Under the pieces are notes generated by a model, which did not search any database, was not told the origin of the DNA, and was given only the letters and a program-made list of their open reading frames with translations. Shown here piece after piece: positions 1 to 64,000 of a DNA stretch of 64,000 nucleotides. Every line of letters begins with the position of its first letter. Position 1 is the first letter of the stretch. The stretch covers positions 13,187,182 to 13,251,181 of the forward strand of contig NC_087074.1 in assembly GCF_026151205.1 (NCBI RefSeq), read 5' to 3'. The position numbers were made by a program, and so were the translations under genes. Source of the DNA: Bolinopsis microptera (taxonomy: Eukaryota > Ctenophora > Tentaculata > Lobata > Bolinopsidae).

Positions 1-349
1 CAGCCCTTCCACCTAGAAATGAAAGTAATTGAAAACAAGACTTTATAATGCAATATTATAAAACTAATGATTTGCTTTGTTCTAGTTTCCCAGAGAGTAC
101 TCAACTGACAATCAAGGGAAAACGAAAGAGAGATCAGGTTCACACTTCATGTGACATTTATATTTGGAAATACTGTTAGAGTAAAATAAATGAAATCAAT
201 GATCTGTTATACCGACATACCTGTCTCCTTTTTTCAAGTTTTAGTAGATTATACAGCTCTGGATCGCTGTCTGAAAGTGCTTCATTGCCAGTCCAGAGTG
301 ATCTTTTGATAAGATCCAAAGTGGAATGCAATCTTCTTATCTTCAGCAT
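1..349 (-). CDS. SHMT2: Serine hydroxymethyltransferase, mitochondrial-type, 5' end (partial)
   Basis: Minus-strand gene running off the left edge. Exon 1 is 349-221 (43 codons) and begins at an ATG with an in-frame TAG three codons upstream. It ends at a GTATGT donor, and exon 2 starts at position 12 after a TAG acceptor and continues out of the window. The joined protein contains WTGNEALSDSDPELYNLLK and then EKRRQ-VEGL. This matches the start of the SHMT fold as known from animal SHMT2 (a WTG..SLSDSDPE-like run followed by EKxRQ..GLELIASEN). SHMT interconverts serine plus tetrahydrofolate and glycine plus methylene-tetrahydrofolate, using PLP. The first 17 residues (MLKIRRLHSTLDLIKRS) are basic with a single acidic residue, which suits a mitochondrial presequence. 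The PLP lysine and most of the enzyme are outside the window, so the mitochondrial versus cytosolic call rests on the N-terminus only. Confidence 0.82.
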
Positions 350-1448
350 TTTCAACTAGGTATCATAGTTATTATTTATTTAATCTTTTAAATATATTGT
401 TGTAAATTGTATTATGGTCCCACCTTGCAGTATCATAAATAACTGTGCAATTGTAAAAAAATGGACTACATACATACACATCATACAATAAGTTTGAATA
501 CTCAAACCACAATAAGGGGTCATAATTGTTTCAATTATGCAACTGTATAGAATTATTATTATTAAGTTCAAGAATGATTTTGTAACATCCTTCCCTGTTA
601 TTGAAAGATTGAAATAATTTCCCTTTAAAGTCATTATTATTATTGAATCTATAATAGCTAATGATTTACGTAATTCTATTGTGCACGTGATTTCCAACCA
701 CAATACACCAAAAATTAAGGGGCCATCTACTTAGGAAGTCCGGTAAATAGGGAGGGGGATGGTTTAGGGATTTCGGACAAATCCGGACAGGGGGGCCGGG
801 GGGGGGGGGGGGGTGTGGTTTCTGAAATTCCTGACCTCCAGAAATTTTGGCAGAATTAACAAAAAAGTCTCATTTATTTCAACTCTTTGACACTAATAGT
901 AATTACACTGTAAGTTTAGATCCCTGTATTTTGAACGAGTACTTAAACATACTTAAATGTAACTGTGCTAAACTTGTTGGACACTAAATGTATTATTGTC
1001 TATTTTAAGTAACTACACATTTTATTAACAATGAATTTGAGTTGGTTTTATTTGTACGGGTTATTTGTAGGGTTTTCGGCCTACTCTAACTTCTATTGGG
1101 GCTTGTTTACTGCAGATCAATTCAGTTAAGGATCCCAAATAAGTCTGAAGATTCAGTCAAGGCCGAACATTCACGGGTTTTACTAGGGTTACCGATCAAT
1201 TTTCAGGACTTCAAGAAAAGCTAAGTAATTTAAATGAATGATCAAAATGGTGACTGGTGTATTCAATAATGAATAAGGAGCAACTCGAAAAATTGAAAAT
1301 ATGAACGCATCGAATATTTCGAAATGGCCACAACCCCTTTCAATAATTCTGTTTCTTTAATTCCGTCGAATCTTACATCTCTAACAATGCAACCGTAAAC
1401 GATCTTCAAAAAAACCAATTCAACCAATATATAATACAAGGCATGACG
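350..1448. other. Intergenic stretch with a MITE remnant
   Basis: No coding exon could be supported here. The stretch holds the upstream region of the SHMT gene and, from about 716, the left end of a TA-flanked MITE whose fuller copy lies at 51372-51709. From about 1090 to 1448 it is A+T-rich sequence without recognisable structure, ending at the microsatellite tail of the minus-strand LINE. Confidence 0.5.
716..1070 (+). repeat. MITE copy (AGGGGCCATCTACTTAGG family), right end missing
   Basis: Begins TA-AGGGGCCATCTACTTAGGA, followed by a G-rich tract. It then shares with the 51.4-kb copy the segments around 'cggacaaatccggacagggg', 'ggcagaattaac' and 'aacaatgaatttgagttggt'. Similarity fades near 1070 and no right inverted terminus is visible. 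The copy is therefore truncated or has diverged. No coding capacity. Confidence 0.6.
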
Positions 1449-1630
1449 AAGATAATAATAATAATAAATACAACATTTATAAACCGCCTTATAGCTAAAT
1501 CATATAACTCGATATAATTTAATCCTGGAGATAAACTCCAGTGCTTTCTAAAGCGGCTCTTACATTAACTGAGCTTAGTTTAATTGAAAATTAGACATGA
1601 CAAGTTCATTTTACCTATGTAAATGCAAAA

Positions 1631-4525
1631 TCAATCAAATGCTAGAGAAAAGAAGTATGTTTTAAGTTTGGTCTTGAAAGATGTAACTGACTCAGCTGAT
1701 CTTATGTCGTATGGCAAGGAATTAAATACTTTAACTGCACAGTGACTAAAAGCTTTCTCTTTGTTTACATAGTTAGGAGAGGGCGGAAAACTAAGGTAAA
1801 AATAATCATTATCAAGACGTACATTTTTAAAACTTTGCTGCCTAGGAGATATCAACTCTTTTAAGTAAGGAGGAGCTATATTATTTAAACACTTGTAGGC
1901 AAGTAGGGCAATCTTAAAATCTATTCTAAATCTAACTGGTAGAAAATGAACTTTCTTAAGTAGTGGAGTAGTGTGTGCCTTTCTTCCTCTCCCGAAAATA
2001 AATCTTACAGCAGAATTTTGCACCTTCTGTAAACGACTTAAATCATAAGAGCTCAGTCCAAAATATACGCTATTGCAATAATCAATTCTAGAGAGTACTA
2101 GAGCATGAACAAGCTGAATCTTAAGGTTAAAAGACAGTTTTGATGCAATAAACCACAAATTTCTGATCTGAATATTACATGCTTGAACCACTGACGTAAT
2201 CTGATCACTCATTGAAAGATAACTGTCCAAATACAGCCCAAGACTCTTCACAGTTCCACTAACAACATGTGGCTCTTGATCCTTAACAATCTGTAGAGAG
2301 GCTGGAATATTTGTTGAGTCAAATTTAGAGGATATAACGATGACTTCAGTCTTAGAAGAATTCAGTTGAAGGAAATTGTTTGTCATCCATTTCTTGATAT
2401 CAGACATACAGTGTTCCATATTGTGCTCTAGCTGTGATGGGTCATCAGAATCAAGGGTGAAATACAGCTGGGTGTCATCAGCATACAAATGAATACAGCA
2501 CCCATGCATACTTGCAATGTTCTCAAGATCTTTGGTGTACAATATGAATAGCAGGGGGCCAAGGATTGAACCTTGTGGCACACCTATCTCAAGAACAGTT
2601 GCTGAGGAAGACGAATCCTTGACTTTGACACAAAATGAACGGTTAGCCAAGTAGGACCTGATCCATGTAAGAGCAATGCCTGTAATGCCATAAGCAGATC
2701 TTAGCTTCTTGATTAATCTTGGGTGATTGACAGTATCAAAGGCAGCACTCAAATCTAGAAGTAAAAGAACAACTTTAGTTTTCTTGTCAATAGTTATCAA
2801 GATGTCGTTATGGATTCTGGTTGTTGCAGTTTCACAGCTATGAAACTTCCTATAGCCGGACTGAACTTTAGAAAGCAAGTTGTTATCCTCAAGATAACTG
2901 GTGAGCTGTATAGATACACACTTCTCAATGATTTTTGACAAGAATGAGAGATTACTAATAGGCCTATAGTTAGATAGAGATTCACCGTCAAGGCCACGTT
3001 TCTTCAAACTTGGACGAATGAGAGCCTCCTTAAGTTTTATAGGAAACTCACCTTTAACTAATGATTCATTGACTATAAATGAGATCAGAGGAAGGAGTTC
3101 TGGGAGACACTTGATGAGAATCTTTGTAGGTATGGGGTCAAGATCACAGAATTTGTTAGACATATTCTTTATGATGCTTACTAGTTCTTCATCAGACACA
3201 TGACGGAATTGTACTATCTCTGGGCTATTAGAAAGAGGAACAAATTCATCTGAGTTAGGAGAATCTTGGGATTGTTGTTCTAAATAAATGTTGTTGTATA
3301 TGTTGTCGACCTTTGATTTAAAGAACTGTGCAAAGTTGTTAGCACTCTCAAGATTCGAAGAGCAAGAAGGTGTAGTAGTACTAACTTTTTCTTTATTGAG
3401 CAACTTATTAACGATGGAATAAGTCTTTTTAGCATCACCTGCACTATCTTGTAACCTTGTTTTGTAGAAGTGATCTCTTGTGGATACAATGACTGAGGAT
3501 TCTCTCTCTGATGCTTTCCTGTACAGTCGTTTATAATCTGGGCAATCATGATTCTTTTGATACAGTCTCTCAATCTTTCTTCTCATTGCTTTTGCTTGTT
3601 GACAGTGTGTAGACCACCATTCAGCGTTATGATCTTTTCTTGGGATGAAAGTTTTTTCTTTAGCATGCTTGTCCAAAATACTGCTCAACTCAGACTCATA
3701 GATATCAACTGCACTATCGAGGTCATTGAAGCAATCAGTGTCACATAGTTTTGACTTAAGAATGTCCTCAACAAAAGCATCTAGGTCTATGCAAGCAATG
3801 TTTCTGTAAGTAATTGGTTCTAGAGTGCCTATGGGTGCTGGAGATACATTGCAATTGAAAGCAACAAAGTAGTGGTCAGACGATGTGCCAGAATCAGTAA
3901 TGACAGGATCTAGAACTTCAATGCAATCGTGAGTAAAAGAACCATCCCTGGTAATTACAAGATCTAATATGCCCCCATCTCTGTGTGTTGCAGCTGAAAT
4001 TTGTTGCACCCACCCACAAGACCTAAGTAGTGAATTAAACCTTTGTGCAACTGAATCATTTTCGTCTTCAATGTGGATATTAAAATCACCCATGATCAAG
4101 GGCTTTCCAGGTTTGTCTACTAAATCAACCAAGAGTTGCTCAAAGTCAGTTAGAAATTGGGGGATGTTAGCACTCTGAGATGTGGAGGTGCCAGAACGGT
4201 AAATTGAAACAATTCGTAGTATATCTCCAGAAGATGATTTGAAGGTACATTCACAAGACTCAAACGTTTTGAATCGCTTGCACTTCTGAGGAGTCACTTT
4301 AAGACTTTTCTTATATAGAACAGCAACACCTCCTCCCCGCCCAGCTCTTGGCTGGCTATGAATGGAATATCCAAGTTCTTTCATCTCAGAAAACTTAGCA
4401 TTGTCATCTTTTCTCAGCCAAGTTTCTGTAGCACAGCAAATATCAGTATCAAAGTCTTCAAGCAATTGCATGACTCCAGCAGTTTTATTGCAGATGGATC
4501 TGCAATTGAACAGGGCAAAGTTCAT
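1631..4525 (-). CDS. LINE ORF2: AP endonuclease - reverse transcriptase (964 aa)
   Basis: An intact ORF2. The N-terminal ~230 residues are an apurinic-type endonuclease, with FNCRSICNK near the start, TETWL, GDFNIH and SDHYFV at the expected catalytic positions. The reverse transcriptase follows with NYRPISNLSFLSKIIEK, FDTVNHPRL, GVPQGSILGPLLF and the LYADDTQLYF catalytic box. After the thumb comes the LINE C-terminal tail (VFNSLPYDIRSAESVTSFK). The protein nicks target DNA and primes reverse transcription of the element RNA there. There are no internal stops, and the start ATG at 4525 precedes the endonuclease core directly. The element could still supply ORF2 activity in trans even though its ORF1 looks damaged. 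Confidence 0.93.
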   Translation of the reverse strand: MNFALFNCRSICNKTAGVMQLLEDFDTDICCATETWLRKDDNAKFSEMKELGYSIHSQPRAGRGGGVAVLYKKSLKVTPQKCKRFKTFESCECTFKSSSGDILRIVSIYRSGTSTSQSANIPQFLTDFEQLLVDLVDKPGKPLIMGDFNIHIEDENDSVAQRFNSLLRSCGWVQQISAATHRDGGILDLVITRDGSFTHDCIEVLDPVITDSGTSSDHYFVAFNCNVSPAPIGTLEPITYRNIACIDLDAFVEDILKSKLCDTDCFNDLDSAVDIYESELSSILDKHAKEKTFIPRKDHNAEWWSTHCQQAKAMRRKIERLYQKNHDCPDYKRLYRKASERESSVIVSTRDHFYKTRLQDSAGDAKKTYSIVNKLLNKEKVSTTTPSCSSNLESANNFAQFFKSKVDNIYNNIYLEQQSQDSPNSDEFVPLSNSPEIVQFRHVSDEELVSIIKNMSNKFCDLDPIPTKILIKCLPELLPLISFIVNESLVKGEFPIKLKEALIRPSLKKRGLDGESLSNYRPISNLSFLSKIIEKCVSIQLTSYLEDNNLLSKVQSGYRKFHSCETATTRIHNDILITIDKKTKVVLLLLDLSAAFDTVNHPRLIKKLRSAYGITGIALTWIRSYLANRSFCVKVKDSSSSATVLEIGVPQGSILGPLLFILYTKDLENIASMHGCCIHLYADDTQLYFTLDSDDPSQLEHNMEHCMSDIKKWMTNNFLQLNSSKTEVIVISSKFDSTNIPASLQIVKDQEPHVVSGTVKSLGLYLDSYLSMSDQITSVVQACNIQIRNLWFIASKLSFNLKIQLVHALVLSRIDYCNSVYFGLSSYDLSRLQKVQNSAVRFIFGRGRKAHTTPLLKKVHFLPVRFRIDFKIALLAYKCLNNIAPPYLKELISPRQQSFKNVRLDNDYFYLSFPPSPNYVNKEKAFSHCAVKVFNSLPYDIRSAESVTSFKTKLKTYFFSLAFD

Positions 4526-4554
4526 ACTCTGACATTCTGACTTAGAGTTTGTAG

Positions 4555-5292
4555 CTAGTTTTTTGAAGTAAGGATGTTTTGTTTATACCGATTCAATGCC
4601 TGTTGCATGATGGGGCACTGCTCTGAGCTGGAATGGTGAGTGTTACAGTGAGATGAGATTCTTGGATCTTTTGACAGACTGCAATTGCGACATCTATGTC
4701 TGCTAGGGTCTTCCTTGTAATGACAGTCTGATGTTCTATGCCTACCGCTGCAATACATACAAACCAGAGTTTCTTTCTCAGGACAATTTTGGGAAATATG
4801 GTGGAGCTTCTGACAATTATAGCACTGCTTGATGATGAATCTATCCTTTACAGGACAAGCACTATTCAGAATGAAGATTTTGCCGTCTCCTGTCAATAGG
4901 TTCCTAATCTGAGGAGAGACCTTGATCCCAGCAGTAGTGTACCTTAGTCCAACATTTATGTACACAATTTCAAAGAAATGCTCATTATCTAGCAAGTGTT
5001 TAAGTCCAGGATTTTTCAAGGGAATAATATCTAGAAGAGCTTTTTTAGTCTGTAACCGGAAATCTTCAGCGGGCAAACCAGAGCGATCAATGGTTTCGAA
5101 TATCTGACTGGGAATATTAGACACAGTGACCTTAGGGAGAGCTTTCTGTGAGAGAGTGATGTGAAAACCAAGTGATTTAATGACATCAGAGTTTTCAATA
5201 AGACTTTTAGCCTTCAGCCTATCAGATGAAGATGGAAAAACTAGCGTTATCTTCTTATGTGAATCTAGTAGGCTAGTTTTCATAGCAATCAA
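4555..5292 (-). CDS. LINE ORF1, C-terminal half: zinc-knuckle nucleic-acid-binding protein
   Basis: Same frame as the preceding segment, separated only by a TGA codon. It shows an RRM-like stretch and then at least two cysteine/histidine clusters: CYNCQKLHHISQNC (CCHC), CMYCSGRHRTSDCH, and a third C/H cluster near the end (CRNC...SHCNTHH...C). It stops at TAG (4557-4555), 29 nt before the ORF2 ATG. ORF1 proteins of LINEs bind the element RNA and form the ribonucleoprotein used in retrotransposition. No ATG is placed at a natural start, so this is a fragment of the longer ORF1. Confidence 0.7.
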   Translation of the reverse strand: MIAMKTSLLDSHKKITLVFPSSSDRLKAKSLIENSDVIKSLGFHITLSQKALPKVTVSNIPSQIFETIDRSGLPAEDFRLQTKKALLDIIPLKNPGLKHLLDNEHFFEIVYINVGLRYTTAGIKVSPQIRNLLTGDGKIFILNSACPVKDRFIIKQCYNCQKLHHISQNCPEKETLVCMYCSGRHRTSDCHYKEDPSRHRCRNCSLSKDPRISSHCNTHHSSSEQCPIMQQALNRYKQNILTSKN

Positions 5293-6117
5293 TCATGTGT
5301 CATAGAGCAACTCAGATAGAACATCTGGAGCAGATGAAATATCAGCAGAAGGAAAGGGACTATCTAGCACCAATATCTCTTTACTTTCCTTGCTAATTTG
5401 ATTTATGTTAGCAGACACTTTACTTGGCTGAGGAGAACTAGCACCACCTACAAGAGCTTCAGCAAAATTGCTGTAAGAGGACAGTGCACTTGGAGACCGG
5501 GATTGCAAGTTTTCTTTGTTAACATTAGAAACTCGCTCTTCCAGCAAATGTTCAGAGGCTGGAGCACATAGAGCAAGCTTGTCGACAATAATGCTATGCA
5601 TTTCCTCACGAAATGATTCCAGAAGGGCAGAGTTGTTTGCCCTCATCAGATGCTCAACTTTGGAGAGAATATCAGGAGCTTCATCATGACCATTATCATG
5701 ACTCATCACAGGGTTGGACTTAGGAGCATCTACCACAGATGGTACAGGTGGACCAGGTGGAGAAACGTTTTTGGAAGAACGGGTGTCATCTACCAGTGAA
5801 ATGCAATCTTCACATACGAATAGAAAATAACCCCAAACGAGCTTGATCTGCAATCATAGGTCTCACCTTAGCACGGAAGGTATTTGTACAAATGGACTCA
5901 GGAAATTGAACACCGGTTTTTTTGCGACAAGCGGAGTGAAACATCCCATCACAGACATTACAGATAATCGATTCATTCACAGTGTCATTACTCCCACACT
6001 GTTTACACGAGCCGTCTTCAAATACAGGAAGTATAACAGAGTTCTTCTTTGGCTTTAGAGTCTTCTTGAGCTTCTTACTGGCCAGGGCCCCTTTTGGCCC
6101 GCCATTGACATTGCTTC
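5293..6117 (-). pseudogene. LINE ORF1, N-terminal half: PHD-like zinc finger plus linker
   Basis: Reading from about 6117 downward, one frame encodes a lysine-rich start and then C-K-Q-C, CNVC, a MFHSAC run and, after a 19-nt interruption, FVCEDC. Together this is the C4-H-C3 spacing of a PHD finger, a domain seen in ORF1 of several CR1/L2-type LINEs. The two halves only join in frame if the 19 nt at about 5849-5867 are removed; those bases begin GTGAG and end TTGCAG. The frame then continues as a low-complexity linker to TGA at 5295-5293, and the same frame continues beyond the stop into the zinc-knuckle half. As it stands the ORF1 is broken twice. Confidence 0.6.
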
Positions 6118-6120
6118 CTG

Positions 6121-8302
6121 AAACTCAAATTATTTGTTATATAGTAGTGTTGAAAGTATTAAATATGTTTCATGGACATTCGACTTTAGAAGGATAAAGC
6201 ATATGGTAAAACGATAAAAGTTAGTATGGATGACATGAGAACTTCATATCAATCAGGATACATGAAATCAAAGTTAATAATTAAATTACACATCAAATAG
6301 TAGAATAGAGACAGAAGAAGTTTTGAAATGCAAAAATTATACTAAGAAACTCCAACGCTATTCTTATGAAAATATGCCGGTGTTCGCATCAGCGCTCGAT
6401 TTTCATACTACGAATTAGTAAAAATATGCGCGGCGCGTCAATTTGGAAAGAAAAATTTTTTAAGGAAAGAAAAATTTTTATTTACCACAAATAATCAATA
6501 CATAATGTTATATTCATAAATAAATTCAAATTTCAATTTCAAACACATATACAGTACGCCGCGCACACAGCCACAATTTAAAATTGTTCAGAAATTCGTA
6601 GGTCAGCTGTAGGCGCCGCGCACAGGATCTATTTAATTGTTAACTTACAATTACTTGTCACATTTCTTAATTACTAGAGCCAAAATTTCAGAAGCAAAAT
6701 AATTTAAAAGATATTTCTGTCGTTCACGCAGTACAGGCCGTGAGCACTGCGATCTAATTAATATAATAATGGAGAGATTCCAAAAAACCGCGCGCTCGTT
6801 ATTTATTGTGATTAAATTGAGTGCGCGCCACTGTGAACAGCAGTACCGCTCAAGCATGAATTAGTACTGAGCAGTACGCAGTTCTGCGTGAGGCGTAGAC
6901 ATTTGTAGCACACGTTTCATTCAACTAATCCATTAATCCATGTGACATGTACAATGTAATTATATTAAAGCAAAAAGAATATTAATTTTAGTAATAATTG
7001 ACGTAAACATATGTGTTTAAATAACATCTATAATCTAGCGAGTTACTAATACCGTTCGCGTTTGTTTGTATTCTTGATTATATATCTTTACACTAGCCTA
7101 TATTATGATGGAGATATACATTATATAATTGCTCCAATATTCAACACCGCTAAACAACAAATACCTACTCGCCCATCGATGAAGCAGTCGCCAAAACAAA
7201 GCTCAAAGTTAATATATCTTCGTACTTCGTTTTGGAAACTGTAGAATTCCAATAAATAATTAGTGTTTCAATCGTGGAAATAATTAGTGTTTCAATCGTG
7301 TATTCGATGGGCAAGCACTCGCCACTTGAGGCCGAGACAAACGGCACCAGCTCCGCTCCGCAACCGTGAAGTAAGGCGGGGCGGTGGTGTGCGCCGTTTA
7401 TACGGCCCACAGCACGAGACATTTTGAGCTCCAAGACTTAAGACTATAAAAGTCCCGAATTAAACGTAGCGACTTACCATCGTCAGCCGTCAAAAATTTA
7501 GAATTTGTATGTTATAAACTCTACACCTGCTATCAGTCTAACATGTAATTTAGTTTGTTATTGGCTAAATTTTCAACTCGATTAAGCGATGCAGACGGAT
7601 GAACTAGGCTTCTCCTCCGTCAAAAACACAATGAGAGGGGATTGTGGAAGGACACGAACACTATTCGTTAACTCGTACCCCGGGTACCCCCTAGAACTGT
7701 GTCCCATCAGAGAGAGCCCATCACCCGTCAGATCGAAAACAGTGTTTTAGTTTTGATATATGCTGTACCAATTACAATAAATGGTAAGTCAAGGCTGACG
7801 TTGGTAGCAAAGTATAAAGTGACACGTCACAACAAAATAACCACTACACACTACACACACTATACGCTATAACTATTGTACACAGTACACAGTATAACTA
7901 AAATATAAAATATAAACAAGTTACAAGAGACAAAAGAGTTTACAGAAGAGTTTTACATCGGCTCAGCACCGCCAGGACATTGGCTATACACGTGGGTCAA
8001 TTAGTTTGATTTGGTATGGCTCGACCGGGAAAGTGGTCGAAATTAGTGCTCTTAATGAGTCATCACTGTCGTCTGAATATTAGAGCGGGAACTTCCCAAG
8101 TTTCGGCCGACAACGCGCACAGCATGGGCGCGCAATGCTATGCGCGGTCTCATATTACTGTGTCATTCGGCGGTTGCGCTCAGCGTTACTGGGAATGAGT
8201 TGTATGTTGTTTACCTAAATTCAAGCATGGTATTCATAGATAAGCTTGTCAGTCAGTAAGTGCTTAAGTGGGAATAACAGGCAAATGAATATCACTTCAT
8301 AA
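6121..8302. other. Intergenic, no gene recognised
   Basis: Short open frames here lack family signatures or splice context. The region contains scattered G+C-rich islands (cgccgcgcac-like motifs near 6430, 6560 and 6610) in A+T-rich sequence. It also contains a repeat-like block at 7152-7440 that resembles one at 13783-14110. Nothing supports a coding exon. Confidence 0.4.
7152..7440. repeat. Diverged dispersed repeat, copy 1
   Basis: This block shares an ordered series of short blocks with 13783-14110: 'acaacaaa.acct.c', 'gaa.ca..gtcgc..aacaaag', 'gtgggcaa.cactcg' and 'gaagtaaggcg'. In each copy a 'gcccatcg/gcccaccg' block on the left is mirrored by 'cgatgggc/cggtgggc' on the right, as if the repeat had inverted ends. 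Identity is modest and no coding capacity is seen. The type of element is unknown. Confidence 0.35.
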
Positions 8303-9880
8303 TCAGAATTCAGTGAAATTTCTGTCACACCACTCAGTTCCATACCGGTTTTGAGCTCTTAGAAGTGACTGTTTAAGTAAATTCTTGACAGATCCGCATG
8401 TGGAGGTGAAAGTTAACGGGCCAACTTTACGGAATTCGTTCCACAGCCATGCAGATTTATAAATAAATTGATTAGTTGGAGAGGGTGTAATGAACAGATT
8501 ATCTTTCCTATTTGATATGTTGAATAAGTAGTATAACGAAATTGGTACTCGTGACTTAATGATCTTAAAAAGTTCCATTAAACAACGGTATCGGTACAGG
8601 TTCTCTGTAACAAGTAATTCATGTTTTGTGAATAGAGGCTTAGTGGACTCTTTAACATAGAATTCAGATCCTAGACGCTGAGAATTAATTGGTCTTGCTC
8701 TAGCACATGTCTTGAATTTGTCTACATAAGCTTCATAGTCTCCAAATAGAATCCTGATACACTTCTTTTGAGTAATAAATAGTGGTTTTAACTGATTATT
8801 GGGAATACCTCCCCAGACAGAAATAGCATAACCTAGGTGTGATTCAAAGAGAGAATGATATATTTGTTTATATAGTGATTCTGGTAAGCATTTCTTAATA
8901 CGGTAGATACGTCCACAAGCACTTCTTAGTTTCTTGTTGAGGGATGATATATGTGGTTTCCAGCTCAATTTATCATCCATGATTACTCCGAGAAACTTTG
9001 TCCATGATTACTCCGAGAAACTTTGTCTGACTTACACGTTTAATTATTTTGTTATTAATGGACAAGTTTTGGCTATCTATATCGGCATCTAATTCGTTAT
9101 TATTACGTTTAGAGGGAGAAAAATACATGTAACAACACTTCTTTACATTAATGTGCAGTAGGTTAACTCCCATATACTTGTTTACGGCCTGTAGTACTTC
9201 ATTAGCCAATTCATATGCTTTATTTCTCGAATCGGCAGCGACAAATATATTAGTATCGTCTGCAAATAAGACAAATTTACCCTTTTTAGTTATATTGCAT
9301 ATGTCATTGATGTACAGTAGGAAAAGTAGAGGTCCTAATACACTACCCTGAGGGACCCCGAATTCAACCGGTAATTCATCAGATTTGGTATCCAAAACGT
9401 TTACAAATTGTTTCCTATTAGACAAATAACTAGAGATAAGATTCAGAGCATTTCCTCTTATGCCATAGTTGTTTAATTTTGTAGTTAGTTTACAGTGGTC
9501 TAGAGTGTCAAAGGCTTTTGAGAGATCGATAAAGACCCCTAGGACATGTTGCTTTTTACTAATTAACGATTCTATATGTTCTACAGAGTAGTTCAGTGCA
9601 TGGCTGGTGGAGTGTCCTTTTCTAAAGCCGAACTGGTTTTCATGTATTATACCCTTGGAAGTAAGGAAACTATAGAGCCGCTTATATATTAACTTTTCTA
9701 GAATTTTCCCGAATACAGGTAGAGTTGATACTGGTCTATAGTTTTCTAAAAGCTGTTCATCTTCTTTTTTGTAAATGGGGCTGATTCTCCCAGTTTTTAA
9801 TTCATCGGGAAAGTGGCCTTCTTGCATGCATTTATTAAAGTATCTAGCTAAGTACGGTGCAGTAATTTGCCATATTTTTA
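8303..9880 (-). mobile_element. 5'-truncated LINE fragment (RT domain), frameshifted
   Basis: Minus-strand reverse transcriptase of an APE-type LINE, distinct from the 1.4-6.1 kb element. It shows ENYRPVSTLPVFGKILEK, VFIDLSKAFDTLDH, GVPQGSVLGPLLFLLYINDI and LFADDTNIF. The C-terminal region follows and stops at about 8303. Coding similarity extends upstream of the first ATG to about 9880 (PYLARYFNKCM). A perfect 25-bp tandem duplication (8977-9001 and 9002-9026) puts the RT core and its C-terminal part in different frames, so the protein is broken. The endonuclease and ORF1 are absent. Confidence 0.85.
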
Positions 9881-10574
9881 ATTAGTGTTTATGAACAAAA
9901 AACACAATACAATGTACAAATGCCTTTGAACTCCCCAGGTAATTAAAAATTGAATTTATATATTAATTGTGCAATTAATATGCAATATAAAATTGCTGGA
10001 CCTCGCCGCGCATAAAATAATGCGTTTCACTATTAGCAATTAAATTTTAAATAAATGATGAAGCTACGAACTAGAACCAATTGTTGTTTAAAAACACAAG
10101 TTAAGGTGCTGCTATTAATTAGTAACAGTATAAAATTGTTCTTAATTGTCTAGTGTAGATTTCGAATTAGTTAAATGTTACATTAAGCATCATTTTGTTG
10201 CCATGCACGATTTTGAGTATCTTCGATAAAATCTATAATAAAATCGAGCGCTATTATGTAATTTTCTGTAACTTTATACTCTGCGTCTAGTCTGTCCGGT
10301 TCATTTTATTAGCAGCAAATCAAATAACCATTTCACTTTTGTACATTAAATAACGAAACAAAATGATTCCAATAATAGTGCTTAGTTGTTAGTATCATTT
10401 GTATTTTAAAGAAGAAAAACAGATATAGCTAGCTCATTTATTGGATAAATTGATTGCACTACAAAGCAATTGATACCCGATTGGAGCCAATTACAAGTCT
10501 TCTGATTAACGTATACAACTTTCTCAAGACGTTGTATCTTCGAAAAGTTGTGAACACTGAATGCTGATAATAAG
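9881..10574. other. Intergenic, A+T-rich, no gene recognised
   Basis: No reading frame with a family signature and no convincing exon. It contains a G+C-rich spot near 10000 (ctcgccgcgcat) like those near 6.5 kb and inside the 25-29 kb foldback. Confidence 0.4.
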
Positions 10575-10936
10575 AAACCTTTGTTTATTATAATACATGA
10601 TGCCTTGACTTATTAATTTCGTGCGGCATGCTAGCCCACAATTATATTTGGGCATTATCACACCAGTGGCATAACGTTGCATATTGGTGCCCCCCTCCCC
10701 CGGCAGAAAAAGCACCCGCTATCGGTACCTCTTCCCCTTTTAGGGCCCCCAAGATGGCGCAAACCTTTGTTTAATATAATACATGATGCCTTGACTTAAT
10801 TTCGTGCGGCATGCTAGCCCACAATTACATTTGGGCATTATCACACCAGTGGCGTAACATTGCATGTTTGCGCCACCCCGGTAGAAACAGGCCCCCCTAT
10901 CGGTGCCTCCTCTCCTTTTAGGGCCCCCAAGATGGC
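10575..10936 (+). repeat. Tandem duplication of about 185 bp including half of a MITE
   Basis: 10575-10760 and 10761-about 10936 are direct repeats beginning 'aaacctttgttta' and ending near 'cccccaagatggc'. Each unit holds the left flank of a hAT-type MITE plus the left part of that MITE. The left unit therefore carries a MITE start (10664) without its right end. Confidence 0.8.
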
Positions 10937-10981
10937 ACCCCCTGCACAGCGGGGTCAGCGGGGCCCTTCGTTACACCACTG
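10847..10981 (+). mobile_element. hAT-type MITE with 8-bp target duplication
   Basis: The 135-bp element begins CAGTGGCGTAAC and ends GTTACACCACTG, giving imperfect 12-bp inverted termini. It is flanked on both sides by TATCACAC (10839-10846 and 10982-10989). An 8-bp duplication and CAG..CTG termini are the signature of hAT-superfamily non-autonomous elements. There is no coding sequence; the interior is C-rich. Confidence 0.85.
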
Positions 10982-11308
10982 TATCACACGCAGCACTCAA
11001 TAGCCAAGGTGTTATGGTATTATGACAGCATTGTACAGTTCATTGGTTCATCCTTTTCTATATTGGTTGTTTTATTTTAGCTTATGCCTGGATAAGTCTG
11101 AGATCGATTTGAGTTGAACATCCAGTTGGACCCAATTAGATGGCAGCATAGATTATGAAATATGATAAAAGGCAGGAATGCTTACCAGACATGATGCACA
11201 ACTTATAAGTTGCTTCACTGACCTACTTTAATAGAAGACCAATAAATCTGATGATGATGCCAATGCGAAGTTGAGGATTTGTCTTCGGTATAAAACAACT
11301 TTGTAATA

Positions 11309-11958
11309 GAATTGATTATTGCAATAGCGTATATTTTGGACTGAGCTCTTATGATTTAAGTCGTTTACAGAAGGTGCAAAATTCTGCTGTAAGATTTATT
11401 TTCGGGAGAGGAAGAAAGGCACACACTACTCCACTTCTTAAGAAAGTTCATTTTCTACCAGTTAGATTTAGAATAGATTTTAAGATTGCCCTACTTGCCT
11501 ACAAGTGTTTAAATAATATAGCTCCTCCTTACTTAAAAGAGTTGATATCTCCTAGGCAGCAAAGTTTTAAAAATGTACGTCTTGATAATGATTATTTTTA
11601 CCTTAGTTTTCCGCCCTCTCCTAACTATGTAAACAAAGAGAAAGCTTTTAGTCACTGTGCAGTTAAAGTATTTAATTCCTTGCCATACGACATAAGATCA
11701 GCTGAGTCAGTTACATCTTTCAAGACCAAACTTAAAACATACTTCTTTTCTCTAGCATTTGATTGATTTTGCATTTACATAGGTAAAATGAACTTGTCAT
11801 GTCTAATTTTCAATTAAACTAAGCTCAGTTAATGTAAGAGCCGCTTTAGAAAGCACTGGAGTTTATCTCCAGGATTAAATTATATCGAGTTATATGATTT
11901 AGCTATAAGGCGGTTTATAAATGTTGTATTTATTTATTATTATTATTATCCCATAATG
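11309..11958 (+). mobile_element. 5'-truncated copy of the 1.4-6.1 kb LINE
   Basis: Plus-strand copy of the last about 650 bp of the first LINE. The ORF2 C-terminal 129 residues are identical to those of the long copy, followed by the same 3' UTR and an (ATT)n tail at about 11930-11958. The truncation point lies just before 'agaattgattattgcaata'. Severe 5' truncation is usual for LINE insertions, and the near identity of the two copies indicates recent retrotransposition. Confidence 0.92.
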
Positions 11959-12085
11959 ATGAGACTGTATTATTTTACTTAAAATTGTATTTTACTTACT
12001 TTGTAACTGTTTGGTTTTTTTTCTTTTCTTTCTTTTAGGATGTTTTAAATTACAGAATTACTCAAAGTTGTTGATTCCTATAGCT

Positions 12086-12982
12086 ATGCGGAGATACATT
12101 GACATTGGAGCCAATCTGACCGATGCTGTTTTCAAAGGTGTTTACAGAGGAAAAAAAGTCCATGATGACGACTTTCACCAAGTTCTTAAACGAGCTTTTG
12201 AAATCGGCATGGATAAAATAATAGTTACAGCTGGATGCCAAGAAGATATAACTGATGCCTTAAACCTTGTAAAAGACAATGAGAGATTATACTGCACAGT
12301 GGGTGTGCACCCAACTAGATGCAACGAGTTTGAAACTAATGGTGATCCTGAAAATCATTTAAATGTCCTGAAGCATTTTATTAATGAAAACAAAGAAAAA
12401 GTTGTTGCTGTTGGCGAATTAGGTCTCGACTATGACAGAACACAATTTTGTTCAATTGAAACCCAAAAGAAGTATTTTCAAATGCAACTGGAGCTCGCTG
12501 CTGAAGCTAAACTACCCCTTTTTTTGCATTCTAGAAATTGTGCTGACGACTTTATTGATATCATCAGCAAAAAGCGAGATCTTCTAAAAGGTGGGGTTGT
12601 GCACTCTTTTACTGGTACGATTGAGGAAGCAGAAAAATATATTGAGCTGGGTTTCTATATTGGGATAAATGGTTGTTCTCTTAAAACTGAAGAGAATCTT
12701 AAGGCAATGGCTTCAATTCCAACCGAAAGACTTATGATTGAAACAGATGCACCATGGTGTGGAATTAAGAACACTCATGCTGGCTCAAAATTTGTGAAGT
12801 CAAAATGGGACATAAAAAAGAAAGAAAGATGGATTGAAGGTTCAACTGTCAAAGATAGGTGTGAACCATGTCATATTGTTCAGGTGTTGGAAGTCATGGC
12901 AGAATATCGCAAAGAAGATCCAGATGTACTTTGCCAAAAAATCTTTGAAAACACAAATAGACTGTTTTTCCCTGATCAATAA
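12086..12982 (+). CDS. TATDN1: TatD-family deoxyribonuclease TATDN1 (298 aa)
   Basis: A complete metal-dependent TIM-barrel hydrolase of the TatD family; animal TATDN1 is about 297 aa, so the length fits. Motifs in order: RRYIDIGANLTD (residues 2-13), GVHPTRCNEF, GELGLDYDR, LFLHSRNC, GVVHSFTGT and IETDAPWC. The animal TATDN1 signature THAGSK and KDRCEPCHIVQVLE come near the end. Known family members are Mg2+-dependent 3'-5' nucleases linked to DNA fragmentation and repair. I chose the ATG at 12086 because the family starts at this residue. A T-rich tract and AG just upstream (about 12010-12039) look like a 3' splice site, suggesting a 5' UTR intron. The coding region has no introns, unlike vertebrate TATDN1, so a retroposed origin is possible, although no poly-A or decay is seen. 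An AATAAA lies at 13118. Confidence 0.95.
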   Translation: MRRYIDIGANLTDAVFKGVYRGKKVHDDDFHQVLKRAFEIGMDKIIVTAGCQEDITDALNLVKDNERLYCTVGVHPTRCNEFETNGDPENHLNVLKHFINENKEKVVAVGELGLDYDRTQFCSIETQKKYFQMQLELAAEAKLPLFLHSRNCADDFIDIISKKRDLLKGGVVHSFTGTIEEAEKYIELGFYIGINGCSLKTEENLKAMASIPTERLMIETDAPWCGIKNTHAGSKFVKSKWDIKKKERWIEGSTVKDRCEPCHIVQVLEVMAEYRKEDPDVLCQKIFENTNRLFFPDQ

Positions 12983-14679
12983 GATAGGCACATGATTTAT
13001 AGTTGTGTTTTTAAGTTGAATCTTTGGCTGAAATCATACAAAACTTTGCAGTTTACCCTTTTCTTCTAAATCCATAGCTTTTAGAATTTGCTGTTTTTCT
13101 GATTTACTAATACTATTAATAAAACAAAAGTTAATAAAACAAAAGTTAAATTTATTACCAATTATTCAATCAATACATATCATAAATTCTAATATTGGAA
13201 ACACAATGCAAAATGGATGTCTTAAACTATAATTTCATTGTGACTAATAATCTATTGACTTTCAAAGTTGAATTTTAGTTAAGTATGAAATGCCACCACA
13301 TCATAGTTAGGGTAAAATGTTATTTTTAAATTTTAAAATTGAGAAGATTGCTCTATGGCTTAAAATGTAAAATTCTAGCAAAAGATATCTTATTTTTAAA
13401 TAGTTGGTTACAGTTTATGACAGTACTGGCATGACTAGTTTTATTGTGGCTGGTAAAAGGACCCAGTTGCCTGTAAGGGCTTTACCGAACCCCAGGGGAC
13501 CACAATGTGATAAGATCAGGCCAGATGTTTCTATGTAGAGCAATTTATTTATTTTGGAGCTATGATTACGTGGTATAGCTGGTGGTCATGTTTAAAGGTC
13601 AGTTTATCCTTGTGTGCTAATTATCCATCCAGATGCTTAGTGATGTGGGTAAATCATGCCCTTCTACGATATATAATGTTTGACCATAAATTTGTTTTTA
13701 CCACATAAACTGTGGCACTAATGTCAATTAACAATATTTACATTCATTGATATTTAAAGCGTGTTTTTTCCCCAGCACTACTACACAACAAAAACCTGTC
13801 GGCCCACCGAGGAAACACGGTCGCAGAACAAAGAGCCCAATTGTGCTCTTCTATTCTGTGATCGTGTGTATCTACTATAAACTAGCTAAATATACTAAGA
13901 AAATTTAATGGAATCATTACAGTCGTTTGATAAGTTCACGTGTCAAAGTAATGTTCATGGTGATCATATTTTTTGATCCCCGGTGGGCAAACACTCGTCC
14001 GAAAGGTCAAGGCAAACCTGTCGATGTTTCACCATACGAAGTAAGGCGATTTGAACATATACTCAGCTTACAACTCAACCCATGGGACGAGACGTCGTGA
14101 GCCTCAAAATTCTTCAAAATATACAGCACATACCTAGTTAGCAAACACTAAACACAACATACATACGATACCAAATAATGTATAATGCCATTACTAATTC
14201 GAAAGAAAATATATCTGCTATCTAATTTAAAAAATTGAAGAATAAACCTGAAGAAAGGGGAAGGAGAGGGGTTTGGGAGAGGCAGAGTAGGAAAACAACA
14301 GGATCCTGTGCCGCAGGATTTTAAAATTTGTTGTTTGATGATTCGTTTTGTTTCGTCTCTTAGATTAATATATAGGTCTGATACCCTTGTCATGGTTCTT
14401 TGCAATAACACCGTGGTTTACTCATATGATTAAGTTTAGTTAATTAACCTATTTCAATGATAATTCATTTGCATCAAAGTTGTAACTGCACCATAGTTGT
14501 CTGTCATATTTAGATTGTAGTTCTAACAAAGCTTTCTTATTAATTCAATTATTTTGTAGACTTGACACGGAAACACTCACAATGATCATGACATTACTTA
14601 CGATGTTTTATTTATTTTTAAGTGATCTGATACAAATTCAATGTTTCTTGAAACGTAGATAAAACATATAATAATCTAG
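12983..14679. other. Intergenic, one repeat-like block, no gene recognised
   Basis: Past the TATDN1 3' end (AATAAA at 13118, within a 14-bp tandem repeat 'ttaataaaacaaaa') I see no supported exon. The only structure is the diverged repeat at 13783-14110. Confidence 0.4.
13783..14110. repeat. Diverged dispersed repeat, copy 2
   Basis: This block shares an ordered set of short blocks with 7152-7440. In both, a left 'gcccacc/gcccatc' block is mirrored by a right 'ggtgggc/gatgggc' block. It is non-coding and of unknown class. Confidence 0.35.
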
Positions 14680-14728
14680 GCTATGAGATTGACAAGAGTA
14701 CTGTTAAAAAAGAAGCACAAAGGAGCCG
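14680..14728 (+). CDS. Possible upstream exon of the unrecognised 18.1-kb gene
   Basis: A 49-nt open segment between a TAG acceptor and a GTACAG donor encodes YEIDKSTVKKEAQRS. It leaves phase 2, which is the phase required by the exon at 18117. The join would give QRS-R-TVRRVIQLKTPWD. The evidence is only phase and plausible composition. A second frame through the same bases (14683-14892) is also open, so this is a weak call. Confidence 0.22.
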
Positions 14729-15420
14729 GTACAGGACAGCTGAGGACCCCTAAAAATTATCAGAATCCCGAAAAAATTCAAGGAGTCCTCACTCACACTA
14801 AGGGAGTGGAGTTGATTCCTAAAGTCCCAAAAGTTACATTTGGAGGAGGTCTAGAGAGCATCCATCAAGGGTTTTTACTTTTTAAAAGTTAATTTTTATC
14901 AGTATTTAAACTTTCAGTTTAACCACCAAGAGTCAAAAATATTTATTTATTTCACAATTTTGCCACCTCTTGATCTTGGGGGGAAAATGACAACAGCTGA
15001 TATTTTTTATTTGAAAATTCAATTAATTATAATATAATATAAATCAAGCGTTACATTTCAGCCATGCAAAATTACAATGACATATTTTGATAAACTAATT
15101 GATAAATGGTACTGCAATATAAGTTGCTTAATGTTTAGCCGGATGACAACTAACTGAAAGAGAAAAATAAACTTGATTACATAATAATTAATTCGGCTGA
15201 ACCAACACATAGCAAGAGCCACATTAACGTTGGGGCCGTCTACCAAATTTGAATGACATACAATAACAAGAAATCAAACATATCATAAATAATTATATAT
15301 GGATTTTGTTCATTACAATTCCGTCACAACTGCTGATAAAAGAAAAAGAAGGACAAGCAATTGGACGGACAGAATTGTAACCAACAAAAACACATTTCTG
15401 AGACTCATAAGACTGATGAG

Positions 15421-15726
15421 CTAGTCTGGCCAGACTGTATCGGCAGCCCAGAGGTACTTGATCAGATTGGCCTTAAAAGTAGAAATCTGCTCTGACTGCC
15501 GGATACATACTGGTAGACTATTCCATTTCAGCATAGATCTATGAAAGAAGCTATTTCGGAAGGCATCCGAGCAGGGCACAGTGGTACTCATGTAAGTTGT
15601 AGTATCCGACCTATCAATTATTTGAGCATTGTGCCTAGTGTATCGGGTGCCCTCTGGACGGCATAGGACTATATAAGTAGGAAGCGAAACTGGGATTATG
15701 CTATTCACTATTTTATAGAAGATCAT
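15421..15726 (-). mobile_element. LINE ORF2 C-terminal tail fragment
   Basis: The minus-strand frame ends with NSFFHRSMLKWNSLPVCIRQ followed by STFKANLIKYLW. This is the characteristic C-terminal tail of CR1/L2-type LINE ORF2 proteins (F..R....WNSLP..IR.S.....FK..L). Only this tail is present, so it is a heavily 5'-truncated insertion. It lies just left of a plus-strand LINE inserted at 15828. Confidence 0.72.
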
Positions 15727-15827
15727 AAGATCGTTATAAATAAACTATTATATAATATCGTATATATTGTCTACCTTTACATATCAAGATATTTATTTTG
15801 AAAATTTCCCTTACACACTTTCATTTC

Positions 15828-18103
15828 TTCATAAAGTTACCCACACCATTGAGCGCAGAATAGCTAAGAAGGGATATGTCCTAGGAGTTTTTCTTGACAT
15901 AGAGGGCGCCTTCGACAACGTCTCGTTCAAAGCTATTTCTGATGCAGTCAGGGCCACGAAAGTGGACCTAGCTACAGCGCAATGGATCATCAACATGGTC
16001 ACTAATCGCTTTATCAATCTAAGTCATAAGGATAAGTCGAGAAGGGTACAGATCAGGAGAGGCTGCCCACAGGGAGGCATCCTTTCTCCTTTTCTATGGA
16101 ACCTGGTAGTCGACGATCTCCTCTCCTTTACTGCGAAGGACATACCGGGTTACCTGCAAGCCTTCGCAGATGACCTGGCTTAACTAGCAGAAGGAAATGA
16201 CCTGGACATCATCTGGAACCGCACATGCAAAACCATCAATACGATAGAAAAATGGTGCCAAACCAAGGATCTATCTATCAGCGCACTCAAGACTCAGATA
16301 GTCATGTTTACCTGGAATACTAAGTGGACTTTGAGACCAATAAAAGTTGGCAACAACATTATAGGTCTCTCGAAGTCGGCTAAATTCCTAGGTGTGACAT
16401 TATAATTAGACAGCAAACTCAATTACAACGAACATATCATCAACATCACCAAAAAAGCCACGGCATCCCTCATGCAATGTCGAAGAGCTGTCGGCCCCAC
16501 ATGGGGTATGAGCCCTAAAACTTGTAAATGGATGTTCACAGCGGTCATTCGACCCATTCTGTCCTACTGCTGTAGTATATGGATCAGGGCAATTGACACG
16601 GACTACAATGCGAGGAAGCTCAAACGTGTGCAGGCATTGGCACTGAGAATGATGTCTGGTGCCATGCCAAGTACACCCTTCCTCGCATTGAATCACCTTA
16701 CTGACACCCCAGACACCATACTATTCCTGAGGGGCGAAGCAGCGAAGGGGGCAGCAAGGCTTCAAGCCTACGGCAGCCTCACTCTTGAAACTATCGCCCA
16801 CAGGAAGGGAACTATCAAAAACCACACCACAATCAACAAACAATTCATGGAGGATCTCAACATACCACCTAGAGCCACAAGAGACCTCACAGCACCAACC
16901 ATGATGCTGGGACGGCACTTCACCGTCACCACTCCTGGAACTAACAACACTGAATACAGAACCGCACTCCAACACACCATCGACAACATTACCAGTGAAA
17001 CGATCACCTGCTACACAGACGGGTCTCTATCAGACTCCGGAAGTGGGGCTGGGTACATCATCACGACTGACAACAACAACACCACCCTGGAAGAGAGATC
17101 ATTCAAGCTCCCTGATTATTGCACTGTCTACCAGACAGAGCTCACTGCAATCATTGAAGCCTGCAAGTATCTCTCATCCTACACCAATTCACACATCATT
17201 ATATGGTCTGATAGTCTCTCCTCCATACAAGCTATTTCCTCGCTTTCAACGAGGAGCAGAACTACTAGAGACTGTTATGACACCCTTAACGCACTCGGAT
17301 CAAACAACACTCTAGAGATCCGATGGATCGCAGCCCATATTGGGTTGTGGGGAAATGAAAAAGCGGATGAGCTGGCCAAGCTTGGCACGACCAGCGAACA
17401 CGTTTTGAAATGCCCAATCCCTCAATCTTACATCAAACGACAAATCGACAACAAAGTCCACAGACTGAATCAGGATATCTGGTTAACGGATGGTCCTAGA
17501 CACACCAAACTAACACTTGGCCAAAAGCACACCAAAATAATCAATAATATAAACACGTCACTCATCAACAATAGACAAGACTATAGAACCGCAGTCCACC
17601 TAATCACGGGCCACTGTGGCTTAAACAAACACCTCCACACCATCCGCAAATCAAGCACCAGTGCTTGTCCTATGTGCGGTGACGGAGAGGAAACTGTCTC
17701 ACACTTTCTTGGACAGTGCCCAGCTATTGCCCAACTAAGAGGTCAATACTTTCGGGACTACTACCTCTCGGTCAACGACATATTCGACAACCACCACATT
17801 ACCACAATCGTCAACTTCACAAACCGCACCAAACGCTTAATAGTACCAGAAGAACTGGATCAGACTGGCGTAACTTAGCGCATTAACACATTACATATGC
17901 AGCCTTGCCTAACTGATCTATAAACTCATCTGGTACCAAAGCGCGGTATTCCCATTCAGATCATTACCACCACCGTCCTCCACAATTCACACTGTTGTCT
18001 CCAATAAACCCCCCCTCATCCCAGAGGTAGGCAAAGCATCTTAATGCTATCCTCTAGTGGGCTTTCTATGCCCAGCCTCTCTTAAAAAAAAAAAAAAAAA
18101 AAA
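15828..18103 (+). mobile_element. 5'-truncated LINE with RNase H domain (I/Ingi-like), 11-bp TSD
   Basis: It begins inside the RT and ends in a 20-nt poly-A run (18084-18103). It is flanked by ACTTTCATTTC at 15817-15827 and 18104-18114. The RT shows FLDIEGAFDNVSF, GCPQGGILSPFLW and AFADDLA, interrupted by TAA at 16181-16183 and by another stop near 16403. The frame then runs open from 16472 to 17878: the thumb region, then an RNase H domain (CYTDGSLSDSGSG, ELTAIIEACKYL, WSDSLSSIQA, NEKADELAKLG), then a C-terminal zinc cluster (CPMCGDGEETVSHFLGQC). An RNase H downstream of RT is typical of I-clade LINEs. The copy is dead through its stops. Its insertion point lies in the splice-acceptor tract of the exon at 18117. 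Confidence 0.92.
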
Positions 18104-18116
18104 ACTTTCATTTCAG

Positions 18117-18648
18117 GACAGTGAGGCGTGTGATACAATTAAAAACGCCATGGGATGTTAAGAGAGACCTTCAGTTGGAGCAGATAAAACGGGTTAATGC
18201 GCACACACTTAATAGTACACCTTCTTATCTAAATGAGGTAGATTTAATTTTACTTTCATAATTTTATATTTTGAGTGTCAATCATAGAATTTTCTGTTTT
18301 TTCAAGCCTAATATTTGTCAGAATTACTGCTGATTGGTTTAATGTTTATTGCTACAATTTCAGGAAGAGGAGAGAATATTTATGTCATTACTGGAATCTA
18401 AATCTATGGCCAAAAAGGCAGCTGAAAAAGAGGACTCTCCAATACTGGACATGCTCAATGAGATGGAGGGTAGGAAAATTGAAGATATAGTTTGGAAAAT
18501 GAGACGAAAGAGTACCCCTCGTGAAAGTGATTTGAAACGCAAGTACCAGCCTCGAGAGATCAGAGCAGATCTGTATAATATTAATGAAGGTCTTCAAGAT
18601 AACAGAGGACAACATCGACCTGGAGATCCCCAGTTACCGCTACTGTGA
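18117..18648 (+). CDS. Unrecognised protein, last two exons (partial)
   Basis: I do not recognise this protein. Exon A (18117-18237) follows the acceptor ACTTTCATTTCAG and encodes 40 residues starting TVRRVIQLKTPWDVKRD. It ends in phase 0 at a GTAGAT donor. Exon B (18364-18648) follows TTTCAG and encodes 94 residues to TGA, including EEERIFMSLLESKSMAKKAA, SPILDMLNEMEGRKIEDIVW and KRKYQPREIRADLYN. The protein is highly charged and probably helical, with no membrane segment or signal. AATAAA follows at 18959. Upstream exons must lie left of the LINE at 15828; one weak candidate is 14680-14728. The real splice sites, unbroken frame and phase agreement support a true gene. Confidence 0.6.
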
Positions 18649-19090
18649 TATTATGTACATTGTTAATGTTAAATCAGGATTTGCTTCTAAATTAACTGAT
18701 AATGTAATGATAATTTATTTAAACATAGTTGAATAAGGTTTAAAGTTTATACTGATTTTTATATATCAACCAAATTCATTGGCTTTTCTAACTGAGCGAG
18801 CATTTCCTTAATGATTTAAAGAAACATTCGATGAGGTTGATGCTGCCATGAACTGATATGAAGTTTCAGAATTAATTTATTAACTTATTAAGTGACCATT
18901 TTTATTTTGATAAAGAAATAAGCACTGAAGATTTATTTTGTCCTTGTTTGAATTTATGAATAAAAATTGGAAAAACTAGAAATTGATACCCCCTGTTACT
19001 CATAACATAACATTACCTGCGAGGATATCACGAAATTTAATGTAATATTTATTTGATAACGAGTAGATATATAAAATTAAACTAACCAGG

Positions 19091-22000
19091 ATGACAGGAC
19101 TGGTATGGTTGGTGGCCATTATAGTGATCCTAGTTGGTTTGCTACAAATTCCTCTGCTATGTGATCTGATTCGGTCGTGTGCGCCCAACAGAGCCCCTAA
19201 ACGGATTGTAGGCCCAGTTCTGGACACCATTGTCGTCTGTATTATGTGGTAGGTTCACCATAATATCATTTTCCTTGTTTTGTATTTTAATAACGATTTT
19301 CCACTTCCAGTTATTCTGGATCAAGAGACATTTCATTCAAATTATCATCAATATTTAATGAGATTTCAATCAAAATAAAAAAGAACCTTTACTGTACAGT
19401 CTAAATGAGCACACTCTCTCTTTCAGTGTGGTGTTCACAGCAGTATTTCACCTTTTCTTCTGGGTATTCCTCCCGGCTCACCTGGAGTACAAAGATCCCT
19501 GGTTAAACTCCACCGGACTTTACCATATCGCACTGTTCTGGTTCCTTTTCCTAAACACTATCTCAAACTACACCTGTACTGTCTTCACTGAAGCGGGTTT
19601 GTTTTAAATAATTCTTTTTGAGAAAATACTACAATATAATCAAGGTACGATGTTGGATACCTGAGTTCTATATCTTTCGATAGCAACTCCATCTATGTAT
19701 CTGCTTAGCTTCCATCACTGATCCTGGTACTTGAGATTCCAGGTGTGGCTTTAAACAATGTTTTAAGGGCCCAACACTCAGCTCACTCAGTTGATGGTAG
19801 AACAGTGGGTCTTTGTGCGATGTTGTAGCAGGGACTCCACTTCTTGTTTTCTCTTGCTAACCAGATTGCATAGGAACATCTGAGAGCAACCAAAGCCGCC
19901 TCTTGGAACACTGCTTTCTTTACTCTCTTTGTAACACCAAAGTAGTTTAGTAGGGCCGGTAAGGTATGATGCCAGAAGCCTCTACACCCAACCTCTACCG
20001 TAAAAAGCTGAGCTTTCCACCCACTGCCATGCAGCCCAGGAATAAGCTCTCTGTTGTAACGTGCTTGTTTACGTTCTACTTGGTCACTAAAGTTACTCTC
20101 GTCACCAACTGTCAACTCTACTAATATGACCACCTTTCCTTTATCAGACCAGACTACAATATCAGGACGTTCTGCAGTTCCGTTACAGATGTGCTGGGGG
20201 AACTGTGCTGGGAGGTCATCTTCGTCCCAGATAATCTGCCAATCTTGGTCTTTCTCAAAAGGGCTCTCTCTTTTCATCTTCGTCTTTGGTTTTTGGTAAC
20301 AGCTGCTAGATGACTTGAAGCCTGTCCAGTCCTGAACTTCAAGTTTAAAATCTTTGTTGTTGAACTTCTCTATTTGATCCAGTAGGGATTTTGCAATGAC
20401 CCGCAGCACGTTGTCATGCCTCCAATTGTATCGTTTGTTGTTCAGCGAGAAGTTGCAAGCTACCAAAATGTGCTTAATGTTGCAGTGTCTCCATCCGCAA
20501 AGTGGACAGTGTCCTGTGTCAGCATAGTTCCACAGGCTCATGTTTGCTGGAGTATTTGCAACGTCATGGGTTGCATTGAGGTGGAACTTAAGAAGAGCAG
20601 GGCTCATCTTGTAGTTGTAAATAAGGTTGTTCCAACCTAGGTCTAGCTGCATGGTGTTTTCCCATGTTAAGAATTGTCCTTGAACTCCCTTGTCTACCAG
20701 TGTCAACAGGATATCCTGCTCTGAGATGGGATACCAGTTCTTTCAGTTTTTCTTTTTCACTGGCTACACTCCTCTTGGATCCCAAGCCCATCCTGCCTTG
20801 CACTGTTACCCCAACTAACTCTCTGAAGTAAAGATCTCTTTCTCTAGCACTCAGCTCATTAGTGTAACCCCACCGACTGCTCCCTTCTTGCTTCTTGGCC
20901 ATGTGCTCGTAGACCTCCTTAACTTTAGGATCCTTGCTGTTCTTTAGAGAGTAACCTTTGGACACCTGAAGGAACTTGTATAAGTCCGATAGTCTTTTAA
21001 GATTTAATCCAAAGCAATCCTTATTTCTGTAAAGCACACTGACAGTAATTGTCTTTGTTACACCTAGCCATTTCTTCAGATACTTCGTACATATTGCTTC
21101 AAGATCTTTGACAAAACTAACCGGGAGATTGTAGATCATCAGGTCCCAGGAGAGCTTGCTGGTTAGGAGGTTGTTGTAAATCCAGCATTTCATCACTCCA
21201 TTCAGGCCCGATCCGTCCACTGCCTGAAACAGTGTAATCAGTTTGTCTTCTATCAGCTTCTTGGTATCTTTGAGGCCCAGATCAACATATATCCAATGGC
21301 CAAGAAACTTCATCGGTGTATTTCCAATAAACTGGATTTGAGCTCCATCTAAGAAAATTTCAGGGTCATAGGACACATACCTTCCATCTACAACCTTCAT
21401 CCCCAGGATGAACAGGTTTTTTTTGAATAACAGCTATTTCGTGATTATTATTACTTCCAGAAAATAATGACACATTTTATTTTCTATCCAGCATTTAATT
21501 TCCAGGTACCCCTCCCCGTGTTACTATGACGCCTGACACCGCCATGTCAATATCTATCGAGAGCTGTATTCCTAAAGAAAAGGTACTTCACCAGACATTT
21601 CTAGTTCTCTTTCTAAAAAGTGCCTAAATTTTGAGCAATTTAGGCACTTTTTAGTTCATCTATTTTTAGCTAGGATACCTTAAACTTTTCCTAATTTGAA
21701 TAACATAAAAACAACTGCAGATCTGTTTGGAATGTAAGTGTATGAAGGCAGACACAACACACCACTGTAAAGCCTGTAAACAGTGTATCATGCATATGGA
21801 CCATCATTGTCCGTTTGTGCTCGGATGTGTGGGGCTCAACAATTACCATTACTTTTATTCTTTCATGGTAAGATATTTTGATTTAAATTCTTTCGATGTA
21901 AGAAATTTTGATGTGGTGATATAATGAATGCTCAAACTTATTTAACGCTAACAATGATTGATTATGATACACAAAATGTTTCTAGTAAAACGTATTATGA

Positions 22001-23150
22001 TAGATATCAGAAATGATAATAATAAATAATAATAAAATTTGGTAGCTTAAACACAAACTCTAAGCCCAGTGGATAAACCACAAAACTTATGCTCTATTGT
22101 GTGGAACAAAGATACTAGATCAAGATATCTATCAAGGAGTGTATGCATAGGACATAAAAAGTTTTGGAACGAAGATGACATGCTTATGAAGCGAGCTAAC
22201 AGTCTAATTGCTAATAAGTTCAAAAAGATCATGACATTAGGTTGCATCCTAAACAGTTTAAGCAAATAACATAAAGTTATATTGTCAATTAATCGCTCAA
22301 GCCATAACTTTTCTTAAACAGGTGAGTTTTTAATAATGTTTTGAACATATCAACATCAGAACAAGTCTTAATTTCAATTGGTAGTTGGTTCCAGATTTTC
22401 GGAGCAACAGTCTGAAACGCTCTTGGGTGCGATCTTGTAGATCCGACAGGTAGGTGTAAGGAGGAAGTTCTTCTGCTACTCGAACTAACAAATGTTACTA
22501 GATGATACTAATCGAAATTAAGATAAACCACGTTATGAGTTACACGGGAAATTATTTCCAGGTATATTTCTACATGGGTATGATTTATAGTATCTACCTG
22601 ACTAGTGGACCATTCCTACATTGCCATGGCTGGCCCTACGAAGAAAGGACATACAATTGTGACGATGTAAGTAACTCTCTCTAGCTCTTTGTACACAATT
22701 TTTACGATTAATATAATTAATTACTAATGACGTATCGAATAATATCGAATAATAAAACCTTACCACCGCGTTTCCCAGGGTGTTGGCATAGTTAGCCTAA
22801 TGTTTGTGGTAGTATGTCTGAACCTGCCCGGTGCCACTCTCATGAACTCCTTCAACCTCCTGGCCCTATTCTCCAACACCTCCACCATGTCCTGTCTCCT
22901 GGAGTCTCTCAACGCTGGACTCCTCGTATCCGCTAAAGGTCTCCTCAGCCGGCTCTCCCTCAGGAGTATCACAGATTCCAGGTCTAGGTTTCACATTTTA
23001 CTGATCTCTAAACGCGAACACCCCCTCTTGTTCCTCATTCCTCCTGTCTTGACTGCAGGGAAGTTGTTCTTTCAACACTTTCTCACCAAGAAGAGAACAA
23101 TCCAATTCAAGTTTCCTAGACTTCCTAAGAAAGTTAGTCTGACAGCTTGA
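19091..23150 (+). CDS. DHHC-type palmitoyltransferase (342 aa, six exons)
   Basis: Exons 19091-19248, 19427-19596, 21506-21582, 21721-21867, 22562-22666 and 22779-23150 join in frame to 342 residues. The protein starts with a hydrophobic segment (LVWLVAIIVILVGLLQ), followed by further membrane segments around residues 45-70 and 85-106. A cysteine-rich domain then spans residues 136-180: C137LEC140, HHC151KAC154KQC157, and the catalytic D162-H163-H164-C165 followed by GCVGLNNYHYF. One or two membrane segments follow. These enzymes transfer palmitate to cytosolic cysteines of client proteins via an acyl-cysteine intermediate. The TTxE motif usual after the last membrane helix is not visible, so the subfamily is unresolved. 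Introns 2 and 4 carry reverse-oriented LINE remnants. AATAAA lies at 23438. Confidence 0.9.
19783..21420 (-). mobile_element. LINE 3' fragment with restriction-enzyme-like endonuclease (R2/NeSL-type), in intron 2 of the DHHC gene
   Basis: Minus-strand remnant opposite to the host gene. The thumb-like part (21400 to about 20720) contains NTPMKFLGHWIYVDL. After a one-base frameshift near 20720 comes a zinc cluster (CPLCGWRHCNIKHILVAC). A PD-(D/E)xK endonuclease core follows (AERPDIVVWSDKGKVVILVE, then ERKQARYNRELIPGL). A C-terminal restriction-like endonuclease behind a CCHC cluster is the hallmark of R2/R4/NeSL-group LINEs, many of which target specific sequences. The RT fingers and palm are missing. 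The frameshift marks it as inactive. Confidence 0.82.
22018..22500 (-). mobile_element. LINE tail fragment in intron 4 of the DHHC gene
   Basis: The minus strand from about 22498 encodes SHPRAFQTVAPKIWNQLPIE followed by MFKTLLKTHLFK, the C-terminal tail of a CR1/L2-type ORF2. A stop and 3' UTR follow, then an (ATT)n tail read as (aat)n at about 22018-22037. Severely 5'-truncated; non-functional. Confidence 0.75.
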
Positions 23151-23455
23151 TCTTAGGTTCAGTAAGCTTTGCGTTATGATGTGATAAATTGTAACGATCG
23201 TACGTAACAATTTCTGGTTTATAAATTTTACACTACTTTTGGGGGAAATTTGCTCTGTAATTAAATGTAAATTTGTCGTTTTACTTATGATTATTATTAT
23301 TTCAAGTCGCCAGTATAATTGTATCCTTATTAAATTTTTCCTATGATTTCTAAGAACTAGAATTGGCTAAGCAATTTATATTAATTTCTCTTAAAGTTAT
23401 ATAAGCGTTCTAGAACTTACGTTTGCCACATTTACATAATAAATAATAATGTATA

Positions 23456-23590
23456 GACAGCAGTACAGTTTGATGTACCTCAATATTCAATATTTATTTC
23501 CATACTATGTGGACAAAATTTACATAAGACAGCAGTACAGTTTGATGAACTTACTTCAATATTCAATATTCATTTCCATACTATGTGGAA
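23456..23590 (+). repeat. Two-copy tandem repeat, about 71 bp
   Basis: The unit beginning 'gacagcagtacagtttgatg' and ending near 'ccatactatgtgg' occurs twice in succession (starts at 23456 and 23527) with a few differences. It lies just downstream of the DHHC gene polyadenylation signal. No coding role seen. Confidence 0.75.
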
Positions 23591-24058
23591 TTGATTACTT
23601 TTTGTGGTATATTTCTATGATCACTGATTTGATTGAAACGCCACTTTTATTTATATTGTGTAATGTGTTGTATTCATAAGCGCTAGGCGTTACATGAGTA
23701 AGCTGTGTGAATCTTTTGAAAAGTTTTTTAAAGATACCTCATTGCTCTGAAAGTGATTTGATATATTGTAATGTGTACATTTTAAGTAACAAGACATATG
23801 TTTATATTTTTGCAATATCGTTTCATTGTCATTACCATCGGCAGCATTATTTATCATAAATTTGCTTTGCATTCGCTCATTATCTGTTTTAGTGCTTCCT
23901 TTGATCAAATGTATAATCAATCTGTTCATGTTGGGTTGTTTCCATTGCCCTTTTAGCTTAGCATCCCTGAATACATCAATCAGTGTAATCACGTTTTTAA
24001 AATAAACTGAGTGCGAAATTTGTACAACGCTTACATTCGATATGATAACCATTATAGG

Positions 24059-24946
24059 ATGGTAAATGATGGAGAGGCTAACTCCATGGAAGATGATGAA
24101 CCGCAACTAAATGATCATCCGGATATAAACGATCCTAACCCAGAAGACCCTGAAAATCCTGGTGGTATGTTTTTATATCTTTATCACAGTGTCAAACCTT
24201 AGCCTTTTGAATCTGACAATTAAACGCTCTTATATTTGTGTTCAGAAAATTTCATATTTGAAAATGGGACAGGATTTTGAAAATATAACTTTTCGTTTTG
24301 TTAAGCTTTCTGCTGTGGGCTTCCTCCGACCGAAATCAAACTTCCAGCACCTCAATCGTGTCATTTGGCATCTATAGTTGACTTGGTTGCGGGTGAAAAA
24401 ATGCGGCAGTCAAAACTGTAAAATTTCGGTCCTGGAAATTTTATCTTCAAAAACTGAAAATGGGACAGAGATTGGGACAATATGATTTTGCAATTTATTC
24501 GTGATTTTGACTCCCAGTACCTCAATTTGGTTTCATACCATCATCAATTATATCGGCTGTTATATACAACAATTTGATAACAGCCATTGCTATTGATTAA
24601 TTTTAGGTTTGGGGGGTTTGGGCATCAACCTCATAAATACCTATTATGAGGTTGACGCCCCCCCCCCCCCCCCCTAGGTTTGTAATTTTAACTGGTTATA
24701 TCAAATCACCAGCAACCTTGTCTGCTCTGAGAACTCAATAAACCTCACGAATAAAACAGTTTATTACCAGCTGCGGAAGAAGAAGAGATAAGACTGATAA
24801 TGGAAGACATGGAGAAGATAGAGGAGTATCTGGACAGGGTAGCTCAACAAAGTGACGATCTTACCGAGCGGATCAAGGAGTTTGTAGAGGAGTTCAATAA
24901 TACTCAGCCTCTGGAAGAGGTCCAGTCTGCTCAAAACTCATCGTAG
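24059..24946 (+). CDS. Bublin-like (UPF0184/BBLN) small coiled-coil protein (93 aa, two exons)
   Basis: Exons 24059-24164 and 24771-24946 join in phase 1 to a 93-residue acidic protein. The N-terminal third is disordered and rich in D, N and P (HPDINDPNPEDPENP). The second half is a single predicted coiled coil (MEDMEKIEEYLDRVAQQSDD continuing into LTERIKEFVEEFN). The size, acidic head and pattern I..ML..I...LD.....D.L..R..E..E resemble the BBLN/C9orf16 family, which helps organise intermediate filaments at the cell cortex in worms. The family call is from memory of the pattern, not an alignment. The intron holds a 75-bp hairpin-forming MITE with a poly-C tract (about 24600-24677). Confidence 0.6.
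24600..24677 (+). repeat. Short hairpin MITE with poly-C end in the bublin-like gene intron
   Basis: 'gggcatcaacctcataaata' is mirrored by 'tattatgaggttgacgcccc', followed by a 16-nt C run. The terminal inverted structure with G/C tracts matches the other small TA-flanked MITEs in the window. Non-coding. Confidence 0.5.
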
Positions 24947-25049
24947 TGGAAACGAGTTAGAGTTTAAGATGTAGAGTCCTCAGTTTTATTCTTTAATCTG
25001 TGCATGATTTATGAACCGAATCTAGACGGACCTTTACTGATAGTTGAAA

Positions 25050-25395
25050 TTCGACATATGACGTCATCTAGCGTCATCTAGCGTCATCTAGCGTGAAATA
25101 TCGCCAGATGATGATAGATGACGCTAGATGACGCTAGATGACGCTAGATGACGCTAGATGACGCTAGATGACGCCAATTAGCGACATTGTCGCTAAGTGC
25201 ACGGCACCTTTCGAATGTCGCTATCTAGCGCTATCTAGCGCTATCTAGCGCTATCTAGCGCTATCTAGCGCTATATGACGCTATATGACGCTATATGACG
25301 CTAGATGACGCTAGATGACGCTAGATGACGCTAAGCACGCAGCACTGACGCCAGGCGACAGATAGCGCTATTTTCATAAAATTTCCGCCTTTTTT
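25050..25395 (+). repeat. Left arm, 10-bp satellite array
   Basis: Successive decamers: tagcgtcatc x3, gacgctagat x6, a unique spacer (25173-25215), gcgctatcta x5, gacgctatat x3 and gacgctagat x3. The 'cgcagcactgacgccaggcg' spacer follows. The same order appears inverted in the right arm. Confidence 0.85.
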
Positions 25396-27367
25396 TTTGC
25401 GACATCTAGCGCTATCTAGCGCTATCTAACGCTATATGTCGCAACGACATCTGACGCAGCGCTATCTAGCGCTATCTAGCGCTATCTAGCGGAGAATGTC
25501 GGTCTGTGACAGTTTACGCTAGATAGCGCTATCTAGCGCTAGATATCGTGGCGACAGCTAGCGCTAGATAGCGCGGCGTCATCTAGCGCTATCTAGCGTA
25601 AACTAGCGCTAGCTAATGAAGAATGTCGGTTTGCGACAGTCCACGCTAGATAGCGCTATCTAGCGCTATCTAGCGCTAGATATCGTGGCGACAGCTAGCG
25701 CTAGATAGCGCTAGATAGCGCTATCAAGCGTAAACTAGCGCTAGCTAATGAAGAATTTCGGTTTGCGACAGTCCACGCTAGATAGCGCTATCTAGCGCTA
25801 TCTAGCGTGGCGACAGCTAGCGCTAGATAGCGCGGCGCCATCTAGCGCTATCTAGCGTAAACTAGCGCTAGCTAATGAAGAATGTCGGTTTGCGACAGTC
25901 CACGCAGTACGCGTAGACACATGGCTATCATGTCACATGTGAATCCAGACCCTCACCCCAAAGCTATCAAAGTTATCTAGCCTTAATTGACGATGTCAAT
26001 TCATCGCAGCTCGGCGAGGCACAGAAGCGCATTTCGCAGATCTAGCGAGAAGCATAATTGGATGCGCGGCGCGGCACAGTAACGCTTATAGCTTAATTTG
26101 CAGAATAACTTGCAATTTAGTAACGTATAATATGTGCTAAATTTTGTACGAACAAGTAAATTATTTGATCATTGTTAATGGACTAGCCCTATTTGATAGA
26201 TTGAAAGCCCCCCCCCCCCCCCCGCAATAGGGGATGGACTAATTTATTGTCCGCGTCATAATATCAATCAGTTTAAAAACACTCGCCGGGCACTCTAAAA
26301 AAACTCTATCAAGGTTACTGGGCGGCGCTCAGCCTGTCATTCCGCCGAATCTTTATTTTATGTTTATGAACATAATCATATATCGTACCCAAGAGTTTTC
26401 AGTTTACGAACTACGCTTGTAGCGCGATGCGTTACTGTGCCGCGCCGCGCACTCAATAAGGCTTTCACAGATCGGCGAGATGCGCTACTGTGTCGCGCCG
26501 CGCATCCAAAAATGCTTCTCGGCATCTAATAATGCTTTTCGGCGAGATGCACCACTGAGCTGTGAAAGATTGGCATCATGAATCAACGATTTTAGTTACT
26601 TGTATAAATTTCGTCGAAATCTAGTACGTGCCGCTTTTTTCCGATCTTGTAGGTTTACAACCTACCAGGACGCGCGCCGAGTTGGACTCGTCGACGGTCC
26701 TAATATATGGAACAGAGATTTTACGAGTATCACCCGTTAATTCCGATCCCGAAATGTTAAGGGTCGACGGTCGTTTACATATAACGTAATCAGCTGAGGA
26801 GGTTGGGGTTTCCAAATGATTATTGATTACGCTAGTGTAATATTGACATAATAGCTATGGTAAAACTGATTACGGAGTATGTGAACGACCCCTCATTGTT
26901 AGTAATCAGTTCCATACATTGATTGACGATGACAATCCATCGAGATCGTTGCTCCATCGACGACGATCGATCGACGACGATCGATTCGATGCGAAGCAAA
27001 AATGCTAGTTTGCGCGGCGTGTCGAAGCGGTGAAGTCCTCCAATTCCATACATAGCTATTAAGCTATCAGTATTATGTCACAATCACACTAGTAAGCGTA
27101 ATAATTTGAAAAACCCCGGCCGGCGGCATCAGGCCCCTTATATAATTATAATATGTAAACGACCCCTTGATTAAGCGATATTTAATATTTTGTTCCACTC
27201 AGCCGAATATTTAATAAATCGAGTGTAATAGTTGGGTGACTTCGACGCGCGCGCAAGCTTATAGTTATATCATTCTCACTTAAATTATAATTAATTTTCA
27301 TACACAGTAAAAATTAATTTTCATACAAAATAAAAATAACAAAAAAGATTGGGTGGGGAAAGACAGG

Positions 27368-27640
<273 letters not shown>

Positions 27641-28334
27641 GTTAGGGTTACTGTTACTGTGATAGGATATGATATCTAGCGCTACATGACGCAACGACAT
27701 CTGACGCAGCAACATATTGATATAGCGCTAGATAGCGACATCTAGCGCTAAATAGCCTGGACTGACACGACCCGAAATTCTTCGCTATTTAGCGCTATCT
27801 AACGCTATTTAGCGCTATCTAACGCCAGATAGCGCTATCTAGCGCTATATGTCGCAACAACATCTGACGCTATATAGCGCTATCTGGCGCTATATAGCAC
27901 TAGATAGCGTGAACTGTCGTAAACTGACCTATCCCGCTATCCAGCGCTTGATGTCGCCTGCGTCAGATGTCGTCGCGTCAGATGTCGTCAGATGTCGCTA
28001 GATGGCGTCAGATAGCGTCAGATAGCGTCAGATGTCGCGGCAACATATAACGCTAGATGACGCTAGATGACGCCAAATAGCGCTATCTAGCGCTATATGT
28101 CGCAACAACATCTGACGCTATATAGCGCTATCTGGCGCTATATAGCGCTAGATAGCGTGAACTGTCGTAAACTGACCTATCCCGCTATCCAGCGCTTGAT
28201 GTCGCCTGCGTCAGATGTCGTCGCGTCAGATGTCGTCAGATGTCGCTAGATGGCGTCAGATAGCGTCAGATAGCGTCAGATGTCGCGGCAACATATAACG
28301 CTAGATGACGCTAGATGTCGTCCCTAGAATTTTT

Positions 28335-28810
28335 ATGAAAATAGCGCTATCTGTCGCCTGGCGTCAGTGCTGCGTGCTTAGCGTCATCTAGCGTCATCTA
28401 GCGTCATCTAGCGTCATATAGCGTCATATAGCGTCATATAGCGCTAGATAGCGCTAGATAGCGCTAGATAGCGCTAGATAGCGCTAGATAGCGACATTCG
28501 AAAGGTGCCGTGCACTTAGCGACAATGTCGCTAATTGGCGTCATCTAGCGTCATCTAGCGTCATCTAGCGTCATCTAGCGTCATATAGCGTCATATAGCG
28601 TCATATAGCGCTAGATAGCGCTAGATAGCGCTAGATAGCGCTAGATAGCGCTAGATAGCGACATTCGAAAGGTGCCGTGCACTTAGCGACAATGTCGCTA
28701 ATTGGCGTCATCTAGCGTCATCTAGCGTCATCTAGCGTCATCTAGCGTCATCTATCATCATCTGGCGATATTTCACGCTAGATGACGCTAGATGACGCTA
28801 GATGACGTCA
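28335..28810 (+). repeat. Right arm, 10-bp satellite array with an extra duplicated block
   Basis: Reverse complement of the left arm, except that the block from the tcatctagcg run to the 'acaatgtcgctaattggcgt' spacer occurs twice (about 28379-28534 and 28535-28705). This lengthens the right arm by about 170 bp. Confidence 0.85.
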
Positions 28811-28849
28811 TATGTCGAATTTCAACTATCAGTAAAGGTCCATCTAGAC

Positions 28850-29325
28850 TTTATTTTAGGCATTCACTTGATGTTATTAAACGTTGTAACGATTATGCGC
28901 AGATATGATGTAAATCACAACGAAACTTGGTAATACGTAATATTCACAGATACAATGTAAATTGCAATGAAACGTGCTGTATTTATGAACTTCGCTGGTC
29001 GAAATGTGGAATGCAATGTTAATTGATTGATATTTATTTCTATAAAACTGAATTTTTATGAAATGCCTTGTCCCCTCGATTGCGTGATGAATAAAAATCG
29101 ATGATATATTAGTTGATTGATCCTTCTTGCCCCAGCCCCCTGTCAAACTGTACCATTATTAATTATACTTGTTTTTAACCCAAGTTGGGACTTATACCAG
29201 ACAAATTCACACTGAACTGGCAGGAAGGATAGCATGTAAGGAATAAAATGAACCGTATCTGTTCCACCTGCAAGATGATTACAAGGTAGCGGAGATCACG
29301 TGACAAGGTAAAGATCACGTGACAC
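28850..29325. other. Upstream region of the kelch-like gene
   Basis: A non-coding stretch between the foldback element and the kelch-like start codon. Apart from two E-box palindromes next to the ATG I see no structure in it. Confidence 0.4.
29296..29323 (+). promoter_or_regulatory. Twin TCACGTGAC E-box palindromes at the kelch-like start
   Basis: TCACGTGAC occurs at 29296-29304 and again at 29315-29323, 19 bp apart. Both are embedded in a repeated 'gatcacgtgaca' and end 2 bp before the ATG at 29326. This extended E-box is the consensus of USF/MiT-TFE basic helix-loop-helix factors. Whether they act as a promoter or 5' UTR element is not known from the sequence. Confidence 0.45.
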
Positions 29326-32300
29326 ATGACTGAGGGGAACTATGAGGCCATGCCTCTGATTGTGAACGATCCTGGCCATGCTTCGCTTGCTCTTCAAGCC
29401 ATGGACGAGCTCAGGAAGAAACGGTGCTTCTGTGATGTTCTCATTGCAGTAGAGGTTATTTATTTAATATTTATTTGATCTTTTTATTTGGCCCGAACCT
29501 TTAGATCTGCTGGACGAGAGGGGACGCTTGTTTTTTTGTTTTTATTTGTTATCAAATCTTATTATTGAGACAATTTGTTGCCAGCGAGGTAGCACTGCTA
29601 TTTACTAAGTAGACCTTGTTCGACAGGAGTGTGACATATCAGCTCACCGACTGGTTCTAGCCGCCAGTAGCTCTTACTTTTACGCCATGTTCACCAATGA
29701 TCTCCACGAGAGCACCTCTAAAAAAGTAACAGATCTTACATTACATATTTATTGTTTAATTTTTCGATTGAATCTATTCTAATTAACTGATAACTTTGAT
29801 TTGTAAAACATATTTTTTCAAATTTCTTGCGAAAAAAACTTCCCTTGACTATCGTTTCACTTGCAGATAGAAATCAAGAATGTAGATTCCCAGACAATGC
29901 AGAACTTAGTAAACTACGCGTACACTTCTCAGATAGAAATAAGGAAAGATAATGTACAGGTCTGTTACTAAAAGGGAAATTGTATAATAAGTATTATGGA
30001 TATTAAAACATTTTATGCTCAGTTGGGCTCTAAATAATTGGATCTTCTCGCACTTAAGATGTTGGTTCTTAATAAAAAATAAATTGTTAACTGGCAGCAT
30101 GTTGTTGACTGATGTTACTTGGCAGCATGCTGTTGACTGATGCTATCTTCAGGTATTATTGACTGCTGCTGGGCTGTTGCAGTTCGACAAGGTCCAGGAG
30201 ATCTGCACTGATTTCATTAAAAGAGAGCTGACTCCCTCCAATTGTATTGGGATATACAACTACGCTGACAGGTGAGTCCTTATCAAATTATCACAAGATG
30301 TTTCTACGCCTTACTGTTCAGCATCTTAGCAGGGATTTGTATCTTAAATAAATAGGTCTATCAGTAAAATTACGCTTAAAATATGATCAGCCACAATCAA
30401 TCCACACATTTGTCAGATACGGTTTTGTTGACCTGCTCAGAGCAGCTGACGACTTTGCAAAGAGGAATTTTGTTGAGATGTGCTTGTGCGACGAGTTCTT
30501 GAGCCTGGATACGGGAAGGTTACTACAACTGGTATCCAGCAATGAACTTAATGTTCTTGTTGAGTCCAAGGTATCTATTGTGTTATTTATTCAGGACTTC
30601 AGGAGTTTTGTAACTTAGTGATATTTCTGGGTCTGTTCAGTTGGCTGTAAAATAAATTCCATTAATGCCGGAGCCCGCATATAATATCAAACACTGAATT
30701 TAGACGAACATTTTACGAATGGATATTGAATAATCTGTTTTTTTAAATGAACAGTTTAAAACTCAGAAAATTTATCAAGATCGTGCTTTTTCTACACGTC
30801 ATACAATTTGTAACGATCTGTGGATATATCCGTATATATACTAAATACATCGGTACTTTTCAGGTGTACGAAGGTGTGATGACATGGATCCGGCACAGCC
30901 CGGAGGAACGAGCCGAACATTTACCTGATCTACTAGCTGCTGTTAGACTACCCCTAATATCTTCCAAATACCTTGTAGACCACATTGAAAAGGTTTCAGT
31001 TGGAGCCATTTCTATATTTAAATTTGTATTTACGTGTCTCTTTGTAGTAAAAATAGATGTTGTTTGAGTATTTCTACGATTTTAATATTTTAATTTTCAA
31101 ACGTGGGCTGTCTCTACAACAAAAACAGCCAATGATTTTTAAATGATTCTACTACAAAATATATAGTATAATAAAATGATATGATAAATTACTCATAGAC
31201 TCAATCAATATTGGTATGTATATTATACCAATATAAATATTGGTATATTAGCATACATTCAATGTATATTTTGCATTGTCTCCTAATATATAATAACATT
31301 AAATTTAAATTGAAATTTTAAAATGTAAAAATATTCCAGGAGGAGCTGATAGCAGAAAGTGAGAACTGCAGAGTGCTTGTAGAAGCTGCCAAGAACCATC
31401 ACATCCTTCCTGAGCACAGCTCCGGTCTGAACCAGGTGTTACCGCGTCACGCGTACGACAGCGAGGGACTCTACGTGTTCGGGGGCTATCATCGTACAGT
31501 TCTGCGTACTGGAGAGATGTACGACGCTAATACTGATGTTTGGAGGTATTTTGGAGGAGTGTCTGTTTTAACCGCTCTGCAGAATAACATCGTGATTTCA
31601 GAAGCATATGGTTAAGAATTAAATTATTTAGCTCGAATGCTAACGTTTACTGACTCAGCAATATTCACTTGATAACAAATTACTAAAATTCCAGGGAGTT
31701 ACCGATGATGGAATGTCAGAGGTACGGTCCAGGCAGTGCACGACTAGAAGGTTTACTCTATGTAGCTGGAGGACACGACTCATGCTTCCATCTCGCTTCA
31801 GTGGAGTGTTTTAATCCTCGGTCGATGGAGTGGACTAAGGCAGCCCCAATGTTAGACCAGAGATTTGGGGTAGCCCTGGGTGAACTCAATGGCTGGTTGT
31901 ATGCAGTGGGTGGCAGAGACTCAAAAGAGCGCCACTCCAGTGTTGAGTGCTACGACGCCACATTAGACTCCTGGAAGTATGTCAATAAGATGAGTTTCCC
32001 ACGGTCGGGGGTCGGTATAGGGGTTCTAAATGGGGCTCTGCACTCAGTAGGGGGTTACGATGGACACAGCGATCTAGCGTCAGTTGAGAGGTACGACCCG
32101 AGGATAGGAGAGTGGCACTGTGTTTACCCAATGACTCACGCCAGGACCTTATGTGGGGTGGCGGTGCTCAACTCAGCGCTCTATGTGGTGGGTGGGCGGT
32201 GCGGGAACACTAAACTAGCTACCGTAGAATGCTACGAGCCGCGCACAAACACTTGGTCATTGGTAGAACCGCTGACTGTGCCCCGCGATGGACATGGTTT

Positions 32301-32454
32301 AGGTGCGCTTAACGGGAGACTTTACGCGGTAGGCGGGAAAACTGACACCACTAAGTTGGAGGTTGTGGAATGCTATGATCCGGTGCTAGACAGTTGGAGC
32401 ATGGTCACGCCCATGTTTGATAAGAGAAACATCGTTACTTTAGCTGTTATCTAG
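29326..32454 (+). CDS. Kelch-like BTB-BACK-Kelch protein (562 aa, eight exons)
   Basis: Exons 29326-29454, 29627-29725, 29867-29959, 30153-30271, 30417-30570, 30864-30992, 31340-31545 and 31695-32454 join in frame to 562 residues. The BTB domain (about residues 20-130) has CFCDVLIAVEECDISAHRLV and SSYFYAMFTNDLHES. The BACK domain (about 135-235) has TPSNCIGIYNYADRYGFVDL and LDTGRLLQLVSSNELNV. Six kelch blades follow (about 280-562), each with a GG pair and a Y/F-D...W signature, for example LYAVGGRDSKERHSSVECYD. Family members serve as substrate adaptors of CUL3 ubiquitin ligases: BTB binds CUL3, and the propeller binds the substrate. It most resembles the KLHL2/3/17/20 group, but the ortholog is not resolved. 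Two E-boxes sit directly upstream. All domains are complete. Confidence 0.93.
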
Positions 32455-33332
32455 CCTTCCCATCTGATAACATGAGATTTTGAACATTTTTAAGATTTTT
32501 ATGAAGTATTATGATTGTTCAGTTATTCACAGATCTAGTTCACTTTCAGTCAAACAAACGGAGGCCCGAAGTGGTATGATTACATTCATCTTGAGTCGAT
32601 TATACTTATCACTTTGCCGCATGAATAATTTGAGACCAATTTTATTAGCTTGCTGTGTTATAAATTGATGATTCTAAAGTTCTAAGAACATCATAGTTCA
32701 TCATTTATTTAACTGTCTAGAAATAACGTTTTTTTTTTCAGATTTAAAACAATTTGGCTTGAACAGCCTTTATGATTTAACCTCAATTGACCATCATATA
32801 TTTCAACAATTTATACCTGATTGAGTAACATGTGTACTAACAGCTAACCACATGTTACAATGTACACAAAACTCTGTTATATTTAGGTTAAATTGTCACT
32901 TTTAAATGTACAGCCCAACTGAACGTATTGTATCGTCATAATATTATAACTGTCATACCGATTGTAAATTACACCTCGATTTATTTGAATTTTAATCAAA
33001 CTTAATCATACTATTTTCAACGTACGACTTATGATTCTAGACGATTTGCTCTCTGTGTACTTTTGTAATATAATTTATCTCTATTTTACCCGATTTACCA
33101 AGTTACCCAGGTTTCGGTAAATCGGAGTTTAACAGCAACGACCTCACTTAATCGAATTAATAGCTACTTTATTGCTATATTTATCATCATTATAATATGT
33201 TTCATGCGACGTAACTGAAAACTTAAATTAAAACGAAAAGTATCTAAAACAAATATTAAACGATTTGTAAACAGTCATCAGATCACTGTCTCATAGAAAA
33301 CTTGATGGAACGCCATTATATGATAATATAAT
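32455..33332. other. 3' flank of the kelch-like gene, no gene recognised
   Basis: A+T-rich sequence between the kelch-like stop and the small foldback element. Short open frames here lack any signature. Confidence 0.4.
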
Positions 33333-33340
33333 AATTCAAC

Positions 33341-34151
33341 GGGAAGTTGGTCGTTTAGCTCCGGACAGTCTATGCACGGTCCCTGCACGGTCCATGCAAC
33401 AACATACGATTTAAGAACACTCCATGCACGGTCCCTGCACAATGAACACTTGATGCACGGTCCCTGCACGGTCAGTCCCTGCACACTCCCTGCACGGTCT
33501 ATGCACACTCCCTGCACGGTCTATGCACGGTCCCTGCATGGTCCCTGCACAGTAACATATGAACACCGGCTAGTAGCCACTTTTGTAATAACAGCTCCTC
33601 AACTTCACATTACCAAACCGGCTACTAACCGGCACTTAAAAAGTGGTCACTAGCCGGCTACTAACCGGCTACTAGCCGGCTAGTGACCACAAAGTGGCTA
33701 CTAACCGGCTACTAGGCGGTCACTAGCCGGCTATTAGCTGAGCTCAAAAGCAGACCTACTTTCTCGAGGTTCCAAACCGGCTACTAGTAGGTCTGCTTTA
33801 GAGCCAAGCTAATAGCCGGCTAGTGACCGCCTAGTAGCCGGTTAGTAGCCACTTTGTGGTCACTAGCCGGCTAGTAGCCGGTTTGGTTATGTGAAGTTGA
33901 GGAGCTGTTATTACGAAAGTGGCTACTAGCCGGCTAGTAGCTGGTGTTCATATGTTACTGTGCAGGGACCGTACAGGGTCCGAGCAGGGAGTGTGCATAG
34001 ACCGTGCAGGGAGTGTGCAGTGACTGACCGTGCAGGGACCGTGCATTAAGTGTTCATTGTGCAGGGAGTGTACATGGAGTGTTCTTTTGTTGTTGCATGG
34101 ACCGTGCAAGGACCGTGCATAGACTGTCCGGAACTAAACGACCAACTTGCC
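33341..34151. mobile_element. 0.8-kb foldback transposon, second example, 8-bp TSD
   Basis: Termini GGGAAGTTGGTCGTTTAG (left) and its near-exact complement (right) are flanked by AATTCAAC at 33333-33340 and 34152-34159. The arms (about 33341-33760 and 33786-34151) are mirror images. The outer part consists of repeats of a tgcacggtccc-type unit, and the inner part of taccggctac/tagccgg-type units. A loop of about 25 nt lies near 33761-33785. No coding capacity. It shares the architecture of the 25-29 kb element (GG ends, 8-bp duplication, arms of short tandem repeats), though the repeat sequences differ. Confidence 0.85.
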
Positions 34152-34434
34152 AATTCAACTACTTTATCCACTTTAAGTTTTCTGGCCACAATCTTACCAT
34201 TTCTGTGACTTAAGTTACGTTAAGATTATTCGTTCGATTTATCTTTTGATAAAAATTCTAAATTTTCATTATGAAAATGTGGCATTAGTGAGGCCATGCC
34301 CGCCATGGCCGAAAAATCAAGGCCGGAACTTTTTACGGCCGGAAAACTTTGGGCCGATATGGTATCTTATTTCTCTGTGTCAAAAGCAACATCAAGTTAT
34401 AATTCCTTACTTTGAATTTTCATAGGTTTTCAGG

Positions 34435-36069
34435 ATGTCCGATGATGAGAGTTCTGATAACTCAAATGATGAACTGATGCCTGAAACAGACTGCAAAAGC
34501 GAACACCCTACTCACCATCCCATCTTTGAAAACTTTACAGCAGAGAAACAAAATGATGAGAATCCCACAATACATGTCCTTAACGATGATTGCATGTATT
34601 TACTGTTTGAGTACATGGACATCATAGATATAATGAGACTAGCTACTGTTTGTAAGCGGTGGTATAATCTTTGTCTCAACAAAATGAGTCTCATCAGTAA
34701 AATTGAGCTCAACCCAACTTTCAGTATCTTCAGACTTAACAAGTCCCTTTCTCAGAGCAGCTTCATTTCTGTTCTGGTTTTGACGAGAAATAATCTAACT
34801 AATCTGGATATCTCACAGAGTTCTTTGTTATTGGACTGGGCTTCTTGTAGGGCCATCTCAGAGCTTTGTCCGTTTCTTGAGGAACTGAATCTATCTAAAA
34901 TGAAGATTAACAACAAACTCGCATCATGTTTTTCCAAATTTATGCCACTTAATCTGAAATCACTCATTTTGAATGGATGTGTCTCCTTCAAGGAAAGATG
35001 CCTCGAACACATCTTAGAGAATACAAAAGAACTAACTAAGTTGGATGTCTCATATAATCATAAAATAACCGGCGGTAGTATCGCGAAACATACGGGACAA
35101 AACAAGATGACTCATTTTATCTTTACTGAGTGTTATCGATTAAAACCGCTTGTAGTGCAATTTGTCTTGTCCAATTTTGAGGAAAGCCTCCACCACCTCG
35201 ATTTGAGCATGTGTCCCGTAAAGGTTTTTGAGATTTGTACAGACCAAATGCCTAGTCTTAAAGAGTTAAAGGTTTTTAAAGCCAAAGTTTCCGATTATGA
35301 GTTCGATAAACCATCTAATGACAGCATATCCAACTTTCTAAGACTCATGCCCAACCTTGAGTTTCTTGACCTAGAAAATAACCAAAACGCTGGGCAGGGC
35401 AATTTCATCAGATCCATCACGCAGTTGTGTCCAAGACTCAGATATCTAAATCTATCAAATTGCATGGCTAAAAGTGCAGAGACTTTATTCATACTTCAAT
35501 ATCTGGAGAGCTTGGAAACACTATATCTGAATGGGTTACCAAATAGTTTAGATTTCAAAGATCTCATTGATTCAACTCTTTTGAAATGTTCAGAACTACA
35601 ATCTCTCTCTTTACAGAACTGCTCTGTAGACGATGCAGGTGTTTTCTCCTTGATATCAGGGTTAGATAAACTCAGGAGTCTGGACCTCAGGAGTTGTATT
35701 CTTGTTTTAGATGGAAGTTTTATCAACCTTTGCGAAGGACTCAACAGACAGACCCCACTTAAGATATACGCCCAAGATACCGTAATGCAGGAGGAAGAAT
35801 TTCCAGTCATCCCTGAATTTCTCAAAATAAACTTTGGCTTGCCCAACTTCCAAGATGATTACGATGAATTTTTCGGGGGACCATACGATGAGTTTGATGC
35901 GATGGATGAGTTTCGTGAAAATGTTGAGGATGAGTTGGACGAGGATTATTGGGGTGGTGCTTACGTGGACGAAGCTGGGCAGTTTGCGGGGCCAGGGTTT
36001 GAATACCAGGAGTATCAAGATTTTAATGAAAACGAATTTCAAGCTCAGGAGGGGGATGATTGGTGGTGA
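34435..36069 (+). CDS. F-box and leucine-rich repeat protein (544 aa, single coding exon)
   Basis: An acidic, serine-rich N-terminus precedes an F-box at about residues 46-80 (IHVLNDDCMYLLFEYMDIID then RLATVCKRWYNLC). F-boxes bind SKP1 in SCF ubiquitin ligases. From about 100 to 430 there are irregular leucine-rich repeats (SLILNGCVSFKERCLEHIL, LEFLDLENNQ, LRYLNLSNC, LQSLSLQNCSVDDAGV, LRSLDLRSC), the usual substrate-binding arc of FBXL proteins. The C-terminal about 70 residues are strongly acidic and aromatic, ending GDDWW. The start follows an AG-ending tract (tttcag-gATG), suggesting a 5' UTR intron. The coding region is intronless, unlike most neighbours. I cannot match it to a specific FBXL. 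Confidence 0.85.
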   Translation: MSDDESSDNSNDELMPETDCKSEHPTHHPIFENFTAEKQNDENPTIHVLNDDCMYLLFEYMDIIDIMRLATVCKRWYNLCLNKMSLISKIELNPTFSIFRLNKSLSQSSFISVLVLTRNNLTNLDISQSSLLLDWASCRAISELCPFLEELNLSKMKINNKLASCFSKFMPLNLKSLILNGCVSFKERCLEHILENTKELTKLDVSYNHKITGGSIAKHTGQNKMTHFIFTECYRLKPLVVQFVLSNFEESLHHLDLSMCPVKVFEICTDQMPSLKELKVFKAKVSDYEFDKPSNDSISNFLRLMPNLEFLDLENNQNAGQGNFIRSITQLCPRLRYLNLSNCMAKSAETLFILQYLESLETLYLNGLPNSLDFKDLIDSTLLKCSELQSLSLQNCSVDDAGVFSLISGLDKLRSLDLRSCILVLDGSFINLCEGLNRQTPLKIYAQDTVMQEEEFPVIPEFLKINFGLPNFQDDYDEFFGGPYDEFDAMDEFRENVEDELDEDYWGGAYVDEAGQFAGPGFEYQEYQDFNENEFQAQEGDDWW

Positions 36070-36595
36070 TTGTTTTTTGAATGTTAATTGTTTTTTAATG
36101 TTTTTCATAAATGTGCTGAGGTTGGTTTTTAATGTTAAAGTTTATTGGTAAACAGACAATTTTTTTCGTAGTATACTCAGTTATCACTTATCTGTTCCGA
36201 CTTTCCGATACAAGAACTGATAAGAATCAATTCAGCTTCTTGTATTCCGAGTTTTGTAATCTTAAACAGAATTTCAATACATTTATTTGAATTTTAATTT
36301 ACACTTTTGAACAAATTTAAATTTTTTGAACTGTTAAAAATCTGCATTTATTTAAAAACATTTTAAGGTGTTTTATCAATATTGACCAATTATTTCATAT
36401 TTTTGGCTGTATTAACTCCCGCTGAAATAACAAATTCAGCTAATCATTGTAAGCTGATTATGTCACACTATCAAACCAAACATATCCCAGTTTTTTAACA
36501 TGAAATGACTACCTGACAGAAGAGCATTACAATAATCATTTACTGAGGAGAAAATATAACTGTTTGTAGGCTCCCATCTTGTCCGGTCTTCAGTC

Positions 36596-39520
36596 ATGAG
36601 TGTTCTCAGCGCTATAAAACTTTACATCAACAAGATGATTGACAATTGTGGCAAAGGGATGAAAGTGTTTTTACTAGGTTTGGATAAAATAAGTTATGTT
36701 AGAAGTATTAATAAAATCACGTCACCACACAATGATGCGAGGTGCTCACTCCGAACTTTTTTTAACCATAGTCTTGAAAATACTGAATATAAAGATTATT
36801 ATATATAATGATGAATGAACATGGAACACAGCATTTTTTTAAATTGCATTACCTCTTCATGTTTTCCTAGTAAAATAAAACCTCTGTTATCCTCAGGGAA
36901 GGACACCCTACCCCTAGTCAGCATAACGTACGCACAGTCAGACCTCCTCAAGAAGGAAGTGTACCTATTTGAGCGGATAGATAACTCTGCACGGGAGAGC
37001 ATGAAGCACATGCGCTGCATCGTGTTCCTGCGGCCTACTCCAGATAACATTCAACATTTGTGCAACGAATTAAAGAGTCCGAGATATGGAAACTATCACA
37101 TATTTTTCTCCAACATAATCCCAAAGCCTGACATATTGAAATTAGCTAACGCTGATGAACACGAATGCGTGAAGGAGATACAGGAGTTTTATGCGGATTA
37201 TATTCCACTGCTTGACCATGTTTACAATCTCAATCTCAAGAAAGTATCCGCAGCAGGTGATAATAAGATTATTTTCGTTAAATAGTTAAATGTCAATTTT
37301 GTTCGGATGAAAATTCCTTCATTCTCTTAAGGTTTACAGGTTCTCGTCAGAGCTATTCTAGTTATTTCAACGTACTTATCTGCTCGTGCAGTACAAACTA
37401 TCATCTCATGTAAACATTCCTGTCAGTTGGCACCTCCTGGGACAGGTCATGTTTAAAGCGCTCTGCAGATTCCCTGATAAGTGTGCTGTTAGCGCTGCGC
37501 AAATACCCCGTAATGCGGTACAGCGCCAAGTCGGAGCTGGCAAAGGGGCTCGTTAACAGTACATATGACATTATGAAGGAGCACAGTCATTTGTTTGAAT
37601 TCCGGAGGAGTGAGACTCCTTTATTGTTGATACTGGACAGGAGGGACGATCCTATTACTCCACTGCTCAACCAGGTATAACATTATTAATGTATTTCCAC
37701 CGTTGGTAACCGTTGATAACTTTATGATTTGAAGTTTTATGTGAATTGTAAGTTTTATAATTATTAAAAAAATTATTTTCGGTATTAATCTCCGTGGATA
37801 TTTTATAATGTTGAACAAAAACTATGAATAATGAACCACATCTGTATCGCAGTGGACCTATCAAGCAATGGTACACGAGCTGCTTGGAATAGAAAACAAC
37901 CGAGTCGATCTAAGTGAAGTCCCAGGAATAGCAAAAGATATGAGAGAAGTCATAATGTCCCCTGAACAGGATTCATTTTTCAAGGATTCTCTCTACTCCG
38001 ATTTTGGAGAGATTGGTATAAAGATTAAGGAGCTAGTAGACAAGTTTCAGAAACAGCAACATAGCACCGCTGCCATTGACTCGATAACGGACATGAAGAA
38101 GTTTGTTGATAACTATCCTCAGTTTAAGAAATTTTCAGGTACATTGAGATTGCACACGATATATTGATTGTTTGTTTGCGAGTTGACAATTTGACTAAAA
38201 ATGAAGGAAGCTGATGATATATTCCATAGGTTTGTTAAGATTTGTTGTGTTATAATCCTCGCATTTTGTCAGGAACGGTTTCAAAACATGTAGCGATAGT
38301 GGGGGAGCTCAGTAGAATAGTTCAGGATTACAACCTTCTGGAAGTTTCAGAAACTGAACAGCTTATGACTACTCAGGCTTCTCATTCTGAAGTGCAACAA
38401 AAGGTCCAGACGGGTTTTTAAACATTTGATGAATTTACAAATCATCGTAACTTATCGAAATGAAATTTTCTTTGAAAATTGAGTCATTGAGTCATTTTTA
38501 AGTAATACGAACTTGTTTATTCCAGATATCCAGTTTGTTGAGAAACCCAAAAGTCAAAGAAACTGAGATAATACGACTTGTATTACTGTACTGCATTTGT
38601 TACGAAGGACAGAGTGGTCACAATCCAAGACTATTTATTGAAGCAATGCGGAACCGAGGAGTTTCGGAGGCTAAAACTAAGGTTGATGCCTGAGAAATTA
38701 TATTGACAGTCGTTAAATTTTTTGCGATCAAACATCGCCTTCTTTTAGTTGTGGTAAGTCTTCAATAAATGGCAATTTCTCCCAGCGTACGATAGACTAA
38801 TTAATCAAAAACATTTATTTCAGTTGGCTACATCGATTATGAACTACGGCGGGAAAGCAGTGAGAGGAGGGCAATTATTTGGAGAGGATACTAAGATCGC
38901 CATGACGAAAAAATATTTCAAAGGATTGCAGGGGGTTGAGAACATCTACACGCAACACAAACCATACATGATCGATTTATTGCAGGTAAGATGTTTTTAT
39001 TTTCGTCAGTCGTGTAGCACAGCTGAACCGTTCAATGCTGATTACTAAGATCAAATCGTTATACTGCTACGTAGGTTCGATGTGGAACAGTCGCAAGGTA
39101 TGGGTTAGTTTGCGTAGCGCGCGAAGAGTTTAGTATTGAATAGGTCGCGCGAACGTCCAGATTTCGGAAATTTCGAGGGATTTTAGCCGCGACTCTTTGG
39201 ATGAGACAGCATAAGGTGACAGTCAAATTCGATAATATAATTAATTGATACACCCCCATTTCATCTCTCTCTCAATTTTAAACTAGACTCCATTTCAGCA
39301 ATTACAGCTGGGGAAACTCAAGGAATCAGATTTTCCCTGGCACGGTGGCTCGCCTCAACGTGTCGGTGAGATTATAATATTCGTAGTCGGTGGAATAACT
39401 TACGAAGAGATAAAGTCTGTTCACGAGTGGAACATGACCAACCCTGGAAATAAAGTTGTTCTCGGATCTACTTGTATCCACAACTGCAGATCCTTCTTGG
39501 AGGCGATATCAACTCACTAG
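36596..39520 (+). CDS. VPS45: VPS45, Sec1/Munc18 vesicle-fusion regulator (548 aa, eight exons)
   Basis: Exons 36596-36677, 36897-37256, 37427-37674, 37853-38138, 38273-38403, 38526-38681, 38824-38985 and 39299-39520 join in frame to 548 residues (human VPS45 is 570). Diagnostic segments in order: MSVLSAIKLYINKMI, KKEVYLFERIDN, LLLILDRRDDPITPLLNQWT, YQAMVHELLGIENNRVDLSE, ADM-like TDMKKFVDNYPQFKKFSG, GVENIYTQHKPYM and IIIFVVGGITYEE. SM proteins clasp a syntaxin and guide SNARE assembly. VPS45 works with syntaxin-16/Tlg2-type syntaxins between endosomes and the trans-Golgi. All domains are present and no frame breaks were found. The C-terminus is shorter than in vertebrates. Confidence 0.96.
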
Positions 39521-40223
39521 AGACTGTAAATCGAAGCAGTGTTTAATGGTATAAACTGACGATGACTCTTACGTGTCTTCTTTGTATAGATAACGACAGT
39601 CAGGGTCGAGCTTGTCAATATCTTTATTGTGGACATCCTCGAAGTGAATGATTGGCTGGACCAAGTGAATTGACTGTAGATTCCCTGCATGAACCATTTA
39701 ACATATAATATTGAAATACTTTATGTTATATCAAGGACTTTTCTAAATGATATTGGGTGCTCCGTGTGCCTGGGTCACTACTGTAATATATTGTTACTGT
39801 TAATTGATTGGTTATTGAAATTTAGTGTGTAATATGTGTTGAAATGTGTTTTTTGAGTGCTGTTGTTTCAATGGTTAGTAATGAGTAAAACATGACAGTT
39901 ACTATTCCACCATTTACGTTTATTGAAAGAAACATTTATGTTTTGTACAACCTTGTGAATGAATATCAGTACTTAATATATGTTTGATTTTAAGTCAACT
40001 TGTTTTGCTAGACTTATCTACCCGAATGAGGAACGTACAGTGTACATACTTAAGTTTTCTTCGCTAAAATTTATCGTAGTTGGTATTAGAAAAACAAAAC
40101 ATGACAACATGAGGTACATTAAAACTTTAGAATTCAGGAGATGTAAAATTGTTAGAGAAAAGAGACCGAACCTGGAGTTGATGTCATGTTTATAATTGTG
40201 CGAAGAAATAATTCATTATCGAA
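39521..40223. other. VPS45 3' flank and DTD1 upstream region
   Basis: No supported gene. The longest open frame here (39980-40195) has no family signature and no splice context. Confidence 0.4.
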
Positions 40224-41673
40224 ATGAAAGCTATAGTCCAGAAAGTCACGGAAGCCTCCGTCACAGGTAAGTGTTACACTGTTACAGTATGACATATCAA
40301 CATTACAGCTATTTAATACCGTACTATTGACCATATTAAGAGTTTTTTTCTTCCATTTGACGCTAATTAACATTACGGGACAGGCAAATTTCAGTTGTGC
40401 TATTTCTAATATCAGCTATGTGAATTTTCCCATGAGGCCGGAAAATTCGAAATGTATAAAGTTTACGCCCTTTTAGTTGGTGAACGATGTACAGGGTCAA
40501 TTGGTCGAGGAATGTGTGTGTTGATTGGGATTTCTGCTAAAGATAGCGATAGGGAGATCGAATGGATGTAGGTGTGATTAGTAAAATATGTTTCATAAGG
40601 GGATCAAAATTTTAAGATTTGGTTACGTTATACGTACCACTGAGTAAAACCTATTCTACTTGAAACTTACAATGGCCCCCTTGTGCTTTTTAACCCGGTT
40701 ATCTTTTACCGTTAATCACTAAATTTGTAGATAACAAATATTTCCGCAATAAAATTCTTAATTTAGGAGCCGTTCACATATTACGTAATAACTTTTAGGC
40801 CAATTTTAAATCCCCGGCCCTCCCCCCCCCCCCCCCCCCCCCCTCCGTGATAAATTCTACACATAGCTATCGTGTCAAAATTAAGATAGCTTAATCATTC
40901 AGAAACCCGTCCCTCCCCTTTAATGATTACGTGATAATATGTGAACGACCCCTTAAAATAAATCCATACTTTCTTACATCTTGTGACTTGAAAACACGTG
41001 CTCAGCCGTGACAGAACTGTTTGTCACAACAATGTTTGTTGCAGGGCAAACAAGCTGATAAAGTTGAGGATATTTAACAACCCTGAAACAGATAAACCCT
41101 GGGATGGAGACTTGCTGCAGTGTAAATTAGCGATACTCGTCGTCAGTCAGGTGAGACTGATTTGTCGTCAATATGATGTTAAAAGACGTTATATTTCAAG
41201 CTTCTGGAAGATTTCTCCCAATGAAACTCTATATAATATGATGGCTTAAATCATGTGTGTCATTCTTTGAAATCCATTTTCTCAGTTCACCCTACAATGT
41301 GTGGTTAATAAGGGAACAAGACCAGATTTTCACCAGGCTTTGAAATCCGAGCAAAGCCTACCAATGTTTAATAAATTTCTGGATGTTCTCAGATCGAAGA
41401 TTCCAAACGCCGAAAATCTTGTCCAAGGTTTGAAAGCTTTAATTAACTGTTAATATATCGCATTATCGTGGTGTATATAAAATTCAGAGATTTGCTAAAA
41501 AATTCGTCCAAACGGCACTCTTATGTGTACATGATATAACGTTTCACGATGATGTTTTCACGTCGGCTAACTTTTTTGTTTTGCCAGTGGGCGAGTTCGG
41601 AGCGTTTATGCAAGTGCACATTCAGAATGATGGACCGGTTACTATACCGATAGAATCACCAGAGAGCATATAG
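40224..41673 (+). CDS. DTD1: D-aminoacyl-tRNA deacylase 1, copy A (155 aa, five exons)
   Basis: Exons 40224-40266, 40477-40567, 41045-41150, 41286-41427 and 41588-41673 join in frame to 155 residues. It has MKAIVQKVTEASVT at the start, GRGMCVLIGIS, the active-site SQFTLQC and the NDGPVTI motif with the Gly-cisPro pair that reads the chirality of the substrate. The enzyme hydrolyses D-aminoacyl-tRNAs and acts on misacylated glycyl-tRNA, proofreading translation. It ends at a TAG right after the fold, lacking the lysine-rich tail of copy B. AATAAA lies at 41784, just before a large palindrome. Intron 2 contains a MITE. It is a tandem paralogue of 43382-44462. Confidence 0.93.
40766..40953 (+). 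repeat. TA-flanked MITE (GTTCACATATTACGTAAT family) in DTD1 copy A intron 2
   Basis: Left end TA-GGAGCCGTTCACATATTACG; right end complements GGGGTCGTTCACATATTATC and is followed by TA. The core is a run of about 24 Cs. Related ends occur near 26890, 27155, 63130 and 63632. The TA flanks fit a Tc1/mariner-like or similar group. Non-coding. Confidence 0.7.
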
Positions 41674-41798
41674 ACGCGGTAAAGATAATTTACCAACCCA
41701 GCTAGATTGTGCAATGTGCAACAAAGATCGTGTTAAAAGGAGAACAAACAGTTCAGAATTAGTAAAAAATGAATGTAAACACGAATAAAGACTTAGTA

Positions 41799-43121
41799 GT
41801 CCAGTCATTTATGGACATGTGCCTGCAAATTTTCAGATACCCACGAAACTTTGCACAGACCTTCCCAAAGGTATGATAAAACGATTTTTGGTTGGAGACA
41901 TTTTTTTACTTTGGGCAAAACCCAGGAGGGCCACGCCCATATTGACCCAATAACGTAACTGACCCCTTGCTTCTGAAGGTCGTAGAGACTTCAAAATAGG
42001 CTTAAACGAAGCCGCATATGCATGTTTATATAAGAGTTATTGATCAACACATTGCCTAAAATCCTTACTTTTCGAGAAATTCGCCAAAAACCATTTTGGG
42101 CGTGGCGCTGAGCCGATTTTACTAACTTTTGATAGGATTGTGATAGAGTCTTTGGATAGAGTGCAAAAGAACCGCAATTGGCATATTTATATATGACTTA
42201 CGAAGAAACATATGCCTTAAAGTGCTTACTTTTTCAGTTATTGGCGAAAAACTGATTTTCGGTTCCAGAAATCATGCAAAAATATGGGTATGTGGTAAAT
42301 TTGGCTATGAAGGCCCTAGAGATTTTTGAATAAGTGCACATTGTGCAGAATGGCCATGTTCATATACAACTTATGAAGCAACATGCACCCTAAAATGCTT
42401 ACTTTTCGAGTTATTAACATAGAACGGGAGGCAAAAATGGCTGATATAACCAATTTTGCTCTATTTTGTGCAAATTTTCTCTGTTTTCCCCCCAAATAAC
42501 TCGAAAAGTAAGCATTTTAGGGTGCATGTTGCTTCATAAGTTGTATATAAACATGGCCATTTTGCACAATTTGCACTCATTCAAAAATCTCTAAGGCCTT
42601 CATAGCCCAATGTACCACATACCCATATTTTTGCATGATTTCTGGAACCGAAAATCAGTTTTTCGCCAATAACTGAAAAAGTAAGCACTTTAAGGCATAT
42701 GTTTCTTCGTAAGTCGTATATAAATATGCCAATTGCGGTTCTTTTGCACTCTATCCAAAGACTCTATCACAATCCTATCAAAAGTTAGTAAAATCGGCTC
42801 AGCGCCACGCCCAAAATGGTTTTTGGCGAATTTCTCGAAAAGTAAGGATTTTAGGCAATGTGTTGATCAATAACTCTTATATAAACATGCATATGTGGCT
42901 TCGTTTAAGCCTATTTTGAAGTCTCTACGACCTTCAGAAGCAAGGGGTCAGTTACGTTATTGGGTCAGATGGGCGTGGCCCTCCTGGGTTTTGCCCAAAG
43001 TAAAAAAAATGTCTCCAACCAAAAATCGTTTTATCATACCTTTGGGAAGGTCTGTGCAAAGTTTCGTGGGTATCTGAAAATTTGCAGGTACTAACCCAAA
43101 AATGTCCGTAAATGACTGGAC
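41799..43121. mobile_element. 1.3-kb palindromic element between the two DTD1 copies
   Basis: The sequence from 41799 (GTCCAGTCATTTATGGACAT) reads as the near-exact reverse complement of the sequence ending at 43121. The flanking dinucleotide is TA on both sides. Arms are about 620 bp each with a spacer of about 70 bp near 42425-42490. Differences between arms are scattered substitutions plus a roughly 10-bp indel near the ends. There is no open frame of note. It resembles a non-autonomous fold-back MITE. The whole unit would form one long hairpin if transcribed. Confidence 0.8.
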
Positions 43122-43381
43122 TATAGATAACAACTCATCACGATTCACGACTGTGAATTTTGATATTACAAATTATTATTATTTATAATTATGGGGTATA
43201 CCGTAGATTACATTTAACAAATTTGTATATTGTATCACTCAGAATTTCCATTTCATATTTTGTAGATAATTTAACAGGGCTTCAATATCTATAACTTCGA
43301 TCTATTACGTATTATGCAATGTAATAGGATAGCATACGCCAAAGACAAAATCGGAGACAGTACCAAATCTGCCTTACAGAC

Positions 43382-44462
43382 ATGAGGGCTATCGTTCAGA
43401 AAGTAACCAAAGCTTCAGTCACAAGTAAGGAATCAGGCTCGAAAATATTTGAATAAATTTTAGATGATATATACCTCACGTTGCCGTAGATGCCACTGCA
43501 GTAAATACACATTTCGGTGATCATTTCAGTCGGAGACCGTTGTACGGGATCTATTGGTCCAGGAATGTGTGTCCTGCTTGGAATATCAACAAAAGATACA
43601 GAGAAAGAGATCGAATGGATGTTAGTTTATCTGAGTAACTTCACACTTTTCCACTATTTGTGAATGACATCATTTATACAACTGAGATAAATTGTGCTGT
43701 TACGGACACAATCACGTGACTGTTGTTCTAATAATATGTTAATTAAATTCACGGATTGCACTTCTAAACCAGGGCAAACAAGCTGGTAAAGTTGAGGATA
43801 TTCAACAACCCTGAGACAGATAAACCCTGGGATGCAGACTTGCTGCAGTGTAAATTAGCGATACTCGTCGTCAGTCAGGTAAATGATTCAATATTCATAC
43901 TTTTATTTTATCCTAATCTGACTCAGCCTCAGGAGTTTCAATTTTTAAAGAATTTACGATGTGGTTAGTGAAGTTTTTGTTTACAATGCGACCCTCTCAG
44001 TTCACCTTGCAATGTGTTTTGAAAGGGAACAAGCCAGACTTCCACGGAGCTATGAGAGCTGAACAGAGTGAGCAAATGTACAACAAGTTTTTGGAAGTTC
44101 TCAAATCGAAGATTCCTTATTCTGATACCCTTGTTCAAGGTAAGTCTGGAAACTTCTTTTTTGTCTGTCTAACAGACTTACTTTCAATACGATTGCTCAA
44201 TTCCAACTTGGCTCTGTTCTATGTAATCGTCTTATCCTCAGAGGGCGAGTTTGGAGCGTTTATGCAGGTACACATTCAGAATGATGGACCAGTTACTATA
44301 CCGATAGATACACCCGAGAGCTTGGCGACACAGAAAGTGAAACCTTCCAAATCAGCTAAACAAAACAATAGAAATCAAGGGAAAAAGAAGGCTGAAAACG
44401 CGGAAAATAGTACTGATAAAAAAGTAGAAGAAGTAACTGAAGATCTTGACAAAAAATTGTAA
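43382..44462 (+). CDS. DTD1: D-aminoacyl-tRNA deacylase 1, copy B (199 aa, five exons)
   Basis: Exons 43382-43424, 43530-43620, 43773-43878, 44001-44139 and 44242-44462 have the same structure and phases as copy A and give 199 residues. It shares SQFTLQC and NDGPVTI, and keeps the lysine/glutamate-rich disordered tail (about residues 150-199) typical of animal DTD1. Its VLKGNKPDFHGAM segment is closer to the vertebrate form than copy A's. GPGM replaces GRGM at the otherwise Gly-Arg-Gly site after the first strands. Exon 3 is nearly identical to copy A's (about five differences in 106 nt), while exon 4 is much more diverged, suggesting gene conversion. This copy looks like the ancestral-type gene. 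Confidence 0.94.
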
Positions 44463-44976
44463 TTTAGTCGGGATGTATGTATATGATTTTAAATTTTTTT
44501 GATAGAAAATCTAGGTGCATTATGATGTAGATGTATAGTCTTTAGAAGTTTGTTCTTGAAGTTTGTTCTTGAAGTTTGTTTCTTAAATTTATTTATTTCC
44601 TTCTGTAAGTTATATATTTCTAGGAATAGCAATTAAACCAAGGTAGTTTCAAGGGTAAATGCACCGTGGTGTTCGCTCGTCAACATCTCAGCGTTGCAAT
44701 TTCCAAAACAAGTGTATTTTCTCTTTACACTAGCTTGAGCAATTATCATATATCTTTGTATCTTTTCTTGGGTTAGTAGTCTCGACTGCATAGACAACTT
44801 TCACCACCATTCAAAGCAAGTTATTCTACATTTTATTTTAGTCTAATCATCTATAACAATTTTAATTTGATAGCTGCAGAGTCTAATGAAACTGCAACTG
44901 TACATTATGTTGTAAGTATACAATATACAAGTATACAATATACATACATCTAATCAAGTTCAGCCTGTACTAGAGA

Positions 44977-45418
44977 ATGGTGCGCCGTATTAAAGTGGAA
45001 GAATCGGGGGAACAGTTGGATAACTCCGCTGAACTGGACGGACCTGACGAACCCCTGCCCTCCCTTCAAACTCTTCAACACGCTGATCTACCGGACTTAC
45101 AATACTCAGATACTACCCTAAGGCTATCCGCTTTACCAGAGGTACCTCAACCTAAACAGTTCCATCATTACAAGCCACCACTCTCAACACCACACCACGC
45201 TAAACCACACCACTCAACACCACCATACCCCTCACTCATTACTCAACCTTTGTCTATAAAAATCACAACTTCACAAGTCAGTTGGGATGGTTTGAGTGCT
45301 CCAAATGTGACACAGAATTTCCCAGCAGTGGTGGCCAGTGGCACAAAACCCAGACCGACCTTTCCTTGTATCCAAAGAGTTAAAAGTCGGTTCAAAGAGC
45401 GTATGATACCAGTACCAG
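44977..45418 (+). CDS. Candidate TRPA alternative first exon 1 (147 codons)
   Basis: The ATG at 44977 opens a 442-nt frame ending at a GTTTGT donor in phase 1, the phase required by the 54454 acceptor. The peptide is disordered, rich in proline and histidine (FHHYKPPLSTPHHAKPHHST), and basic at its end. It is long and has no stop until after the donor, so a coding exon is likely. Joining it to TRPA across a 9-kb intron is inference. Confidence 0.55.
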
Positions 45419-47081
45419 GTTTGTACTTTAAAGCTTAAGTTTAAATATAATGTGCTTTATCACAGAAGCTTTTTTTGAAGTTATGTTCTCGTAGCCGCTC
45501 CAGAAAGGGGCGGTGCTGGTCGATATCGTTTTATGATTTAAAAAATTAAACTTTTGAATTCCAAATTGTGGACTGCTCAGCCAACTTAAAACTACCAGAA
45601 AGCAATCTCTGTTGGGTTCACGTTAAAACTATCCGATCACGATCCGTGCTCTCGTTTGGGGGTACTGCTTGAAAATTGTGCTGATTTTCACAAAATTGTG
45701 GTCCTCACTCTACCATAACTTACGAAATTGCTCTGAACAATGAACATTTTAATAGCCTAGATAAGCTTGCCTTAGCCGCATATTATTAGCTGATTGCTGC
45801 TATAATTGTACCCTGTATTTTTAATCAGTCCTGGCCTTTTCGACTATCACTTAGACGAATTATGCGATGGATTTTCCATGATAATGAGTATTAATATACT
45901 TTATTCGTGAATAATATCCTATCATCTGCTTAAATTAGTACTGGTACCACAAATCACAATAGCGCTACTCTTGAGAGTGGAACGTTATACCTTGGTTTTG
46001 AGGTGACAATAGGATTTTACTGACACCTGACCATTTGGCTCCGTCAGAAATCTCAGCATTCACAGTCTTCAGCTGTTTTTCACTTACGTAAATGTATGTT
46101 GTTGTAAACAGTAAAGTAGTGTTCGAGCTATATTTTGTCGCAACTAAGTCACTAAGTGAAAGAATTTGTTCAGTCTAACAGCATACTAATGCTGGAGTGA
46201 TAGTTTTTTGAACCGTCAAAAATAGTTTGACGTAAAGTATTTACGGAGAATAAGAAATTCTCCGTTTCGTTTGCTTGCTATAAGATTAATCATAATAATA
46301 CCTGCTATTGTGATATAATAATATAAGTGTGGTTAATGGTTATACTTTTGGACAGATTAGCCCTCTTTGTCTACAAACTATTTGGTCAAATGGAATTCGT
46401 GATACACAGTTAAATATTATGTACATTTAGTCACACTTCTTAAACTGTTAACATGAACTGCCCAGGCTATGCAAATGCCTAACACATTTTTATACTCTGT
46501 TCGAAAATACGAATTGTGTATCAACTGCTCAATAGTAGTTAGTAGTTATGTATTTGACATAAATTACTGGCGCTGACTGGATCACTGGACCGCTTCGATT
46601 GAACTCACTGGTTTAATTTCCTGTTTGGTACAAGCTCATTGTTACCAGTTACTGGTTATTCGGCTTTTCTTGCGTTATCATGTACATATTACCTTGATAA
46701 TTTAATTCAATACTTACTGAACCTTACTGAACTCTGCTCACGAAATTTAGTTTCATTTCAAATAGGTTTGAAGAAGAAAGGGGATTGAAGCCCAGATATA
46801 ACCCAGATATAACCAATCTGACTCAATGAAACCGCCAAATTGGGTTCTTTTATGCCTCAATCTGGTGCAATCTGACAGTTTCGACTGAAACTTAGAAAAT
46901 ATTTTCATAAGTTTCTATCATAAAAATAAGTATAATACCAATCTATCCTTTAAAAAGGCGTATCTGTAACAAACACTAACAGCTGTATTTGCTGCACCAT
47001 ACTCGATGCTATGTTTGAGTAGTCAGTCCCTTGGCCTTGATACAGGGGAAGGAAAGTAGAGTTTTCAGTTGATCGGCTGGA

Positions 47082-47130
47082 ATGTTTGGGAGGAGTACCA
47101 TCATACCTGGGGAGCCGCGCCAGCATCGCT
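47082..47130 (+). CDS. Candidate TRPA alternative first exon 2
   Basis: ATG plus 16 codons (MFGRSTIIPGEPRQHR), ending in phase 1 at a GTGAGT donor. Its 49-nt length equals that of the two following MF-starting exons. Confidence 0.45.
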
Positions 47131-47391
47131 GTGAGTCATTAATTAAAATAATTAGGTTGTCGTTGGGGCATTTAAGCCATATTCGATGGTAAATCGTATA
47201 ATTGTCCAGTTATATGTGTGTTTGATACGCTGTCATGAACTGGCGGAGTAAGTCGGAAGTTTGTCGTAATCGAATTTGCTTATTAATTTTTCTGTCTGCG
47301 GATTTTGACGAGATATTTCTGTTTTGTGTAATGACAAAAGTTTGCCGTTAGCTTGTCATATTTGAATGGTTAGAAATAGACGGGCTTTGCG

Positions 47392-47440
47392 ATGTTTAGA
47401 CCTCCTAAACCACCTAAAACGCCTACTCATGTTAAACGGA
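47392..47440 (+). CDS. Candidate TRPA alternative first exon 3
   Basis: ATG plus 16 codons (MFRPPKPPKTPTHVKR), ending in phase 1 at a perfect GTAAGT donor. Exon and flanks are duplicated at 47910. Confidence 0.5.
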
Positions 47441-47909
47441 GTAAGTAATGCACTTTTTAAATATTTATTGGTGCACGTTTTCATGGTACATGAGCATGCT
47501 TTTGAATTGATCCAAATCCCGCGGATTCTTTAAATCTTCAAATAGGAACAAAGATTTGTGGCACTGCCGACATCGGTCCCATCACTACGGCAAATAAAAA
47601 TTTGGGAAACTGATTGTCCCACGGAACATTTCTGAGTATACATTTTTAGTGGCAATGATCATTAATCACTGAAACACCGGGTTTCGAGTAATTTATAGCA
47701 TGAGCTGGTCATTAAGTCATTTTCGATGGTAAATCGTGTAATTATCCAATTTTATGTTCTTGATACGCCGCAGCATGAATAACTCGACTAAGTTATTAAA
47801 TTCTTTCTGTCTGTGAATTTGACGAGTTATTCTGCTTTGTGTAATAACTAAAAACTGCCGACTGTCATATACTGTGATATATGATTGGTTAGAAATAGAG
47901 GACTTTGCG

Positions 47910-47958
47910 ATGTTTAGATACCATAAACATAAAAAGCAGGCTACCTATCCCAATCGGA
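47910..47958 (+). CDS. Candidate TRPA alternative first exon 4
   Basis: ATG plus 16 codons (MFRYHKHKKQATYPNR), ending in phase 1 at GTAAGT. It is paralogous to the exon at 47392: the preceding 'gattggttagaaatagag' and 'actttgcg' are shared, as is sequence both further upstream and downstream. Confidence 0.5.
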
Positions 47959-48526
47959 GTAAGTATTAAGCACATTTTTGTTTTTACACACATTTCACAA
48001 ACCTCTGATTGGTTCACATTATCCGGAACTAAACGATGTCATTTTTCTGAAAAATAAAAGTAAAACCTCGCTGTCCCACAAGTCACCCATCTCTCGGCAT
48101 TTGCAACACTAAGAGGTCCATATCCCCCTCTTCCTCCGGCCACCATTTCTTATTTCATTCCATGTATTATATTATATGAAAAATTTTTCAATTTAACGAT
48201 TTAAAATCTCGTGGGCATCTTCTCCAGACCCCTGCTGTTGTTCACTCTGCAGCCACTTTAACTTTTTCCAATCAATAAATCACCACATTTAAAAATTCTT
48301 TAAAAATATTTAAAATCCTTAAAATAGGAACGTAGATTTGAAGCACTGCCGATATCGGTCCCATCACGATTCACTACTGCAAGCTAAAATTTGGACACAG
48401 ATTTTTTTTCATTCCTAAGAATATTTTCCGAATTTGAATCACATTATTTAAAGTACCAACTGGAACTTTATTATATTTCGTGACAGTCGAGTTTGTGCAC
48501 TTAGCCACGGCCTTAAGTTTCACGTG

Positions 48527-48582
48527 GATTCAGTCCGATTATCAGTCCGATTATCAGTCCGATTATCAGTCCGATAACCCTC
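48527..48582 (+). repeat. Short tandem repeat (atcagtccgatt)n
   Basis: Four imperfect copies of a 13-bp unit containing 'cagtccgattat' lie in the TRPA 5' intron region. Confidence 0.8.
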
Positions 48583-48752
48583 ACTATACTATACTATGAA
48601 CGATAAAATTCTACAACGCTCATTCCTCCTACATTTACAAAAGATTCGATTGCTTGATAATGATCATAAGAAGCAGACCTGTTGTACACTTTTGTTCTAA
48701 TGTTGGAGTATCAGCTATTTAATAATCGTAGTTACCTTTCTTAACTGCTCCA

Positions 48753-48800
48753 ATGGCTAACAATCCCCTGGAGGCTGGATCCCTTCTAATAGATATAATG
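48753..48800 (+). CDS. Candidate TRPA alternative first exon 5 (phase 0)
   Basis: ATG plus 15 codons (MANNPLEAGSLLIDIM), ending in phase 0 at GTGAGT. Phase 0 cannot enter the 54454 exon but fits the 55783 acceptor, so it would skip the common exon. Confidence 0.38.
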
Positions 48801-49165
48801 GTGAGTTGTTAACTGGTCACCATAGCGACTGGTTACTTGTCAGTGTTTAGTGGTTACCCTAGCAACTCAATACATGTAACCGAATTTGGAATGATCTGCC
48901 GCCTGATACATGATACTTAAAACTCATGTTCGCTTCGTAACACCGGCTTTTCTAATCATCAGCATCTAGTTCCTCTCTTTGTATTCCTACTATACACCCT
49001 ACTATACCTCCAATTAGCTAGACTGTTAACACAGCCTGTATGCGTTTTCGGTGTTTTTCGGATATTTTTGAGATTTCATATAATATTCTGTCCTCGCTTC
49101 TTCCGTGACTGCTTTTCGTCCAAATCACAGCTCGCGGAATCCCCTCGCCTCCCTGACTTCACAAA

Positions 49166-49292
49166 ATGAACGATATGTTGGGTGATTTACCGCAGATTGA
49201 TGAGGTGGAACTCAATAATGTTCCTGATTTCCTGAGGGGCAACAAGGTGTCTGACGTTAGCTTACTTCAAGCATCTGATTTTACCCAGTCTG
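49166..49292 (+). CDS. Candidate TRPA alternative first exon 6
   Basis: ATG plus 42 codons of acidic peptide (MNDMLGDLPQIDEVELNNVP and more), ending in phase 1 at GTATGT. Length and composition look coding. Confidence 0.52.
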
Positions 49293-50111
49293 GTATGTTG
49301 ATATGTTGATATTATGTTGATATGTTGATATGTATTGTACTGCTCGTCGACATTTGTTAAAATGTACACTGTACTGTAATTTGTCAACTGATTTACCAAA
49401 TTGTTCGGTAATTTTTGTCCAAAATATTACATGTAGTACCGAAGACGCTCTCGTATCTCGTATAATACGTATCAATGTGGAACACGGTCGACACTTCTAA
49501 ATGCTAACGACTACTCCCCCTCTCTCTATATTCTGCATGTTCCGATGTACCTGTAACTCTTGTGTAACTTGCTCATAACACCAGTGCTTAAATAACAAAT
49601 AATTTGAGCGTTCTAGATGCAATGAGGGCGACAAGCTTGAAACTGCCAGAGGGAGTTTGTAGTACCCTAGCATAGTTCCACCATGTTTCATTTGTCAATC
49701 TTGTTAAAACCTCCTTTACATAGTGCTGATTTGTGCAGTGAAAATTGTATTCCATTTCACTCCAGTGTTTATGAAACTAGCGTCAAATTCCATCAAAATT
49801 ATACCATTAATCAGATCATGAGAGTCTGTTTTATCGTATAACAGGTGTGCTCCAGGCTCGAACATGAGTATATCAGATTACTGTTAACAGTCCACTCTCA
49901 ATACAGCATGAGACACACATGGATTGGCTAGTCGTGATCTAGTTTGCAATTATCTACGGTTCATCTCTCTCATTTACTTCTTATTATTCGTTTCGCCGTT
50001 TGTACTTTACAACCTTCTTTACCAGCGGTTTTGCTGTACATTCTATTTCGTACTAAAGAAAAGGGAGAGGACGTGCAGTTGTTAAATCAAGCCGCCTGAT
50101 TTGGATGAAAC

Positions 50112-50211
50112 ATGCAAGAAGACCCCAATGGAGCAGAACAAATCAGGTTCCGGGTTCTGGAGAACAGAGAAGCTGCAGATGGGGGATACGGAGCAACTTT
50201 TAAGGACAAAT
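50112..50211 (+). CDS. Candidate TRPA alternative first exon 7
   Basis: ATG plus 33 codons (MQEDPNGAEQIRFRVLENRE and more), ending in phase 1 at GTATGT. A second open frame overlaps it (50101-50322), but that one has no matching donor phase. Confidence 0.48.
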
Positions 50212-50381
50212 GTATGTCAACATTTTCTAACTAAGCTGGTTAAAACTTCACTCCAAATAATCGGGCTATCGCTGTATATCACTATCAGAGACTACAAAGT
50301 TTTTATGACCCACTATAAATAAAGAGAGAAGCTGATAGTTGCATATTTTATATGCTTATTTAACTACATATATGACATCAT

Positions 50382-50656
<275 letters not shown>

Positions 50657-50935
50657 TCAGCTCTCTCCCTCACAATAGCGTAATAGCTAGACACCTGACA
50701 GTTCATGCATGTATTAATGCAAGTGTGGAGTGTAACGTTAACTCATTAGTATGGTTTAGGATTATTGCCTTGGATACCAAGCATTGAGTTCCTGGTAATA
50801 TTAACTCTAACTGCGCTGCGAGCTTCAGTTGCTTGCACTGTACAGCATGTTGTAACGTGTAGTAGTGAATAAGAGCGTTTTGTTGTATTTTACTTTAAGT
50901 TGGATCAAGGAAATGAACGTGATTTATAACCCGGG

Positions 50936-50957
50936 ATGATTTACAAAAACTCTGCAG
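50936..50957 (+). CDS. Candidate TRPA alternative first exon 8 (very short)
   Basis: ATG plus 7 codons (MIYKNSA), ending in phase 1 at GTAAGA. Too short to be convincing alone; it is listed because it fits the pattern. Confidence 0.28.
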
Positions 50958-51240
50958 GTAAGATTAGTACACATTGTATACAGAAGCTATGTATTATCAA
51001 ATATTTTAAAAATTGTTTTGATTACAAAGTTCGGGCCTTATTCGGATTAATCAATATCTTTTCTGTGTATACGACATACGTTTGTGAATCGTGTCAGATG
51101 GTCCATACATCTCGGACTTTGAGCGGTACCTTCTTTATTGTAATCTATTATGCCATTCGCTTCAATCTGAGTTGACTTTGAAGTATACCCAGAAAATGCT
51201 TTTGAATAGATTTTGAAGTAAGTCGTCTGGAATGCTAGAA

Positions 51241-51345
51241 ATCCAGTTTCTTAGTGTAGACTAGTGATAAATGTATCGGGCGTACAATAGTTAGTCGACA
51301 ACAGAACTGCGACATTTATTACTGGTCTACACTAAGAAACTGGAT
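51241..51345 (+). repeat. Short hairpin MITE
   Basis: 'atccagtttcttagtgtaga' at the left is mirrored by 'tctacactaagaaactggat' at the right, giving inverted ends of about 33 bp around a roughly 40-bp centre. Non-coding. Confidence 0.75.
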
Positions 51346-51371
51346 ATTTTCGCAGTCCTGTAAGGGGCCAT

Positions 51372-51709
51372 CTACTTAGGACGTCCGGCAAATAGGGAGG
51401 GGGGTGGTTTTGAAATTTCGGACAAATCCGGACAGGGGGAGGGGGTGGTTTCTGAAAATCCAGACGTTGGCAGAATTAACGAAAAAGTCCCATTTATTTC
51501 AACTCTTTGAATTTTATTTCAACTCTTTGAATTTGATTAACAATGAATTTGAGTTGGTTTTATTTGTACTCTTAAAAGTAGCTGGAAATCCGGACGTCCG
51601 GGGGAGGGGGGGGGGGGTGGTTTTGAAAATTCGGACACACCCGGTCAGGGGGAGGGGTTTGTCTGAAAATCTGCGATTTTGGCGGACGTCCTAAGTAGAT
51701 GGCCCTTAA
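51372..51709 (+). repeat. MITE (AGGGGCCATCTACTTAGG family), complete copy
   Basis: TA-AGGGGCCATCTACTTAGGA at the left and TCCTAAGTAGATGGCCCT-TA at the right form inverted ends of about 23 bp. Internal G-rich tracts lie just inside each end. It is about 340 bp long, inserted in an ACAGT-rich sequence. The left half recurs at 716-1070. TA flanks fit Tc1/mariner-like non-autonomous elements. Confidence 0.78.
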
Positions 51710-52423
51710 CAGTCCTGTGACAGTACTGCAACAGTGCGACAGTCCTTTGACTGTACTGTTTCAGTACTGTGGCAGGTCCTGTGACAGTACTGAACAATGG
51801 TTCATAAATATAAAAAATAAACAAGTTCAACATTCTGTCGCAGTTCTGACTTCTGTCGCAGTTCTGTCTTAGCTCTGTCACTCTGTGGATTACCACTGTA
51901 CTGTTGTGGACGAGCTATTGTACGCCCAAATTTTCACACGTATTCAGTAATTTTGCAATCATTCAACCCTTTTTGAATTTCACCTCAATAATTAATCTAA
52001 CAATGGATCCATTGTAAGGTTAATTATTGTCTTCAAATACTGGATGCTTCCCCGACTATTGTAGTATCAGGCAAAGTAGACGATAGTGCAGTTAATTTAA
52101 CCTTATCCACATTGCGAGTCATTGGCATTTTTTTTTGCTTGTACGTGAGTGAATGCTTGGCTCCATTCAGGGATGCTTAAATATAAACGCAATCGTGCTA
52201 TTAAATCGAGGAACCCCTGGCAACACAATTCTGGTTGTAAGTCTGCCAGTGTTTTGTGTTTTCTGAAGAATAGTTTGTGACATTCTTTCACTCGGCCATA
52301 GCTCAGTGGACTGGAAAGTCGGATAGGTCACAGCACCCATCAAGGTTGCTGAATTTTCAACTTGCTCTAATTTTACCTCTGCTATATCAGTATATCAATA
52401 AAGCCATATCCTTGTGAATTGAT

Positions 52424-52454
52424 ATGCTTGCCGGTGGAGATTCTTGGGATGTCG
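52424..52454 (+). CDS. Candidate TRPA alternative first exon 9 (short)
   Basis: ATG plus 10 codons (MLAGGDSWDV), ending in phase 1 at GTGAGT. Short, but with a consensus donor and the right phase. Confidence 0.33.
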
Positions 52455-52857
52455 GTGAGTCACGTGATGAACGCATTTGGGATCATTATGATTAATCTAA
52501 GACTTATCATGAACTGAGTACTGTCTTTTAATATTTCCTAGTTTGCACCGTCCTCTAGTTGGACTAACGAGTGCAAAAGTGGTGTTAGTTACTGTTTACT
52601 TCAAGACCATTCCTCATTCAAACTGGTTCTTCATTCAAGAGATCTGCCTAATGTTGAATTATTGCAACTAACCGATCCTGGACCAAATGAAGAGATAGGA
52701 TTAGTTTTGGGCAGCACAACATTTTCCGGCCTTTAGCTTATCGGTTTTTGTTTCCCCAGCCCTAACTTTTTCCTCTGAAAATGGAATATTTAAGGCCCTC
52801 AACATTAAACGGATAGTATACATGTTTTTTTCCTATACTTGTTGGCATTATCTCTTA

Positions 52858-52858
52858 A

Positions 52859-52893
<35 letters not shown>

Positions 52894-54254
52894 CACCCTA
52901 ATTTTTTTGTAAAACTTGGTTTCGAGATAGCAGTTGACCAACAAACTAGGACCGGTGACCAAACTTTTGAGGGGGTCCCCGACCCCAACCGCCAAACGGT
53001 GCCCGCGGGGCAGCCACGCCCATATTTGGTTCAAATTAGGCCCAATTTAGCCAAATACCCTGAACATGCCCAAAACCCAGATTTTATGTGCTCTTCTTGT
53101 AGCTAGTGGTCCCCTGAACAAGTATATGAATTTTCATCAAGATTGGGCAAAAAATGACTGAGTTATGAGCCAAAAACCATATGACCATATTTGGGCATAC
53201 GCACCAAATTTGATCGATTTTGGCCCATAAATTGGTCAAATATCAATATTTTTGAATGAAAACAACTTTATATGAAAGGTAAGCTTATACTACACATTCT
53301 CTATGATTATCAGCTCAGTATCTACCTAACTGTGGATTCTGTGTTCAAATAATCACAAAAAATGAACAAAATCGTCCATATCTCAGTTCGCGATATTTGC
53401 AAAACTGATTTCGCTCAAAACAATAGAACTCAATAGGGTTTCAATATTTTTACATGAAATTTTCAGAATCAACGTAGAATCGCACGCGCATTTCTACCTT
53501 ATCTCTTGTATTGAAATTTTGAGTTAGGCCTTTAAAAAAATTTGGCGGCCAAATTCCAAAATTTGCCAGGCATTTTTCAGAATTTGGCCGCCAAATTTTT
53601 TTAAAGGCCTAACTCAAAATTTCAATACAAGAGATAAGGTAGAAATGCGATTCTACGTTGATTCTGAAAATTTCATGTAAAAATATTGAAACCCTATTGA
53701 GTTCTATTGTTTTGAGCGAAATCAGTTTTGCAAATATCGCGAACTGAGATATGAACGATTTAGTTCATTTCTTGTGATTATTTGAACACAGAATCCACAG
53801 TTAGGTAGATACTGAGCTGATAATCATAGAGAATGTGTAGTATAAGCTTACCTTTCATATAAAGTTGTTTTCATTCAAAAATATTGATATTTGACCAATT
53901 TATGGGCCAAAATCGATCAAATTTGGTGCGTATGCCCAAATATGGTCATATGGTTTTTGGCTCATAACTCAGTCATATTTTGCCCAATCTTGATGAAAAT
54001 TCATATACTTGTTCAGGGGACCACTAGCTACAAGAAGAGCACATAAAATCTGGGTTTTGGGCATGTCCAGGGTATTTGGCTAAATTGGGCCTAATTTGAA
54101 CCAAATATGGGCGTGGCTGCCCCGCGGGCACCGTTTGGCGGTTGGGGTCGGGGACCCCCTCAAAAGTTCGGTCACCGGTCCTAGTTTGTTGGTCAACTGC
54201 TATCTCGAAACCAAGTTTTACAAAAAAATCAGGGTGAACCCCCCCCCCCCCCCC
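52858..54254. mobile_element. 1.4-kb palindromic element with G/C-tract ends in the TRPA 5' intron
   Basis: A run of about 33 Gs (52859-52891) starts the left arm and a run of about 16 Cs (54239-54254) ends the right arm, with TA outside each. Between them, arms of about 690 bp are near-exact reverse complements, meeting around a roughly 24-bp spacer near 53557-53580 ('tttggcggccaaatt' mirrored). No gene is encoded; short open frames at each end are mirror images of one another. It lies between candidate first exons 9 and the common exon, so most TRPA pre-mRNAs would carry it. Confidence 0.82.
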
Positions 54255-54453
54255 TATACAGCACAATATTGTTCAATATACTCGTGATAGGACCTTGAGG
54301 GGACCTGCCCATACCTGATAACATTCTTGATATTTTTGGCTAGATCACAACTATCTCTAATTAATTAAAAAATATGCTACTTATATGAAAAGTTTGAAGT
54401 TACACGAAGCTATCTAATTTGTATTTCTCAATTTAACAATAACACATTTTCAG

Positions 54454-57400
54454 TGGTTAGTTCGAATCAGTTCTCCCTAAAGAAGTTAGAAAATGAGTTG
54501 GGAGGTCTTACACTTCATCAGGTTGGTTTATTTTCGTTACATTTTAGAAGTAACTCACTGCTATGTATAATATGAAGTTTTAAAGTTATAATTCTTGTTC
54601 TTACATAGAATCTCGAACTATAAAGCCATGACTTTGAACTTTGAAGCTTGTGATAATTTAAAATTAAGCGATTGGAAGTCCCCACAATCCTCCCTAAGCC
54701 AAATTGCTTATTGCCTCAATCCAGCCTCAAAAAGCTTGTAACCGGTACAATAGATAAGGATTAAAGTCAATCGTAGCTACTAATGAGAATCTTGGAAGCT
54801 CTTTTGTTGTAAAACTAGTAAGCATTACGACAGATTTTAACTGTTAAAAATCTGTGTAATGCTTACTAGTTTCTCGTCACTTAAAATTCAACTTGTATAG
54901 ATTTGGATCACACTGCTTGTTCTTCTGTCAACTATCCACACTGTGTTGTTCTCAGTCTCAATCTGCTAGACATTTACTGCACATATCGCATATTTAGCAT
55001 GCACTAACTTTATCTTCCAACTTTGTTCAAAATTCAATATGGTTCGTTCCATAACTGTTATCCTTTTACACTTTTACACACCTATCACCTTTGTTAAAGT
55101 CCAGGACTACACTTATTCCGTAATATTAACTGTTCAAGCGTGTCGTCTGCTGTAGTTATTAGTTAACGATATTTCTTACTGGAGCTTGATAAAACTGTAT
55201 TATTTCTGTTTGTAAGATTGTAAAAAGTAAACCAGTCCACTTTTGTAACCCCGAACTTATCACCATGATCTTTGCTATTGATGTTTCATATTTTGAACTT
55301 GCAGTCAAGACCATTTGTACTCATGTGTATAGTTTTGTAGTTTTGCTAAGGATTGTAGAATCTGACAATCGTTGCGGAGGACATAAGACTCACCATGCCG
55401 TACCCCCGATATCCTAAAATCGTAAACCCGCCCGGGCTCCCCTCCGAAAACTCGGTGGCGGAGACGCGGAGCGGATTGCTCTAACTGGCCGGGCGCCTGG
55501 TTTGGTTCATCACTCTGGTCTGACTACTCACTCTATATTCTCTGAAATGAGTGATCTGGACTTGCTGGGAAGCAGACAGACTCTTAATGACTCCACATAC
55601 GTTCACTTTCTTGTAACTGTACGTCTTTACAAGCCTCTGTATTCTGTATTCTGTATGATAGATGTTTCACATTGATCTGTTTCCGTAAGTTTCATACTTT
55701 TCACACTTCCTTGATCTAGAATCTGAGGATAATAAAAGTAAAGATCATTTTAAAATGTGTATCTAAACTCGCTGACTTGCAGGCAGCGCGCGAAGGGAGG
55801 GTGGATGCAGTTAAGTTGTACCTGAAGAGCGCATACTACAACAAGCGGCACAGGGGTGCTATACCACCCATAGACAGGTATAGTAGTAACTGTAAGCAAA
55901 TCATATTGAAGTAAGTGAAATAAAAATTCTGCGAAAACGAAAACGCTTCAGCAATTGTTAAGAACATATTGTCTGATTGGTGTGTAATCGAAAGAAGGAG
56001 TGAGATTATAACACAGCTCTTCAGGTTGGATAGTGATGAGGTAGGAGCCCTTCACTATGCTGCTAGATACAACCACCAGGCGGTCATGCAGCTTCTCGTC
56101 GACTTCAACGCTAGTCAGTATTTCAAATTGTTGTAAACCTTCTTTTGAAGAAACGTGAAAATTGCGAATGATGATCATTTTTCCAGAGATTTGGATTTAT
56201 GCACGTTTCGATTGCATCGTTATTCGTTATTTTGGTTAATCAGGATTGCCTAGAAAGAGTGCAGAAGTGTGTCGTATAGTAGAGCAGGAAGTCTGGTACT
56301 AAGAGATAATAAGTTTAAACCCACTAACCTCTAATTCTCTCCCAGATGTGAACAACCCTGCCCAGGACGATCTAACACCCCTTCACTACGCTGCACGGTA
56401 CACTCCTAAAGGTACCGCTGAGATGGAGACTGGTTTGACTGAGGAGATTGTCCCGCTTCCTCCCACCAAGGTACGTTCTATCTCGCTACCCACGTGCTGG
56501 TAAATGAATAGTGTGGCCCAGTGAGGCTTGCAAACTAAAGAGTTACCAATACATTCTATCTCTTCAACACTATCTTCTCTCGTAATTCGGTTTTGCTAAT
56601 TGGCGTTTTTAGTTACAATTTTACTCCGTTTCCAGAAGATAGATGTGATAAAATGCTCTATTAACAAGAAGGTTCAGAATGTTTTTAAGGGCAAGCCAAA
56701 AAAGACAACGTCGCTAAGTGACGGACTTTTAGCAGCCACCCTTACTTTTGATGTAAGATTGTCGCTCAGAGCTGATTTCCGCTATTCGTGCTAATACCCG
56801 ATGCTTGAGTACAGTGTGCCTGCTTGAGTACAGTGTGCCTGCTTCAGTACAGTGTGCCTGCTTCAGTACAGTGTGCCTGCTTGGTACTGCAAGGCTGACT
56901 ATGTTATTCTAAGATTCTGTCGAAAAAAATGTTCTTTGTGGGTCGTGGCGGCATTTTATCAACAGTATTAATACGAAAGTGCTCTCTTTCTGACTTATCA
57001 CTCTCCTCCTATAGGAAGAGGAAGAAGGCGAAGGTGAAGAAGATGAAATCGATGATGAAAAAGATGTAGAAGAAGTAGAAGAAGACGAAGAACTAGCAAC
57101 CGAGGACACGCAAGCAACTCGACTTCTCAGCGAGATACTAGCAGAAGACTTTGGATCCCCTCCTATACAGTTTCTGCTGGATCAGGGAGCTAATGTTAAC
57201 GCTAAGGATAAGTACGGTCTTACCGCCCTGCATTGTGCAGCAGACAGAGGCAACTACGCTGCTGTAGTTGAGTTGTTAAAGCATCCTAGCATCATCATCG
57301 AGTGTCAAGGTATGTGTTGATTAGTCGCCCATGGTGAACATTCTGGGTAGATTAAGCCGATAAACGTACTACAAAGTTCAGATATACCAATGAATTCAGG

Positions 57401-60400
57401 TTGACAGTCAGCGTTATTAGATTTCCCCAACACATTCTAATTTCCTGCATTCCCAGATAAGCAAGGAGAGACCCCTCTCCAGCTAGCAGTCCGAGCTAAT
57501 TCTATGCCGTGTGTAAGAAAACTTCTCAGTGTTGGAGCTAAAGCTAATTGTGAGAATTTCAACCAGCTGAGCGCGCTACACAGTGCCTGTACGGAGAGCA
57601 ACTTGGAGATCCTCAAGATGTTGTGTGAGAGGTTGGAGGCCGAGGGAGTGAAGGACTTAGTGAACAAGGTTTGCTATTTTTTATAGGTTTTGTGCACGTC
57701 TGAGAAAGTAATTAATTGTTTTGTGTAAATGCTGAGACCTTCGTTCATCTTGATCGTTAGGGTGGTGATGTCTTGGTGGCAACGAGGTAACAGTTTGTCG
57801 TTTATTCAGACTAACGATGAGTCGATGACACCACTTCACTTTGCTGTAGAAGTCGGAGCTGAAGATGTCGTTAACTTCCTTGTTGATTACGGTACGCTAT
57901 TTTCAGTCGACTAACTTTTACGTTTTAGTTTTTCAACGTTATGAAAATGTTGTGAAACAACTGTACATTGGTATTTGGTACTGTTCACCTGTTGAACCCC
58001 GTAGAAACCCCGGGAAAAGCGCACATTTTCCAACCTGCCAGTAATGGCCAGTCTTAACATTTACAGGAGCTGATGTAACGCTAAAAAGGAAGAACCTGGA
58101 TACACCTCTCCACCTGGCAGCTAACCACGGTTTTGTAGAGATAGCCAGAAAACTGGCGAGTAAACAGTCCAATATCGACCTGGACGCAAAGAACCTGGAG
58201 AGAATGACCCCACTTCACAGTGCTGCTAGGATGGACAGAGAGAAAATGATGCACCTTCTTATTGAGAGGTTAATACTTTAACTCAGGGTGTGGACTTATC
58301 TCGGTATTTTATTTTTACATAGGTGTGATATTATGACCATGTTTATACTTTATCATAGCTCTTCAATCTTCATCAACTATAAAATTGTGAATTGTACACT
58401 AGCTTTAACGCATTTTAATCAGGGGAGCAAATCTAGAAGCACTTGATAAAGACGGATCAACCCCTCTGATCACGGCAGCTGGTTGGGGACAGATGGCAGC
58501 AGTGAAGATACTTCTGGAATCAGGAGCTGATGTCTACGCGCAAGATAAACGAGATAAAACAGCAATATTCCACGCGGTGGAGGAGAGTAGACCTAAGGTA
58601 CTGAAGTTATTGTTGGGCAGAAGAGGGAAACAGAACCTGGGGAACGAGATTGACAAGTTCCAGAACACCCCGCTACATTTAGCTTCTCAACTTGGCTTCC
58701 TCTCTTGTGTCAGAGTCCTTCTTGAGGTTAGTTACCATCCAACTGGTCTTTCTATTAACGTGTTAAAATCTTGGACAGGTTTGATATTTTTTACGATTAA
58801 GTTCTCGATACAATCTACGAAGTCTGCTATCAATCAGGATGTATATTTTCTAAATACCTGTTTGTTATATTCTTAATAAACTCTGTTAACTCCTTTTACC
58901 ACCAGTTCGGCTTCTGTAGTGATGCCCAGAATGAAGATGACATGTGTCCGCTCCACCTTGCTGCACTACACGGACGAATCCAGTGCGTCAAGGAGCTTGT
59001 CAAGTATGTTATCTCAATTTTGAAGTTATTTTCAAAATACTCTTGTAAGCCGATATTTCAAGCCAAAAGTCTGGTAATTTTAAATCTTTACTTTTTTTGA
59101 ACCCCAGCATATTATGTAGCATATTATGTAGATTATGTACTAATCATTAGAATAAGTTGAAACCGACAGGTGGGATCCAGCAATTGTGAACGACGAGGAC
59201 GAGATTGCAAACACCCCTCTCCATTACGCTGCTCAAGCTGGACACGTTAAAACTGTCATCTTTCTTACTGAGGAAGCCGCTGATGTAGACGCCAAAAATC
59301 AGGTACAACCCGACTCAATTTGACGTTTCTTCATTTTTCAAATGTGTTAGGCTACAAATATCCCAAATATTGAGTTTCAGAAATTTCCGCCCATACAAAC
59401 GATTCAATTTAGTTCTTCTTCTAATGTGACTGCATTTTTGCAGTTTGGCTGGACTCCAATGGATTGTGCAGCAGCGTGTGGCATGACAAAGACCCTTGCT
59501 GCTCTCCTTGACGCAGGAGGTGAAGTTGACCCCATCGACAAAGCAAAAACCACCCCTCTTCATCTAGCTGCAAAGAACGGTCACGTGGACACGGTAGAGT
59601 TTCTTCTTGATAACGAAGCTAACATCAGACTCACTGATGTTGATGGGAACAACGCTCTGGAGTTGGCGACCATGCATACCAAGAAGGAGGTTGCGGAGAC
59701 TATTATCGAGTAAGAGAACTGGTTTCTGTATAGTAAAACCCCGATTTACAGCGGAATTTTGGGAAAGGAAAATCGGGGTTTTACTGTACTACTTATTGTA
59801 CTGTAGGCGCTTATTTAGCAGTGATGATTAAACTATAAAATTAGCGTAGTTGCTGAAATATCAGTCACACTTACTTGGGAAATCGGAACATACCCTCACA
59901 TTGTCTGAACCAGGCACAAGAAATGGTTCGCGTCGATGGATAACCGACACCCAAACGGTGACACCCCCATGAAGAAGCTGATCCGGATGATGCCTGACGT
60001 GGCAATGCAAGTGTTCAACAAGTGTACTGATGACAGTTGTAATCCTGAGCACATGACTAATGATCACAAAGAGTACCAGGTTAAATCTTATCATCTTATC
60101 TTACCTAAGTTAATCGTGTGTTTCGTGGATATGATATAGTTCTGATGTTGTGCGCGTACTCTTGAGAAAATATCTTGAAGAGCTGTCTTTAAAAAATCTG
60201 TTCAAAAGACTTGTTAGCAATTGATATTCTCCAGGTGGAGTTTGATTACAGATACTTAGATGAAATAGAAGAGGACGATGAATCCGCAGAATTTGAGGAC
60301 AGCAAGAGTCTTATGTCAGATACGACTATTCTTCCAGACCAGCACATCACTCACGACCAGATGAAGCCTCATCCTCTACAAGTCATGGTGGGTCAATAAT

Positions 60401-62790
60401 ACTGCAAGCTAACCTACCTTCAATTGAGTTCTACCGATTGTTTATAAGCTTTTTTAATGGACTCCGTTTTATTTTAAATATAAGCGCAAGTACATAATGG
60501 CTCTAAATGTTTTCACTCCTTTTATTCTATTCCCTCACAGAATCGAGACACGTACAACTAATATTTAACGGTATATTTAAGTCTCTTCCTTCAGGTGAAA
60601 GCTAAACGGATTGAACTTCTTGACCATCCGCTGGTTCAGTCTCTGATCTATAACAAATGGGAGTGCTACGGGAAATGGTTCTACTACTTCAACCTCACTG
60701 TTTACCTCATCTACCTCGCTTCTCTCACCATCTTTGCCTTGAACCAGAAACCACCCTATAATGCTGCTAACCCTGATAACATGACCAAATTAAAAAATGT
60801 TTTAGATTGCGACGATTCTGAAAAGGAGAGAGAATCAAATGGAGAAATTAACTGTGTGACTTTAAAATTTCATAAGCAGTGGTTGATCCAGATATTTGGT
60901 TTTATAGTTCTGGGCACCTCAGCTATTCGTCTGCTTCTGGAACTAGCTCAATTCATCGTTCAGAAGATCAAATACTTTTCTGTCATGAATGTTATCGAAA
61001 TCATACTGTTCGTTTCCTCCTTTTATTTCTGTCACACAGTGATATTTGGACTGCGGATCATCGAAAGTGAGGCTCAGTGGCAAATTGGTGTTTTCTCCGT
61101 TTTCATCGCATGGATGAATCTCATAATGTTTCTCAGAAAGGTACGGATGATAATGTCATATTTTATCTAGATTTTATACCAGTTTAAATTTTACCCGAAT
61201 TATTAAATATTTGTCACAAAACTCTAAACATAAACTCACATACTGATCGAGGTATTTGTTTCAGTTCCCTAAAATAGGAATCTACATAGTGATGTTCGTG
61301 ACTGTTCTGTTAACATTCTTACAAATCATGATAATTCTTCTCATATTTATTGTCGCCTTCGCGCTCTCCTTCAACATGGTGCTGGACAAGGTAAAGTGGT
61401 GTTTTATTTTCTTACTTGGTAATCAACCTGGGTCTTATTTTATAAACTTTTTCACGGTTTGCATCAAAATTTTTGGTCCGCTTGCAATATTTCGTGATCG
61501 TCAAAAAATTATCTTCCCTTACAGTTCGACGCATTTACCGAAGTGCTGCCTTCAATAATGAAGACATTTGTTATGATGACCGGAGAGCTGGAGTATGACG
61601 GTTACTATGTTGACGTGCCCCTCTATTACCCGGAAGCGAGCTACGCTCTCTTTATTTGCTTCGTCATTGTCGTCCCTATCGTATTCATGAACCTATTGGT
61701 AAGTTTTGAATCTGTCATCTCTTAATTACCAATAGTGGATTATTCTTTTATTGAATTACATCATGAAACAAGATTTGCGAGGCGCGGATCGCTAACAGCA
61801 ACGTTAGTAAGTAAGTGAAAATCCAATTAGAATTACTGAGAGCTCAATTACCTGCATCTAACCAGGTCGGTTTAGCTGTAGATGATATCAAAGAAGTGCA
61901 GCACAGAGCTGGTTTGGAGAGAAGTGTCATGAAGATTGAGCTCATATTTCAGGTTAGTTTAGACGATTAACTTTATTTCAAAATCTTATTCTGTGGGTTT
62001 ACATGATTTGAACACTAATTTTTTTCTGGTGTTGAAATTTTGACGATAACTCACCTCGCCAACATTCTCCCCAGGTAGAAAACCTTCTCCCACAGTTCTA
62101 CCTCCGCAAGATTAACCTAAAGAAAGCAAAATATTTTGTTAATCAAGGTCGGAAATTCCTCGGGGGTCTATGTTGTGGAATCACTATCAAAGATATACCT
62201 TTTAACGGTGAAACCATAAACGAAGCTCTTCATCCAAACAAGGTATTTATCTTCCCTATAAGCTTAATTGCTTAATCAATTTCCAACCAAATTTATTGGA
62301 ATCATGAGTGTCCGATCATTTATTGTGGAAAATAAAAATTCGTGCTGTTTCCTTTTCCGTTTCACTGAAATACCAACCCATCTAATTACAATCATGTTAC
62401 TTTCAGACCGGTGTAGACGAATTAAAGTCCACCACGGAGTCGCTTGAGAAGAGTGTTAGGAGGATGAGAGTGCAAGTTGATCAGGTGATTAACATTCCTA
62501 AAAATAACAATTTGTTATTTCATTGTTAAGATAAAATAGGCGGACTTTTCCAGATTAACATTCCTTCACGCAATGTTTGTACCCACGACTACCGAGAGTT
62601 TGTGTAACACAGAGAGGGCGCATAAAACAACAAAAAGAAAGCAACTAAACCCTCCCCCTTTCAGCTAACCCAGCAAAACGGCCACATAATCAGGATGTTG
62701 CACGTGCTCTCAGCTGGAACCAGCTCTACTGCTAGTGACGATATAAACGTGGACCAGGACCTTTACACTGAGATCGGATCCAGACCGTAA
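54454..62790 (+). CDS. TRPA: TRPA-family ankyrin cation channel, common exons (about 1236 aa plus variable N-terminus)
   Basis: Exons: 54454-54521, 55783-55877, 56025-56113, 56346-56470, 56636-56752, 57015-57309, 57457-57668, 57810-57891, 58067-58268, 58423-58726, 58906-59003, 59170-59302, 59444-59709, 59914-60079, 60235-60387, 60595-61140, 61265-61390, 61525-61698, 61866-61952, 62075-62242, 62407-62484 and 62665-62790. All junctions are in frame. The N-terminal two thirds are ankyrin repeats (TPLHYAAR, NVNAKDKYGLTALHCAADRG, TPLHLAAKNGHVDTVEFLLD and others), interrupted by an insert of about 33 residues rich in E and D at the start of the 57015 exon. Six membrane segments follow (60595-61698), with a pore loop MMTGELEYD and an S6 continuing FMNLL-VGLAVDDIKEVQ. 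The C-terminus is mostly helical. TRPA channels pass cations in response to heat, cold, irritants or touch. AATAAA lies at 62906. Confidence 0.95.
54812..54872 (+). ncRNA. 61-nt hairpin resembling a pre-miRNA or tiny MITE
   Basis: The arms 'aaactagtaagcattacgac' and 'gtgtaatgcttactagttt' pair almost perfectly over about 28 bp with a single bulge and a short A+T-rich loop. It lies in the TRPA intron after 54521. Size and pairing resemble a short pre-miRNA, but perfect pairing also fits a minimal inverted-repeat transposon. Confidence 0.3.
55547..55612 (+). CDS. Candidate TRPA alternative first exon 10 (phase 0)
   Basis: ATG plus 21 codons (MSDLDLLGSRQTLNDSTYVH and more), ending in phase 0 at GTAACT, 170 bp before the 55783 acceptor, which takes phase 0. 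It lies downstream of the 54454 exon, so this form would lack that exon. The G+C-rich DNA just upstream (55400-55500) may be its promoter. Confidence 0.45.
56803..56884 (+). repeat. Minisatellite, 20-bp unit, four copies, in a TRPA intron
   Basis: 'tgcttgagtacagtgtgcc' is repeated four times with single-base changes (ttgag/ttcag). Non-coding. Confidence 0.85.
59731..59786 (+). repeat. 56-bp pogo-like MITE in a TRPA intron
   Basis: 'agtaaaaccccgattt' and its complement 'aaatcggggttttact' form the two ends, flanked by TA. The CAGTAAAACCCCGATT type of terminus is typical of pogo/Tigger elements. Non-coding. Confidence 0.6.
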
Positions 62791-63128
62791 ATATTTTGGG
62801 TGATGTTTTTGTGTGATTTGATAACCTTTGTCAGTGTGAGGTTCTTTTGGATTTTGTGAAAAAATCTTTTCTTTTTCTGTATGTGTGATTTGACAGTTCA
62901 GCATGAATAAATGGGGCATTTTTCAATCGATTTCGGGATAAATTCCACTTGTTTTTCCCATTTTTTATTTTTAGTGAATCCTATTATATTTTTAATTTGT
63001 GTAATTTCAGTGTTATGTACAGTTTTCAGCATTTTCACATTCACCTAGCTAGACACAATTTAGCAAGTTTGAAAAATTTGAAAAGAAATATTGCATTTTA
63101 TTTTTAACTATTTTTATCTGTTACTGTT

Positions 63129-63350
63129 AGGGAGCGTTCACATATTATGTTGATATGACGTCAGCAATATTTTGGCCAATTTACCCCCCTCCCCCTGTCA
63201 ATAACTGTCATCATTGAGCGACCCCCCCCCCCCCCCCCCCCTGATGACGTCAGCATTTTCCAGACCCCCCCCCCTGATGACGTCATCATTTTCCAGACCC
63301 CCCCCCCCCCCCCCCCCCGATGACGTTACTAACATTATTTGTCGCAAACA
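63129..63350 (+). repeat. MITE of the GTTCACATATTA family with CCCC-TGATGACGTCA repeats
   Basis: Starts TA-GGGAGCGTTCACATATTA, then runs of C separated by a repeated 'tgatgacgtcagcattttcc' unit (about three copies). The TGACGTCA palindrome (CRE-like) recurs at each unit. The right terminus is not clear. Confidence 0.5.
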
Positions 63351-63628
63351 GTGCAAAGCGGCAGAGTAGGATCTTTTGCATTTTGGCACTGCACGTTTTT
63401 CTCCCGCTGGATCATGATTAGCTTTATAATTATGTAGTGAATTTAAATTTCGCAGCGTAATTTTCGTTATGAGATCGAGATCAAAATTACTAGTGACTTG
63501 GGACCCTCGGCTAAGTGTTCATAACCACCTGGCTTAGTGTTTATAATTATAAACGATCGAAGCGGAGGAGATGTCAATATGGCGGAAATTGGCAGGCTGA
63601 GCAGTGAGCCCAGTAATATAATTATAAG

Positions 63629-63800
63629 GGGTCGTTCACATATAATTACGTAATCAATATTTTAGCAATTTTTACCCCCCTTCCCCCTCCGTAATCAACC
63701 GTCATCAAGAAGTAAGAACCAACCCCCCTCCTGACAGCAATATTACGTAATCATGGCCTGACAACCCCCCCCCCCCCCCCCCCCCCCCCTTGACTTTTTT
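63629..63800 (+). repeat. MITE of the GTTCACATATTA family, second 3' copy
   Basis: Starts TA-AGGGGTCGTTCACATATAAT with internal C tracts near 63675 and 63766-63789. The right end is degraded. No gene lies between the TRPA stop and the window end. Confidence 0.55.
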
Positions 63801-64000
63801 CCCTAAAAAACACTTTTCTCTACGTTTCATCATTCATGCTACCCTGATCATGCTATCATGATGAGCCGAAATAATTGTTATGAATATGATATCCGGCCAA
63901 GCACCTTCTAAACTACTTACTTACTATTATAACCGGATATTCGATCAATTTCTAAAAGTAAATTTTATCACTATTAGTATTAGAGTGAAATTGAATGGAA

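Follow-up and report, generated by a model that had tools for sequence, protein, structure and literature searches.

An alternative N-terminus is an established feature of the fly channel TrpA1, whose isoforms TRPA1(A) and TRPA1(B) arise from alternative first exons and differ in thermal and chemical sensitivity (PMC11471635). There, as may also be the case in a ctenophore, each first exon brings a start codon of its own and thereby varies the cytosolic N-terminus before the ankyrin repeats (PMC11471635). The ctenophore locus lies in a stretch of 64,000 nucleotides from Bolinopsis microptera (contig NC_087074.1, positions 13,187,182 to 13,251,181), here called the window, in which a sequence-only reading had proposed ten alternative first exons feeding one TRPA channel. 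On balance we favour a variable-first-exon TRPA gene that uses about three to five of these ten starts. The likeliest are 44977, 49166 and both members of the tandem pair 47392/47910, with 50112 as a further possibility. The frame of the locus is set by the following features.

43917..44462, plus strand: terminal part of the neighbouring gene upstream, a member of the D-Tyr-tRNA deacylase family (PF02580 Tyr_Deacylase, E 6.6e-16)
54454..54521, plus strand: shared exon (hub) of 68 nt, phase 1 in and phase 0 out
55783..55877, plus strand: exon that opens the constant part; its acceptor takes phase 0 and its peptide starts with AAREG (first ankyrin repeat)
55783..62790, plus strand: constant part of TRPA, with 21 exons that encode ankyrin repeats and then an Ion_trans domain

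The deacylase-family neighbour marks the 5' limit of the locus. The TRPA core consists of 22 exons, opened by 54454-54521 and then 55783-55877, and encodes 1235 residues in a frame that is open throughout. Pfam analysis of its N-terminal 644 residues led to Ank_2 in seven stretches (E 4.9e-89) and Ank in ten, and the repeats are followed by Ion_trans (PF00520, E 4.1e-16, 59.4 bits, cut-off 25). When the linker, membrane part and C-terminus were compared with solved channels, the nine best chains were all TRPA1 (E down to 4.1e-59). A search with the entire core placed ankyrin-1 first owing to its repeats (5e-124), followed by TRPA1 (5.6e-118, residues 215-1144). Judged from these best chain matches for its closeness to TRPA1, the locus is a TRPA channel gene, in agreement with the earlier assignment. 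The two acceptors named there were confirmed as well, 54454 taking phase 1 and 55783 phase 0, as was a shared exon that accepts phase-1 donors and has no start codon of its own: no in-frame ATG was found in exon 54454-54521 or in its unspliced extension, and the earliest in-frame Met of the core is residue 75, within the second repeat. As exon 54454 cannot supply the start, an upstream coding exon is required.

The ten proposed segments are given below, together with the number of segments per 11.1 kb of control DNA that have the same phase and at least equal length, donor and codon score. The controls were 257,143 bases of this genome, with its genes and transposons left in, and the loci of distant TRPA relatives at C3:7.9 Mb and C1:23.7 Mb were used for this purpose. 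The control listing took donors scoring 4 or more, so that at 47082 and 55547, whose donors score less, each rate is a minimum.

44977..45418, plus strand: candidate first exon of 147 codons leaving phase 1, donor CAG/GTTTGT (10.5); controls 0; supported
47082..47130, plus strand: candidate first exon, 49 nt, phase 1, donor 1.6, chance-level; controls at least 4.2; not supported
47392..47440, plus strand: candidate first exon, 49 nt, phase 1, MFRPPKPPKTPTHVKR; controls 3.7; supported through its membership in a retained pair of duplicates
47910..47958, plus strand: candidate first exon, 49 nt, phase 1, MFRYHKHKKQATYPNR; controls 3.8; supported as the other member of that pair
48753..48800, plus strand: candidate first exon of 48 nt leaving phase 0 (splicing would be to 55783); controls 0.52; undecided
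49166..49292, plus strand: candidate first exon of 42 codons leaving phase 1, donor CTG/GTATGT (9.2); controls 0.17; supported
50112..50211, plus strand: candidate first exon, 33 codons, phase 1; controls 0.43; weakly supported
50936..50957, plus strand: candidate first exon, 22 nt, phase 1, strong donor; controls 0.04, where with 7 codons only the donor alone counts; undecided
52424..52454, plus strand: candidate first exon, 31 nt, phase 1, donor 4.0, chance-level; controls 2.9; not supported
55547..55612, plus strand: candidate first exon, 66 nt, phase 0, donor -0.4; controls at least 3.1; not supported

All ten start with ATG at the proposed base and stay open up to a GT, and with the likeliest intended donors eight leave phase 1 and two (48753 and 55547) phase 0, as had been reported. 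That none leaves phase 2 had been pointed out as well, but as evidence this did not survive an exhaustive listing of ATG-donor segments between 44640 and 55782 with a donor matrix trained on the gene's own 21 donors. On the plus strand, 43 segments were obtained at a donor score of at least 4 (16, 12 and 15 in phases 0, 1 and 2) and 14 at a score of at least 6 (4, 4 and 6), and the minus strand gave 14, 11 and 16 or 5, 1 and 6 at the same two limits; controls at a score of at least 6 yielded 5.4, 5.2 and 4.8 per 11.1 kb. With 15 phase-2 segments on the coding strand, the absence of this phase among the ten is an outcome of donor choice, and the 8, 2, 0 distribution disappears as evidence. Segments that are phase-compatible with 54454, as eight of the ten are, are likewise just as frequent in control DNA. 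Number and phases of the candidates match the controls. The idea of a ten-exon array is not supported, nor is that of two phase-0 exons feeding 55783, with a very poor donor at 55547 and 48753 undecided. What stands of the original proposal is that more than one plausible coding exon lies upstream; the count of ten and the phase statistics lack support. The locus is also a caution, as phase counts on hand-picked open frames seemed striking and were chance.

On grounds other than phase, four or five candidate first exons appear to stand out. Chance is exceeded by 44977 and 49166, weakly by 50112, and also by the pair 47392/47910, the latter only because it is a retained tandem duplicate. The donors of 47082, 55547 and 52424 score below all 21 core donors (core minimum 4.4). 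The peptide of 44977 contains no Pfam domain, and neither it nor that of 49166, the two that were searched, has a second match genome-wide at E 1 or better. The segment at 50112 has the top codon score among the ten, and an out-of-frame ATG lies 7 nt upstream of it. The two 49-nt exons of the tandem pair lie in the following copies.

47140..47482, plus strand: tandem duplication copy 1, containing exon 47392, in local alignment with 47689-48023
47689..48023, plus strand: tandem duplication copy 2, containing exon 47910, in local alignment with copy 1

No further copies were found in the genome and the duplication is local. Both copies keep start, frame, phase and donor. Among simulated duplications, such retention in phase 1 had a chance frequency between 0.2% under strict and 1.9% under lenient limits, and of up to 4.7% when any phase was allowed. 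The substitutions between 47392 and 47910 carried no coding signal (dN/dS 0.62; 766/3858 shuffles as good), with an identity of 34/46 aligned bases in the exon vs 171/209 in the 5' flank. A seemingly faster evolution inside the exons than in their flanks turned out to be an artefact of ungapped alignment, divergence being about equal when gaps were allowed. Membership of 47082 in this family as a third 49-nt exon was rejected, since it resembles 47392 in nothing but its length and two initial residues, while 33/48 coding bases differ and its donor is poor.

The best new evidence for variable first exons is the layout of the closest paralogue, 0.84 Mb off (membrane part at C3:12408497-12409980, 43-57% identity). 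Its homologous shared exon of 74 nt takes phase 1 in and gives phase 0 out, as does 54454, an in-frame ATG was looked for in it and not found, and the acceptor of its first constant exon is at the same position as 55783. In this paralogue, tandem first-exon duplications were detected at rc 27023/27723 and 19247/19675. Directly upstream of the shared exon lies a tandem pair of phase-1 ATG exons (MYVRSDSNLS...), whose copies differ by 15 nt of in-frame length and show a dN/dS of 0.27, with equally few residue changes in 35/779 stop-free column shuffles. Simulations set to the length and donor strength of this older duplication gave a chance of 0.1-0.2%, and under looser limits 4%. A second, recent duplication likewise contains a phase-1 pair, as expected by chance in 5% of cases. 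Identity in the paralogue was 79/97 in the exon vs 262/319 in the flank, so that in neither duplication, window or paralogue, is the exon more conserved than its flanks, and codon scores are slightly negative for 47392, 47910 and both paralogue exons. None of the first-exon peptides is convincingly common to the two loci. The N-termini of two long-frame TRPA-like genes, compared by eye, showed no relation to any first exon here, and the 5' ends of the distant relatives at C3:7.9 Mb and C1:23.7 Mb could not be placed.

Candidate numbers and phases at control level, and a 47392/47910 pair without coding signal, would also fit a gene in which a single conventional first exon (44977 or 49166 would be the probable one) feeds 54454, with the others as chance frames and the duplications neutral. 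We regard this as rather unlikely, as two paralogous loci each keep a diverged, same-phase and splice-ready tandem pair, which is rare in simulation, and the low dN/dS of the paralogue pair also argues against it. A further alternative arises from arrays of a leader-like sequence ending in AATTTGAG/GTAAG. For a pattern of 21 bases, of which at most 3 were allowed to mismatch, this genome gave 250 matches vs 15 for the reversed pattern. These are probably spliced-leader arrays, and trans-splicing, which the sequence-only reading had left out of account, is therefore a live alternative to separate promoters: a leader would be joined to one long pre-mRNA before different ATG exons. The start at 44977 is preceded by an acceptor at a distance of 97 nt and that at 50112 by one at 86 nt, whereas within 300 nt upstream of 47392, 47910 and 49166 none matches even the gene's own poorest. 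An acceptor within 100 nt was found for 3/10 candidates, about the background density, and for 2/5 control gene starts, which makes this a weak test, and overall we consider trans-splicing improbable as the source of the different starts. Least probable is that some segments, 44977 above all, belong to other genes that are nested or lie between the deacylase gene and TRPA, since although nested genes are described as frequent in ctenophores (PMC8527503) and 44977 starts about 0.5 kb past the neighbour's stop codon with a peptide lacking a known domain, its phase 1 matches the shared exon and 45439-54454 holds no further stop-to-stop frame of at least 110 codons, low-complexity or repeat sequence excepted.

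The DNA itself shows the core gene and its dependence on a start farther upstream, as well as the phases, the duplications and the matching layout of the paralogue. In the variable-first-exon gene that we favour, one of several coding first exons in the 9.5 kb upstream would be spliced to the shared exon 54454-54521, providing the start and a short, probably unstructured cytosolic tail ahead of the first ankyrin repeat. New first exons would be born by tandem duplication of a unit of exon and at least 250 bp upstream, and later diverge. Each may have its own promoter and be used in different cells, and the tail may tune gating or placing of the channel.

Compared with the two first exons of Drosophila TrpA1 (PMC11471635), there are probably three to five here, some of them tandemly duplicated. 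Should a ctenophore indeed do likewise in two genes, and with more first exons that also duplicate, TRPA tail-swapping would be either very old or have evolved repeatedly, and the tails would be natural test pieces for the role of the TRPA N-terminus. The plectin 5' end is similar in that, as described, a dozen first exons give short differing N-termini joined to one common exon 2; plectin, whose first exons are supported by transcripts, is a cytoskeletal linker, whereas the present gene encodes a channel (PMC8468861). A tentative and possible broader picture is that of two ctenophore TRPA paralogues, each with a fast-turning first-exon array that is renewed by duplication and feeds a conserved phase-1 exon, in a leader-trans-splicing lineage. 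An animal of an early branch would then be diversifying the N-terminal tails of its sensory channels much as vertebrates do the first exons of UGT1 and protocadherin. According to the accounts of these clusters (PMC1885805, PMC3325998), an array of first exons, some of them tandem duplicates, is likewise joined to common downstream exons, and their first exons undergo birth and death by duplication, as proposed here. The variable exons of UGT1 and protocadherin are large and encode whole domains, whereas those of the ctenophore gene measure 49-442 nt and would encode short tails.

Exon-by-exon modelling of the channel gene gave 22 exons at 54454-62790 that form a single open frame of 1235 residues. 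The C-terminal 567 residues of this core matched Ion_trans (E 4.1e-16), the N-terminal 644 residues matched ankyrin-repeat models, and the solved channel closest to the linker and membrane part was TRPA1 (E 4.1e-59); with the whole core as query, ankyrin-1 slightly outscored TRPA1 by way of the repeats. The locus holds a genuine TRPA gene. At 57015-57120 its ankyrin repeats are broken by a highly acidic run, EEEEGEGEEDEIDDEKDVEEVEEDEE. Human TRPA1 senses electrophiles mainly through Cys 621, 641 and 665; of these, the second alone is retained at 59914-60079 as judged by eye from the alignment with solved TRPA1, with T and E in place of the others, and electrophile sensing by this channel may be weak or different. 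The 5' region is framed by the following features:

up to 44462, D-Tyr-tRNA deacylase gene, the upstream neighbour
54454-54521, shared exon of the TRPA gene
55783-55877, AAREG exon, where the constant part of the TRPA gene starts

The shared exon, which accepts phase 1 and exits in phase 0, is sound. Neither this exon nor its intron extension up to the first stop (30 codons) contains an in-frame ATG, and the core has no in-frame Met before residue 75, which lies within the second ankyrin repeat. The start must therefore come from one or more coding exons further upstream. By eye, the intron before the shared exon holds a fold-back element (52860-54245) with two long inverted halves joining near 53590, and long frames at 1631-9881 and 15740-17878 resemble retroelement reverse transcriptase and endonuclease.

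The sequence-only reading had argued from number and phase for ten candidate alternative first exons, named here by their ATG positions (44977, 47082, 47392, 47910, 48753, 49166, 50112, 50936, 52424 and 55547). All ten were found in the sequence with the ATG at the given base, open to a GT and in the phases assigned. An exhaustive search of 44640-55782, using a donor matrix built on the gene's own 21 donors, led to 43 segments with a score of at least 4 (16, 12 and 15 in phases 0, 1 and 2) and 14 with at least 6 (4, 4 and 6), and the minus strand resembled the plus strand in segment numbers. At a score of at least 6, other stretches of the same genome (257,143 bases) gave 5.4, 5.2 and 4.8 segments per 11.1 kb for phases 0, 1 and 2; as a control these stretches are strict, since genes and transposons are included. 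The earlier list had taken in seven of the 12 phase-1 segments scoring at least 4, plus 47082, which lies below 4. Number and phases of the candidates are those of chance, and the argument built on them does not hold.

When length, donor and codon score were combined and expressed as a rate per 11.1 kb of control DNA, 44977 had no equal, followed by 50936 (0.04, a value owed to the donor alone in a segment of 7 codons), 49166 (0.17), 50112 (0.43) and 48753 (0.52). Length by itself is less telling, with 0.74 phase-1 segments of at least 300 nt and a donor of at least 6 per 11.1 kb of controls. Candidates 47082, 52424 and 55547 were at chance level, and their donors scored below all 21 core donors. 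The remaining two, 47392 and 47910, lie in a diverged tandem duplication (47140-47482 and 47689-48023; ~80% identity over the aligned part), of which no further copies were found elsewhere in the genome. Both copies carry a 49-nt ATG exon of equal phase with the donor GGA/GTAAGT. In simulations in which control DNA was duplicated and mutated at the observed rates, both copies retained a phase-1 exon in 0.2% of trials when aligned ATGs were required, in 1.3-1.9% without this requirement, and an exon of any phase in 3.5-4.7%. The substitutions gave no coding signal (dN/dS 0.62; 766 of 3858 shuffles equally good), codon scores were slightly negative, and the exons were not conserved above their flanks. 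Several of the candidates, fewer than ten, are probably real first exons.

A search of the genome with the membrane part led to 31 matches, the closest other gene (C3:12.41 Mb) being 0.84 Mb distant on the window's own contig, with 43-57% identity by piece. As judged from sequence, this paralogue has the layout of the window gene. Its AAREG exon has the same phase-0 acceptor, and among all GT-bounded segments upstream IGRQFTLDDIHQIKDNAGGIDFQQ was the top match to the window's shared exon at all four lengths compared (score 21 against 10 for the runner-up at 12 residues, 23 against 18 at 16 residues), revealing a shared exon of 74 nt, phase 1 in and 0 out, without in-frame ATG. Two phase-1 ATG exons, MYVRSDSNLSSGSTDSSTSCLLESGAAAAYRRYLKHE and MYVRSDSNLSNDSSSLRESETASAYRRFLNRE, differing in length by an in-frame 15 nt, lie ~0.4-1.2 kb further upstream within a ~700-bp tandem duplication. 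They show a dN/dS of 0.27 (equally few residue changes in 35 of 779 stop-free shuffles) and a chance retention of 0.1-0.2% at their own length and donor strength, or 4% under looser limits. Both have negative codon scores, and exon identity is about that of the flanks. A second, recent tandem duplication (C3:12423211-12423825; 187 nt, 94% identical, at a spacing of 428), which precedes the shared exon of the paralogue by ~8-9 kb, also carries a pair of phase-1 ATG exons, as would be expected by chance in ~5% of cases. As the first-exon peptides of the two loci show no convincing likeness, the first exons, if real, would have turned over completely between them. Ten more places (on C8, C11, C6, C4, C14 and C5) match the membrane part within open frames of 627-1258 codons, which points to TRPA-like genes that have few introns or none; the N-termini of the two that were read are unrelated.

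Upstream exons could be supplied by separate promoters or by spliced-leader trans-splicing. Ctenophore leaders are reported to end in AATTTGAG (PMC8527503). Leader-like sequences with AATTTGAG/GTAAG are arrayed in the genome (250 matches, 15 for the reversed pattern), and in two of six such loci viewed the leader plus downstream sequence is common to three sites. Tandem arrays are found at:

C3:13511044-13533398, ~591-bp period
C5:21341864-21352032, ~857-bp period
C13:12.78-12.95 Mb
C13, 15.24 Mb

These are probably spliced-leader RNA genes, and one array shares the window's contig at a distance of ~0.26 Mb. In the 300 nt before 47392, 47910 and 49166 no acceptor reaches the level of the weakest one in the gene itself; one that does lies 97 nt before 44977, and another 86 nt before 50112. 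Within 100 nt, such an acceptor precedes three of the ten candidates and two of five control starts (gene labels by eye), which is close to the background of ~0.28 per 100 nt.

In the likeliest mechanism, one among several first exons would be transcribed or trans-spliced and then joined to the shared exon, so that its choice would place a different short cytosolic tail before the ankyrin repeats. Among the ctenophore papers listed for TRP (20 of 4,153, 7 of 7 and 12 of 35) and for promoters or leaders (15 of 673), chiefly open-access journal articles, titles and abstract openings made no mention of a ctenophore TRPA gene with alternative first exons. By analogy with Drosophila TrpA1 (PMC11471635), responses to heat or chemicals could depend on this tail; by analogy with plectin (PMC8468861), it could determine where an isoform is produced or located.
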